From the NCBI RefSeq assembly GCF_005239225.2, contig NC_133287.1, positions 16,248,519 to 16,312,518 of the forward strand: a DNA stretch of 64,000 bases. Reading direction: 5' to 3'. The translations under genes and the position numbers were made by a program. The stretch's first letter is position 1. Each line of letters starts with the position of its first letter. The stretch is from Populus alba (lineage: Eukaryota; Streptophyta; Magnoliopsida; Malpighiales; Salicaceae). Below the pieces are notes generated by a model that had not been told where the DNA came from, did no database searches, and saw nothing but the letters and a program-made list of their open reading frames with translations. Below, piece by piece: positions 1 to 64,000 of this stretch.

Positions 1-420
1 AATGGTAAAAGATCATGAATCCAAATACATAGTATGATACTATGGAATTTTACACTATAAGATCGTGAGACTCTTGAAGCCCAAGTTTTTTTTGCATGAT
101 AAAGAATTGTGTATGTTCCACTATATTAAAACTGAGTTATGTGACTTAAAGAATTAGGATTGGAAGCTATTGGATGAAGTGAAGTTGCTACAAGAGGAGT
201 CCCTTCATCATATGTCAAAAGTATTCGTGAATGGTTCACTTCATTGGCTTACTTGGAAGAGAAATATATTTGTTTTTATATGTGAAAAGGGAGAGCTATT
301 GCTTGTTTCCACTTCCCCTACCAGTCTTTGAGGGCAATGATAACAAATTAACAATGATATCCTACTAAGAATGGACACCTTTTTCTATGAGTCACCCTCA
401 CACTCGATGACTCTGTATTG
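1..420 (+). pseudogene. F-box-associated domain protein fragment (pseudogene, cut by window edge)
   Basis: Conceptual translation of the plus strand gives a recognisable F-box-associated (FBA) domain stretch: DWKLLDEVKLLQEE, then VFVNGSLHWLTWKRNIFVF, then after a one-base shift KRESYCLFPLPLPVFEGNDN. The VNGxLHWL core is typical of the FBA interaction domain of plant F-box proteins, which recruit substrates to SCF ubiquitin ligases. In-frame stops (after KYIV, after LCDLKN and after TMISY) and the frameshift near 272 show that it is broken. The N-terminal F-box would lie before the window, so its presence cannot be judged. It borders the CACTA remnant, so it could be transposon-captured or simply flanking. 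The family call is solid; the gene identity is unknown. Confidence 0.7.
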
Positions 421-682
421 AAAAATGGTGTCTATGCTTGAACTGCATCATCATAGTCGGCACCTAGGTGAAGCTAGCTAAAGGTGCCTTCATCAGGAAA
501 ACACATACTCTTAAGCTATTAGTATACAAGTAATTACACATTCTTATCTAAGGTGAAGTTGGCTTTAAGCTTTGCGACCCGTGGCCCATCAGAAACAAAC
601 TTCATAATCTTACGATAACAAAACAAATGTATATCCATTCTAGTTTTTATGTTGTCATTTATCTTTCTTTTCACGTGCATCA

Positions 683-2748
683 TGTCGCACCCGACATCTC
701 GGCGGCCCTAAAAATAATTCTCTTGAATTATGGAAAAAGAATAGAATTTTGGTATCTTGTTCTTTTAGGGGAAAAGGTCTTGTTTGAGGAGTCGCCACCT
801 AGTATTATGGTCACTAGGAACCCTAACTGGTCAACAGAGATTCTATGGCTCGGGATTGGTTACATAAAAGAGAAGATATTATCACCCCTTAAACGTTCTG
901 CATAAGGCAGACTGCATTGTTGGTTTTGTATTAAATTGCTAAATATTTATTAATTTACGCTATGATGATTTGTTTATAATATTCTTGACTCTGGCATCAG
1001 TGAATATTCGAGCTCGAATAATTCCAACTCTGGCGTTGATAAAAATTCGTAGCTAAAAAAACAATTAGATCAATATTCTTTATTTCCTACTCTAGCACCA
1101 GTGAACAAATAAAAATAAATTTATTTTTATGCATGCATATTTTTTTTATTTTTCTAGCTAAATAAAATAAAATACAACGAATAAAAATAATATAAATTTA
1201 AACCGATATTTTTATTCCTGACTCTGGCGTCAGTGAATAAACCAATAAATTTACATTATTTTTATTCATGATACACATTTTTTATTTTTTTTCTACCTTT
1301 TTTATTTTTCTGTTTTTTTTTATTTTTTTATTTTTTGGGAGGCTGGACCCAGCCCAGCCTGGTCACTGGCCCAAACCAGTGACCCGGCTGGGCAAAAAAA
1401 CAAAGGAAAGCATGCATGAACAGATAGAGGAATTAAGGGAAATGAATTAAAATCCAAAGTAAACAGTAATCGGTGAATTAAAATGAAAAGCGGGAAGGAG
1501 AAGCTTACTTACCTGGTAGCTCCGAAAACAACAAAGGCAACAGTAACAATGGTTCTGGTCACAGTGGCTTTCTTTGGCTTATGTTCTTCCCTTCTGCATG
1601 TATCCTCTTTTCCTTTTATGCTTCTTCGTTCTGCTGCCTCTGGTTCTGGAGGCTAGTTGCTGAGGACTGTGAAGACGACGGTCAACGCCGGTTCTCGTCC
1701 CTGCGCTTTCGTTCGATGGGCTGAGTTTGCGTCTCCTTTGCTCCTGGTTTTAGATTCTGTCACCTTCAGTTCTAAGATGAAGGGAAAAAGGCGATGGCGG
1801 GGCTACTCCTCATCTCTGTGTCGTTCCTCTGCTTTTCTCTCCCCTCAGTTTTTCGTTCCCAGTCTCCTGCGTCTTCTGCCTCCTTCTTTCTCCCCAGTTT
1901 TTTAGTTTCTTTTCTCTGGTTCTATGATCCCCATGTTCGTGTTCCAGTGTCTTCGTTCTCCTGTTTCTGGGTTTCTTGGTCTGCTGCCTCTGGGTATTTG
2001 TTTCAGTTTTCTTCTCGGTTCATTGTTCCAACCCCTCTCTGTCTGTTCTTTTTCTCTGGCTTTTATAAAGCACATAACGTGGTAATCATTTTGGGGGTGA
2101 GCCACGTTCATCCATGCGTCCCACGATCTGCAGTTACTCCTGCTGAAACGGTCTTGAGCGACGAAGAAGGTGGAGCGTTTGATTTCAGAAACGGCGCCGT
2201 TCACAACTGGAAATGCAACTTTCATTTTGGACTTTGAATTTTGGAAAGTTTTGTAATTAAACCCCTAGTTAAATTGTAATTGGACCCCTATATTTAGGCG
2301 CTTTTTACAAATTAATCCTTGGACTTTAATCTTTGCAATTTGGACCCCAATTAAACTCCAAACTTTGATATTTCTTCAATTAAGTCCTTGATTTCATTAA
2401 TTTAATTAAATCCAAAGTCCAATTAAGTCTAAAACTTATCAATTCTTCATTTAAGCCCCTGATTGGATGAATTAAATTAATTTCAAGCTTAATTAAGTCT
2501 CAAAACTTATCAATTCTCCAATTAAACCTTTAATTGGATTAATTAAATTAATTCCAAAGTTTAATTAACCCCAAAACTTCCAATCATATTGCCCTTAACC
2601 CAAATTTTAATTCATTCTTCATTTATTTCATTTTACTTGTTTTTCCATCATTATTATTTTGTTTCATCATCATTTTTTTTTTATCCTTTTCAGTAAATAA
2701 AATAATAATAATAATTAAAATAAAATGGTCAAAAATTGGGTTATGACA
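683..2748 (+). mobile_element. Solo LTR (about 2.07 kb), copy 1, nested in the CACTA element
   Basis: The boundaries are set by the interrupted TNP2 reading frame. The insert starts TGTCGCACCC and ends GGGTTATGACA, so it has TG...CA ends with a short TGTC/GACA inverted repeat. The interior has the block around AAAAGGTCTTGTTTGAG, repeated 'actctggcgtcagtgaat' motifs, a pyrimidine-rich stretch near 1600-2060 and an AT-rich tail. No gag or pol coding is present, so it is read as a solo LTR. A related copy lies at 58465-60621 in the same orientation. I could not find a convincing 5-bp target-site duplication, so the exact ends are uncertain by a few bases. The ORFs inside have no recognisable product. 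Confidence 0.65.
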
Positions 2749-3480
2749 ACTGTGTTAAAAATATGTTGAAACACGTTTGTTTTTATATGCATGACATCCA
2801 AATTATAGTGGAGAAGATTAGTCTTTCAATAAAAAAGCTCCCCAAAAATACTTTACTTTACCCAATTATAGGTCATATCAAAACCAAGAAATTTCTGCTT
2901 ACTGGATTGAAAACCAAACACAATGCCCTTATGTTGTAAGACCACGTCATACAATTCTTCATCTAATTGTACTGGCGGTGCAACATCCCTTTCAACTTTA
3001 CCTATAAAGAAGTCATTTATGTTCTTTCTGTACTTATGATCGGTTGGCATGAACCTCTGATGACAATAAAAAAAATGATTTACCACCATTTGTTAAGGTG
3101 AAGGCTTTGTTATTTTTTATACAGTATGGACATGCTAATTTTCTATGAGTGCTGTAACAAAAAATCATCCTATATGTAGAAAAATCATTGATAATCCACA
3201 TCATACTTTCTTCATCTAAAGATTTTGTTTTTTTATACTTTATATATCAAAGCCCTAAATAACCACAACTGACTCAACTTATCAATCAAAGGTCGAAAAC
3301 AAACATTTATATTTCGACATAGACTATTAGGACTGAGTATGACCATAGATAAGAACATAAACTTCAATCCCATGTAAATTTTTAATGCCAAGTTGTAAAT
3401 TATGAGTATCACCAACCAATAAGAATAAGGTGCAACAAATAACCTGAATGGATTGAATCCATCTGTACATAACACAACAT
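2749..3480 (-). pseudogene. TNP2-type CACTA transposase fragment
   Basis: Minus-strand translation gives LCTDGFNPFRLFVAPYSYW followed by NINVCFRPLIDKLSQLW. Further on come a block with FFYCHQRFMPTDHKYRKNIN, and finally LLHYNLDVMHIKTNVFQHIF. These are the landmark blocks of the TNP2 domain (TDGFNPF, the CHRRFLP-like block, DVMHIEKNV) in the right order. Stops and frameshifts separate them. At 2748 the reading is cut by the solo LTR and it continues beyond 682. The catalytic domain would cut the transposon ends; this copy cannot be active. Confidence 0.75.
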
Positions 3481-3998
3481 GTATATTATGTGGTTATATT
3501 AAAAACTAAGGATGCACCCTATTAAACTACTTCTAGGCTTCATCATCAAAAGGGTGAATGATGCCATATTATATGCTTTATAATTTTTGAAGACATGAAT
3601 AACTTTTGTAGTCTAAGAGTGATTGGAAAGCATCTTAGTTTTCTATGTGCGACAAGAGTCTTTCTCTTACCAGTTTTGGATTTATACTAAGCATGCCCAC
3701 GAGTTATACACATGATAAGTTTTATATTTTCATGGTGGTACAACATGTAAAAGTTTGGATATATGTCAATTTTTTGGCATCTTAGGTCGAGGGGTTTCAT
3801 CATGAATTTAACAGCATAAAAGTTTTCTCTTAATCTATTCTCTTGAGGTAAAATTCTTGTCTCTCATTTGACAATTCTATCATAACTAATCTCACACAAC
3901 CCATTATCTGACTTGATAGTGAACACCTATACAATAATCGATAATTTACTCTGATTTGTGCACCCATCCCATAATGGTTTGTTGGAATATTTTAAAAG

Positions 3999-4415
3999 TT
4001 AAAAATAAAAAAAAAACATAGTTGCATATGTATTTAATTCTTCATCTATAATTAAACATTCACCTGTACAATCTTGATTTATTCTCATTGCATCCATCAC
4101 CATACTCCTATAATGATCATTATTATTATCTATAAATCCATGCATGTTGCTAGAACTAGAAGTTGAACCAACCATCCTATTTATCATGTTGTCGTAAGAA
4201 ACATAAGGTTCTCCATGTGTAAACCAACACAAGTATTTTTCCATAAACCTTTTTTTTAGAAGATACATTGTAACAACTTCTGGATCGAGAAACTTTTTAT
4301 TTTTGTTCCTCTTACATGGACATTTAATACTATCACCATTAATATTCTTAGGATAAGATACTACATAATTAATAAAACCCTTAACTTCATTATAATAATC
4401 CATCTTGCGCAACAC
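3999..4415 (-). pseudogene. CACTA transposase-associated domain remnant
   Basis: A 138-codon open stretch has the layout of the plant transposase-associated domain that precedes TNP2 in En/Spm elements: an aromatic/acidic start (MDYYNEVKGFINYV), the cysteine pair CPCKRNKNKK, then a segment ending YLCWFTHGEPY. In intact elements this domain is the N-terminus of the transposase, which binds terminal repeats. The downstream TNP2 catalytic part is broken. Close relatives lie at 33678-34037 and 45023-45403, upstream of the CYP74 genes, so at least three fragments of one family are present. It is best treated as transposon debris. Confidence 0.75.
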
Positions 4416-5050
4416 TTTAAGTGAAAATCAATACATCAAAGAACAATCATCATTTCTTATATGAAACCTATATAAAATATTGATAACAACATGTATTAAT
4501 TAATAATGTGAACTAAACAAATTATCAGTACACAACTAATTAGCTATCATCGGTTGAATTTAAACTTATTCATATATTTTAATAGTACCCTTTAAACATT
4601 ATCAATTTTCTCTAAGAAATTTAAACTCTTTCAAATTTACCAAAAAAATTCAACTTAACAATAAAATTGACAAAATATAAAACAAACCCATTGAATAACT
4701 CATTATTTATATCATTATATAGAACACCTAATGAAGTTACAAATAAAACTCAATTTCATCAAATAACAAACAAATAAAATTTTTTAAAATATCAAACAAA
4801 CCCTATCATGTACAAATCATGCATTCATACAATAAATTTGTATAGAAAAAAACTATAAAAACAAGTAAAGACACAAACAACTATATATACTACATAAAAA
4901 TGCTTTACAATAAAAATGGATAGGTTTGCCTACTTGATGTGGTGAATCTTAAAAAAATTGAACAAGAACAAGGATATTGACAGACTGGGTGTTGGGGTGG
5001 TTGGATTTGTGATTATAGAAGCTTGATTTGTGACAAAATAAAAGGGGGAA

Positions 5051-5175
5051 GGGTGTCGTTTTCTGTATAAAGAAAAAGGAAGAAGAAGAAATGGAGGAGA
5101 GGGAGAGAGGGTGTCGTTTTCTGTATAAAGAAAAAGGAAGAAGAAGAAATGGAGGAGAGGGAGAGAGGGTGTCGT
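5051..5175. repeat. 58-bp tandem duplication in a purine-rich tract
   Basis: A 58-bp unit beginning GGGTGTCGTTTTCTG and ending in GGAGAGGGAGAGA occurs at 5051-5108 and again, apparently unchanged, at 5109-5166. The first few bases of a third copy start at 5167. It lies inside the terminal part of the CACTA remnant. The unit's purine bias (GAAGAAGAAG, GGAGAGGGAGAG) explains the apparent serine/leucine-rich ORF on the opposite strand, which should not be taken as a gene. Confidence 0.85.
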
Positions 5176-5559
5176 TTGGCAAGTTATAACTTAAATATTA
5201 CTAATTGACATGCTAGATTTGTCGTTTGAAATAATGAGGGAATGCTTGCCCAATGATTTTTATTTCCTTAAATTTCACCTGTAATTCCCTTGGTATTTAC
5301 TGACACCGATGGAAATAGCGACGTCATGTTTCATCACTAAATGTCACTGTAATTGACCAACGATATTTTTTCCATTGGTATTTCCATTTCTATTTGATAA
5401 TTTTCTTATAGTGTTTGAACACAAGATGCCTATTCTCTGTAGTTTTTATTACCAAAGGCAACAAGCCAACAAATATTAGATATATTATGTTTGACGCTAT
5501 TAGGAAATTGTATGGTAGTTAGAGTCATATAGTTCATATACTATTTTGATTAAAATCCA

Positions 5560-7490
5560 CTAGTATATTGCCTCACGCTCCGTCGCAAGTCAAATCAACT
5601 TTTTAAAAAAATATTAAAAGCACGAAGATTTTTTTAACTATGTTATTAAATATGATCAAATAGGTTAATTTTAAGACCTCCCGACTCAGCTTTTTACCTA
5701 ACTCAAGTTTTTAATTAAACTGTGTGGGAGCTAGCTTGACTTAAATCAATCGATTTCATAATCAAAATGCAACCTTGATAATCAATAAAAACATGACTTT
5801 GCTTTTAAAAAAAACTTCAAGAAGACTATTTTTAAAAAATATTAAGACAATGACAGATTGGATTGACCTTGGTCTCCCCATGACTCGAGTCATAAACTCT
5901 ATTGAGTTTAATAACTTTTTTTATTTAATTATATGATAAAATAGATGTTCATAAAATTGAACACCGACCTAAAAATAGACGCTTATTTGAAACAATTATC
6001 CCTATAGAAAAAAAAAATCCATAATGCAGTTTATTCCCAACAAATCCAATATTAAAGGATGAAATAAAAAAAGAATAAATTAAAAATAATTCAAAGACAA
6101 AGAAAAAAGCATATCCTATCGGTGGGTAAACTCATCAAACCTGTAAACTGTGTTATGGACTCAATTGGGATTATAATTTTTTTTTAGAACTATTTTTTAT
6201 TTAACTATATGATAACAAAAATAGACAATTGCGAAATCAAACACCAACTCAATATCAAGATGTTTTTTTTAGATCATGATAACCTCATAAAAGGCGAAAC
6301 AAAACCAATTATAAAACTAAATTCCCAATCAACCCAGTATCTAATGATAAAATAAAATAAAAACTAATTGAAAAAAGTTAACCTTGTCAGACCAGCGAAC
6401 CAAATCAACTAGCCAATCATGTGAATAGGTCCATGGATTTTATAAAGTTTAATAGCATAATTTTTCTCTGAAACTATTTTTTTAACTATATGAAAAAATA
6501 AATGATAAAAAAAGTCAAGTTCAATTAAAAAAAAAAAAAACGCCCTACCAAACTTGTAAATAGGACAACATAGGTTACCTTAACAAACTCGCAAACCATG
6601 TTAATTTTCTAGAAAGGTAAAATAAAAATAAACAAATTATGAAGCCAAATTCTCAACTATCCCAATAATAAAAAATGAAATTGATAAAAGTTTTTTTTAA
6701 AATCATAAAAAAAAATTAAAAACAAAAACAAAAAATAAAGAGAAAGCAAAACATTGTGGATTACTATTGCCATTCACAATATTAATGCGTATGGGTGATT
6801 AGTAGTGGTTTTCTCACCCTTTAATTTTTGTTACTTTGTAAAATTTAATAACATGATTTTTCTCTAAAACTATTTTTTTTAACTATATGAGAACAAATAA
6901 ACTATAAAAAAGTCAAGTTCAATTAAAAAAAAAGACAAACCACCAAATTTGTAAACCGAGACAACCTGGATTACCTTGGTAAAATCATAAACCACGCTAA
7001 CATCATATAAAAACTAAATAAAAAGAAGCAAATTACGAAGTTAAATTCTCAACAATCTCAATTTTAAAAGATAAAATTAAAAAAGAATAGATTTGAAAAA
7101 AAAATCCTAACAAAAATTCAAAAAGAAAACAAAACATTATGGATTACTATAGTAATCCACAGTGAAATGGGTGTTGGGTGAACATTGTTTCCTCACATTC
7201 TTTAATTTTTGTTACTTTATAAAGTTTAATAACATGATTTGTTTTCTAAAACTATTTTTTTTAATTATATGAGAAAAAAAAATTTATAAAAAAGTCAAAT
7301 TCAATTAAAAAACTAGAGGAAAAAAGAAACCATACCAAACCCATAAACTAGGCAACTTAAAATATATTAACAAACCCGCAAATCATGCTGAACTCATAAA
7401 AAGATAAAATAAAAGGAAATTTTTTTGACAAAAACAGTTTTGAATAAAAAAAAAAACATGTATTCAAGAAAAAAAAAAATAACACTGTAA
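5560..7490. repeat. Degenerate AT-rich tandem array, units about 270-390 bp
   Basis: A recurring block of the form 'tttaataacatgatttttctctaaaactatttttttaactatatga' is seen near 5900, 6165, 6440, 6835 and 7215. It is followed each time by an A-rich stretch with 'caaacc(c)gtaaac...aggcaacc...aaccatgctaa' and 'aaattctcaac...cccaat'. Spacing of the clearer last copies is about 375-395 bp. Copies are strongly diverged and carry no coding. Nothing else is supported in this stretch. Confidence 0.7.
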
Positions 7491-7529
7491 AGAATTAATT
7501 GCTACAATGCTTTCATTTAGTTTATGTTA

Positions 7530-8189
7530 ATATTCTAGGATTTTCTAATCATTGCATATATAAATATTCATTTGTTATTCATAAGCGAGCGAGACACATT
7601 TTCAGCGGTGCAAAACAAAATCCCCCAAGAGAAGATTAGATTATTACATTTTCTACAGAGAACACCTTTGATTAATCTGCGTATAAATCTTGAAGGTACA
7701 GTAACGCACCTAATCCATTCATTTGACTAGTAAGTGATGAATCTTGGCATGCAGCTATATGTTGACTTTATAATTAGAAATGAGTGATTTACAAGCAATG
7801 ATATTTGATTCTTCAACCTGACGAAAGCAAACGAAATATTCAAATTTCATGTGGACCTCCGTATTCCCCTTGGTTTTTCTTGTTTTCTTAACCACTCCCC
7901 CTGGGTTTGCTTGTCGCGGTTGCCCCTTTCCTCTCCTTCAAGAATTACCAGTAATTACAGTGCGGAGAGAGACGTGAAGTTACTTCCATATGCATCACAT
8001 TATCTTCTTGGCGATCTTTTGCCATCGGCTCGCCTACGAGAGCTGACAAGATTAATCGCACGTCTTCATTTTTCATTTTGCAAAACTAAGATGTTCGTCG
8101 GCAACAGTACTGTTGTTCAAAAGTAGCTCAGTGCTGTCCCTCCAAACTCGTTAGTTTTCTATATATGCTAGCAATGAATTCTTAATTAG
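7530..8189 (+). repeat. Unique sequence with an inverted, partly deleted copy at 26240-26720
   Basis: Blocks here are present in reverse complement at 26.2-26.7 kb: around TTTTGCCATCGGCTCGCC (near 8018), the 'gttcgtcggcaacagtactgttg' region (8092-8115), the stretch at 7775-7850 and the stretch at 7590-7660. The copy at 26 kb lacks about 160 bp (roughly 7850-8010). The two copies face each other across about 18 kb that holds the WD40 and PAC2 genes. A 91-codon plus-strand ORF (7851-8126) is interrupted by the deletion in the other copy, and I do not recognise it. On the minus strand both copies can encode a short peptide containing NEDVRLILSALVGEPMAKDR. It may be a gene fragment or non-autonomous element of unknown type. 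Confidence 0.7.
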
Positions 8190-8848
8190 TTTTCTTTTTA
8201 AAGACAAGAGTTGTGTCCCTTGAAATCACAAGTCTGTCTCAAGTTTCCTGCTTAAATTTGTAATTGATCAAGAATATTCAAGATCATATATTATAACAAT
8301 AATTTGCTGGAGGTGCTCAAGAAACCCTTTGCGCTTTTTCGATACAAACGCATAAACATGGCATTTGCAAAGTTATACTGGTAATATTTACAAGTCACAG
8401 TCCTTCCAAAGTACAAAACATCTCCTGTAATTAAACTAAACAAAACAACTAATGGAAGTTCATTTTGAGTATTTCTGCTGTGGTTGTCTAATCGCATGCC
8501 ACTGTCTCCATCTAAAAACCTGCCAATAATAGACTTCATAGTCGGAGCTATAACATCAACAAAATATTTTGACAAAGAGGGGAACTTTTTTACTTAACAC
8601 ATGAAGACATCGAACCGAAAGCATGGCTGGCATGCACCATCAATTTATCCGTTGTCGGCCTTTTCACTTATTTTCAACACCATATATATCCATGCCTTGA
8701 AGCCCGAGCGTCTAGGCAATTTGGCCTCCAAAATCATGTGATCCATGGATCCCATAGCGTCACTGTACCCCGCTTTCCATGGCGTTTATAGCAGGGTCCC
8801 CCGCTGCGCGTGACTCACGTACCATTCAACTCGTGTCATGAAGACACT

Positions 8849-10219
8849 CTACCCGTGATGTTGTCTTTTGTTTTGGGTATGTGAAGAGAAGCCCAACCTA
8901 GGTGATGGATACTCCCTACACTTTGGCGCGTTCTCTGTCACGCGCCAAACCTTAACAGACTTGTCTAAACTCCCACTATACACTATCCACCGCTGATCTC
9001 CTTCGTCAGATTCTTGATCTCCTTTAACGGCTAGGCATTTCACTGGCCCACCATGACCAGTCAAAACTGCCAAGCAAGTATGGAAGCCGCCACCTTCCCT
9101 ACGCCACACACAAATACTTTTATCAGCGGACCCACTAAACACCAGATTACCAGCTGACGCCAAGCAAAGGACGGCCAATTTGTGGCCCCTGAGGACCCCG
9201 CCATGTGACAAGAACTTTTCACGTTCCCAAAAATTTACCAACCCATCGGATGAACCACAGTAAATTACAGCTGATTCTTGATTTACCGAGAGCGCAGTCA
9301 CGGCGTTTTCATGTTTTAACAGTGTTTGAACCAAAAAATGCCGAGTTCCTCCCCCTTGAAGCTCCCTTCTCCATGCTTTCACTGTTCCATCAGCTGAGCC
9401 GGTAAACACCAAAGAATCGAACCCGGTGACAACTGAATTTATAGCATCGTCGTGGGCGTTGATTGATTCAAGGCATTTATAGTCTGAAACTCGCCAAACT
9501 TTTAGGGTTTTGTCCCAGGATCCTGAGTATAATAAACCCTGATCTTGATTCAGGCTTAGGCAAGAAACTGCGTCGAAATGCTTGATACGTAAAACATTGC
9601 GATGTCTACGAACTTCTACGTAGTTCTTGGGATTCAAAGAGCCTTTGACGCAATCTTTAAGAGTTGGCAAGGTCCCAACTCGTCTGTAAACACTAGGGTT
9701 TCTGGTAGATATCGTCCAGACTCTGATCTTGCCATCTTGATGACAAGTGAAAATCTTTTCACCGCATACAACAATGGCCTTAACCAATCCACTGTTGGAT
9801 TTAAACCCTGAAAAATCCTTCAAATTCTTCCATACACGTACGTTCTTGCTATCGGAGCCAGTGTATAGAAAATCACCAGAGGCAGCTATAGAATAAACAT
9901 GACCTTCTTCACGTGAAATTGATCCAATAAGGCCATTTTTAGAGAGCTTATGGCTGATTGGAGATGGTATTATCCAAGGAGATTTAGTGTATGGAGACAT
10001 TTGGCTCCATGGGGAGAGGTAAGGAGAGAGCTCACCACTTGGTGGGGTGAAACTGCTGTAATATCTAGGACTCATATTGGTTGAAGTTGGGCTGTTTTTG
10101 TTGCTTGATTCATCATCATCTTGATTAAAAGTTGCAGGATCGGAATGCAAGAGAGCACCGAAAGTTGGTCGGTGTATTGAGAGTTCTGCAACCATGGTGC
10201 TGCCTCTTTCGTGTTTCAT
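8849..10219 (-). CDS. WD40-repeat protein, JINGUBANG-like
   Basis: A single-exon gene of 456 codons. The ATG at 10219 is used; the reading frame extends three codons upstream only to a TTG. Residues 1-100 are low-complexity, Ser/Pro-rich ([18 protein letters not shown]). From about residue 107 seven WD-type blades follow, each closing with a W-containing strand: NVRVWKN, KIRVWT, TLKVWRV, TVKAWRR, LVNFWER, SICVWRR and SVKVWRV (ends near residues 131, 169, 243, 283, 331, 372 and 427), enough for one seven-bladed propeller. Plant proteins with this Ser/Pro N-terminus and intronless layout are the JINGUBANG group; the Arabidopsis founder limits pollen germination and pollen-tube behaviour by interacting with a TCP factor. 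Membership is inferred from architecture, so orthology to that founder is not established. No catalytic residues are expected; the role is a protein scaffold. Confidence 0.85.
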
Positions 10220-10354
10220 GGAAAGCAAATCAGTAGCAGAGGGTTCTATAACAATTCAGGAATCAGGAGTTTTAGCTAGAAAGAAGCTTGAGAGGTTCTT
10301 GAAAAAAAGTTTGGGAAGCAGAAGGCTGGAACGGTTTGAGAAGGGCTAAGGTTT

Positions 10355-10423
10355 CTATATATATTAATGGAGGATTCAGCAGTGGTTAATTGGTGATCTA
10401 ATGGTGTCATAGGTAGACACGTG
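10355..10423 (-). promoter_or_regulatory. WD40-gene promoter: TATA box and G-box/ABRE core
   Basis: On the minus strand a TATATATAG TATA box lies at 10363-10355, about 136 bp upstream of the ATG at 10219, leaving room for a 5' UTR of roughly 100 bp. Another 55 bp upstream is a palindromic CACGTG (10418-10423) in the context ACACGTGG, the core bound by bZIP and bHLH factors and typical of ABA-responsive promoters. Its proximity to the TATA box favours function, but that is inference from position only. Confidence 0.5.
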
Positions 10424-10682
10424 GAGATTAACGGCAGCAATCATTACTAACCGGGAAACTGGCTGTGCCGGTAATAAGGAAACTATGAATCTATAGAAAA
10501 TTTTGCAGTATGAATGAATAAACGGCCGTTTTTATTTTGTTTGTAAAGGCGTTTAGTATTTACAAGCTAGTGTTTGTCTTTATATATTATATTTTGGGAA
10601 AATATTTTTAGATTTTCTTTCTAGAACATGGACTCACGGGTAATCAAGAAAGAATCATTACGTGCAAACTGCGTTCATACGG

Positions 10683-11345
10683 TTAAAAGTGTGATTGTAG
10701 TTTTAAATAATTTTTTATGTTAAAATATATGTTAATGATAGTATTTTTAAAAAAATTATTTTTGATATTAGTATATTAAAATAATTTGAAAATACTAAAA
10801 ATATATTAATTTAAAATTAATAAAAAAAATAAAAAAAATTAAATTTTTTTAAAAATATTTTTAAAATAAAAAAAAAAGTCTTGACATGGCTAGGACTTCG
10901 TCAGGATGTTCTGTTTTTATACTAGACCAGCATACGGAATGTCCTTTTTTACATGTTAACGCCATTATGGTTTTGGAAGCGAGGATATTGTTTAATTGTA
11001 GCTTAATTCTCAAGACAAATAAGCCAGCTGTTATTTGTTTTATTATTCATATCATGCTTCTCATCAACCTTTACATTATCGGCAAACAAGAAATCATGCG
11101 ATGAGTTGCGACAACAACGTTAAAGAATGCTGCTCAAGATTATATTTAATAATTTATTTTTGTATGTTAAAAATATTTTTGAAAAAAATTAAAAAAATTT
11201 TATTAATTTTAAATTAATATATTTTTAGTGTTTTCAAATCATTTTAATGTGATGATATTAAAATTATTTTTTAAAAAATAAAAAAATATCATTAATATAT
11301 ATTTTAACACGAAAAATTATTTAAAAAACAACCATAACCACCCTA
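10683..11345. mobile_element. Composite inverted pair of MITE-like arms around a 280-bp core
   Basis: The arm at about 10683-10880 (containing 'tgttaaaatatatgttaatgatag' and 'ttgatattagtatattaaaataatttgaaaa') is matched in reverse complement by the arm at about 11155-11345. The intervening 10881-11150 is unrelated and contains two short ORFs (10886-11104, 11035-11217) with no recognisable product. The arms belong to the abundant AT-rich MITE family described at 25025-25250. Either two insertions in opposite orientation or a large foldback element would give this pattern. Confidence 0.6.
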
Positions 11346-12700
11346 AAAAAAAAAAAAGGTTAATGCATTGTTAACTAGCCATGCTTTCAAATCATTTTGC
11401 TTTCTAAATGCTTTTGGGACAGTCTCTCGCCGTTCCAATCCATTCATGTATTGTATTATTAATCACTCTAGCCATGCTAGTTAACTACTTACACGGGATT
11501 CTCCCTCTTCCAAAACACTATTATTTCTCTCAACCATTTTAAAGATTAATGAAAACTAATAACAAATTGTAACAAAATCATGACCATTGGATCATGATTC
11601 TAAACACTATTATAGCATATCTGTTTTTAAAGTTTGTAATTGTTTTTTTAATATCTGTCAAAAATATTTTTTTACTACGACACAAAAAATTATTACAATA
11701 TAGACTTGGATAGTAAAATCATAAAATTATAAGTAATTGTTTAAAATAATTATATATTGACAATTCTAGCAAAGAAATTAAATTACATTAAAATCTAATA
11801 AAGTGAGTCAACAATATTATAATCAATGAATGATTTAAATAAAACTAGAGAAATAAATAATAAGAATCAATAAATTAATGACATGAAAAAATAAAAAATC
11901 TTAGATCAAAACTTGTCAATACAGGGAAATCACTAAATGATAAGAAGTAAACATGAACCTAATAGTTTCCTTTCGGGTTAAAAGCTAATCGGCTTAAAGT
12001 AGTAATTAACTAACATAAATTCAATAATGAAATAAAACTCCTAAACAATGTTTAATATGTTAGAAACAATTCAAATTAAAAATAATTAATTAAAATTAAT
12101 TAATTAAATAAAATATAATAATAAAAAAAGTCTTCATGTTAAAATTCCTTCATGTAACTCGAATCTTCAAATTTTTTATATTCTTGATAGATTTGAATAC
12201 TGATTTCAAATATATCATTCTCTTTCATCTGGATGAATTACTTAGCTTATAATATATGGTTGAAAAGCTTCAGATGTCTAGTTTCCACCTTAACTTTAGT
12301 CTCAGAAAACTTCCATCGGTAGCTTTAGATATGTTCTAAACAGTACACGAAGGTCTAGTTTGACATATTTAAAAAGATTCATCTACTGACTTTTCACCTC
12401 TGAAATATTATGTTCCTGAACTCTATTTGACATAACAATTCACCACAATATATTTTCATGTGTTTAATATTTTCTTGTAAAATTTCAGCTCTATCCAATA
12501 TACAGTTTAAAAGATATATTAAATCTCGTAAAACTGGTCAGCAGATATTTTAATGTTAAATTTGAACTTAACTTGGTTTATATCACAAATTTAGTAAACT
12601 CGTAAAATCGGATCAAATTTATCAATTTTACACTATTTAAATCTGATTTTATTAATTTTAAATTCTTAATCTAATTTTATACATTAAATATATATTGACA
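11346..12700. other. AT-rich intergenic DNA, no gene seen
   Basis: No coding region, RNA gene or clear repeat could be supported on either strand. Long A/T runs, stop codons in all frames and scattered low-complexity tracts are all that is visible. Confidence 0.5.
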
Positions 12701-12879
12701 CATAAAATCATATGAGTTAAGTCTTGACTTTAACAGCAATGATTATAGCTAGCTAGCTATATTAATAATTTGTCAACTAAAGTTGCTTCTTTTCCCTCCA
12801 ATCATCACTTTTATTTCTTTTCTTATTTCTTTTTTTTATTGGAATGTCTCCTATTATCGCATGGGAGAAATAAATAACA

Positions 12880-13290
12880 TTACAGTATAATATTTTCACG
12901 TAAGTCATAGGTTGGTGAACCACACGCTATTAAATTCCTCTTCCAAAACTCCTTGTCGACCCGTAGCCGCTTTTGGCTAATTTCATGCCTTTGGGCGCGC
13001 ACCAAATGTCAAACCCTTCTTTCTTTTTATGGCTGACACCTGCATCTCTCAAATTGGTAAAGGACAGAGACCTCCGTTAAGCCCCTCGCCGTCACAAAGC
13101 TAACGCCTAACGCCCACGTAACGGTTTCCCTGGCAACACAGCTTTATCTGCTTTATAGCCACGAAACCTAAGAGTGATTTCTACCACCAGTTATGAACCA
13201 ACACGTGTGCACTTAGGTCATACTACGTTAGCATGACTGCATGGCCCCGTTGGGTGTCTGTAGTTGCTGGTGGAGGGAGTCCGGTCATTT
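12880..13290. other. GC-richer unique island without an ORF
   Basis: This stretch stands out from its AT-rich surroundings. It contains GGGCGCGC near 12994, 'ctcgccgtcac', CACGTAACGG near 13114 and an ACACGTGTG motif near 13202. No long ORF or splice-ready exon follows. It has the feel of a promoter or 5' UTR whose gene has been lost, or of a genic relic. The CACGTG-like sites are the only candidate regulatory elements, and function is speculative. Confidence 0.3.
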
Positions 13291-13440
13291 CTAACTTGCG
13301 GCAAAAAGTTGTTTTAAAATATTTTTTTCATTAAAAATATATTAAAAAATTGTTTTTTTTAATATTAAAATATTAAGAAAATATTAATTTAAATTTTTTA
13401 AAAAAATATTAAAAACATGTTTGAATTGCAATTATAATCA
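13290..13440. mobile_element. MITE-like AT-rich element, degenerate
   Basis: It has the sequence pattern of the abundant family in this window: 'tattttttcattaaaaatatattaaaaaattg', then 'aatattaaaatattaagaaaatattaattta', then a run of T/A and 'gaattgcaattataatc'. The ends are not clear. Confidence 0.4.
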
Positions 13441-13904
13441 ATGCCTTATTTAGTCAAAAGATCAATAGGATTTGTATTTGTATTTTAATTTGATTGACAT
13501 TCGGCAATTTTGAGAACGTGATCAATTTTCCTTGCTAGTTTATAAGACAAAATCAATACTTTTTTTCAAAATTGATAAGACAAAAAAAGAAGAAGAAGAA
13601 AGATGAGACAGATAATAATGAAATTATATACAGTGTAATCCGTTATTATATACACACACACACATGTTGCTGATTATTTTGGCACGGTTAAACTATGTTC
13701 TTGGTTTTAATAATAGTTAATTAATTAATATCTTTTTCAATTCATAAAAAAAATGATATTCGATATCAACAAATCATAGCTTATTTATGTTTTTGCTAGA
13801 AATAAATTTGTATGGTTTAAATTTTAGTTTGATTATTTGTATTTATGTTGAGTCCACGTAAGAATGAGGATGGGGTATTTTTTTGTATTCATTTCATAAA
13901 TTAC

Positions 13905-14420
13905 CAATTTACTGCTAAAAGATAGGAGGAGACCTTTAAATTTAAAGTAGGAGATAAGATATACTTGAAAGTCTCATAATAGAAGTATATGCTATGAAAA
14001 AGAAACTAGCACCGAGATACATGGGAGCCCTTAGTAGTTGTTAAGAGAATTGATCAACCTATAACATATCAGTTGACTTTGCCCCTGTATATACATATAT
14101 GGCTAAGTTCCATGATATATTTCATGTCTTATTGCTATGCAAGGCCAAGATAGATCCTTAATTAGTGTTTTTGCAAGTCCATATAGAAATTGAAGAGGAC
14201 TTGACCTTGAAAGTAATACTTATAAGAGTGTTGGATCTCGACAAGAAAGAGGTAAGGAATAATAAGATCCATATAATTAAAGTTTTATAGAGAAGTTCTC
14301 AAGTGAACAAGGAAACTTGGGAACGAGAGTCAGGAATAAGAACAAAATATTGTGAAGAAAACTTAAGAAAACTCATCATAAAAACACAAAAGAGAGGTAG
14401 ATTAAGAAATAAAAGTGTGT
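13905..14420 (+). mobile_element. Ty3/gypsy retrotransposon remnant: integrase C-terminus and chromodomain-like end
   Basis: Plus-strand translation with frameshifts gives, in order, FKVGDKIYLKVS, PRYMGAL, VVKRIDQPITYQLTLP, AKFHDIFHVLLL, EEDLTLKVILIRVLDLDKKE and VNKETWERES. These follow the order of plant chromovirus Pol C-termini (GDKVFLKVSP, PRYIGPF, RVGPVAYRLALP, HNVFHVSMLRK, then a chromodomain ending ATWE). Stops are present (for example in the segment after KIDP). A purine tract (TAGGGGGAGA, 14421-14430) follows, as expected before a 3' LTR. No upstream gag, RT or RNase H was found, so this is a truncated 3' end. Confidence 0.7.
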
Positions 14421-14432
14421 TAGGGGGAGAAT

Positions 14433-16240
14433 TGAACATGAAATTGGTAGATCCAAGGCCCAAAATCTTAAAAAAAAATATATGGTTAAGGATTTTTGGA
14501 GGGAAGAAAGAAGAGTGAAGGAAGAAAGAGGGTATTTTCAAGCTTTCGACCTTTGAGTTTCCAGGTAACAAAACTTTCCAAAAACAATTGATTTAAATGG
14601 TTTTTGTGTGTAATGTTTAATGAGAAGTATTAGGGTATAGGGATTCTTGAAATTGAATGTTAGAGTGTTAGATGATGTGTTTTGATTATTAATTAATGTT
14701 TAATTATGTGAAAAATAATTGGGTAACAACTAAATTTGAAAGAATTGAAGAGAATTTATTCCTCTTTTTAGGCAAAGCTTTCAGCCACATAAAAAAAAAA
14801 AATAATCAGTGTTTGGATTATTTAATGCAAATGATAGATTTATTGCGTAGAATTGTGTGTTTGAATGAAAAATGTAGGGTGAAGTGATTGAAAAAAAAAA
14901 AGCCTATGAAGGAGACAATTTCAGCTAAGACAAAATTAATTACGATGATTAATTTACTATGGAGTGTGATTATTAACATGTAAATTAAACTATTGATGGA
15001 TGAATTAGAGATTTATATTAAGAAAAATTAAAATGGAATATTATTCCATATTTATGCATAATTTTCGGATAGGAAAAGGAAAACAAGAAATTTACGACTT
15101 TGATTTTTTTTTTTTTTCAAATTGAAAAATTTGTTGATGATGTTTAAATGAGAATTTGGATTATGTATGGATAAAGATTTGAAATTTATAAAATATATGT
15201 ATTGGTACATGTGAAATTTTTGGTATTATTACACAACATGAGCGACTAACATAACTCAAATTCTAAGGTTAATGTTAAAAACCATGACTTTTTATTATTT
15301 ATTTAAAGTTAAGCATGATTTTGAAGTTCCATTTAAGTTATAACTTATAGCATCTTGTATTATGTCGAGTTAATTATCTTGTAATAGAAACTAACACCTA
15401 GTTTAAGTATGTCGAGCTAGTTATACTGGAATAGAAACTAACGCTTAGTTTGGGTATTTCAAGCTAGTTATTTAGTAATAGAAACTAATACTTCGTTTAA
15501 GTATGTCGAGCTAATTATACTGGAATAGAAACTAACGCCTAATTTGGGTATTTGGAGCTAGTTATCTCGGAATAAGAATTAATGTCTAGTTTGGGCATGT
15601 TTGGTTAGTTATTCTAGAATTTGAAATTCATGTTTGAATTTTAAAAATGCGAATAAGTATTTTTGGGATAAGGGTCTATGTATGATCTTAAAAAGAAATC
15701 ATTATGAAAATGAAATGTTTTACAATAAGATACCAAAATTATTAATGATTTAGATTGTTAATTTTATAAATGATTGACCTATTTAAGTTGAATTAAGGAA
15801 TATTTAATTTTGTATATATTTTATCTCATGTTATATTTAAGTGTGAATAACTTCATATGAAATAAATTTTCAGGTATATAATAACAACACATTGATCCAT
15901 AATTTATTTGTAGAAATTCTACTTCTGTGTTAAAAACTCCAATGGAACAAGTTGTTAAATCATTTTGTATGTAAAAAGTCCAAAGATAATATTTTTGGAT
16001 TGTTTTGAAATGTTAGAAATTATGATGTATGATGTAATTTTAATTGGTTTGAAATGTGAATGATTTAAATTAGGTTTTTATTTTAATTTTACTTTAAATT
16101 CTTAGATAAAATATTGTCATAATTCATGCTTAAATTATATATATAGTGATAGTAACCATAACAAGTATCAACAATACACACACTCACCATTTTTCTTTTT
16201 CTTTTTCTTCTTTTTCTTCTTCGTTCTCTCCTTAAATTTT
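14433..16240 (+). mobile_element. Probable 3' LTR of the gypsy remnant, end undefined
   Basis: It begins with TG directly after the polypurine-like tract at 14421-14430. It contains 'gatccaaggcccaaaat' and, from 15361, a 47-bp tandem repeat. No second LTR is in the window, so the right end cannot be fixed; it is placed near 16240 where sequence character changes to T-rich arrays. The short ORFs at 14299-14887 are not supported as genes. Confidence 0.4.
15361..15620. repeat. 47-bp tandem repeat, about 5.5 copies
   Basis: Units start at 15361, 15408, 15455, 15502, 15549 and 15596 (partial). Each has the form 'tatgtcgagctagttat...ggaatagaaactaacgcctagtttggg'. Units alternate between two flavours: ending TTTAAG or TTTGGG, with GTCGAG or TTCAAG near the start. 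This suggests a dimer-like higher order of about 94 bp. Confidence 0.85.
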
Positions 16241-17570
16241 GCTAGTAAAATTTAATAACAGCCCTTTATTTTTTTTTTCTTTATATTTGGTCCATATTTT
16301 TTTTATTAATATTTATTTATTTTAGAATAAGCTATAAAATTATAAATGCCTTTTAATTTCACTCTCTACTATTTTTAAATCTACATATAATTTATAAAAT
16401 TATAAATGTTTTTTTTAATCTCACCACCTATAATTTTCAAATATATAAATAATCTATCAAATTATAAATGTTTTTAATTTCACCGCACTATGATTTTTTT
16501 AATCTTTCAAATTTTATTATTTTAATTGTTATTTATTTTATTATGGATCATTTTTTTTCTTATTTTTAAATTTTATCATTCTTGAGTTTTTTTTTTCTAT
16601 CAAATGTTTTTCTTATTCTTTTTGTTGTTATTTTTTTGGCTTTTACTAGTTTTTTTATTAATATTTTTTTTCACAAATTTCATTCTTAAAAATTAAATTG
16701 GTTGAAAATTAAGTTTCTTGATTGAATTCATATCCAAGATTTCATGGGTTGTGAATTTTAGAAATTAGATCAAGCTAATAAGTCTTAATCGAAGATGTTT
16801 TGTTTTTGTTTTTTTTAATAAGTCTTAACCGAATGTGTTTTGTTTTTGTTTTTTTTTTAAGGTAATGTTTTCTTCTTCTTTTTTTTTTTTGTTGGGTTTT
16901 GCTTAGTTAGTTTTTGAGGTTTGCCTTTTATTGGGTTGCCCCTATAATTATTTCCAATTTAACATCTCTACTATTTTTTATTTTTAAGGTGATGTTTTCA
17001 TATGTTTCATCCTTTTTAGGTTTTGTTTCTATATTCTTTTTTTTTTTTAATTTCACCTCTATTATTTAATCTATAAATAATATATGAGATTATAGATGTT
17101 TTTTAATTTCACCCTTATGATTTTTACTCTTTCAAATTTAATTTTTATTTTTTTAATTGCTATTTATTTTATTTGAAATCATTTCTTAAATTGTCTTTAT
17201 TTTTTTTTCGAATCTCATCATCCATGGGTTTTTTTTTTTGCTATCAAATTTCTTCAAAACTAAACTTGTTGAGAGTTAAGCTTATGGATTAAATCCGAGT
17301 CTAGAATTTCATGAGTTGTATGTTTTAGAAATTATAATAGGTTCAGAAGGTTAGCCAAGGTTTTCTTGGGTTTTGTTTTAGATGATGTTTTCTTATATTT
17401 TATCCTCTCTTTTTTTAGATTTTGTTTTGTATTTTATTAGGTTATTCTATAATTTTTTTTTAATTTTACTCATATTATTTTTTAATGTATAAATAATCTA
17501 TAAAATTATAAATATTTTTTAATTTACCTCTGGAGATTGTTTTAATGAGTCCACAAATGTAGTGATCTAT
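16240..17570. repeat. T-rich array with about 60-bp subunits and a larger duplication
   Basis: The motif 'ataatctataaaattataaatgttttttaatttcacc' recurs roughly every 60 bp near 16330-16490, 17080-17110 and 17485-17525. A longer block containing 'gttgaaaattaagtttcttgat...atttcatgggttgtgaattttagaaatta' at 16698-16770 is repeated near 17268-17335. No coding is present. Confidence 0.65.
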
Positions 17571-17988
17571 GAAATGAAGATGGGGCAACACTTACTATTT
17601 TTTTTTTATTAAAAAACTGCAAAAGGTGGATAAACATTTTATTTTCCCAAATGAAAATACATTGCCGGGTTTGAAAAGCAATTTGAGCAGCACTAATGTC
17701 AAAATTTGAAAATGGGACTCTGGTTTTTTTTGGTAAATCACGACTTAAAGCTCTAAATTAGATATATGGAGGTAGCATCGATCCAATGAGATCATGATAC
17801 AGAATAGAATACAAACTCATGAATAGATCATTAATAACACAGTCCTGCCTCACATATGAATTTCTCGTTAAACCGAAATTCACTAGCAAATCTCTTCAGC
17901 TGCATTTGCCACTAATGTTGAAATTTGTTAATATTTACCCATGAAATTGGATAACAATATTTTGTTAATCATATTAAAACCATCAAAT

Positions 17989-18297
17989 TGTTAGAAAATA
18001 ATATAAATTATATCATGAGATCTTATCTAACAACTTAAATATTAGTTAAAATAGTTCTTTGATATGATATTATAACCTAGATGATTAAGTGGTCACGAAT
18101 TTAAATTTCACAATTCTTATTTATTTGATAAAAATTAAACACAAGTAATATAAACTTTGTGTAAATTTCAAGTTTAAAAGACCTAATAGTTTATCTAATA
18201 GTTATAACTTAAGGAAATATGTTAGAGAATAATATAAATCATATGTTATAATTTTATCTAATAATTTAAATTATTAAATTAAAATAATTATTTGATA
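17989..18297 (+). mobile_element. TRIM-like miniature LTR retroelement
   Basis: Two direct repeats of about 76-78 bp, 17989-18064 and 18220-18297, both run from TGTTAGA-AATAATATAAAT to TTTGATA. They bracket about 155 bp of non-coding DNA. Immediately after the left repeat (18065) is TGATATTATAACCT, which resembles the initiator-tRNA-Met primer-binding site TGGTATCAGAGCCT with only G-to-A or C-to-T differences. Short terminal repeats, an adjacent PBS and no coding are the definition of a TRIM. No clean target-site duplication was seen. Confidence 0.6.
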
Positions 18298-19330
18298 AAA
18301 AAAGTGCTGATACAAGCAAAACATACTTGCTGAGACAGTAACGACTTTTCATCATATTTTGGCGAATGCATGATAGCTGGTGGGACACAGGAAAACAGCC
18401 GTTCATTTGTATTCTTGTTGAATTTACAACATGTACAATGTATATATAAATTTGTCGCCGGAGGGTAAGAAATACAGAGTTTTTTTTTATTATTATCTTC
18501 TCTTTTGAATTTGGAGGCATGTACAAACAACATTGTCAAAAACTGTTGACTTCATCGATTACAAATACAAACTTCATTCATGGATTAGGTGCTCCTTTTC
18601 AAGGGACTCAAATGGGTTAACCTAATTTCAATTGTTTTTTAAATTGGAAGGGAAAATGAAGAAGAAGGGGATCATGTACAAGATCATGATCCTCTTATTT
18701 TAATGTATTTCTCATTATGATATTTTGAATTTGCCAAATATCATTATCAATCAAGACACCACCTTAACTAGATTTGTTTGTCCTTGTTTGAAATTGAAAC
18801 CTCTTATTTTTACTTTCTACCTATTTTGGATAGTGGCTATCAATTTATTAAAAACAATTAGCATGTTTTTCTTTTTTAAAATATTGATGAAATATAACAA
18901 TTTAAAAAATAATTAATAAAATAACATAGTTTATTCATGTTATGATCGAAGAAATACGGTATTCACTCTTATTTTATTAATTTTTTAAAAACTATATTAT
19001 TTAATCAATATGTTTTTTTTATATTAAAATGCTAATAAGCAAAGAATAACCCATTATAAGCTAGAAAGTATTCCATCGACACTTGTCTCTAATGCAAAAG
19101 TATTGACTACCTCCACAAGCAGCAGCAACTTAAAGTTTGACAAAGGGGAGCAGAATCAAGGCATGTGTCGATGAAGCTCATAATATTAAAATTACGATGA
19201 TGAATTCTGATATCTTTATGGCATGTTTGTTAACCATCAAACACTCTCATTGCCACTCCACCGGACATGATTTGCGTCTACCATACTTTATTAATCAATC
19301 ACTCAAACAAGCAAGAAGACTTTTAAATAA
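18298..19330. other. Intergenic DNA, no gene supported
   Basis: Two overlapping short ORFs at 18266-18539 (minus) and one at 18725-18916 lack homology cues or codon structure. The 18300-18700 part is less AT-rich than its flanks and might be an untranslated or relic region. Nothing firm can be said. Confidence 0.4.
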
Positions 19331-19331
19331 A

Positions 19332-19507
19332 CCATCTAGTCTAATGATAAAAATTTAGGATTAAAAAATTTATTTTTTTGTAATCTCAAATTCAAACTCT
19401 ATGGTTGTTAATATGATGGTTACTAGAAACTTAAATGGTCGTTAATTTCAGGACCCGTGAGATTAATTAAAATACGTACAAACTGACCTGAACATTAAAA
19501 AAAAATA
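19332..19507 (+). mobile_element. tRNA-type SINE, diverged
   Basis: The left part has an A-box-like 'gtctaatgata' (about 19339-19349) and a B-box-like 'aaattcaaactc' (about 19387-19398), spaced as in a tRNA promoter. The body reads 'ttaaatggtcgttaatttcaggacccgtgagattaatt' and ends in an A-run at about 19497-19507. The same body occurs reverse-complemented at 27064-27165. Target-site duplications were not identified. Confidence 0.6.
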
Positions 19508-19509
19508 AT

Positions 19510-20640
19510 TAAATAATTGGATTCCGTACATGGTATTGTTTCTTGGAACTCTCTCTGCATTTGTCTGCTCCCTTAGGGATGAACAAAGTGCTTAGTCACG
19601 CCATAATTGATCTTAGGTTTATGCAACAAGAAAGATTGCACAAGCAACAAGCATACGTGATAAGGGGAAATAGTTTATACAAAAAAAAAAAAAAAAAAAA
19701 CAAGGTGGAGAGTCGGAGACAGTTGATGATTTCTTGATTTGCTTTTTCTTGATAAATATTATCCAGGAGTGATTGGTAAACACGTTTACAGGGTGAGTAT
19801 ATATAGAACCAAAGCATCAATCCAAAGATTTCCTTGAGATTATATTTGATTACATAAGCAAGGAGGTTAAAGAAATGGTAATTAATAGACAGCAGATTAA
19901 ATTAACACAGGTGTTCTCCTTTTTGCATCAACAAGTGTTTAAAACTACTGAAGTTTAGGTATACGAAGAAGACCTAGGGTTTATAAAACAACTTCCTTTC
20001 CTCATATCATGCCACTTAGCAGAATTTTCACCTAAGATAATAAATCCTTTGTTCTAATCCACTGCACGTTGCTTTACGAAGTAAAAAAGTGTTGGTGCGA
20101 GCAACAGGGAAGAGGATTAAGTCAACTATGATAGAGTTAATAAAGAATTAAGTAGAGCATCTGCTTAGCAACCGGCCAAATTAAATGACCTCTACTGACT
20201 TTTTAGCTTGTCCCAAGATACGCTCTCTGATCGTTTTCAAAAGATTTATACATAATCTCTTCATTTTAATAATTTGATTTATTTTTTTAGACAAAATGGC
20301 TGATGGTTATCACCTTGACTAGAAAGCTAAAGTGATAGGTTATCAATATCTTCAAAAGATTCTTTTTAACAAATGTAGGGACTATGATTAAATAAATATA
20401 TTTAAATATTTTTCCGATAATATTACGAATGACGAGATTGTGAGTCTAAAGTTTGAAGAATTCATGAGATATTTATACTTTATAAATCTTGTCTTTTTAT
20501 AAAAAGGATTGAATAAAATGTTATTTTTCCTTGATATTATTTAATAAGGGATAGATATACATTAATGAAGGATAAATATGATAGGCTCTTGAGAGATTCT
20601 TATACATTTAGAGGTGTATGGAGATTATGATACAAAATAT
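19510..20640. other. Intergenic DNA, no gene supported
   Basis: It contains a 20-bp A-run near 19681-19700 and several short ORFs without recognisable features. The parts near 20390-20640 are AT-rich and carry many stops. Confidence 0.4.
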
Positions 20641-20679
20641 AGTTGAGCTCATGGGGCAAAACTCTTCCTATAAATTGAA

Positions 20680-20910
20680 TTTGAATATATTGGGTCTACC
20701 AACTTGCTAGATCCACGCTATCTTAAGCTTAATAGATAGTTAATCCATGTGTTTTGGGTTTAACAACCTGATAGACCCACATTGTCTTGGGCTTAACACA
20801 TAACTAAATACAGGTGTATCAGGTATGGTAACTTACTAGATCTTAATGTTTTGGACTTAGCACATGGCTAAATCTAAATGCATAAGAGTTAAGCCTGGTA
20901 GGGCGACATG
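20680..20910. repeat. Degenerate tandem repeat of about 63 bp, array 1
   Basis: Units follow the pattern 'tgggtctaccaacttgctagatccacgctatcttaagcttaa', then 'ttttgggtttaacaacctgatagacccacattgtcttgggcttaacacat', and so on. It is the same family as the longer array at 29945-30463 (gtctggcaagctgtcagacccaacatccttgggtt...). Confidence 0.6.
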
Positions 20911-21337
20911 CATATGATGCCAGCACCTAGCCACATAGTCAAAGAGTCATGGGGTCAGGGGGTCATAGGATAGGTTCAAGTTTCTTAATGATTTACTGCT
21001 TAATTACATTAATAGTTGCGATGACGAGAAACTTTGAGAAACAAGTTCAGACACTCACATATATTGATTATAATATTGTGACATCAACATTAAAATTTCA
21101 TGCTGTTCGAATTCAAAAAGGTTTGTGCATCGGCAACTGTCTTGGTTTGGTCATTATATACGACACCTAAACGTATGAAATATAAAGAAGAAAAGAAAAT
21201 TGCAGGCAAGCAGGGATAGGGAGAGCTGGAAACCCTTTGACAGGAGAACACGGATGAAGGAAAATGCAAGCCGATACTGTACAATTCTTGTCGTTGCCAA
21301 TGATTTCAGGAGGAGAAAAGCCGAAACCTCGGTATCA

Positions 21338-21433
21338 GGCCCATCAACTGAAAGGCTTAATGCTGGCAACTTGGGTCATATTTTCCTTCGGCCCATGAAA
21401 AACAGATGGACGAAATATTAAAATTATAGCCCA
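21338..21433 (+). promoter_or_regulatory. Three TGGGCY-type elements upstream of the PAC2 gene
   Basis: GGCCCAT at 21338-21344 and 21390-21396, and AGCCCA at 21428-21433, are reverse-complement forms of TGGGCC/TGGGCT. Clusters of this motif (site II type) are characteristic of plant housekeeping, ribosomal and proteasome-related promoters and are bound by TCP factors. They lie 125-220 bp before the start codon at 21559. The functional reading is inference from the known motif. Confidence 0.5.
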
Positions 21434-21558
21434 AACACCTATCTTGTTCTTCAAGTCGCAAGAAGAGCACTCTTGGCTACATAAAAGCGGCAAGAACTGG
21501 AATCATCATTTGCATTAAAAAGGAAACCCAAATTTAGTTTCTTGAAAGGAAAAGGAAA

Positions 21559-24365
21559 ATGGAATTCATAATCGAAGAAGGAAAATGCCTTAACAAGGAA
21601 ACCTCAACTCTGATTCTGGTATGTTAAAGTTGCAAGCTTTCTCATAAAGTTTAAGTATTTTCAGGGTTTTGCTATTAATGATGTCATTACATGCTTAATT
21701 TTATGTTTTGTCTTGCGATTTTTTGTGGGTTTTTAGCCTGCATTATCAATAGGTAATGTTGGGCAGTTAGCAGTTGATTTGTTAGTATCATCAACAAGAG
21801 CTGAAAGAATTGGGTATTTGGATGATCCTTATATCTTGCCTTGTGTTGGTAACGATGCTTATGGTCCCACTCCTTGCGGCGAGCTTGCTCTTCCTCTTGA
21901 AGGTTGTTAATTGCCTTTTTTTTTTTGGATTTTTTTATTGTCAGTTTAATTTTTGGTTTTGTGTATGTGCGTGTTGATGTTGTTGGAGGCATTGAATTGA
22001 GTTTTTTCTTTTTGGCTTATTGTTTTCCGCAGCTTATGATTCGAGGAATAATGGGGTGGCGCTCGTGCAACAACGATCTCCGGTTGTTAAGGTAGTGGGA
22101 TTGTTGTCTTTTCCTTTCTTTCTAATAATTACGTAAGTGAATTTGGATGTGGGATTGGATGTCCTTTTGGTGAGCGTAAGAATGTGTTTGTTTGGGTGGA
22201 TGTTTTTTGTTGATTCCTGGAGTTAGTAAAGTTGATGATATGTAGCAAAAAAGTTGCAAAGCTGGTAAATTTGTGGGAATTGTAATGGATTATGTAATGT
22301 TGAGTAAATGAGTTTTATGGTAGGGTGGGCATTTTGACCTTATGTGTCTGAAACCGAAACTCATGTCAAGGGAATTGTGTGTACTTGAACTATGGAAACT
22401 ACAGTCCCGCAGACGAAATATGAACTGATAATTTAAATGCCATGCCATGCAAGTTAGGTAAAGTAGTTCCATGCTTTAATTTTTATGCTTTTGCAGTTTG
22501 CTATACAAAACTGGAAACTACTGATAGCCCAGCTGAAAGGATTTTTCATTCACAATCAGTTTTTATTCCCCTTTTGAACCCTCTCACAAGCCTGATTGGA
22601 TGTATTGATGAGTCACTGGAACCTAATGGGAATTCTAATCAGAGTTTTCCACGGCTTTCATATCTTCCATGTCTTTGAATCGCCACTGATTTTGGATAAC
22701 ACTTCTAACCATGCATGAGAAGTTGGTTTCATTTGTGTATTTGATGAACTTTCAATATAATAACCATTTGCTTTTTTTGGAAATTAGTAACGGGGACAAA
22801 TTTCTTTAAACAGGGGATGATGGTCGAATTTGCTAGGAACCTAGCTGATTTTGCTGTTGCTACTGGAATGAATCATGTTTTGGTGCTTTCTAGCTTAGAG
22901 TTTATGAGATTGCAAAAGATTGATACATCAAGGTATTCAAATCACTAATCGTGGTTTCTTCAATTGATGCTTAGCTGTTATTTATAAGCTTTAAAGTTGT
23001 TTAATTGGTATGACATTTTTAACAGTAAGCCTGTACTCAAAGCATCTAAACATTATTGAATATCTGGCCAAATAACCCCTAAATCTTTGTTTTGCTTGAT
23101 GAAGGGACCCTTAAGTCTTGTTATTTTCAAGTTCTCCCTATTATTGAAAATTTCTGAAACTTGGTCCTTTTTAGAAATGGATAAAAACTGTTTTAGGCTG
23201 GAGAAGTACATAAATGGGAACTTACTGATGGAGAAACTGTTAGTGGAGAAAATATTCAAACTTGCTTACACCAAAGCAATGACCTAGATAGACTCTGCCG
23301 TCGTCTAATCATTTAGCTATCTTCAGTGGCATGCAGATATTTTACCTATCTAGCACCAATACTGATGGAACAGATGATTGTTGTGAACGGCTTGGGTGGA
23401 AAAAATGGCAGGAATATAATCCTGATCAAAGGTCTTGGAAATATCTTAGCTCTTTAGCTGAAGGAAATGCCAGGCAGGAAGACAACCTACCATTTGAAGA
23501 CGAACCAGAAGACGAGGATTACTACCCAAGTTTGCCTTTTGCAGCCCTTTTTTCTTGTTTCAAGGTAATAATTTTCAAGAAGCATGATGAACTAGTCCCC
23601 CATGTGTCAACACCCTTATGACGCACTCCATGGCATGCTCTATTTAGCTTTCAACTGGATTCATGTTTTAAGAGTAGTTTCCGCTTCAACATTTAAGTTC
23701 CTAACCACAATGTTCAATGCACATGGATCAAAAAATAAATCTGACTTGTATAAGCTTTTGGGTTTTTGAACTCAGGCAAAAGGGATAAAAGTTACATGTT
23801 TACTGTGTTACTGCTCTGAAGGGGATAACACACCTGAAGCTTTTAGTTTGGCTGAGGCAACAAGCAAACTTTTGGGGCTGAGTATCGATAACTCCCATGG
23901 TGAGTTCTTACTATTCACATCAACCTATTAACGTTTTAGAATATTTTGCTTTAGATGGGTGATGTATTTTACAGTTTCATCCAGGCTACATGTTGAAATG
24001 ATTTTGCATTTCAATGATCGAGCACTATTTTAGCTGGATATTGTTTTCCAGCAATTAATAGCATCAATTCTCACTGTTATATGAGTCTATCCAACATCAT
24101 TTTTCATTCGTTTCATAATTCCCTCTATATTTTTTCTGTCTTGAAAAAAATAATAATTTATCTAGCAGTTGCAGAACTTCAAGTACAGGCTATATTTTAT
24201 GACAGCCCTGAGTGTTCTGATTGTTTAAGGCAGCAAGTTGTTTAGGAGGTCAGGCATTTATACTGACTGGTGTAATGTTTTCTTTCAGGAGAAGGTGGTA
24301 AATGGCTAACCCCATTTTCTTGGAGGACTGTGTATGGACCACCCCCAGATTTGTCAATGTTTTAG
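21559..24365 (+). CDS. Proteasome assembly chaperone 2 (PAC2/PSMG2-like), seven exons
   Basis: Exons: 21559-21618, 21737-21902, 22033-22091, 22814-22932, 23327-23564, 23776-23899 and 24289-24365. All introns are GT-AG and the phases agree, giving 843 bp and 280 residues. The protein begins MEFIIEEGKCLNKETSTLIL. It has the PAC2-family core PALSIGNVGQLAVDLLVSS, ERIGYLDDPYILPCVGNDAY and MNHVLVLSSLEF, an acidic linker (PFEDEPEDEDYYPSLPFAALF) and the end WLTPFSWRTVYGPPPDLSMF. In the family's known role it pairs with PAC1 and helps the 20S alpha-ring assemble correctly. The N-terminus is cytosolic, with no signal or membrane segment. The reading frame is intact. The gene structure was deduced by eye, so each boundary rests on frame continuity and splice consensus. 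Other short ORFs within introns are not genes. Confidence 0.9.
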
Positions 24366-24724
24366 GCTTTGATTAAACCATACAACATGAAGTGATATTG
24401 TCAATGATGCTGCACTGGATTTTAGGCACTCTTGTCAGTCTGTTTTCCAGTTTGTTGTTAGTCCTTGAAAATCTGTTTCATATTCCCAAAAGAGGGATCG
24501 GGAAAAAAACCTGACTAGGAAAAATGGAGGGCAGAATCTAGAGGGGGTGGCATGGAGTACTTTGAACTCTGGTTCCTTCTGTGTTTGAATGTTAACTTTG
24601 TTCAAGAAGGGTGGAAATTTTGGATGTAAAAATTCATTATTTTGAAGAAAATTTTTAAAAGTGGGTGATGGATTTTGGCACTTCCAGTTCAGTCTGACTC
24701 CGTTGGTTCACCTAGGCATTCAAA

Positions 24725-24850
24725 GTGATGAATTTATTTTTTAAAAAATTATTTTTAATATTAATATATCAAAATAATATAAAATATAAAAAAAATTCAA
24801 AAATTTTAAGAATGTGGATTAGACTGTATTTCTAAACACATTCCGTTAAA
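24725..24850. mobile_element. MITE-like AT-rich element
   Basis: It carries the family block 'ttttttaaaaaattatttttaatattaatatatcaaaataatataaaa' and the end 'ttctaaacacattccgttaa', seen in other copies as 'ccaaacac...'. The left end is unclear. Confidence 0.45.
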
Positions 24851-25024
24851 CAAGGACACAACTCTTGTCTTTAAAAAAAAACTAAATGCTTGTTCGTTAA
24901 CATAGTTGCAGGTGAGATTTACCCGTAACCACGTGAATTAACGTTTGGTAACTAAAATAAAATTGTTTTTAGTGGGCAGGATTTACATGGTACCGCAGGT
25001 TTGTTGCTTCTCGTCTGAAAATTA

Positions 25025-25250
25025 AGAGTATGTTTAACAGTGTGGTAGCGATTGCTTTTCAAATAACTTTTCATGCTGAAATGCATGTCAATGATGTTTT
25101 TTCATTTTTAAAAAATTATTTTTAACATCAGTATATCAAAACGATCTAAAAAATACAAACCGTATTAAATTTTAGCAAAAAAAAAAAACTTTTGAATTTT
25201 TTGGGAATGCAGTTTCAATCGGATTTCCAAACACTACCTAACATCAATAG
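25025..25250 (+). mobile_element. MITE-like element, well-preserved copy of the window's commonest family
   Basis: It starts 'gagtatgtttaacagtgtggtagcgattgcttttc', continues with 'tgaaatgcatgtcaatgatgtttttt', 'aaaattatttttaacatcagtatatcaaaacgatc' and 'ttttagcaaaaaaaa', and ends 'tttccaaacactacctaaca'. Related copies: 36990-37195, 60660-60875 and 61395-61560. More decayed ones lie at 10683, 13290, 24725, 29235, 29525, 37390, 38030 and 63840. No transposase is encoded. Confidence 0.6.
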
Positions 25251-26239
25251 TGGAGCATGGCTCCACTGTAGCACTGTTCACTAAAGTGAATAGTTTATTT
25301 TATTTTATTTTATTAAAGATTTCAAAAAACCAGTGCGAGTGAATTAATTCACTCGCATTGTTCACATGAAAAGTTTAGGGTTTTTTTTTTTTTTGAAAAA
25401 CCAGTGCAATTAATTGATTTTACTCGCACTATTCATGTGAACGTGAATAATATTTTTTTTTTGTTTGTTAAAAAAAATAGTTTAAGGTGAATTAAATTTA
25501 CTCATACTGTAATCTCAATTTTATTCCTGATAATATTTTACTTAATTTTATTGCATGCTCAAAAAATCATGAAAATTATAGTTCTTGTCGAATGAATTTT
25601 GTACGTAATAAAATTGTAATTTTTTTTTTTTAAAAAAAATTGAGTTTTGCTCAAAAAACTAGTATTTAATATTATTTGATAACACTACATAAATTAGAAG
25701 GATATCGCATGATGACGTAGCATTTGTGGAATTTGATAGCAATTTCAATTATGTTCTTGCCGGGTCCGACCTAGTTAAAAAAAATTCAGTTTTTATTTTT
25801 ATTTGAATTGTGTTTTATTCAAAAAATTAAAAGGATGTTGCTTGATGACGTAACAAAAAAATTCAATTTATGTTGTTGCATGCTTAAAAAACCATGAAAA
25901 ATATAGTCATTGTTGGATAGATTTTGTATGTGATAACATTGCATATAGTTGAATTGAATAATAAAAAATATTTGATATCAATATTATTTATTTCATGATG
26001 TAATAATAGTAGTTAAATCTACAATATTTAAATTAAAAATATTTTTAAATTATTTTATAACCTCAATTTGAAAAGTATTTTTTTAACCAAACATATTAAA
26101 TTATTTTTTGTTCAACCTCAATTTCAACCATAATTTTAACTAAATATATATTTTTTCAAACCAACCTCAACTAAAAATACATTTTATAAAATAATTTTTT
26201 TAAAATCATAACAACAACCGCAATACTAAACACATCCTA
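25250..26239. other. AT-rich intergenic DNA with short internal repeats
   Basis: Near 25330-25450 the phrase 'aaaaccagtgcgagtgaattaattcactcgcattgttcac' and a variant are repeated. Near 25545-25640 and 25860-25930 the phrase 'tgcatgctcaaaaaatcatgaaaattatagttcttgtcgaatgaattttgtacgtaata' recurs in diverged form. From about 25990 to 26239 the DNA resembles a diverged copy of the MITE family. No genes are seen. Confidence 0.5.
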
Positions 26240-26657
26240 ATTAAGAATTCATTGCTAGCATGTATAGAAAACTAACGAATTTGGAGGGACAGCACTGAGC
26301 TACTTTTAAACAGCAGTACTGTTGCCGACGAACATCTTGTATAGTTTTGCAAAATGACAAATGAAGACGTGCGATTAATCTTGTCAGCTCTCGTAGGCGA
26401 GCCGATGGCAAAAGATCGCTATGAAATTGGAATATTTCGTTTGCTTTAGTCAGGTTGAAGAATCAATATCATTGCTTGTAAATCACTAATTTCTATTATA
26501 AAGTCAATATATAGCTGCCAAGATTCATCATTTACTAGTCAAATTAATGGATTAGGTGTTCTCTGCAGAAAAATGTAGTAATCTTATCTTATACTGGGGG
26601 ATTTTGTTCTAGAGAAGGCTCAGAATGTGTTTCCCACTCACAAGAAATACAATTGAA

Positions 26658-26696
<39 letters not shown>

Positions 26697-26730
26697 GTGT
26701 ATGCGCGCAATGATTAGAAAACCCTATGAT
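26240..26730 (-). repeat. Inverted partial copy of the 7530-8189 sequence
   Basis: Reverse complement of 7530-8189, lacking about 160 bp at 26425-26430 (between GATCGC and ATGAAATT). Homology at the left stops at TAATTAAG (26240), where an AT-rich MITE-like stretch begins. It runs into a (GT)n(AT)n microsatellite near 26658-26694. The ORFs here (26638-26865 minus, 26726-26914 plus) have no recognisable product. Confidence 0.7.
26658..26694. repeat. (GT)n(AT)n microsatellite
   Basis: About six GT units followed by about twelve AT units. Confidence 0.9.
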
Positions 26731-27016
26731 CATACAATTGCCTGACAGCATGCATCTATACAAAATAAATCTAATATTTGCTGGCTTGTTGCCGTTGGTA
26801 TTAAAACAAAAAGAAACTAGAGAGAATAGGCACGTCTTGTGTTCGAAGATCAAATTATCTTGCATGAAGAGGCTAACCTATAACCGAAGCAAATATGTTA
26901 GGCAAGAAAACTAAATGGATCTTTCAAAGTATGTGTGTGGAATGTTGTTAAAAAAAATAATGGGTGACATCATTACAAACATGGATTGTAACACTTACAT
27001 AAGTCCTTAAATACTG

Positions 27017-27018
<2 letters not shown>

Positions 27019-27060
<42 letters not shown>

Positions 27061-27063
27061 AAT
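27019..27063. repeat. (TTA)n microsatellite at the 3' tail of a SINE
   Basis: Some fourteen TTA/TAT triplets abut the SINE remnant that follows. In the SINE's own orientation (minus) they read as a (TAA)n tail. Confidence 0.9.
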
Positions 27064-27165
27064 GTGGGTGTCCGGATAGCTTGCACGTACCTCGATTAAT
27101 TTCACGGATCTTGAAATTAACAACTATGTAAGTCTTCAGTGACCTTAAATTTATAGAACTCAAAA
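27064..27165 (-). mobile_element. tRNA-type SINE fragment
   Basis: On the minus strand it reads 'ggtcactgaagacttacatagttgttaatttcaagatccgtgaaattaat...ctatccggacacccacatt' and then the (TAA)n tail. It shares its body with the SINE at 19332-19507 and its 'ccggacacccaca' tail with the complete SINE at 63194-63390. The tRNA-like 5' part is missing or too diverged. Confidence 0.55.
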
Positions 27166-27184
27166 TGATTTATAACCATGAAGC

Positions 27185-28189
27185 TTGGTTATGTCAAGGT
27201 CCAGCCAAGTGCGAGCTCCATTTTGATCGAGCTAATTTTAGCTCACCTCATATTACTATTCATGAATAGTAATCATCCTAGTGATGTCGTACTCCAAATA
27301 AGATAAATCTCAAAAATTATATCTATGTTATCTTATATATGTGTGTGTGTAAACATGAAGGGTCTCCATGAAATCTCTGTGGAGAAGTCTATATTAGATC
27401 ACTAGGTTCCTGTGACCGATTTTCTCCCCCATGACCATTTGTTTCTAGGTTTCATTGACCACTTTCTCTAGGTCTCCACGACCACTTGTCTCCAAGTTTT
27501 AGTGATCATTGTCTCTAGGTCTCCGTGACTACTTGTCTCCAAGTCTCAGTTACCATTGCCTCTATATCCCCGTAACAACATTTCTCTAGGTCTTAGAGAC
27601 CATTGTTTTTAAGTACCTATGACCAACTTTTTCCAAGTCCTACAACTATTATCTCCAAAAAGATAATGGATATTTCTCTATAAAACATTAACAAGATCTC
27701 TCACAATTTTTTTTTTTAAAAAAAAAAACATGAAAAACATTCAAAGACATGCCCATGAGGTAACATTTTAATGCTTATAAGTATTTTATCCCACTTTCTA
27801 ACTCGTTAAAGTCATCAAAACAATACGTTTACAAAACTTTAAGGGGAAAATTATAATACAAAAAAAAAAACAAGAAGAACAAGGATGTTTCAGTTGGGAG
27901 CATAGGTTGAGCTTCATCTCAAGCTTGGTTGGGCAGCCCAACCGAGCCTCACCTCAAGCTTGATTGGGCCATGACTCATCAAAGCTTTTTTGTTAGTTGG
28001 GCCACAACCTAACCAAACTACCCTCCTCCTCCTCATCTTCTCCATGTGCTCTCTTTCTCTCTCTCTTTCCTTGGTCAGGCTCAACCAAGCTCCACGAAGC
28101 TTGGTTAGGTCAAGGCCTAGCCAAGTGCGAGCTCCATTCTGATCGAGCTAATTTTAGCTCACCTCATATTACTATTCATGAATAGTAAT
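27185..28189. repeat. Direct repeats of about 88 bp, 916 bp apart
   Basis: 27185-27271 and 28101-28189 share 'cttggttaggtcaaggyccagccaagtgcgagctcca' followed by 'gatcgagctaattttagctcacctcatattactattcatgaatagtaat', with only a handful of differences. The intervening DNA holds a minisatellite (27355-27660) and further 'tcaagcttggttgggc' motifs around 27918-27970. The layout could be short LTRs of a non-autonomous element, but no PBS or target duplication was found. A related family lies at 57985-58464 in the opposite orientation. Confidence 0.6.
27355..27660. repeat. Minisatellite, about 27-bp units
   Basis: Around ten imperfect units alternate between 'ggtctccatgaccacttgtctccaa' and 'gtctcagtgaccattgtctcta', with progressive decay toward the right. 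No coding is present. Confidence 0.75.
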
Positions 28190-29230
28190 ATGCATGGTAA
28201 AATTCATGAATAGTATTTTCTCCTATATTTCTCTGTATATTTTTTTACTTATTTTTCTAGATATTTTCCAAATACTTTACAAGCTATATGTTCTCAGATT
28301 TTAAGAAAGATATGGGAAGGATCCATCTAAACAACACTACACAGAGAATACTCTTAACGAGACAAAAAAAAAAAAAAAAAAAACCACCTCTTCTCTACAC
28401 GTAAAAAATACCATTTTCATCTTCTTAAATTTTTACCTGCTTGTCACTTTATAAAACAAAATTAAATATATTAATTTAAACATCGGAGTGTTCCTTGTTT
28501 CATGAGAAACTTGTTTTACAAATACAACTTAAATTCAGATCTCATTAGCCGCTGGAAAAAAAACATTTTTTTTGCAAAGTCTTTCCACGGCTTCATCAAA
28601 TATCACATTGCACGAGTTTGGCACTAATTTTTAGGGGGGAGCACGACTCGATTGATTCATATTTGAAATTTTGAACATTCAAATTCAAAAAGAAGAAATG
28701 TCCATGTTGTTTGTTCACAAGTGGTTGTGTTCTATTTGCCAGCTTGTGCTTTGAAGCATTTATTGCTCCATCCGAGCCATACATTGGGCGTTCTATGACA
28801 AGAGATTCAGAGATTCAGGAAACACTGCCTCTCGTTGCGTAATTAACCCAGCTTCAAAACCCGTTGAATGCTTATCTTGGAAAAGTTGAAGGATTAAATT
28901 GCTTTAGTCCAACGTAACAGCTAATTGATTTAATCGCTAGATAATTAAATACCACACAAGCTTTAGTCCAACAAAAGAATCCACAGAAGCTTCTTTGGGT
29001 TGAAAAGTTCGACATTTATATGATATGATGTTTCATTTCGAGCACGTTTTTAATTTGTTCTTGCACACTGATTGATTGAATTGTCAGCAAAAGTTTACAG
29101 AGGTTTGGCGGCAAATTGTTTACTGGGTTAGGCTGCGAAGAGAAAAGGTAGAACTCATGTGAATTGTTGGCAGACTTTCATTAGGGCTTGATTGTTAAGT
29201 ACTTAATTTCTGGTTTTTGTGTTTTTTTTT
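28190..29230. other. Intergenic DNA, no gene supported
   Basis: An A-run near 28366-28383 and a minus-strand 62-codon ORF (28596-28784) are visible. The segment 28580-29200 is less AT-rich but offers no splice-compatible coding frame that I recognise. Confidence 0.4.
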
Positions 29231-29234
29231 TAGG

Positions 29235-29740
29235 GTAATCATAAAATAGTTTAAAGTGTTTTTTATTTGAAAATATATTAAAATAATATATTTTTTATTT
29301 TTTAAAAAATATTTTTGATATTAATACATTAAAGTAATTTAAAAATATAAAGAAATTATTTTTAAATAAAAAATTTAAATTTTTAAAAAACACAATTTAA
29401 ACCCATTACCGAAAAACACAAGATGAAAAATTAGGAATGCGAAAGGCACGCATATCTTATTTGCTATTATAAATTTATAGCCACCGGCCCTCCAAAAGAG
29501 AGAATGCAATGCCCGTGGGTAATTTTTTTTAACATTTATTTTTAAAAAAAAAAAAATAAAAAATAAAAAAATTTTATTTTTTTATTTAAATTAATATTTT
29601 TTAATATTTTTAGATTATTTTGATGTGCTGATATAAAAAATAATTTTTAAAAATAAAAAAATATATTATTTTAATATATTTCTAAATAAAAAATATTTTA
29701 AAAAAAAATACTGAAACTATATTTTTAAATATACTTATGG
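29235..29740. mobile_element. Two opposed MITE-like copies
   Basis: 29235-29420 carries the family block 'tttgaaaatatattaaaataatatattttttattttttaaaaaatatttttgatattaatacatta'. 29525-29740 carries the inverse block 'ttttagattattttgatgtgctgatataaaaaataattttt'. They face each other across about 100 bp of unique sequence. Confidence 0.5.
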
Positions 29741-29944
29741 TTGCTAACTATGGTAGCCACTCGCCTATGCGCATTCATATATATTCATTTTTTGGGGATC
29801 ATTTATAAATTAGCATCGAAGTTCATACCCATAACATAGCTCTTTTAAAGGAGGTTTGGAGATGTAACAAAATAGAGGCCTACATAAGATGAAAGGTGCT
29901 GAAGTCGTTAATTGTAAAGCTTAGTACGAAGTTCCTGTTTCTTG

Positions 29945-30463
29945 TTGTGCTAGACCCAATATTTTTAGGATAAGCTACGCGCTAAATCCAAACAAATATG
30001 GGTCTAGAAAACTATCAGAACCAATATTCTTAGACTTAACCACGTGTTAAGCCTAAATACATATAGGTATGGTGAATTTCTCAGACTCAATATCCTTGGG
30101 TTCAGTTACACGCTAAGCCCAAGCACATGTGGATCTGGCAAGCTGCCGGATCCAGCATCCTTGGGTTCAGCCACGAGCTGAGCTCGAGTACATATGGATT
30201 TGACGAGTTGTCAGACCCAACATCCTTTAGTTTAGCTACTTGTATAGCCCAAGTACATGAGGGGACGAGCTACCAAACTCAACATCCTTGGATTCAACTA
30301 CGTGCTGAGCCCAAGTACATATAGGTCTGGCAAAGTGTTAGACCTAACATCTTTGGGTTTTAAATATGTGTTAAGTCTAAGTACATATATTTTTGGGGAG
30401 TTGTCAGACCTAACATTCTTGTGTTCAGCTATGCATTGAGCTCAAGTACATATAGGTCTGGCG
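29945..30463. repeat. Tandem repeat of about 63 bp, array 2 (host site of the OEP21-carrying element)
   Basis: Some eight to nine diverged units follow the pattern 'ggtctggcaagctgtcagacccaacatccttgggttcagctacgtgctgagcccaagtacatata'. The array is interrupted at 30463/32698 by the hAT-like element and resumes for about one unit (GGTATGGCGAGATACGAGACC...) at 32697-32760. ORFs inside it are fortuitous. Confidence 0.8.
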
Positions 30464-32697
30464 CGTGGTTGTCAAACTCGCAAGTTAACTCGTAAAATTG
30501 TCTGATTTTACGAGTCAATACAAATAGATCATGTGAAATCGGGTAAAAAACTCGAAAACCAGCAAAATCGGTTAAAATCAGTCAAACTCGATGAAATCAG
30601 ACCGATTTTACCAAGTATGACAAAATTAACAAAGACTACTGACTCTTTTCAGTCCTCTCCTCTCCATCCCGTTTGTCTCACAAAAATTCCCCTTTCCTCA
30701 AATCTCACATTCTCTTATTTTCAAATCTCAACCCTAGCACAACCAGACTAACAAGTAACACCAGCAACGCCTTCCACTCTCTTTCTTTCTCTCAAAACAC
30801 CCATTTTTCTCTCTCTACGCTCAAGTCTTCACCACTGCGATGAAGGCACAGCCATCAAAACCAAGTTCTTGCAATTTAGAGATATAACAATGGAGACATC
30901 TCTAAGATATGGAGTAGATTCCAAAGCCCTCAAAATTCATGCCAAAGAGAGGTTTGCCATTGATTTCATCACCCACTTGCAGGTAACTCTAATTGATTTC
31001 TTGATATTAATTATGGGAATTCTTTAAAATGTAAATTTAGGGCTTTAATTTTTTATTTTTGTTTTTGTTTAGGTTTATGGGGAGCTAGATACAAGAATTG
31101 GAGCTCCTAGTTATGTCAGTGCAATGATAAGACACTTTTATCCATATGTATGTTTCTTATAATCCTTAATATAAGGAGATAATTCTTGTTCTTTTATGAA
31201 TACGGGCTGACATTGTATTGATTTAACTGTAGTTGTTTGCTAGTCTTAGAGTGGGATTGCAATATGATAAGCATGAAAAAGTCAGGTATTTTGTTCGAGG
31301 AAAAAAGGGTTTTCCTGTGACAAATGATGGTTTGATAAATGATAAGCTTCAATGTTAAGGGACAATGTGATGTTGACAAAGAATTTAAACAGGTTGGTGT
31401 TTTCTTTGCATTTGGTATATGAGAATTGGTATTTTTTTTAAAAAAAAAATTGTAATGTAAGTTTTTGATACTGTGTAGTTTATTTGGAGATGTTGTTCAT
31501 TTAAGTAGATTGTAAGTTTTTGTCCTAGCTACCATATGCAACTAATATCTTCCTTCCCTTACCATGATAGAGGAATTCAAAAGTAGCTGTGGAAGTATCT
31601 TGGAGCATCTATAATTTCCATAGAGAAGAAGTTGTTAGATTCAGAATTGGGTATGAAGTGATTACCAAAGTACATTTCCCATAACTTTATAGTTAAAACA
31701 TCTGAAAGCCTGTGCATTGTGTTATACATAGTCAAAAGCAATTGCTTCCGACTTGAGTTGTCTTTTTTTTTTTCACTTTTTATTTATTTATTTTTCCTAT
31801 TTAAGTGCCTTGTTTGCAGATTAGGGAAAATAATTGGACCCTCAATGCTGACATGAATGGTAAATAGAATGTCAAATTTGATTTGTGAGCAAAGAAAAAG
31901 CATGATATATTCTCTTAGAGGTGAGATGCATGATTGTAGAATGTCTGTTGATATATTTCTTTGTTTTAGGTTCTGACCTGACTGAATAATAAACTACAAT
32001 ATGCTAATATGTATAGGGCCATCAATTAGATTTTTTACAAATTTTCATCCATCAAGAATTCTTACCTTTCATGCTGATTTTAGGTGATCTCTTTTTGTGT
32101 ATCTTGTTTGTTACAATTTGTCCCTCTTGTGGGATTCTGTAGAATGCTTAACTATTGTTCTCCATTGCTGATTATGGAACTTGTCGAACTAGCGTTTGTG
32201 ACTTGCATAAGGTATCCAACTAAGTGCATGTTGTATAACAAGTTAAGATAGGAAATCAACATATACTAATACCCCCACCCATTTATCTTCTAACACTTTA
32301 CTGCCAACATGTATTTAAATGAAGAAACTAAGAATGTCATTTGAGCTGATGAGCAAAAACTGGTATTTTTTTTTTTACAATAAACTCTTCTATTAATTTA
32401 TGTTTCTATTTGTTGATAAATTTGATTTTTTAAAAACTTTTTGGATGGATAGCTTGATTTCAGTTGGACATATCCAATCTTGTGTCTTTTTTTCCAGATG
32501 AAAGTGTCATGGTTTGTTTTATTTCACTTTTATTTTAATTATGTTATATTATTATTTACTACTTGACTATAATTGTCAATATATAATTAGTTAAATTATT
32601 TTACTTGTCGATTTTATGATTTTACGATTCGAGTTTACGATTCGAGTTTATATTATATATTATGTGTCTTGTCAAAAAAGCGTTTTTGACAACCTTG
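30464..32697. mobile_element. Gene-carrying hAT-like element (Pack-type), 2234 bp, containing an OEP21 pseudogene
   Basis: The left end reads CGTGGTTGTCAAACTCG. The right end in reverse complement reads CAAGGTTGTCAAAAACG. These are imperfect terminal inverted repeats whose right form fits the hAT end pattern (C/T-A-A/G-N-G). Flanking octamers are GTCTGGCG (30456-30463) and GTATGGCG (32698-32705): an 8-bp target-site duplication with one mismatch, the hAT length. Removing the insert restores a normal unit of the surrounding 63-bp array, independent support for the boundaries. Subterminal regions are rich in 'ttttacgagt'/'cgattttatgattttacgattcgag' motifs. No transposase is encoded; the cargo is an intron-bearing OEP21 pseudogene. 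The truncated duplicate in unit 2 (42451-44060) keeps only the right end. Confidence 0.7.
30890..31888 (+). pseudogene. OEP21 (chloroplast outer envelope pore protein 21) pseudogene, unit 1
   Basis: Exons: 30890-30982 (METSLRYGVDSKALKIHAK...), 31073-31147 (VYGELDTRIGAPSYVSAMI...), 31233-31392, about 31571-31686 and 31820-31888 (IRENNWTLNADMNGK...). The N-terminus, the LDTRIGAPSY block and the IRENNWTLNAD end are hallmarks of OEP21, a beta-barrel, anion-selective, ATP-gated pore of the plastid outer envelope. Exons 1-3 have GT-AG borders, so this is not a processed pseudogene. Lesions: a 7-bp duplication (TGATAAA) in exon 3 shifts the frame and brings a stop; exon 4 degenerates at its end; the tryptophan codon in the terminal WNV is TAG. 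It is carried by the hAT-like element at 30464-32697. Confidence 0.85.
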
Positions 32698-33109
32698 GTA
32701 TGGCGAGATACGAGACCTATCACCTTTAGGTTTAGCATCATTCCAAGTCCAAAAAGGTATGGAACTGATGATCGTTAGAGGCCTTATATTGGGAAACAAT
32801 GTGATATGGTTCAGTCATTGATTTCTTATGAAGGGTTTTTAATTTTGTGCTTGGGTTTGATAAGGATGCCATTTGACCAAGATTGTGTTTTTTTTTTGGA
32901 ATTTAGCTTGTGTTCCATTTAACCATGATGAGTTTTTGGGATGGGATAGTTTTAGCTAACCTTGGTTTATGTATGATGATGGGTTCGGTCCAATCTCTTT
33001 GATGGTTCTTTTGGCCAAATTAGGTCAACCCATGTATGGGTTTGATATAGACAACAAAATAGGCTTGTTGAGAACATGTATCAGGTCTAATTTGGGTTAT
33101 ATTAATACG

Positions 33110-34900
33110 TATAGGATGCAACAAATGACCTCAATGAATTGAATTTATTTGTACATAACCCAAGATATATGTTTTGTGGTTCTATTAAAAACTGAGGATG
33201 AATCCTATTAAACTATTTATGAGCCTCACTGTTGGAAGGGTGTACTATGACTTCATCCATGGTATCATGTGAATGATATCATGTCATGTGCGTAGTAGTC
33301 TTAAGAGACATAAATAACTTTTGCAACATAGAAGTGAGAAGGATCTCAGTTTTCTATATATGATAAGAGTTATTTTCTTAATAGTTTTGTTTTTATACCA
33401 AGCATAGCTAGATGTTTTGCACTTGATATAATCTGCATTTTCACGATAGTACAACATGCACTAGTTTGGACACATATTAGTTTTCTAGTATCCTAGACCA
33501 AGAGGATTCATAATGGATTTAGTTGCATATAAGTTTTCTTTCAACCTATTCCTTTTAAGTAAAATATTTCTTATCCATTTTATGATTTTGTCATTTTTAA
33601 TATCACTCACCCCATGATTTGACTTAATGATGAACACATGTGCAACAACCAATAATTTACTGTGATTTGTTATCATCCTATAATGGTTCGTTGGAATTTT
33701 TCAAAAGTTCAAAAAACCTAGTTGCGTTTACATTTAGTTCTTCATCTATATTTGAATATTTACTTGCATAACCATGATTCATTCTCATTGCATTCATCGC
33801 CATAATCCTATAAGGATTATTATCATCTACAACTCCATGCACGTTGCTAGAATTAGAAGTTGAGCTAACCATCCTTTCTATCATGATATCATAAGGAATA
33901 TAGGGTTCTTCATGTGCAAACCAGCACAAGTATTTTTCCATGAGCCTTTTTTTATAAAAGATGCATCGCACCAATATCTGGATTGAGAAACTTTTTATTC
34001 TTACATTTCTTACATGGATATCTAACACTACCTCCACTAATATTCTTCAAATTAGATATTGTATAATTAATAAAACTCTTTACCCCACTATAATAATTCA
34101 TCACGCACTAGCCTTCAAATAAAACTTGATACATCCAAGAAAGATGATCCATTACTTGTATAAAACTTATATAAAATATTGATGACACCGTGTATTAATT
34201 AATAATGTGAACTAAACAAATTATCGATACCCAACTAATTAGCTATCATTTCTTCAAATCAAACTTATTCAATCTATTTTAATAGTATCCTTTAGTCATT
34301 AATTATCAATTTTCTCCAAAAAAAATAAGTTTCTCCAAGTTTATAGAAATTTTAAAATTTAAAATAAAATTGACAAAATATGAAACATAATCATTAAATA
34401 ACCCATTATTTTTTTTCATTATAACACACCTAAGTTACAAAATAAACTCAATTTCATCAAATGACAAACAAATATAATTTTTCAAAATCTCAAACAAACC
34501 CTAACATGTACAATTTATACATTCGTAAAATAAATTTCTTTAGAAAAAAACTATAAAATAAGTAAACACGCAAACAAACTACATATACTGTAAGGGAAAA
34601 AAAAATACCAAAAAATAACATAAGAAAAATGAGTTACAAAATAAAAATGTAGGTTTGCTTACTTGATGAGGCGAATCATCAAAAAAAAAATTATGAACCA
34701 AGACAGGGATACTAACAGACTGAGTGTTATGGAGTGGCTAAATATCTGTCTAATTTTTTTTATTTTTTAAATTTCATCAGTTATTCTCTTAGCATTCATC
34801 GATGAAAATAGTAACATGATTTTTTGTCAATAAATATCACTATAATTTACTAACAATTTTTTTTTTTTGTTCGGTAATGTTATTTATATTTGATAATTTT
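33110..34900 (-). mobile_element. CACTA remnant upstream of CYP74 gene a, unit 1
   Basis: On the minus strand: a transposase-associated domain remnant (34037-33678, with YLCWFAHEEPY and IDEELNVNATRFFELLKNSNEPL), then the inter-domain block NHSKLLVVAHVF and NRLKENLYATKSIMNPLGLGY (33676-33485). The first TNP2 block (NSLRSFVASY, similar to TDGFNPF...) is near 33150. The terminal region at about 34760-34900 resembles the CACTA end seen at 5270-5413, but the terminus itself is eroded. It sits about 400 bp before the gene a start codon. Confidence 0.7.
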
Positions 34901-35204
34901 ACGATCAGCTAGAGGCAAAGTCTAACTTCACTTTTTTAAAAGCTTGATCAAGTCAACCTACGAGAGGCAAAATTTAACTTCACGACGTAAAAGTCTCGCA
35001 TTTGAACTCGAAATCTCATGTTTCTATCATGAAAAACTGGTCATTATATTGGGACACCAAATGATAAATATTCGCGTGAATTTTCGATAAGGTACGTAGA
35101 AATTTATATAGGCCTGAAGAAATCATGTCTCAATTACTAGTCAAGAACCGTGCACATAAAGAGTATCGAATGTAAACTCAAGGACAAGTAAACGTTGTAG
35201 ATAG

Positions 35205-35213
35205 TATAAATAG
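35205..35213 (+). promoter_or_regulatory. TATA box of CYP74 gene a, unit 1
   Basis: TATAAATAG, 82 bp before the ATG at 35295. The region 35040-35294 appears unchanged in unit 2 (46404-46658), so both copies probably share the same core promoter. Confidence 0.65.
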
Positions 35214-35294
35214 ACATGCATGGATCAATGGTGAAATCAGCTAATATTCCTCACTAAACTGCCAAACAAAGAGCACAATAAACTCAAGCTGAAA

Positions 35295-36725
35295 ATGTTT
35301 CCTCCTCGATCAGCAGTCCCATTGAAACCAATACCTGGTAGCTATGGCCTCCCTTTCTTTGGTGCCATCAAAGATCGTCTAGATTATTTCTATAACCAAG
35401 GGAAAGACGAGTTCTTCAGCTCCCGTGTTGAGAAATACAAGTCCACAGTTTTCAAAACCAATATGCCTCCTGGCCCTTTTATTGCTCAAAATCCGAGAGT
35501 CATTGCTGTTCTTGATGCAATATCATTCCCGATCCTCTTTGACACTTCCAAAATTGAAAAATTTAACGTTCTTGATGGCACTTACTTGCCCTCCTTGTCT
35601 TTCACTGGAGGATACCGAGTTTGTGCGTATCTTGATCCTTCTGAACCTAATCACACCTCTCTCAAATCCCTTTTCATGTCTGTCCTCGCATCCAAGCACA
35701 AGGACTTCGTCCCCCTTTTTAGGACTTGCTTGTCTCAAATGTTCATCGACATTGAAGATGAAGTGGGTTCTAAAAGGACAGCAAATTTCAATGACCCCAG
35801 TGATGCAATGTCTTTCAACTTTGTCTTTCGGCTATTCTGCGAAAAAGATCCCTCTGAAACAAAGCTTGGATCGGAAGGACCTGCCATGGTAGATAAATGG
35901 GTCGGCTTACAACTTGTTCCACTTGCAACCATAGGATTACCAAAGTTTTTGAAATATTTTGAAGATCTTTTGATACACACATTTCCAATACCATTTTTCT
36001 TAGTAAAGTCTGATTATAAGAAGCTTTATGATGCATTTTATGCGTCTTCGAGTTCGTTTCTAGACAAAGCTGAGAGTTTTGGAATTGACAGAGATGAAGC
36101 TTGCCATAACCTAGTGTTTGTTGCTGGTTTTAACGCTTATGGGGGCATGAAAGCTTGGTTTCCTACTTTGATCAAGTGGGTTGGCAAGGCAGGAGAGAAG
36201 TTACACAGCCAACTTGCGAATGAAATCAGGACCGTTGTTAAAGAGGAAGGTGGGGTCACCTTCCAGGCCCTGGAAAAGATGACTTTGACCAAATCAGTAG
36301 TTTTTGAAGCCTTAAGGATTGAACCCGGGGTCCCATTCCAATACGGGAAGGCTAAGGAGGACATTGTGATCAACAGTCATGATGCAGCTTATGAGATCAA
36401 GAAAGGTGAGATGATCTTTGGATATCAGCCGTTCGCTACAAAGGATCCTAAGATTTTCGATCATCCTGAGGAGTTTGTGGGGCATAGGTTTGTGGGAGAA
36501 GGAGAGAATCTATTGAAGTATGTTTACTGGTCAAACGGGCGGGAGACGGAGGATCCAACTGTGGGGAATAAGCAATGTCCTGGGAAGGATCTAATGGTGC
36601 TCTTGTCTAGGCTATTGGTGGTGGAGCTTTTCCTCCGATATGACACGTTCACGGTGGAGACGGCTGTGTTACCGTTTGGATCATCAGTGACATTTACTTC
36701 ATTGATCAAGGCCACAAGCACTTGA
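35295..36725 (+). CDS. CYP74 family enzyme (probably CYP74C: hydroperoxide lyase / allene oxide synthase-like), gene a, unit 1
   Basis: Intronless, 476 residues, the usual CYP74 size without a plastid transit peptide; it starts directly at MFPPRSAVPLKPIPGSYGLPFF, which fits the CYP74C type rather than plastid CYP74A/B. Landmarks: PPGPF at 58-62, I-helix block GFNAYGG with Asn280 (the position needed for hydroperoxide handling), K-helix E338-x-x-R341, and the heme ligand Cys428 in KQCPGKD, with the CYP74-type irregular loop before it (NGRETEDPTVGN). CYP74 enzymes use no O2 or reductase; they rearrange 9- or 13-hydroperoxides of linoleic/linolenic acid into aldehydes or allene oxides. Whether this one is lyase, synthase or mixed cannot be read from sequence alone. 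It is intact and differs from the unit 2 copy at two residues (V/M in DIEDEVGSK, M/V after GKDL). Confidence 0.9.
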   Translation: MFPPRSAVPLKPIPGSYGLPFFGAIKDRLDYFYNQGKDEFFSSRVEKYKSTVFKTNMPPGPFIAQNPRVIAVLDAISFPILFDTSKIEKFNVLDGTYLPSLSFTGGYRVCAYLDPSEPNHTSLKSLFMSVLASKHKDFVPLFRTCLSQMFIDIEDEVGSKRTANFNDPSDAMSFNFVFRLFCEKDPSETKLGSEGPAMVDKWVGLQLVPLATIGLPKFLKYFEDLLIHTFPIPFFLVKSDYKKLYDAFYASSSSFLDKAESFGIDRDEACHNLVFVAGFNAYGGMKAWFPTLIKWVGKAGEKLHSQLANEIRTVVKEEGGVTFQALEKMTLTKSVVFEALRIEPGVPFQYGKAKEDIVINSHDAAYEIKKGEMIFGYQPFATKDPKIFDHPEEFVGHRFVGEGENLLKYVYWSNGRETEDPTVGNKQCPGKDLMVLLSRLLVVELFLRYDTFTVETAVLPFGSSVTFTSLIKATST

Positions 36726-36779
36726 ACTTGCGAAGCTAAGTCTTGAAATATTTGCCTCTTCTCACAATATCCGAAATAG

Positions 36780-36815
36780 TTAAATATATATATATATATA
36801 TAATATTATATATAG
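36780..36815. repeat. (TA)n microsatellite after CYP74 gene a
   Basis: Longer than its counterpart at 48145-48161 in unit 2, so it is a potential length marker separating the two copies. Confidence 0.85.
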
Positions 36816-36822
36816 TTTTTTT

Positions 36823-38251
36823 TTTAAAAAAAATACCCAGTGCTTGTCATGCACGATTGCTTTCTAGGAAATATAATTTGTTGGTTTGTTAATTTATTTT
36901 AATTTTAGTTTCAGTTTCAGTTTCTTAAAATAAAAAGAGAAGGCATGAATCCACCAATTAAGTTCCAGTTCCATTTCTGAATCTTAGAGCGTGTTTGACA
37001 GTGTGGTAGTGATTGCTTTTTAAATAGTTTTTTCGTGTCGAAATACATGTAAATGATGTTTTTTTTATTTTTTAAAAATTATTTTTGACATCAGCACATC
37101 AAAACGAGATAAAAAGTACAAACCATAGTTAATTTTAGCAAAAAAAAAAATTAAAATTTGCCAAAACGCACATTGCAACACATAAACAAACGGTTCCTTA
37201 ATCTCTTTTGCGTAGTGAAGTGTTCGTGATGTAGCCTCCGTTTCTTTGCATGTAACCTAATTCTTGCCTATTTTTTCTTGTAGCCTCTTTGTGATGTTAT
37301 TCCATGCATGTTTAATGTTGAAATTTGTAATTTTAAAATAAAAAGTTTTTAAATTATTTTGAAAAGTATATATTTTCTTAATAATATAAATTTGATAATT
37401 TTTTAAAATACTTTTTACTTGGAAATATATTAAAATAATATTTTTTTATTTTTAAAAATTATTTTTGATATCAACATATTAAAATAATTTTAAAATATCA
37501 AAAAAATATTAATTTAAAATAAAAATAAATAAAAAATTTAAATTTTTTTAAAAATATTTTTTTAAAAAACCAGATATAAATCCTAAAATAAAAAGTTATA
37601 GCTATAGGCAAACTAGTCTAAAAGTTGTCTGAAAGTTTGGCTTACATTCAAACTTCACGATTTTATCATGCAACTTCCAGAAGGTATGCTTTGGATTTAG
37701 CCTGTCTATTAACAACGCTGAGAGACACAACGTATCATAGACTAGGGGTGGGCTCCACAGGCTCATAATTTAGCAGTGCACTGGTCGGGTTGGACTGAAA
37801 TATATATCCGACCCGACATCACAGTTTTTTCAACATGAAAAACCGACCCGGCCTGCAAATGTCAAATATCCGCGTGGGTTGGACATAGCGGGTCAATGCT
37901 AATCCTAGTTTTTTTTTTTTTTTTTTTTCAGTTTTAATAAATCCTCTTGTTCTGCCAAAGAAAAATAAAACCAACATGAGAAATCGTATTTGCATTCATT
38001 TATTAAATATTTAGATCTATTTATTTTTATATTTAAAAAAAATTAAAATTTTTTCTTCAAATTAAAATTTTTTTATGTTTTTAAATTATTTTGATGCGCT
38101 GATATCAAAAATAATTATTAAAAAATAAAAAAATATATTATTTTAATATATTTTTAAATTAAAAATATTTTAAAAAATAATCACAACCACACTTTTAAAT
38201 TGATAAAATTATATTAAATTAAAACACGGAATATTAGAGACGGTCATACAA
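36823..38251. repeat. About 1.43 kb present only in unit 1 (MITE-rich)
   Basis: Between gene a's 3' flank and the 'gaatacaaggagaaggagag' motif, unit 1 has this stretch but unit 2 does not (junction at about 48170). It contains three MITE-like copies (36990-37195, 37390-37590, 38030-38210) and a segment with 'taggggtgggctc...ggtcgggttgg...ccgacccgac' near 37743-37895 that looks like another small transposon. No coding is present. Confidence 0.7.
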
Positions 38252-38399
38252 AGAATACAAGGAGAAGGAGAGAATAAAATCTTTACTGTAGCTAACAAGC
38301 TCAGATTTTTAAAAAAGAAGAAAAACAACATTTCATCATAGTGAAGAATGATCTGAGAGGTAGGGAGCTCTTCATATTTCTAACAAAATTAATAAAATA

Positions 38400-39600
38400 T
38401 AAAAGAGTAACCACACCCATAAATTAAACACTTGTTTTGAGTTTTATCTTTTCTTTTTTGTTTTTACTTTTTACACTTATTTTTTTTATCTCATCATTCT
38501 ATATTAATTAAATTATTTTAAAAATTATATTTCATAGCTTTTTTTATATTAAAGATTTAATCTTTTTATTTTCAATTTCAACTTTCAATATTAAATTAAT
38601 TAGAAGTGAATCTTTCTTATTCTTTTTATGTTTTTTTATAAACTTATCTTGATCTCTTGACCTAAGTTAAAAGTCATGTTAACCCAAGTTGCCTTGAATT
38701 ATTATTTTTGCTGCCTTTTCTAATAATTTTTATAATTTTATCTTTGAATATTGAATTGGTTAGAAATTAGACTTTGTAATTTTATATATATATTTCATGG
38801 GTTTATTCTAAACCCTGAATCACGAGTTTAACAAGTTTACATTATGTATTTTTTATCCTTTTCTAATTGGACTTCATATTTTTTCTAAGGAGTTATTATA
38901 ATTTCATATCCTAGATTGTAAATTTAACAGGTTGACTCAATTTATTTTTTTCAAGTTTTTTTTTTATTAATTTTTTTTTCAATTTCACCCTCTAACTAGA
39001 CAATTGTTTTTTAATTATTTTTTTCAATTTTATCCTTCCATATGAAGTTGTTTAGGAATCGAGTTTCGTAATTTTTTTAATTTGCTTTTTATGAAATTAT
39101 CTGTGTCTCATAAATTTAGTTTTTTTTCTTGATTTTAACTTTTAACATTGGGTCTAGTGAAAATAGATATTCATAACTTTTTTTTTATTTTTTTTTTATG
39201 AAGTTATTATGGGTTTATTACTTAGGTCAAGAATTTAATAGGATTGTGTGAGTTGACTTGGGTTATTTTCGTTTGATCCTTTTTTTAATTAGTATTTTTT
39301 CAATTTTACGTGTCAATATTTGGTTAATTGAAAATCAAGCTTCATAATTATTTTTTAATTTTTTTTTTATGGGGTTATCTCGATCTCATAACCTGGGTTG
39401 CAGATTTCACAGATTAACTCTGGTTGATTCAGATAGTTTTTTTTTTTTGTTTTTTATTTTTTTTTTTAATTTTATCTTTTAACATTCGATTGATTAAAAA
39501 TTAAGCTTTAATTTTTTTTATTTGTTTTCTATGAAATTATTATGATTTTATTACACAAATTGTAAATTTGATTGATGAGCCTAGGTCGATTCAATATATA
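38400..39600. repeat. Diverged T-rich tandem array upstream of gene b, unit 1
   Basis: Units of very roughly 130-150 bp repeat a pattern of 'tttcaattttatcctt', 'aatattgaattggttagaaattaga', 'ttttatgaagttattatgggttt' and 'aggttgactc'. The equivalent array in unit 2 is 49020-50260. No coding. It ends about 450 bp before gene b. Confidence 0.65.
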
Positions 39601-39985
39601 AAATTTATATTAGTTAATATATCATTGTATCAATATTTAAAAAAATATATTATTGAGTATATATTATATTTTAAGAAAAAATCCGTAAATCTAAAAGATT
39701 GTGGCCCCAGGCAACTGTACAGGATTGAATATGTTTTATTATTTTTCCTCATGTAAATCCGTTACTACCTTACGTGACATGTTTTGTGACCCACACACAC
39801 CCATCATCGCCACCGTGAATTATTAGTTGAATAATGAGAGTGCGCTTTAAATTTTTTAAGCATTTAGTAAGCATATTGAATCAAATCGTGTTGAAAAGCA
39901 AGAACATTTTTAATTCAACAACTATACAACTAGCATTAATTAATGAATTTGCTTGAGAACAATAATAACAAGAATGTTTTTAAGC

Positions 39986-39997
39986 TATTATATATTG
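39986..39997 (+). promoter_or_regulatory. Candidate TATA region of CYP74 gene b, unit 1
   Basis: TATTATATATTG, 78 bp before the ATG at 40064, less canonical than that of gene a. The counterpart lies at 50643-50654. Confidence 0.35.
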
Positions 39998-40063
39998 ATA
40001 CATGGCAATCCCTTGATTCACCACGAAGCAAGAAGAAAATCCAAACGCAAATAGTAATTGAAG

Positions 40064-41511
40064 ATGTCTCCTTCTTCCTCCTCCTCTTCTGAATCAAAAC
40101 TCCCGATGAAGCCGATCCCTGGTGATTATGGCATCCCTTTCTTCGGTGCAATCAGAGATCGTCTAGACTATTTCTATAACCAAGGTAAAGATGAGTTCTT
40201 TAAAACACGCATCCAAAAGCACAGCTCCACCGTCATCAAAACCAACATGCCTCCCGGCCCTTTCATCGCCAAGAACCCCAAAGTCATTGCTGTCCTTGAT
40301 GCAATTTCATTTCCGATCCTCTTTGACACTTCTAAAGTTGAAAAGTACAACGTTCTTGATGGCACTTTCTTGCCTTCTTTGTCCTTCTCTGGAGGATACC
40401 GTGTTTGTGCCTATCTTGACCCTTCCGAGACCAAACATACCGCTCTCAAATCCTACTTTATGTCTGTGCTTGCGTCCAAGCACAGTGAGTTTATTCCTCT
40501 CTTTAGAGCCTGCTTGTCACAACTGTTCATCAGCATTGAGGATGGCATAGCGTCTCAAAAGAAAGCAAATTTCAACAACCCTTGTCAGGTCATGTCTTTC
40601 AACTACATTTTTCGTCTCTTTTGCGGTAAAGACCCGTCTGAGACCTCGATTGGGTCGAAGGGACCGGCCATTGCTGATAAATGGCTGGCTCTACAACTCG
40701 GACCACTTTTTACCCTAGGATTACCTAAGTTCTTGAAATATGTTGATGATCTATTGCTGCATACATTTAAATTACCATTCTTCTTAGTAAAATCTGATTA
40801 CTATAAGCTTTACGATGTGTTTTATGCGTCTTCGGGTCCGATTTTGGACAAATCTGAGAGTTTCGGGGTTACAAGAGAGGAAGCTTGCCATAATCTTGTG
40901 TTTCTCGCTTGTTTTAGTACTTATGGAGGCTTAAAAGTCTGGTTTCCTGCTTTGATCAAATGGGTTGGCCTGGCGGGAGAAAAGCTGCACCGTCAGCTCG
41001 CAGATGAAATCAGGACCGTTGTTAAAGAAGAAGGTGGGGTCACTATCCAAGCGATGGATAAGATGGTTTTTGACAAAAATCTGTTGTTTATGAAGCTTTC
41101 AGGATTGAACCTCCGGTTCCATTCCAGTACGCCAAGGCCAAGGAAGATATTGTGGTCGAAAGTCATCACGCGGCCTATAAGATCAAGAAAGGTGAAATGA
41201 TCTTTGGATATCAGCCGTTCGCCACGAAGGATCCTGAGGTTTTTGATGATGCTGAGGAGTTTGTGGGGCATAGGTTTGTGGGGGAGGGAGAGAAGCTATT
41301 AAAGTATGTTTATTGGTCAAACGGGCGTGAGACTGTGGATCCAACGGTGGAGGATAAGCAATGTCCAGGGAAGGATATGGTAGTGCTTCTGTCTAGGCTA
41401 ATGTTGGTGGAGTTCTTCCTCCGTTATGACACGTTTACCGTGGAGACGGCAGTTTTGCCGATTGGATCATCCGTGACTTTCACCTCGCTGGGTAAAGCCA
41501 CCAGCATTTGA
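40064..41511 (+). pseudogene. CYP74 gene b, unit 1: frameshifted copy
   Basis: The true start is the ATG at 40064 (MSPSSSSSSESK); the codon two triplets earlier is TTG. It is intronless and colinear with the intact copy at 50721-52166. At 41066-41080 the T-run is five instead of four and the next A-run five instead of four, a net +2 shift near codon 336. Translation then leaves the frame and stops at 41200, giving about 378 residues without the K-helix ExxR and the heme Cys, so it cannot bind heme normally. The remainder (41152-41511) is open in the other frame and still encodes KQCPGKD. No other stop is present, so the lesion is very young or a sequencing/assembly artefact at two homopolymers. 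Confidence 0.85.
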
Positions 41512-42293
41512 CGATGGTCACCCAGCTGCCTCCGGTCATGTTCTATTTTGCGGGCTGCTTTGATAGCTGCCCTTCCTTTTTGGTGGCTAATACCCATGCA
41601 CTACATTGGCTTTGAGCGAATTATCAAAGTATTTCAAATAAACTAGTCCTCCTCTCGCCTGAAAGCATCATCGTTATGTATAATAATCATTTTCATGTCA
41701 CAGTTTCATACAAGTTGGAGTGTATCATTTTCTAATAGCTCTTCCTTTTGTGCACAAATCTGACGTTGGTTTGGAGTGTATCGTCGTCGTTCAAAGTTTG
41801 TATAATGCCCTTTCTTAATGCTATTTGAATTACCATTTTCTCGTGTGTTCTTGAATCTTTTAGTTGTTCTTGTGTGACAGTGGCATCTCTCTTAATAGGC
41901 AAATAGGTACTGGCTTTCCATACATAGATTCTGGACCAGGAAACCTCTGAATTGCATGTTCGATCGAGTAAATAAATCCTTCATGAAGTCTGATAGAACT
42001 CTGCGACTAGTGGAAGTCTCGCTTTCGCCACCATTAATATCTAAAAAATCTTGTCAAAACAATGAGCCAGTCGTCGTTTCTTCTTTATGAAGTTGATGAA
42101 CGTTGCTGGCGCTGGCAGTCTGATACCTAACAAAGCCTGGGTTTTTCCAACAACATGGAGGAATTATCTTCCATCAAACGTCATCTTGTTGATTTAAAAT
42201 GCATTTTTTAAAATCAACAAGGGAAGACTCTGAGGCGGCTTTGACTTCAAATGCTGAGCTCGTGTTGATAAAGCTACAGAATATTTCTTCCAG

Positions 42294-42451
42294 ATAATTG
42301 GACCCTCAATGCTGACATGAATGGTAAATAGAATGTCAAATTTGATTTGTGAGCAAAGAAAAAGCATTATATATTCTCTTAGAGGTGAGATGCGTGTGAT
42401 TCTAGAATGCCTGATGATATATTTTTTTGTTTTAGGTTCTGACCTAACTGA
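42294..42451. repeat. Out-of-order filler at the duplication junction
   Basis: About 157 bp copied from the last OEP21 exon and its flank (source 31830-31985, also present at 43193-43348) sits between the end of unit 1 (TTTCTTCCAGA, 42294) and the start of unit 2 (GATACAAGAATTGG, 42452). It carries the same TAG lesion as the source exon. One base or so of microhomology at each join. Confidence 0.85.
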
Positions 42452-43251
42452 GATACAAGAATTGGAGCTCCTAGTTATGTCAGTGCAATGATAAGACACT
42501 TTTATCCATATGTATGTTTCTTATAATCCTTAATATAAGGAGATAATTCTTGTTCTTTTATGAATACGGGCTGACGTTGTATTGATTTAACTGTAGTTGT
42601 CTGCTAGTCTTAGAGTGGGATTGCAATATGATAAGCATGAAAAAGTCAGGTATTTTGTTCGAGGAAAAAAGGGTTTTCCTGTGACAAATGATGGTTTGAT
42701 AAATGATAAGCTTCAATGTTAAAGGACAGTGTGATGTTGACAAAGAATTTAAACAGGTTGGTGTTTTCTTTGTATTTTGTATATGAGAATTGGTATTTTA
42801 AAAAAAAAAAAATTTGTAATGTAAGTTTTTGATACCGTGTAGTTTATTTGGAGATGTTGTTCATTGAAGTAGATTGTAAGTTTTTGTCCTAGCTACCATA
42901 TGCAACTAATATCTTCCTTCCCTTACCATGACAGAGGAATTCAAAAGTAGTTGTGGAAGTATCTTGGAGCATCTATAATTTCCATAGAGAAGAAGTTGTT
43001 AGATTCAGAATTGGGTATGAAGTGATTACCAAAGTACATTTCTCATAACTTTATAGTTAAAACATCGGAAAGCCTGTGCATTGTGTTATACATAGTCAAA
43101 AGCAACTGCTTCCGACTTGAGTTGTCTTTCTTTTTTCACTTTTTATTTATTTATTTTTCCTATTTAAGTGCCTTGTTTGCAGATTAGGGAAAATAATTGG
43201 ACCCTCAATGCTGACATGAATGGTAAATAGAATGTCAAATTTGATTTGTGA
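42451..43251 (+). pseudogene. OEP21 pseudogene, unit 2 (5' truncated)
   Basis: It starts part-way through exon 2 at the duplication join, so exon 1 and the start codon are missing. Exon 3 (42597-42756) carries the same 7-bp duplication as unit 1, exon 4 follows near 42936, and exon 5 (43183-43251) has the same TAG. The shared lesions show the gene was dead before the segment was duplicated. Confidence 0.85.
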
Positions 43252-43259
43252 GCAAAGAA

Positions 43260-44060
43260 AAAGCATGATATATTCTCTTAGAGGTGAGATGCATGATTGT
43301 AGAATGCCTGTTGATATATTTCTTTGTTTTAGGTTCTGACCTGACTGAATAATAAACTACAATATGCTAATATGTATAGGGCCATCAATTAGATTTTTCA
43401 CAAATTTTCATCCATCAAGAATTCTTACCTTTCATGCTGATTTTAGGTGATCTCTTTTTGTGTATCTTGTTTGTTACAATTTGTCCCTCTTGTGGGATTC
43501 TGTAGAATGCTTAATTAATGTTCTCCATTGCTGATTATGGAACTTGTCGAACTAGTGTTTGTGACTTGCATAAAGTATCCAACTAAGTGCATGTTGTATA
43601 AGAAGTTAAGATAGGAAATCAACATATACTAATACCCCCACCCATTTATCTTCTAACACTTTACTGCCAACATGTATTTAAATGAAGAAACTAAGAATGT
43701 CATTTGAGCTAATGAGCAAAAACATGTATTTTTTTTTTTTACAATAAACTCTTCTATTAATTTATGTTTCTATTTGTTGATAAATTTGATTTTTTAAAAA
43801 CTTTTTGGATGGATAGCTTGATTTCAGTTGGATATATCCAATCTTGTGTCTTTTTTCCAGATGAAAGTGCCATGGTTTGTTTTATTTCACTTTTATTTTA
43901 ATTATGTTATATTATTATTTACTACTTGACTATAATTGTTAATATATAATTAGTTAAATTATTTTACTTGTCGATTTTATGATTTTACGATTCGAGTTTA
44001 CGATTCGAGTTATATTATATATTATGTGTCTTGTCAAAAAAAACGTTTTTGACAACCTTG
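43260..44060. mobile_element. Right part of the hAT-like element, unit 2
   Basis: Continues to the terminal sequence ending GACAACCTTG (44060), followed by GTATGGCG (44061-44068), exactly as in unit 1. With the left terminus gone it cannot transpose. Confidence 0.65.
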
Positions 44061-44479
44061 GTATGGCGAGATACGAGACCTATCACCTTTAGGTTTAGCA
44101 TCATTCCAAGTCCAAAAAGGTATGGAACTGATGATCGTTAGAGGCCTTATATTGGGAAACAATGTAATATGGTTCAGTCATTGATTTCTTATGAAGGGTT
44201 TTTAATTTTGTGCTTGGGTTTGATAAGGATGCCATTCGACCAAGATTGTGTTTTTTTTTTTTTGGAATTTAGCTTGTGTTCCATTTAACCATGATGAGTT
44301 TTTGGGATGGGATAGTTTTAGCTAACCTTGGTTTATGTATGATGATGGGTTTGGTCCAATCTCTTTGATGGTTCTTTCGGCCAAATTAGGTCAACCCATG
44401 TATGGGTTTGATATAGACAACAAAATAGGCTTGTTGAGAGCATGTATCAGGTCTAATTTGGGTTATATTAATAAGTATA

Positions 44480-46265
44480 GGATCCAACAAATGACCTTAA
44501 TGAATTGAATTTATTTGTACATAACCCAAGATGTATGTTTTGTGGTTCCATTAAAAACTAAGGATGCACCCTATTAAACTACTTCTAAGCCTCACTGTTA
44601 GAAGGGTGTACTATGACTTCATCCATCGTATCATGTGAATGATATCATGTCATATGCTTAGTAGTCTTTAGAGACATAAATAACTTTTGCAACATAGAAG
44701 TGAGAAGGATCTCAGTTTTCTATGTATGACAAGAGTTATTTCCTTAATAGTTTTGTTTTTATACCGAGCATAGCTACATGTTTTGCACTTGATAAAATCT
44801 GTATTTTCACGATAGTACAACATGCACTAGTTTGGACACATATTAGTTTTCTAGTATCCTAGACCAAGAGGATTCATAATGGATTTAGCTGCATATAAGT
44901 TCTCTTTCAACCTATTCCTTTTAAGTAAAATATTTCTTATCCATTTGATGATTTTGTCATTTTTAATATCACTCACCCCATGATTTGACTTAATGATGAA
45001 CACATGTGCAACAACCAATAATTTACTGTGATTTGTTATCATCCCATAATGGTTCGTTGGAATTTTTCAAAAGTTCAAAAAACCTAGTTGCGTCTACATT
45101 TAGTTCTTCATCTATACTTGAATATTTACTTGCATAACCATGATTCATTCTCATTGCATTCATCGCCATAATCCTAGAAGGATTATTATCATCTACAACT
45201 CCATGCACGTTGCTAGAATTAGAAGTTGAGCTAACCATCCTTTTTATCATGATATCATAAAGAATATAGGGTTCTTCATGTGCAAACCAGCACAAGTATT
45301 TTTCCATGAGCCTTTTTTTATAGAAGATGCATCGCACCAATATTTGGATTGAGAAACTTTTTATTCTTACATCTCTTACATGGATATCTAACACTACCTC
45401 CACTAATATTCTTCAAATTAGATATTGTATAATTAATAAAACTCTTTACCCCACTATAATAATTCATCACGCACTAGCCTTCAAATAAAACTTGATACAT
45501 CCAAGAAAGATGATCCATTACTTGTATAAAACTTATATAAAATATTGATGACACCGTGTATTAATTAATAATGTGAACTAAACAAATTATCGATACCCAA
45601 CTAATTAGCTATCATTTCTTCAAATCAAACTTATTCAATCTATTTTAATAGTATCCTTTAGTCATTAATTATCAATTTTCTCCAAAAAAGTAAGTTTCTC
45701 CAAGTTTATAGAAATTTTAAAATTTAAAATAAAATTGACAAAATATGAAACATAATCATTAAATAACCCATTATTTTTTTCATTATAACACACCTAAGTT
45801 ACAAAATCAAACTCAATTTCATCAAATGACAAACAAATATAATTTTTCAAAATCTCAAACAAACCCTAACATGTACAATTTATACATTTGTAAAATAAAT
45901 TTCTTTAGAAAAAAAACTATAAAATAAGTAAACACGCAAACAAACTACATATACTGTAAGAAAAAAAAAACCAAAAAATAACATAAGAAAAACGAGTTAC
46001 AAAATAAAAATGTAGGTTTGCTTACTTGATGTGGTGAATCTTCAGAAAAAAAAATTATAAACCAAGACAGGGATATTAACAGACTGAGTGTTATGGAGTG
46101 GCTAAATATCTATCTAATTTTTTTTATTTTTTAAATTTCATCAGTTATTCTCTTATCATTCATCGATGAAAACAGTAACATGATTTTTTGTCAATAAATA
46201 TCACTATAATTTACTAACAATATTGTTTTTTTGTTCGGTAATTTTATTTATATTTGATAATTTTA
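44480..46265 (-). mobile_element. CACTA remnant upstream of CYP74 gene a, unit 2
   Basis: Duplicate of 33110-34900. It keeps the transposase-associated remnant (45403-45023) and inter-domain block (45042-44851). A few small indels and substitutions distinguish it from the unit 1 copy. Confidence 0.7.
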
Positions 46266-46568
46266 CGATCAGCTAGAGGCAAAGTCTAACTTCACTTTTT
46301 TAAAAGCTTGATCAAGTCAACCTACGAGAGGCAAAATTTAACTTCACGACGTAAAAGTCTCGCATTTGAACTCGAAATCTCATGTTTCTATCATGAAAAA
46401 CTGGTCATTATATTGGGACACCAAATGATAAATATTCGCGTGAATTTTCGATAAGGTACGTAGAAATTTATATAGGCCTGAAGAAATCATGTCTCAATTA
46501 CTAGTCAAGAACCGTGCACATAAAGAGTATCGAATGTAAACTCAAGGACAAGTAAACGTTGTAGATAG

Positions 46569-46577
46569 TATAAATAG
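46569..46577 (+). promoter_or_regulatory. TATA box of CYP74 gene a, unit 2
   Basis: TATAAATAG, 82 bp before the ATG at 46659, identical in sequence and spacing to unit 1. Confidence 0.65.
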
Positions 46578-46658
46578 ACATGCATGGATCAATGGTGAAA
46601 TCAGCTAATATTCCTCACTAAACTGCCAAACAAAGAGCACAATAAACTCAAGCTGAAA

Positions 46659-48089
46659 ATGTTTCCTCCTCGATCAGCAGTCCCATTGAAACCAATACCT
46701 GGTAGCTATGGCCTCCCTTTCTTTGGTGCCATCAAAGATCGTCTAGATTATTTCTATAACCAAGGGAAAGACGAGTTCTTCAGCTCCCGTGTTGAGAAAT
46801 ACAAGTCCACAGTTTTCAAAACCAATATGCCTCCTGGCCCTTTTATTGCTCAAAATCCGAGAGTCATTGCTGTTCTTGATGCAATATCATTCCCGATCCT
46901 CTTTGACACTTCCAAAATTGAAAAATTTAACGTTCTTGATGGCACTTACTTGCCCTCCTTGTCTTTCACTGGAGGATACCGAGTTTGTGCGTATCTTGAT
47001 CCTTCTGAGCCTAATCACACCTCTCTCAAATCCCTTTTCATGTCTGTCCTCGCATCCAAGCACAAGGACTTCGTCCCCCTTTTTAGGACTTGCTTGTCTC
47101 AAATGTTCATCGACATTGAAGATGAAATGGGTTCTAAAAGGACAGCAAATTTCAATGACCCCAGTGATGCAATGTCTTTCAACTTCGTCTTTCGTCTATT
47201 CTGCGAAAAAGATCCCTCTGAAACAAAGCTTGGATCGGAAGGACCTGCCATGGTAGATAAATGGGTCGGCTTACAGCTTGTTCCACTTGCAACCATAGGA
47301 TTACCAAAGTTTTTGAAATATTTTGAAGATCTTTTGATACACACATTTCCAATACCATTTTTCTTAGTAAAGTCTGATTATAAGAAGCTTTATGATGCAT
47401 TTTATGCGTCTTCGAGTTCGTTTCTAGACAAAGCTGAGAGTTTTGGAATTGACAGAGATGAAGCTTGCCATAACCTAGTGTTTGTTGCTGGTTTTAACGC
47501 TTATGGGGGCATGAAAGCTTGGTTTCCTACTTTGATCAAGTGGGTTGGCAAGGCAGGAGAGAAGTTACACAGCCAACTTGCGAATGAAATCAGGACCGTT
47601 GTTAAAGAGGAAGGTGGGGTCACCTTCCAGGCCCTGGAAAAGATGACTTTGACCAAATCAGTAGTTTTTGAAGCCTTAAGGATTGAACCCGGGGTCCCAT
47701 TCCAATACGGGAAGGCTAAGGAGGACATTGTGATCAACAGTCATGATGCAGCTTATGAGATCAAGAAAGGTGAGATGATCTTTGGATATCAGCCGTTCGC
47801 TACAAAGGATCCTAAGATTTTCGATCATCCTGAGGAGTTTGTGGGGCATAGGTTTGTGGGAGAAGGAGAGAATCTATTGAAGTATGTTTACTGGTCAAAC
47901 GGGCGGGAGACGGAGGATCCAACTGTGGGGAATAAGCAATGTCCTGGGAAGGATCTAGTGGTGCTCTTGTCTAGGCTATTGGTGGTGGAGCTTTTCCTCC
48001 GATATGACACGTTCACGGTGGAGACGGCTGTGTTACCGTTTGGATCATCAGTGACATTTACTTCATTGATCAAGGCCACAAGCACTTGA
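46659..48089 (+). CDS. CYP74 family enzyme (probably CYP74C), gene a, unit 2
   Basis: Intact intronless 476-residue duplicate of the gene at 35295. It keeps PPGPF (58-62), Asn280 in GFNAYGG, E338-x-x-R341 and heme Cys428. Only two residue changes were seen (Met in DIEDEMGSK; Val after GKDL), neither at a known catalytic position, plus about four silent changes. Identical upstream DNA to about 250 bp suggests co-expression with the unit 1 copy, so the pair may act as a dosage increase for fatty-acid hydroperoxide metabolism. The product class (lyase versus allene oxide synthase) is not resolved. Confidence 0.9.
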   Translation: MFPPRSAVPLKPIPGSYGLPFFGAIKDRLDYFYNQGKDEFFSSRVEKYKSTVFKTNMPPGPFIAQNPRVIAVLDAISFPILFDTSKIEKFNVLDGTYLPSLSFTGGYRVCAYLDPSEPNHTSLKSLFMSVLASKHKDFVPLFRTCLSQMFIDIEDEMGSKRTANFNDPSDAMSFNFVFRLFCEKDPSETKLGSEGPAMVDKWVGLQLVPLATIGLPKFLKYFEDLLIHTFPIPFFLVKSDYKKLYDAFYASSSSFLDKAESFGIDRDEACHNLVFVAGFNAYGGMKAWFPTLIKWVGKAGEKLHSQLANEIRTVVKEEGGVTFQALEKMTLTKSVVFEALRIEPGVPFQYGKAKEDIVINSHDAAYEIKKGEMIFGYQPFATKDPKIFDHPEEFVGHRFVGEGENLLKYVYWSNGRETEDPTVGNKQCPGKDLVVLLSRLLVVELFLRYDTFTVETAVLPFGSSVTFTSLIKATST

Positions 48090-48305
48090 ACTTGCGAAGC
48101 TAAGTCTTGAAATATTTGCCTCTTCTCACAATATCCGAAATAGTTAAATATATATATATAGTTTTTTTTAAATGAATACAAGGAGAAGGAGAGAATAAAA
48201 TCTTTACTGTAGCTAACAAGCTCAGATTTTTAAAAAAGAAGAAAAACAACATTTCATTCATAGTGAAGAATGATTTGAGAGGTAGGGAGCTCTTCATATT
48301 TCTAA

Positions 48306-49027
48306 CAAAATAGTTTCTTGTAAACCTTTTTTTTTATTATTTGTTTGATCTAGTCTTGAAATTTTTATCAAGTGTTGGGCGGCTAGTGAAGAGGAAGGAA
48401 GGAGGACTTCTTGGGCGGCTGCCGACATGGAGGAACGCAGGAGTCAGGTCTTGGTGGGAAGCCTATATTTTATATTGGAGTTGGATAGGGCAAGGCTTGG
48501 ATTTTTAAAAATAATATATTATAATAAATTAAAAGATTTGATAAAATAAAAACATTTTAAAAAAATTAATCACGTTTCTATAACATTATTTTACTAAATA
48601 TTTTTATTTTAAAACATTAGTGCTTCAATAAAATCATGCATGAACTTTCGAAGCAGCATTCGATCACTCTTGCAAGCAAGGTTGGCTCTTTAATTACTCT
48701 CTTAGATCTCTAAATAACTAAGAATCAGGTCGGAATTACTTTTAAAAAAAATTGATATAGATGTCATGCAAACTATAATTTTTTTTATTTTATTAGTTTT
48801 GTGGGTTTTGATGAAATACAGGATGAAGATGACGATCATTGCTTTAACTTATTTGCTAAAAAAACAGAACTTTTCAATTTATCCAAAGATTTTTAAGCTC
48901 ATCTTAATTATAAGAAATTAAATACCAGGAATAAGACATGTTGTCACTTTGACGATTTAGGTATTTGGATAAACATATCTAATTCTGATTAATTAGCGAC
49001 TTGGATGGCTAAATAACCAAGCAAAAT
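48306..49027. repeat. 716-bp segment present only in unit 2, flanked by CAAAAT
   Basis: Unit 1 has a single CAAAAT at 38384-38389 where unit 2 has two (48306-48311 and 49022-49027) around unrelated sequence containing 'gggcggctagtgaagaggaagg'. This is either an insertion with a 6-bp target duplication or a deletion in unit 1 by microhomology. The inserted DNA has no recognised coding or terminal repeats. Confidence 0.75.
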
Positions 49028-50260
49028 TAATAAAATATAAAAGAGTAACCACACCCATAAATTAAACACTTGTTTTGAGTTTTATCTTTTCTTTTTTCTT
49101 TTTTCTTTTTACTTTTTACTTTTATTTTTTTTATCTCATCATTCTATATTAATTAAATTATTTTAAAAAATTATATTTCATAACTTTTTTTATTTTATTT
49201 TTATTTTAAAGATTTAGTCCTTTTGTTTTCAATTTCAACCTTCAATATTAAATTAATTAGAAGTGAATCTTTGTTATTTTTTTATTTTTTTTATAAACTT
49301 ATCTTGATCTCTTAACCTAAGTCACAAGTCATGTTAACCCAAGTTGCCTTGAATTATTATTTTTACTGCCTTTTCTAATTAATTTTTATAATTTTATCCT
49401 TGAATATTGAATTGGTTAAAAATTAGACTTTATATATATATATATATTTCATGGGTTTATTATAAACCCAAAACCTGAATCACGAGTTTAACAAGTTTAC
49501 ATTATGTATTTTTTATCCTTTTCTAATTGGACTTCATATTTTTTCTAAGGAGTTATTATATTTTCATATCCTAGATTGTAAATTTAACAGGTTGACTCAA
49601 TTTATTTTTTCAAGTTTTTTTTATTGATTTTTTTTTTCAATTTCACCCTCTAACTAGATAATTTTTTTATTATTTTTTTTTTTCAATTTTATCCTTCAAT
49701 ATCAAGTTATTTAGGAATCGAGTTTCGTAATTTTTTTTATTTTATTTTTTATGAAATTATCTCAGTCTCGTAAATTTAGTTTTTTTTCTTGATTTTAACT
49801 TTTAATATTGGGTCTAGTGAAAATAGATATTCATAACTTTATTTTATTTTCTTGTTATGAAGTTATTATGGGTTTATTACTTAGGTCAAGAATTTATTAG
49901 GATTGTGTGACTTGACTTGGGTTATTTTCGTTTGATCCTTTTTTTAATTGGTATTTTTTCGATTCTACCTATCAATATTTGGTTAATTGAAAATCAAGCT
50001 TCATAATTATTTTTTAATTTGTTTTTTATGGGGTTATCTCGATCTCATGACCCGGGTTGTAGATTTGACAGATTAACTCTGGTTGATTCAGATAGTTTTT
50101 TATTTTTTTTATTTTTTTTCCAATTTTATCTTTTAACATTCAATTAATTAAAAATTGAACTTTAATTTTTTTTATTTGTTTTCTATGAAATTATTATGAT
50201 TTTATTACACAAATTATAAATTTGATTGGTGAGCCTAGATCGATTCAATATATTATTTGA
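49020..50260. repeat. Diverged T-rich tandem array upstream of gene b, unit 2
   Basis: Duplicate of 38400-39600 with many small length differences in T-runs. Confidence 0.65.
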
Positions 50261-50720
50261 AAATTTATATTATTTAATATATCATTGTATCAATATTTTA
50301 AAAAAATATTATTAAGTATATATTATATTTTAAGAAAAAATCCGTAAATCTAAAGATTGTGGCCCCACGCAACTGTACAGGATTGAATATGTTTTATTAT
50401 TTTTCCTAATGTAAATCCGTTACTACCTTACGTGATATGTTTGGTGACCCACACACACCCATCATCGCCACCATGAATTATTAGTTGAATAATGAGAGTG
50501 CGCTTTAAATTTTTTAAGCATTTAGTAAGCATATGAATCAAATCGTGTTGAAAAGCAAGAGCATTGTTAATTCAACAACTATACAACTAGCATTAATTAA
50601 TGAATTTGCTTGAGAACAATAATAACAAGAACGTTTTTAAGCTATTATATATTGATACATGGCAATCCCTTGATTCACCACGAAGCAAGAAGAAAATCCA
50701 AACGAAAAAAGTAATTGAAG

Positions 50721-52166
50721 ATGTCTCCTTCTTCCTCCTCCTCTTCTGAATCAAAACTCCCGATGAAGCCGATCCCTGGTGATTATGGCATCCCTTTCTT
50801 CGGTGCAATCAGAGATCGTCTAGACTATTTCTATAACCAAGGTAAAGATGAGTTCTTTAAAACACGCATCCAAAAGCACAACTCCACGGTCATCAAAACC
50901 AACATGCCTCCCGGCCCTTTCATCGCCAAGAACCCCAAAGTCATTGCTGTCCTTGATGCAATTTCATTTCCGATCCTCTTTGACACTTCTAAAGTTGAAA
51001 AGTACAACGTTCTTGATGGCACTTTCTTGCCTTCTTTGTCCTTCTCTGGAGGATACCGTGTCTGTGCCTATCTTGACCCTTCTGAGACCAAACATACCGC
51101 TCTCAAATCCTACTTTATGTCTGTGCTTGCGTCCAAGCACAGTGAGTTTATTCCTCTCTTTAGAACCTGCTTGTCACAACTGTTCATCAGCATTGAGGAT
51201 GGCATAGCGTCTCAAAAGAAAGCAAATTTCAACAGCCCTTGTCAGGTCATGTCTTTCGACTACATTTTTCGTCTCTTTTGCGGTAAAGACCCGTCTGAGA
51301 CCGCGATTGGGTCGAAGGGACCGGCCATTGCTGATAAATGGCTGGCTCTACAACTCGGACCACTTTTTACCCTAGGATTACCTAAGTTCTTGAAATATGT
51401 TGATGATCTATTGCTGCATACATTTAAATTACCATTCTTCTTAGTAAAATCTGATTACTATAAGCTTTACGATGTGTTTTATGCGTCTTCGGGTCCGATT
51501 TTGGACAAATCTGAGAGTTTCGGGGTTACAAGAGAGGAAGCTTGCCATAATCTTGTGTTTCTCGCTTGTTTTAGTACTTATGGAGGCTTAAAAGTCTGGT
51601 TTCCTGCTTTGATCAAATGGGTTGGCCTGGCGGGAGAAAAGCTGCACCGTCAGCTCGCAGATGAAATCAGGACCGTTGTTAAAGAAGAAGGTGGGGTCAC
51701 TATCCAAGCGATGGATAAGATGGTTTTGACAAAATCTGTTGTTTATGAAGCTTTCAGGATTGAACCTCCGGTTCCATTCCAGTACGCTAAGGCCAAGGAA
51801 GATATTGTGGTCGAAAGTCATCACGCGGCCTATAAGATCAAGAAAGGTGAAATGATCTTTGGATATCAGCCGTTCGCCACGAAGGATCCTGAGGTTTTTG
51901 ATGATGCTGAGGAGTTTGTGGGGCATAGGTTTGTGGGGGAGGGAGAGAAGCTATTAAAGTATGTTTATTGGTCAAACGGGCGTGAGACTGTGGATCCAAC
52001 GGTGGAGGATAAGCAATGTCCAGGGAAGGATATGGTAGTGCTTCTGTCTAGGCTAATGTTGGTGGAGTTCTTCCTCCGTTACGACACGTTTACCGTGGAG
52101 ACGGCAGTTTTGCCGATTGGATCATCCGTGACTTTCACCTCGCTGGGTAAAGCCACCAGCATTTGA
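50721..52166 (+). CDS. CYP74 family enzyme (probably CYP74C), gene b, unit 2, intact
   Basis: The start is the ATG at 50721 (481 residues); the open frame extends two codons further to a TTG, and Met15 is a possible alternative. It has a Ser-rich N-terminus without a clear transit peptide. Motifs: PPGPF 63-67, K-helix E343-x-x-R346, heme Cys433 in KQCPGKD. The I-helix block reads CFSTYGG: Ser285 replaces the Asn that is nearly universal in CYP74 hydroperoxide-metabolising enzymes (Asn280 in gene a). The substitution is also present in the frameshifted copy, so it predates the duplication. It may reduce or alter catalysis. Between the two b copies about half of the ten or so substitutions change the protein (for example S/N, A/T, N/S, N/D, S/A), hinting at relaxed constraint. 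Confidence 0.88.
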   Translation: MSPSSSSSSESKLPMKPIPGDYGIPFFGAIRDRLDYFYNQGKDEFFKTRIQKHNSTVIKTNMPPGPFIAKNPKVIAVLDAISFPILFDTSKVEKYNVLDGTFLPSLSFSGGYRVCAYLDPSETKHTALKSYFMSVLASKHSEFIPLFRTCLSQLFISIEDGIASQKKANFNSPCQVMSFDYIFRLFCGKDPSETAIGSKGPAIADKWLALQLGPLFTLGLPKFLKYVDDLLLHTFKLPFFLVKSDYYKLYDVFYASSGPILDKSESFGVTREEACHNLVFLACFSTYGGLKVWFPALIKWVGLAGEKLHRQLADEIRTVVKEEGGVTIQAMDKMVLTKSVVYEAFRIEPPVPFQYAKAKEDIVVESHHAAYKIKKGEMIFGYQPFATKDPEVFDDAEEFVGHRFVGEGEKLLKYVYWSNGRETVDPTVEDKQCPGKDMVVLLSRLMLVEFFLRYDTFTVETAVLPIGSSVTFTSLGKATSI

Positions 52167-52955
52167 CGATGGTCACCCAGCTGCCTCCGGTCATGTTCTA
52201 TTTTGCGGGCTGCTTTGATAGCTGCCCTTCCTTTTTGGTGGCTAATACCCATGCACTACATTGGCTTTGAGCGAATTATCAAAGTATTTCAAATAAACTA
52301 GTCCTCCTCTCGCCTGAAAGCATCATCGTTATGTATAATAATCATTTTCATGTCACAGTTTCATACAAGTTGGAGTGTATCATTTCCTAATAGCTCTTCC
52401 TTTTGTGCACAAATCTGACGTTGGTTTGGAGTGTATCGTCGTCGTTCAAAGTTTGTATAATGCCCTTTCTTAATGCTATTTGAATTACCATTTTCTCGTG
52501 TGTTCTTGAATCTTTTAGTTGTTCTTGTGTGACAGTGGCATCTCTCTTAATAGGCAAATAAGTACTGGCTTTCCATACACAGATTCTGGACCAGGAAACC
52601 TCTGAATTGCATGTTCGAGTAAATAAATCCTTCATGAAGTCTGATAGAACTCTGCGACTAATGGAAGTCTCGCTTTCGCCACCATTAATATCTAAAAAAT
52701 CTTGTCAAAACGATGAACCAGTCGTTTCTTCTTTATGAAGTTGAAGAACGTGGCTGGCAGTCTGATACCTAACAAAACCTGGTTTTTTCCAAAAAAAGAA
52801 ATTAATTAGCGGAACGCATATGCCAAAGCGCAGACCATGGAGGAATTATCTTCCATCAAAAGTCATCTTGTTGATTTAAAAGGCATTTTTTAAATCAACG
52901 AGGGAAGACTCTGAGGCGGCTTTGACTTCAAAAGCAACAGAATATTTCTTCCAGA
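52167..52955 (+). other. 3' flank of gene b, shared with unit 1 (41512-42294)
   Basis: Conserved between units apart from small indels. It probably includes the 3' UTR. A minus-strand ORF at 52387-52635 has no recognised product and is not retained as a comparable ORF in unit 1; it is not called as a gene. Confidence 0.5.
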
Positions 52956-53154
52956 GCACAAACAGGAGCCACTGCCAATATTAAAATGGAACTATAGCTA
53001 GGATTGTAGGGTGTAGGAACATTGCTTTCACGTCTTTTGCATCCAAAAAGTGATATATATATTTAAAAAAAAAAAAAAGAGGTTAAAATATTTCATGTAA
53101 AGTCGCAAAGCTGAATTAGAGCCGGGAAATCCGATAAAATGGGAAATTATCACT

Positions 53155-53815
53155 AACACTTTTTACTTTTAAGTTATTTCACCATTTATTTTAATTTTAT
53201 GTGTTAAACCTAACTTATTCTCAGAAATCATTAAAAGCTAAACCAACATTGACGATAAAAATATTGAAAATTAGCACATGAAACTAATATAAATGGTGAA
53301 ATGATACAAAAGCAAATAAAATTTAACTAAATAGTGCACTTTTGGATATCATAGTTCCGAACTGTGATATTTATTAATTCTCCATGAGAAACATAGAATT
53401 ATATTATGAGATGACGGATAATTACTTAATTTTCAGCTCCATTGATTCCAAGATTCTAGCTTTCAAGCTAAAGTTTTTTTTTTTTATCTATATGCTATCA
53501 AGGTACAAAGAGAAGCGTATCATCTGAAATGAAAACATACATCATGCAAAGTTAATTATTTATGCTCCTCTTTAATCATTGGGAAAAGAACATAAAAAAA
53601 AAATGAAGTCTCTCATAGAAAATTAATAAATGTCGTGATTGGAAACTGTGACATTTAATTAAATGTCACGGTTCTCAATCACGACATCCAAAAACATGTT
53701 ATTTTGGTAAAAAAATTTGCTTTCATGTTATTTCACCATTTATTTTAATTGTATGTGCTAATTTCTCAATTTATCCTGAGAAATCAAGTTTTTTTCTATT
53801 ATACACCATCATAGG
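53155..53815. mobile_element. Foldback-like element with nested palindromes
   Basis: 53262-53398 is matched in reverse complement by about 53605-53785: 'attagcacatg...aaatggtgaaat...cttttggatatcatagttc...ttattaattctccatgag' against its inverse. Inside the right arm, 53630-53687 is a near-perfect 58-bp palindrome centred on TTAATTAA. A direct copy of the outer motif 'atttcaccatttattttaatt' lies at 53176 and 53728. No coding is present. Confidence 0.6.
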
Positions 53816-53879
53816 TTGAACACATAATGACGACAACAATTAATAAAGGAATAAATATTTGACTCATGCTTTATTGCGA

Positions 53880-55560
53880 GTTGTATTTTTTTTTTTTAAT
53901 TTGGATAGATAGAATATTTTGATATTTTTACATAAAAAAATTCAAACGGTAAATCGAAAAGCATATCCAAGCATTTAATCAAATCAATCGATAATTATCA
54001 ATGTAAATAAACAAAAAAACAATCATTAAAAATAACTAAAAGAGAAACTTGACAAATTGAGAGATAGATATAGATCAAGATATTTAATCTCGTAAAATGC
54101 AATATTTACCCGTTTTTGCCTACCAAATTTATTTATTAAAACCAATAAAAGATAATAGAAATAGAAACATATATGAAACTGAGTGAATAAAATAAAGGAA
54201 AAAAAATATTATACAAGGTTACATATATCATAAATATTATTTCAAAAGAAATATCTTTTTATATAAAATAAATATTATTTGTACAAAAAAATTCTTCAAA
54301 AATTAAGAACGAAAAAAATAAAAATAAAAACCTCTATTTAAAAACACTCTAGAAAACCTGTGGTCTAGACCATGACACCGAGATAAACTAATAGAAAAGA
54401 AATCGAAGATAACAACAAAACCAATCCTTTTTTTTTAATAATACATAATGAAAAAAACCATAAACTTAAATGAGAAGAAGAAAAAAACGCAATCCCTATC
54501 TGTATCAATTCTTAAAACTCGTGACTTGTGCCATTAGATCAGTGGCACAAGAAATGAAAAAAATATGATGCCTAATCCCCGAGAAATTAAACGTTGAATG
54601 ATAAAACCGGAAAAAACTTCATAGCACAAAAAATTGCAATTAAAATAATGAGTGTGAAAATTAAAATAAAAAATATATTATAGGGCACAAAAAAAACTAA
54701 CATTGGAGGGTTAAATTGAAAAAAAAAAATCTTAAACAAAAGAAAAAAGAAATATCAAAAGAATGAGGGTTGAGTTGAAAAAAAAAACAACATAAACTTG
54801 GATTAAAGGATGAAATTGAAAATAAAAAACTTTAACAAAAAAAGCCAAGTAAAAAAATCAGAGATCAAAAGAATAAGGACCGAATTGAAAACGATAATAT
54901 ATGACAAGTTGTAATTTAAAGACTAAGATGAAAACATCAAAAACTTTCCCAAAAAGGCCAAGGACTAAAATAAGCAATAAAAAACATGAGGACTAAAATT
55001 GAAAATAAAAGTAAAAGAGAAAAAATGTGCACTCTTGGTGAAAGAGAGAAAAGAAAGAAGAAAGAAAAAAATATGACTATCGGCGACAAACCATCCATCA
55101 ACCACCATCACACGTTGTGCTAGAAGGAAGAGGGTGAGATGTCGTTTCTAATGACACGACAAATAGTAGATTTGACCACTAGGATGCTTCGCACGCATTA
55201 TACAAATGGTGTGGACTCCTAAAGCGTGCCAATGCTTGATGGGCATGTGCCTCTTGCTTTTTTATTTAAGAATTACTTATTTAAAAAGTCTAAAACACCC
55301 TTCATGATTGTGGTATTAACAAAAAAATCCATGTGAAAAGACAAAATCACCCCTGAACTCTTCCTTTATTTTTTTCCGATTCCAAGGGCAGAAAGGTCCT
55401 TTCATGATTTTTCAAAAAACATAAAGGCATAAATACCCTTAGTTAGCAATTCAATTTTTTTAGTGCATAGGTAAATAAGTAATTGTACTGTTAAAAAAAA
55501 GTTGCAAAGACAAATAACCCGAACAATCTTTTAATGATCAATTGGTCTTTGAAAAAGACA
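53880..55560 (+). repeat. AT-rich repeat family, copy 1 (paired with 61630-63060)
   Basis: The middle part (54400-55010) repeats phrases such as 'ggattaaaggatgaaattgaaaataaaaaactttaacaaaaaaagccaag' and 'aaaagaataaggaccgaattgaaaa' at about 70-bp intervals. It is followed by a more complex block 'cggcgacaaaccatcc...caccatcacacgttgtgctagaaggaag' and 'cacgcattatac'. The second copy at 61630-63060 has the same order and orientation. It could be a large non-autonomous transposon of unknown class; no coding or ends were identified. Confidence 0.55.
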
Positions 55561-56873
55561 AAATCACACTTAAAACCAAGGATCCCCACTCTTTCTTCAA
55601 ATGACAAAACCATAAGTTAATTGTCGTAATGAACAGTTCTATGAGTTCATGTGCACAATATTCCTTATAATGTTGAGGCTGCGTGTTTTATTGTTTATGT
55701 TAATATGATTTTTTAGAATATAACTTTTTGTTTCATTAAAAAAATATATAACAAGCTTATTCAATTATCTGCACATAAATTATTATTTATAAAATAACTA
55801 TATTATCCAGTATAAGCAAATTAAGGACATATCTACGTAGGGGTCACTTTCTCTGTCGTTTCCTCACTCCTTCAAAAATCAGAATATTTTATTTTTGTTA
55901 TATGATAAAAACATTATCGAAGCCCATACACCTTTTGCTTTCTACCGTGCTTTTTCAAAAAGGTATAGGCTTTTTCTCTCACTTTCTCATAGACTTCTCT
56001 CGAGAACCAAATAGAATCACCACCATTAGCACTTCCTTATCTCCCTTACTCACTATCTTCCTATCTTTCTACATGATCGTATCGCATTTTTAAGAACATA
56101 AATCAAACACTAATAATTTTTTATTTCTCTTTCGATAAATAGATTAGAGAGAATGACTGAAAATGTGGAGGTTAAAGATGGAGGAAGGAAGAAATCCTTA
56201 TAATGTATTAATTCATTGAACCAAATCTTCTTCATCTTTAGAAAAAAAATATCACCGCGAGGATTTGGGCAAGTAAGAATTCTAATTCAAAAGCTTTTCG
56301 TCTCATAAAATTAATTATGATATTAACTTAATTGTAGACATATTCTTATTCTTAACTTAATACTATACATAGTGGGTTTACTTCAAATATATAATTGCAA
56401 TATGTCATGTTCAAAGTTTGGGATTTTATATTTTCCTTAAAAAATACATAAAATAAAGATGAGACATTTATTCAAAGCATCATTAAATATAAAGATGACA
56501 TTGTTTTCTCCAAAGATACATGAAGAAGACATAATGCCCAGTTTCTCACCTATGTTGTCACATCATATCTAGGTGAAATATTGCACTTGTATTGAAGCAT
56601 CTTTATGGTTTTGCGGGCTAATTCATGTTATTTGCATTTATCTTGGAGCATTTATTTGTATAGTTACATCTTGGTGGAGCATTTATTTGTATAATATTTA
56701 TTTGCCTAGTTTCCATCTTTTTTTTTGCAATAGAGACAAAAATATAGTTTACACCTTGGTTGGGATTATTTTGTTAGCTAGGTGGATTTATTTGTATTTG
56801 AACTTATATAGGTGTAAAAGCCTGAACCTAAGCCTCTGCAATTATATCTTTTTAGCTTAAACTCTAACATTGT
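55560..56873. other. Intergenic DNA, no gene supported
   Basis: ORFs at 55902-56093 and 56573-56860 are hydrophobic because of T-rich sequence and show no family motif. The repeated phrase 'ttggagcatttatttgtata' near 56643-56690 makes the second one look like low-complexity DNA. Confidence 0.4.
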
Positions 56874-57270
56874 TGTTGGGAAAAATATTAAGAATAAACT
56901 CAGTAGATCAAGTAATACATGATAAAAAGGAGAGAATCATTTAAAATTTTATGACAAAACACCAAAGAATTGGAACACCATATTTGAGTTGATTAATGCT
57001 CGTTTCATAATATGGTGGAAAGTGACCTTAATACCAAAAATGTGATCATCCCAGCACATTTATAAACAAGCCAACCAATCTACTAATATTGATAGTACAT
57101 CTTAATAATATATCAAAGAATATTTTCTAGTTATTATAAATCTCCTAAAATTTAGGAGATTTTATGTAAATCCCTGTAAATCATAAGGGTTTTTATTATA
57201 TATGCATGTTCACTCATAATATCAATAAAAATTATTAGAGATATTCATTACAAAACCTTTGTTTTTTACA
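56874..57270 (+). mobile_element. Copia-like LTR with adjacent primer-binding site
   Basis: It starts TGTTGGGAAAAAT and ends GTTTTTTACA, giving TG...CA ends over 397 bp. Directly after it, TGGTATCAATGTCG (57271-57284) matches the initiator-tRNA-Met primer-binding site typical of Copia elements (TGGTATCAGAGC) with few changes. Inside lies an inverted repeat around CTCCTAAAATTTAGGAG (57147-57163). Downstream DNA to about 57700 may be gag leader, but no gag or pol domain could be read and no 3' LTR is seen, so the element is truncated. Confidence 0.65.
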
Positions 57271-57984
57271 TGGTATCAATGTCGTCTCTAATTTCCTTTC
57301 TATTTAAATGGAAATGATATCCAATATATTAGTATTTTCATAATAAAAACTTGATGGCTTTTCAACCTAACAAATTCAACTCATGTTCAAGGAACCAATT
57401 TCATTTTAATATCACAAATTCTCATATGATAGTTTCTTTTTATATTGTATACAAATAAGAGGACCATGACCATGCCTAAGCAGTCCAAGGACTATAGAGA
57501 TAAGTTGTGGTCATCTATATTTGGTGTAAAAAATCCAACTGCTTAGTAAAACCTTAATCCAATATTTCTATTTTCTACTCTAGTTGAGTATTTTGTTTTT
57601 GGGGTTAGGTGATGAAGTCATGGAAAAACTTCATTAAAAAACATTGACTTTCCTTGTCTGATGAGATCTGAACACAAGTTATACTTATAAAACAAATCAA
57701 TCCTAAAACAAGAGATACTCTGATGTTTAAGTTAGTATTTAAGTTTTTTTTCCCAAGAAACAAGTGGCTACAATTGAAGAAGATGAAAATGATGTTTTTA
57801 TATAGAGAAGAGATATGTGTGTTCTTTGTCTTGTTGAATGTTCTTTGTGCAATTAAGAGATGGTAAGTATAGTGTTCTTGGATAAATAATCCTCTAGGAC
57901 TTTGTATCTCTCTCTCTCTCTCTCAAAATGAGAGAATATATAGCTTTAAAAATATTTAGAAAATTTCTAAGAAAAAATATTATT

Positions 57985-58464
57985 CTTGAATAGTATGATG
58001 TAAATAATATTATTCATGAATAGTAAAATAAGGTGAGACAAGGTAGCCCGATCAGGCCAAACCAAGGGAAGATAAGGGGAGGACTAAGAGAGAAAGGAGG
58101 GGTTGAAGCTTGGTCAAACCGAATATAGGGGCTCGGGACTCAATCTGAATGAGCTTTGCATAGTAAACATTATTCATATATAGTAAATATTATTCATGAA
58201 TAGTAAACAATACTTTACTAAGTTAAAGGATGAGAGAGAAATGTAGAAGAGAGAGAGGAAGGGATGGAGATTTGTTTGATCGAGTATGGAGACTTAGGAC
58301 TCGTTCTAAATGAGCTTTGCATAGTAAACGAGACTATATTGAGCTAAAGGATGAGAAAGAAATGTAGGATAACAAGAGAGAGAGAGAGGGGATGGGGTAG
58401 AGCTCAATTTGACCAAGTTTAGGGACTCAAGACTCATTCTGAACGAGTTTTGCATAGTAAGTTT
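57985..58464. repeat. Tandem repeat of about 130-160 bp around 'gagctttgcatagtaaac'
   Basis: Three units end with 'ggactcaatctgaatgagctttgcatagtaaac' (about 58136), 'ggactcgttctaaatgagctttgcatagtaaac' (about 58298) and 'agactcattctgaacgagttttgcatagtaag' (about 58430). Each is preceded by a purine-rich 'gagagagaggaagggatggg' tract. A short piece, 'aaacattacccatgaatagtaaa', continues at 60624 on the far side of the LTR, so the LTR inserted into this repeat. The minus ORF 58306-58509 is not a gene. Confidence 0.65.
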
Positions 58465-60621
58465 TGTACCTAACATCACGACGACCTTTAAAAATTTCGA
58501 TGCGAACAAAATAGATTTCTAGCATCTTGTTCTTAGATGGAAAAGGTCTTGTTTGAGTTCTCACCTAATAATATGGTTACTAAAAACCCTGATCAACAGA
58601 GATTATATGGTATGAGATAGGTTATGCAAAAGGAAAGATATTGTCACCCTTTAAGCGTCATACCTAAGGTAAGCTGTATTGTTGGTTCTGTCTTAAATTG
58701 TTAAGATTTTGTTGGTTTATGTTATAATGGTATGCTTATAATATTCCTAACTCTAGCGTTAATGAATATTTAATTACAAATATTTTCAACTCTAGTATTA
58801 GTAAGTAATATATAGCAAAAAAAAAAAAATATTATTCATGTCTTTAACGTTAATAAATAAATAAATAAAAAGAATTGAAATCAAAGAATTATATATAAAA
58901 TTTGAGCTAGGTCTAGCCTCCAAGCTGAGTTGGATTCAGTTGGATCCAGCTCATCCAGCTTGCTACAAGAACGATTTAATTATAATTGGATTCAGTTGGA
59001 TCCAGCTCATCAGCTTGATCACTAGCACAAGCTAGAACGTGATGGCTGCAAGCGTGCGTGAAATGTTCACCAGCTCATCAGCTTGATCACTAGCACAAGC
59101 TAGAACCGGATGGCTGCAAGCGTGCGTGAAATGTTCACGCAATCTTGCTACAAGAACGATTTAATTATAATTCACCTCAACAGTACCAAGTGAATTATAT
59201 TGCAAAGGAAGAGGAGCAGAGACTTAGCTCGTAGCTGTAGGAGACGGAGACGAAGTGAGAGTGACCGTTTCTGGCTGATCTGATGACACTTCTATGATGA
59301 ATGCAAAAGCCTTCTCCTCTGTTATTGCTTGTCTGGGTCTCTTCGTCCCTCTGAACAATGCTGAGAGCTTCACTTGAGATGCTCTGTCTCCAGTGTAGTC
59401 GCTGATGTAGACTGAAATTATTGTGCCTGACCAATGCTTCTTCTTCCTTTTCTCGTTTTTTTCGTTCTTTTTCTCTGCTTTTCTTTTTTCTGTTGGTTTC
59501 TTTTTCTGCTTTTATCTTATTTTCCCTGTCTCTCTCTTTCTTTCTGGTGCTCTCTGTTTCTGTCTATCTTCTGTGTTTTTCTCCTTCTCTCTGTGGTTTC
59601 TCCTTTTCTTCTAGTCTTCCCCCTGTGTTGTTCCTGTTATTTCGTTCGTTGCCCCCCTGTTCTCCCCTGTTCTTTCCTTTTCGTCTTCGCTCTGACCTGT
59701 GCGTCCTGTGTTGTTCCTGGTCCTTCTGTTCTTGTTTTTGTTCATCCAATGGTATTCTCTCCTCGTCCCTGTCTTTTTCCCCTTTTCTGTTTCCCATGGT
59801 TGTGGTCTTTATAGGGGAAGAGAATGCCCTTGCATGTGGTGATCGTGGAGACGATCACGGTTCAGCCGCGCTTGGTGCCCACTACTGGATTGTTGGTGGC
59901 ACATCGTGGAGGAGAAATACTGGCTTAAGACGTGACCATGATTTGCTACAGTTTTCTTGCGGTTTTCCTGCTGAATCGGTTTTCTCCGGGATGAAAGACA
60001 GAGATGATGAACAGTTATTCAAAACGGCCCCGTTTTCAACCGAAATGGACATTTTCAATTTGGCCCCTGAACGTCTAACATTTAACAATTGGGTCCCTAA
60101 TCAAGGAAAATCTCCTTTCTTTTAATTTTAGCCCTTCTTTTAATTTTAGCCCTGGATCAAATTGCAATAGAACCCCTAGATATTGGCACCATTTACAAAA
60201 CAGTCATTAGTTTTTAATTTAATCAATTCAGTTCTTAATTGACTCTTCAACTTTTAGTTCTTCAAAATTATCCCTATAAAAATCAATTAACCCCCTATAG
60301 TATCACTGCATATTCAATTTGGTCCTTGGACTTTAATTTCTTGTAATTTTGACCCAAATTAACCCCAAGCTTTGGTATTTCTACAATTAAGCCCTTGATT
60401 GCATTCATTAATTAAATCAAAGTTTAATTAAATCCCAAAACTTATCAATTCTTTTAATTTTTTACCAAATCAACTCCTAAATTTATAATTACATCCTTAT
60501 TAGTCTTCAAACTTTTAATATGTGGTGTCTTAACCCAATTCTCAAATTATTATTTTTTTCATTCATTTTTTTGTTATTTATTTATTTATTATTATTATTA
60601 TTCAAAAATTAGATTATAACA
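58465..60621 (+). mobile_element. Solo LTR (about 2.16 kb), copy 2
   Basis: Same family and orientation as 683-2748. It shares 'ggaaaaggtcttgtttgag', 'tatggttactaaaaaccct', 'gttggttctgtcttaaattgttaa', a pyrimidine-rich middle (59430-59810) and the end 'aaaaattagattataaca'. It has an internal 68-bp direct duplication at 59004-59139. The overlapping ORFs at 59421-60125 arise from the pyrimidine-rich tract and are not supported as genes. No internal retroviral coding is present. Confidence 0.6.
59004..59139. repeat. 68-bp tandem duplication inside the LTR
   Basis: 'agctcatcagcttgatcactagcacaagctagaac...gatggctgcaagcgtgcgtgaaatgttcac' occurs at 59004 and again at 59072 with two or three differences. 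The flanking phrase 'gctacaagaacgatttaattataatt' also recurs (58960 and 59147), indicating a larger nested duplication. Confidence 0.8.
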
Positions 60622-60659
60622 ATAAACATTACCCATGAATAGTAAATGAAATTATACTA

Positions 60660-60875
60660 ACATGTTTGGGAGTATAGTTGCGTTTGCTTTTCAAAGTGCT
60701 TTTCACTCAGAAAAAGTATGTCAATAATATATTTTTTATTTTTAAAAATTATTTTTGAGATCAGTAAATCAAAATGATTTGAAAAATATAACAAAACATA
60801 CTAATTCAAAGCAAAAAGAAAAAATTTTAAATTTTTTTAAAAACACTTTTGAAACATAGTGCCAAACACACCCTA
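60660..60875 (+). mobile_element. MITE-like element
   Basis: 'catgtttgggagtatagttgcgtttgcttttcaaagtgcttttcac' at the left and 'gaaacatagtgccaaacacaccctaag' at the right form imperfect inverted ends (TGTTTGG / CCAAACA). Same family as 25025-25250. Confidence 0.6.
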
Positions 60876-61394
60876 AGAAATGGAAGGAGATGGAGCTCAA
60901 TCAAGCAACAACCCAATTGAATGTGTTGGACTTGGTTGGGCCGTGACCCAACCAAGTCCTGTGGGACTTGATTGGGCCTTGGCCCAATCAAGCTTCTTGT
61001 TTTATTTTATTTTTTTGCTTCTTGTATTATCACTAGGTTTCTTCTTTCTCGATAAATTTAGGATTATAAGGGTATTTATTCCAGTAACTAGGTACAATGA
61101 CTACAGTTTCTTGTTTATAATGATATAATGCAAGAGGTTTAAATTATCCTACTTGTATAGTTGAAAGCAAATACAATATTTTAACTCAAACTCGATGAAT
61201 AACGAATAGAACCTACCTAAGGTTTTTATTAATACACCAGTATACATAACATTTATAATTTAAATATTTAATATTTAATGTGTGTGTGTGTCTCGAATAT
61301 GTATATATCTTTTTATTTTTTTTATTAATTAATAAATACTTCTTAAGTAATGAATATCTAAATGTTTCATAATATATCAGTGATTTGCCTATTT

Positions 61395-61575
61395 GGGAGT
61401 GTGGTTGCGATTGCTTTTCAAAGTGTTTTTCGTGCAGAAATACATCAAGATGATGTCTTTTTTATTTTTTTAAAAAATTATTTTTGAGATCAACACATCA
61501 AAACAATCCAAAACATATAAAGAAATTGAATTTTTATAAAACATGATTCGCACCGCGTTCTCAAATGTAAGTAAA
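61395..61575 (+). mobile_element. MITE-like element
   Basis: 'tttgggagtgtggttgcgattgcttttcaaagtgtttttcgtgcagaaatacatcaagatgatg' followed by 'tttttgagatcaacacatcaaaacaatcc'. The right end is near 'ccgcgttctcaaatg'. Confidence 0.6.
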
Positions 61576-61629
61576 AACAAACTAAGAGAGCTAGTTCATA
61601 AAGGTTTGGTTGCTATATGGGTCATGGGC

Positions 61630-63060
61630 TCAATAATTTTTTTATTGTAAAACCATTTTGTTATATTTTATAGAAAGTTATTAGCCTTAGTCTTTACGCT
61701 TTGCCGCGTGTTAAATATTTTTATTTTATTTTTGTAAAAGATAATGTTCAAATGCCAGAATAGAGTAAAGAAATGACATAAAAAAATTGGTCATGACAAA
61801 CTTATAACAATGGTAATTAAAGTCGAGCCAACCTGAGATATCAAATCAAATCCACGATCTAGATCATGAGATTAAAATAACTCGATAAGAAAATAAAGAG
61901 AATTATAATTTTTTTTTTAAAAAAAATCATATTAACTTTTCAAACTTGTGACCCTGATCATTAGATTCGAAGTATCTAATTTTGATAAATCATAAAGTCT
62001 AATTGACAATCAATCAAATATTGAAGGGTAAAATTAAAAAAAGAATTTTAATTATATAAAAAGATTAAAAAATAGCAATTAAAAAAATAAGAATCAAAAT
62101 TAAAATAAAAAAATAATTTTTTATATTTGATTAAATGGTGAAATTTAAAAGAGAAATCATTTTAGTAAAAGGAAAAAAAAATAATAAAAGAATGACGGTT
62201 ATAATTGACTTAAAAATAAAATCAATATTTTGATTGGAGAGTAAAATTGAAAAGAATAATAATTTTTAAAAAAAAACCAAGAAAAAACAATAAAAATCAA
62301 AAACAATAAGGACCAAATCAAAAAACATAATATTATTAATTTGAATTGAATGATGAAGTTGAAAACCAAAAAATTTTTTACAAAAAAGCCAAGGCAAAAA
62401 ATTAGAAATCCAAAGAATAAGGACCAAATCGAAGAATATAATATTTGATAAGTTGGGATTGATTGATGAAATTAAAAACAAATAAAATTTTTACAAAAGG
62501 ACTAGGACCTAACTTAAAAATCAAAAGAAAATGAACTAAAGTTGAAACATCAACAACCATGCAAGAGGGCCAAGTTGTAATTTTCAAATGAGAAGAGAGA
62601 AAATAAAAAGGTCTACCGGTGACAAATCAGACCACCACCAGAAACACATGTCACACTAGAAGAAAAAAGACACGGTAATACTTCCAACCACAAAATAGAA
62701 GGGCATTGTTGGATGCTAGGAGGCATTATACGAGCCGCCCAAAGCATGCTAGCAGCTCTAGATGCACCACACACGCACATTCTTTTTTTATTTTTTATTT
62801 AGTCAAATACCAAAATGTTCCTAAGCTAACTTTATAATTACAAAAAAAAAACCATTGTGAAAAGGCCAAGAAGCCGCTTGACTCTAGGTTTATTTTTTTT
62901 TCTTTTAAAGGTGCTTTCATTGTTTTATTGTGCATTTTAATTTTTAATTATTTTTTATATTTGGTCAAATATCAAATTACCCCTTAGTTGATATTATAAT
63001 AACAAAAAAAATTATTGTGAAAAAACTCCCCTGTCAAGTTTAATTTTTTTAGCTTTCAAT
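61630..63060 (+). repeat. AT-rich repeat family, copy 2
   Basis: Counterpart of 53880-55560. It has repeated 'aataaggaccaaatc...' and 'gattgatgaaattaaaaacaaataaaa' phrases (62030-62580), then 'accggtgacaaatcagaccaccaccagaaacacatgtcacactagaag' and 'ggcattatacgagccgcc'. ORFs on the minus strand (62266-62587) reflect these repeats. Confidence 0.55.
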
Positions 63061-63193
63061 AATATTTTGATTATTTCATAATGTAATTGAGATGAAAAAT
63101 AACTCATTTCCCATCTTTGAATTTTATAATAATTAATGACTCATGTAAAAATAATCATTCAAGTTAACAATGCAAAAAAACTGGAATGGAGCA

Positions 63194-63390
63194 CTTGAGG
63201 TCTTGACCCAGCGGTTGAAGGGACTTGTTTCCTTTCTCTGCATCCTGGGTTCAAATCTCATCGTGCACGCCTGTCACCTCTGCGGTGTCTTACATGCTCA
63301 CTGGGTTTGCAGGATGTTCGGTGAGCCGTGGGATTAGTCGTGGTGCGCATAATCTAGCCCGGACACCCACATAAATAAATAAAAAAAAAA
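63194..63390 (+). mobile_element. Complete tRNA-derived SINE with target-site duplications
   Basis: About 197 bp. An A-box-like 'cccagcggttga' lies at 63208-63219 and a B-box 'gggttcaaatct' at 63247-63258. The body ends 'agcccggacacccac' followed by a (AAAT)n/A-run tail. It is flanked by AACTGGAATGGAGCA (63179-63193) and AACTGGAATGGAACA (63391-63405), a 15-bp target-site duplication with one mismatch, so it inserted fairly recently. The family type fits SINEs of Salicaceae, but the name was not checked. The pol III boxes are intact enough that transcription is possible. Confidence 0.85.
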
Positions 63391-63839
63391 AACTGGAATG
63401 GAACAATATAATAGTGTTTGGTTAACATGTGTCAGATTTTTTTTTTTGAGAAATGACACGGTTAGAAGAAAATTTTTAGAAAAATAACATATATTTAAAA
63501 AATATATAAAAATAACATAGTTTGAAAAGAATCGCTATTCAAAAACGCGTTTAATGGCAATTGAAAATTACAGTTTTAATAATTGTGATATCTTATAAAA
63601 AAAATTATTCAGAATCACAATTTTAATATATGGCTTTCTATTATTATGAATGAGGGTGTGGGAGACAAGTACTCCTGCATGTTTTTAAAGGGAGCGGTAC
63701 ATATATAGCATCTCATATTTCCATGTGTCATCATTTTTTTCTTTACTCGAGTCTGATTTTTTTTATATATATATATTTAAAAAACATTATGCATGTGCAT
63801 GGATAAAAAAAAAAAAACATGTTTTATTACTGTTATTAT

Positions 63840-63985
63840 TTGAAAGTGTATTTATGTTTGTTTTTTAAAGTGTATTTTATATTGAAATATATTTAAATAA
63901 TATATTTTTTGAATTTTTTTTAAATTAATATATCAAAATAATTTAAAACATATAAAAAAATTAAATTGGTTAGAAAACGCAATTT
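63840..63985 (+). mobile_element. MITE-like element, degenerate, running to the window edge
   Basis: 'gaaagtgtatttatgtttgttttttaaagtgtattttatattgaaatatatttaaataatat' and 'aatatatcaaaataatttaaaacat' match the common family block. Confidence 0.4.
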
Positions 63986-64000
63986 CTCCAACCAATGTAT

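What the first reader, a model, noticed from the sequence alone, without database searches (positions are those of the whole stretch)
30464..32697. A hAT-like Pack-type transposon carrying an intron-bearing OEP21 gene
The OEP21 pseudogene sits inside a segment with imperfect terminal inverted repeats (CGTGGTTGTCAAA / CAAGGTTGTCAAA) and an 8-bp near-identical direct repeat (GTCTGGCG / GTATGGCG). Excising it in silico restores the period of the surrounding 63-bp array. Gene capture is well described for Mutator-like and Helitron elements; capture of an almost full-length, five-exon nuclear gene for a plastid envelope pore by a hAT-like element would be unusual. Boundaries and cargo are seen directly; the class assignment is inference from TSD length and end pattern.
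Basis: partly seen in the sequence, partly recalled or inferred. Interest (0 to 1): 0.85.

Follow-up and report, generated by a model that had tools for sequence, protein, structure and literature searches.

The report
hAT transposon carrying a chloroplast-pore gene
A cut-and-paste jumping gene in a plant genome carries a nearly whole, intron-containing copy of the gene for a chloroplast-envelope pore; the copy is now broken, and the element belongs to a widespread family in which other members carry other gene pieces, so it is a clear but fairly ordinary case of gene capture.

Summary
Window 30464-32697 is bounded by hAT-type inverted ends and an 8-bp near-duplication, and interrupts a ~65-bp tandem array that resumes on the other side. 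The ends are a dispersed family in this 416-Mb genome: 438 TIR-pattern hits against 0 for the control; 22 of 37 examined elements have a TSD matching at 7 or 8 of 8 positions (8 of 1332 mispaired controls). The cargo is genomic OEP21 from contig C5: sequence upstream of the ATG, 5 exons, 4 introns and ~624 bp past the stop. It is a pseudogene here (7-bp frameshift, TGG to TAG, changed acceptor). The C5 donor is intact and the only complete OEP21 that my searches found. W (the window element) therefore fits a Pack-hAT. Other family members carry kinase and NB-ARC pieces, so capture looks recurrent. W's left end groups with one subfamily and its right end with another (moderate support), suggesting that two element ends were brought together around the gene and moved as one unit. 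In-situ gap filling of an old element remains possible. The other OEP21-bearing copy, at 42451-44060, is a later local tandem duplication. Pack-hATs are published; an almost whole intron-bearing gene is the less usual part. No autonomous partner was found.

The parts
30456..30463 (.). left target-site duplication GTCTGGCG
   Evidence: 7 of 8 match to the right octamer
30464..30476 (+). left terminal inverted repeat CGTGGTTGTCAAA
   Evidence: 11 of 13 to the right one; a TIR pattern built on the family has 438 genome matches, 0 in the reversed control
30464..30808 (+). element left end, including a pyrimidine-rich leader shared with group-A relatives
   Evidence: the eight best dispersed matches that cover more than half of the 349 bp are 70-81% alike; alignment
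30809..32513 (+). captured OEP21 genomic segment (upstream of the ATG to 3' flank)
   Evidence: 88.6% over 1754 columns to C5:22899812-22901547
30890..30982 (+). OEP21 pseudo-exon 1
   Evidence: 90/93 to donor
31073..31147 (+). OEP21 pseudo-exon 2
   Evidence: 73/75 to donor
31233..31392 (+). OEP21 pseudo-exon 3 with 7-bp tandem duplication at about 31333-31346 (frameshift)
   Evidence: 148/153 to donor plus 7 extra bases
31571..31669 (+). OEP21 pseudo-exon 4
   Evidence: 92/99 to donor
31805..31888 (+). OEP21 pseudo-exon 5 with TGG to TAG at 31865-31867; the bases before it read taa where the donor has the acceptor cag
   Evidence: 81/84 to donor
32514..32697 (+). element right end, group-B type
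   Evidence: 31 of the 32 dispersed right-end matches listed are 83-94% alike, one 73%
32685..32697 (-). right terminal inverted repeat (CAAGGTTGTCAAA on the minus strand)
32698..32705 (.). right target-site duplication GTATGGCG
30081..30463 (.). tandem array (period about 65) interrupted by the insertion; resumes at about 32698-32768
42451..44060 (+). 5'-truncated copy of cargo plus right end, made by local tandem duplication
   Evidence: 31087-36796 vs 42451-48160 at 98.1%, continuing over 4 kb beyond the element end
42294..42451 (+). 158-bp piece of OEP21 (exon 5 and following) inserted at the tandem-duplication junction
   Evidence: 94.3% to 31830-31985

Best explanation
W is a non-autonomous, hAT-type Pack-TYPE element. 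Shown: hAT-style ends, an 8-bp TSD (7 of 8), an interrupted array, a genomic OEP21 cargo, an intact donor on C5, membership in a dispersed family, and decay of the cargo. Inferred: in an ancestor, a left end of one subfamily (group A) and a right end of another (group B) came to bracket the C5 OEP21 transcription unit or a copy of it, through neighbouring insertions or template switching at 1-4 bp of microhomology. A hAT transposase supplied in trans then moved the whole bracketed unit into the array on C4, making the TSD. OEP21 then decayed without constraint. An ~11.4-kb tandem duplication of the neighbouring CYP74 cluster later broke inside the cargo and made the truncated second copy.
For: Ends shared with dispersed elements and 438 TIR hits vs 0 control. 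TSD >=7/8 in 22 of 37 elements, 12 of them perfect, vs 8 of 1332 mispaired controls. Array resumes. Cargo with all four introns from C5, and joins where homology to the donor stops and homology to element ends begins. OEP21 matches found elsewhere in the genome are only the donor, a two-exon fragment on C2 and the truncated local copy. Left end groups with A and right end with B in separate trees of 28 elements; a TSD round such a mosaic is most simply explained if the mosaic moved as one unit. Other members carry kinase and NB-ARC pieces; the kinase element L060 has a perfect 8-bp TSD, ATGGAGAC. The neighbouring-insertion model is published for Pack-TYPEs including hAT (PMC8903248, section 9).
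Against: [quoted passage not shown] W's right end lies 8.6% (15/175) from the group-B consensus, while the cargo's share of the donor divergence (JC 0.093 in all) is about half of that, so the element end may be older than the capture. The mosaic rests on moderate tree supports: by plain identity, group-B left ends (75-77%) are as close to W as most of group A, and elements with in-between ends exist (L034-L037, L039). No element remnant was found by a W query in the 8.7 kb fetched at the donor. No autonomous hAT with these ends was found. The NB-ARC-bearing element L022 has no TSD at the ends I set (2 of 8).
Confidence: 0.68

Rival explanations
1. Gap filling in place: an empty hAT element already sat in the array; a break inside it was repaired by copying the C5 OEP21 segment, so OEP21 never travelled by transposition.
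For: Single copy; microhomology of about 4 bp (CTCT) and 1-2 bp at the joins, against a reported range of 1-36 with median 2 bp in PMC8277862; right end more diverged from its group than the cargo's share of donor divergence.
Against: Left and right ends group with different subfamilies, which one pre-existing element would not show unless it was already mosaic; in-between elements exist, so this is not excluded.
Confidence: 0.25
2. OEP21 reached C4 by segmental duplication or random insertion, and the element ends and octamers are unrelated neighbours or chance.
For: The region does undergo segmental duplication, and a truncated OEP21 copy exists through it.
Against: The joins pass directly from donor homology to element-end homology on both sides; the outer ends carry a TSD and the array resumes.
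Confidence: 0.04
3. The element is of another class (Mutator-like or Helitron).
For: Both are better known for gene capture in plants (recalled).
Against: 8-bp TSDs, with T at position 2 in 8 of 12 and A at position 7 in 7 of 12 perfect ones; short TIRs beginning CAAGG. Mutator-like elements have 9-bp TSDs and often long TIRs, Helitrons neither TIR nor TSD (recalled).
Confidence: 0.03

Closest known systems
Pack-hAT elements of maize and rice (Pack-TYPE TEs, PMC8903248)
   Same: Non-autonomous hAT ends, 8-bp TSD, host-gene cargo between the ends, related elements with shared ends and differing interiors.
   Different: The examples with lengths in the sections I read (9 and 10) hold pieces of 58-280 bp; W holds a nearly whole five-exon gene with introns. 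'Populus' and 'poplar' do not occur in that paper's main text.
hAT-captured histone H3 in fungi (PMC6710886; also PMC3538342)
   Same: A hAT element carrying a whole or near-whole housekeeping coding sequence, decayed in P. fijiensis.
   Different: In P. fijiensis the captured H3 is intron-free and present in hundreds of copies (abstract and section 7); W is genomic, intron-bearing and single.
Animal single-copy Pack-TIRs (PMC8277862)
   Same: Single copy, microhomology at the joins; 208 of 370 are hAT (passages).
   Different: The gap-filling model given there implies both ends from one resident element; W's ends look mosaic.

Membership tests
hAT superfamily (by ends) | 8-bp target-site duplication | tested here: met
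   7/8 in W; >=7/8 in 22 of 37 family members, 8/8 in 12
hAT superfamily (by ends) | short TIRs with the YARNG-type start (consensus recalled) | tested here: met
   Right TIR CAAGG fits; W's left TIR CGTGG and the group-A left type CATGG fit less well; 11 of 13 bases paired in W; 438 vs 0 pattern matches
hAT superfamily (by transposase) | related autonomous element encoding a hAT transposase (Dimer_Tnp_hAT) | tested here: inconclusive
   The 150 scored PF05699 places (of 412 candidates) were compared with 162 end positions from the listings: two lie within 10 kb, both outside the element side of the end. Most of the 438 pattern places were not listed, and the PF04937 search did not complete.
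Pack-TYPE (Pack-hAT) | host-gene DNA between TIRs, donor elsewhere in the genome | tested here: met
   OEP21 segment from C5, intact donor of 167 aa
Pack-TYPE (Pack-hAT) | no transposase of its own | tested here: met
   W positions 346-2050 align to the donor; what is left is 345 bp and 184 bp of ends
Pack-TYPE (Pack-hAT) | transposed with cargo on board (several sites, or empty sites in relatives) | tested here: inconclusive
   single insertion; the other copy is a tandem duplication; no relatives held
Mutator-like Pack-MULE | 9-bp TSD and long TIRs (recalled) | tested here: not met
   8-bp TSDs in the family; 13-bp imperfect TIR in W
Helitron | no TIR or TSD (recalled) | tested here: not met
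   TIRs and TSDs present

The most novel reading that the evidence does not exclude
A hAT family in this genome repeatedly gathers host genes by pairing ends from different subfamilies around them, and can lift a nearly complete, intron-bearing transcription unit as DNA and set it behind an element-derived leader. W would be a frozen record of such a composite capture, which makes the neighbouring-ends model testable at one site.
Probability: 0.35. Interest if true: 0.55.

Novelty: new member of a known kind. Interest (0 to 1): 0.38.

Why it matters
It gives a sharply bounded plant case, with known donor and joins, of a hAT element holding nearly a whole nuclear gene rather than a fragment, and its apparently mosaic ends bear on the open question of how Pack-TYPE elements take up genes. 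The cargo itself is broken and shows no sign of function.

Tried and rejected
Second 3' end at 44048-44060: first looked like another insertion; rejected because homology runs on for over 4 kb past the element.

Chance TIRs or octamers: rejected.

Selection on the cargo: exon divergence (20 of 504) is lower than in introns plus 3' flank (96 of 1099; the 5' part, 69/81 identical, is left out), but the differences are 14 nonsynonymous (the stop included) to 6 synonymous (neutral expectation 3.2:1). Of 7 changes that the C2 fragment can polarise, 5 fall on W's branch, all nonsynonymous, and 2 on the donor's; 13 are unpolarised. Most likely the donor is constrained and W is not.

Pfam for OEP21: no family; identity rests on PDB 7bgh.

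Plasmid collection search: no match, uninformative for a plant.

Autonomous partner: not found among PF05699 places; a 3.9-kb end pair seen (C1:46671943-46675859) could not be fetched.

Rows dropped: of 51 regions fetched, two are OEP21 loci; 13 in which I could not set two clear ends (L012, L021, L024, L025, L040-L043, L051, L052, L058-L060) were left out of the 37 (36 loci plus W). L060's ends were set only afterwards and have a perfect TSD; it is not in the 22 of 37. TSDs were scored at fixed boundaries; L020 shows its octamer only with a 1-bp offset and counts as a miss. The right-end consensus used 30 copies; the trees used 28 of 37. The Wdup row was cut one base too far right.

Papers: search listings. 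PMC8903248: passages and sections 9 and 10. PMC8277862: abstract and passages. PMC6710886: abstract, outline, section 7. PMC3538342: passages. Searches 'OEP21' with 'transposon' and 'Pack-TYPE' with 'hAT' and 'Populus' found 0 papers in that library; I make no wider claim of absence in print.

Full report
Setting. The window is G000:C4:16248519-16312518 of a 416-Mb assembly of 96 contigs. From size and contig pattern it looks like a poplar, which is inference only. I call the element in the finding W (30464-32697).

The observation. W's ends pair at 11 of 13 bases, and the flanking octamers match at 7 of 8. The sequence right of W aligns without gaps over 67 columns to the array consensus that ends at W's left edge (score 21; best of 1000 shuffles 15; 0 of 2000 random 75-mers from the first 28 kb of the window reach it). 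Against the single unit just left of W the alignment needs four small gaps. Array period by Tandem Repeats Finder is 65. So the array does resume after in-silico excision, as claimed.

Dispersed relatives. A whole-genome DNA search with W gave 58 matches (40 of 703 candidates scored): 32 right-end matches, 21 left-end matches and 5 that are W, its local copy or OEP21. In 16 places a left and a right match lie 0.5-1.1 kb apart in the same orientation (my count). The left 349 bp gave 50 matches (40 of 314 candidates scored). A 25-base TIR pattern with up to 3 mismatches has 438 places against 0 for the reversed pattern. I fetched 51 regions. Of 37 elements with two clear ends, 12 have a perfect 8-bp TSD and 22 match at 7 or 8 positions; 15 match at 6 or fewer. 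Of 1332 mispaired flanks 8 reach 7. Of the 12 perfect TSDs, 8 have T at position 2 and 7 have A at position 7 (binomial p 0.02 and 0.07 at 34% background), a preference I recall for hAT. The assignment to hAT by ends is therefore sound; the transposase itself was not identified.

The cargo. W positions 346-2050 (window 30809-32513) match C5:22899812-22901547 at 88.6% over 1754 columns. The C5 locus reads as five exons with GT-AG introns and a 167-aa protein that matches PDB 7bgh, outer envelope pore protein 21, at E 3.3e-70. W holds about 80 bp upstream of the ATG (presumably 5'UTR), all exons and introns, and about 624 bp after the stop, so it was taken up as genomic DNA. In W, exon 3 has a 7-bp tandem duplication, exon 5 a TGG to TAG change, and the last acceptor is altered. 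Exons differ from the donor at 20 of 504 sites, introns plus 3' flank at 96 of 1099 (JC 0.093). The coding differences are 14 nonsynonymous to 6 synonymous, near the neutral ratio of 3.2. OEP21 matches in the genome were found only at C5, a two-exon fragment on C2, W and its local copy (where 4 of 4 and 19 of 19 candidates were scored).

Joins. On the left, W leaves the group-A sequence (CCCATTTTTTTCTTTATTTC...) near a CTCT shared with the donor. On the right it passes from donor (CATGGT) to the group-B sequence with 1-2 bp in common. The left end carries a pyrimidine-rich leader, shared with longer family members, that looks like a 5'UTR (inference).

Mosaic ends. In trees of 28 elements, W's left end falls among group A (nearest L063 83%, L062 81%) and its right end with group B (nearest L016 91%, L023 91%), with moderate supports (0.86-0.97 on the left nodes that separate it from the main group-B elements). 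By plain identity group-B left ends (75-77%) are as close as most of group A, and elements with in-between ends exist (L034-L037, L039), so a single mosaic progenitor is possible. A TSD around a mosaic is most simply read as a composite that moved as a unit, the model that PMC8903248 proposes for Pack-TYPEs including hAT (section 9). Against this, W's right end is 8.6% from the group-B consensus (30 copies, mean 7.8%) while the cargo's own share of divergence is about half of 9%. This allows an old element to have been filled later in place, the model that PMC8277862 favours for single-copy animal cases.

Recurrence. Ten peptides from seven family elements were scanned against Pfam. L060 matches a protein kinase (PF07714, 4.8e-9, over the cut-off), L058 the same family more weakly (1.2e-4, just under it), and L022 matches NB-ARC (2.9e-9, over the cut-off). 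L014 gives a weak RRM (0.016), and L036 looks RALF-like by recall only, without a convincing hit; L057 and L062 gave nothing. L060 has a perfect TSD, ATGGAGAC, with a decayed left TIR. L022, L014 and L036 match at only 2, 4 and 3 of 8 TSD positions, so their boundaries or history are less sure. The kinase has another copy at C5:17840244-17840958 whose 176-aa reading frame runs on beyond the element part and which shows no element ends in the 3.4 kb held; but the same test found none in L066 and L068 either, so that absence is weak. On balance this family has taken up host genes more than once.

Later history. 31087-36796 recurs at 42451-48160 (98.1%) and 38384-42254 at 49022-52935 (94.8%): an ~11.4-kb tandem duplication that carries CYP74 P450 genes (PDB CYP74A2, E 3.3e-177). 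Its junction lies inside OEP21, with a 158-bp piece of exon 5 and the sequence after it inserted between unit end and unit start. The copy at 42451-44060 is thus no second transposition.

Autonomous partner. Of 150 scored PF05699 places (412 candidates), two lie within 10 kb of any of 162 listed end positions, and both lie outside the element side of that end. Most of the 438 pattern places were not listed, so this is no proof of absence.

Verdict. A well-supported hAT-type Pack element with an almost whole, intron-bearing, now broken OEP21. The kind is known; the completeness and the mosaic ends are the interesting points. Movement with the cargo is likely (about 0.68) but unproved.

Noticed in passing
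window 31087-52935: Tandem duplication of ~11.4 kb; first half 98.1% and second half 94.8% alike, which hints at partial gene conversion or two events; junction inside the OEP21 pseudogene with a 158-bp templated insertion.
   Followed up: partly
window 35295-36725, 40058-41511, 46659-48089, 50715-52166: Four CYP74-type P450 genes or copies; the one at 40058 has an ORF cut short (380 aa) relative to its 483-aa duplicate at 50715. Only the first was compared with solved structures.
   Followed up: partly
window 3418-4993, 33104-34728, 44470-46092: Three copies of a ~1.6-kb sequence, the first about 75% like the other two (which belong to the tandem duplication); kind unknown.
   Followed up: no
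window 11656-11802: A 70% match to the family's right end on the minus strand, perhaps an old decayed member.
   Followed up: no
L010, C2:427475-427889: An OEP21 fragment holding only exons 2-3, with small insertions in exon 3, perhaps the remains of a duplicated gene.
   Followed up: partly
L022 element 2128-4045; L058 and L060 elements: Family members carrying an NB-ARC piece and a receptor-like kinase piece; L060 has a perfect TSD, L022 none.
   Followed up: partly
L036 element 989-2059: Interior peptide resembles a RALF peptide precursor by recall; Pfam gave no convincing family.
   Followed up: no
G000:C1:46671943-46675859: A 3.9-kb pair of inverted family-like ends, a candidate for a longer or autonomous relative; could not be fetched.
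   Followed up: no
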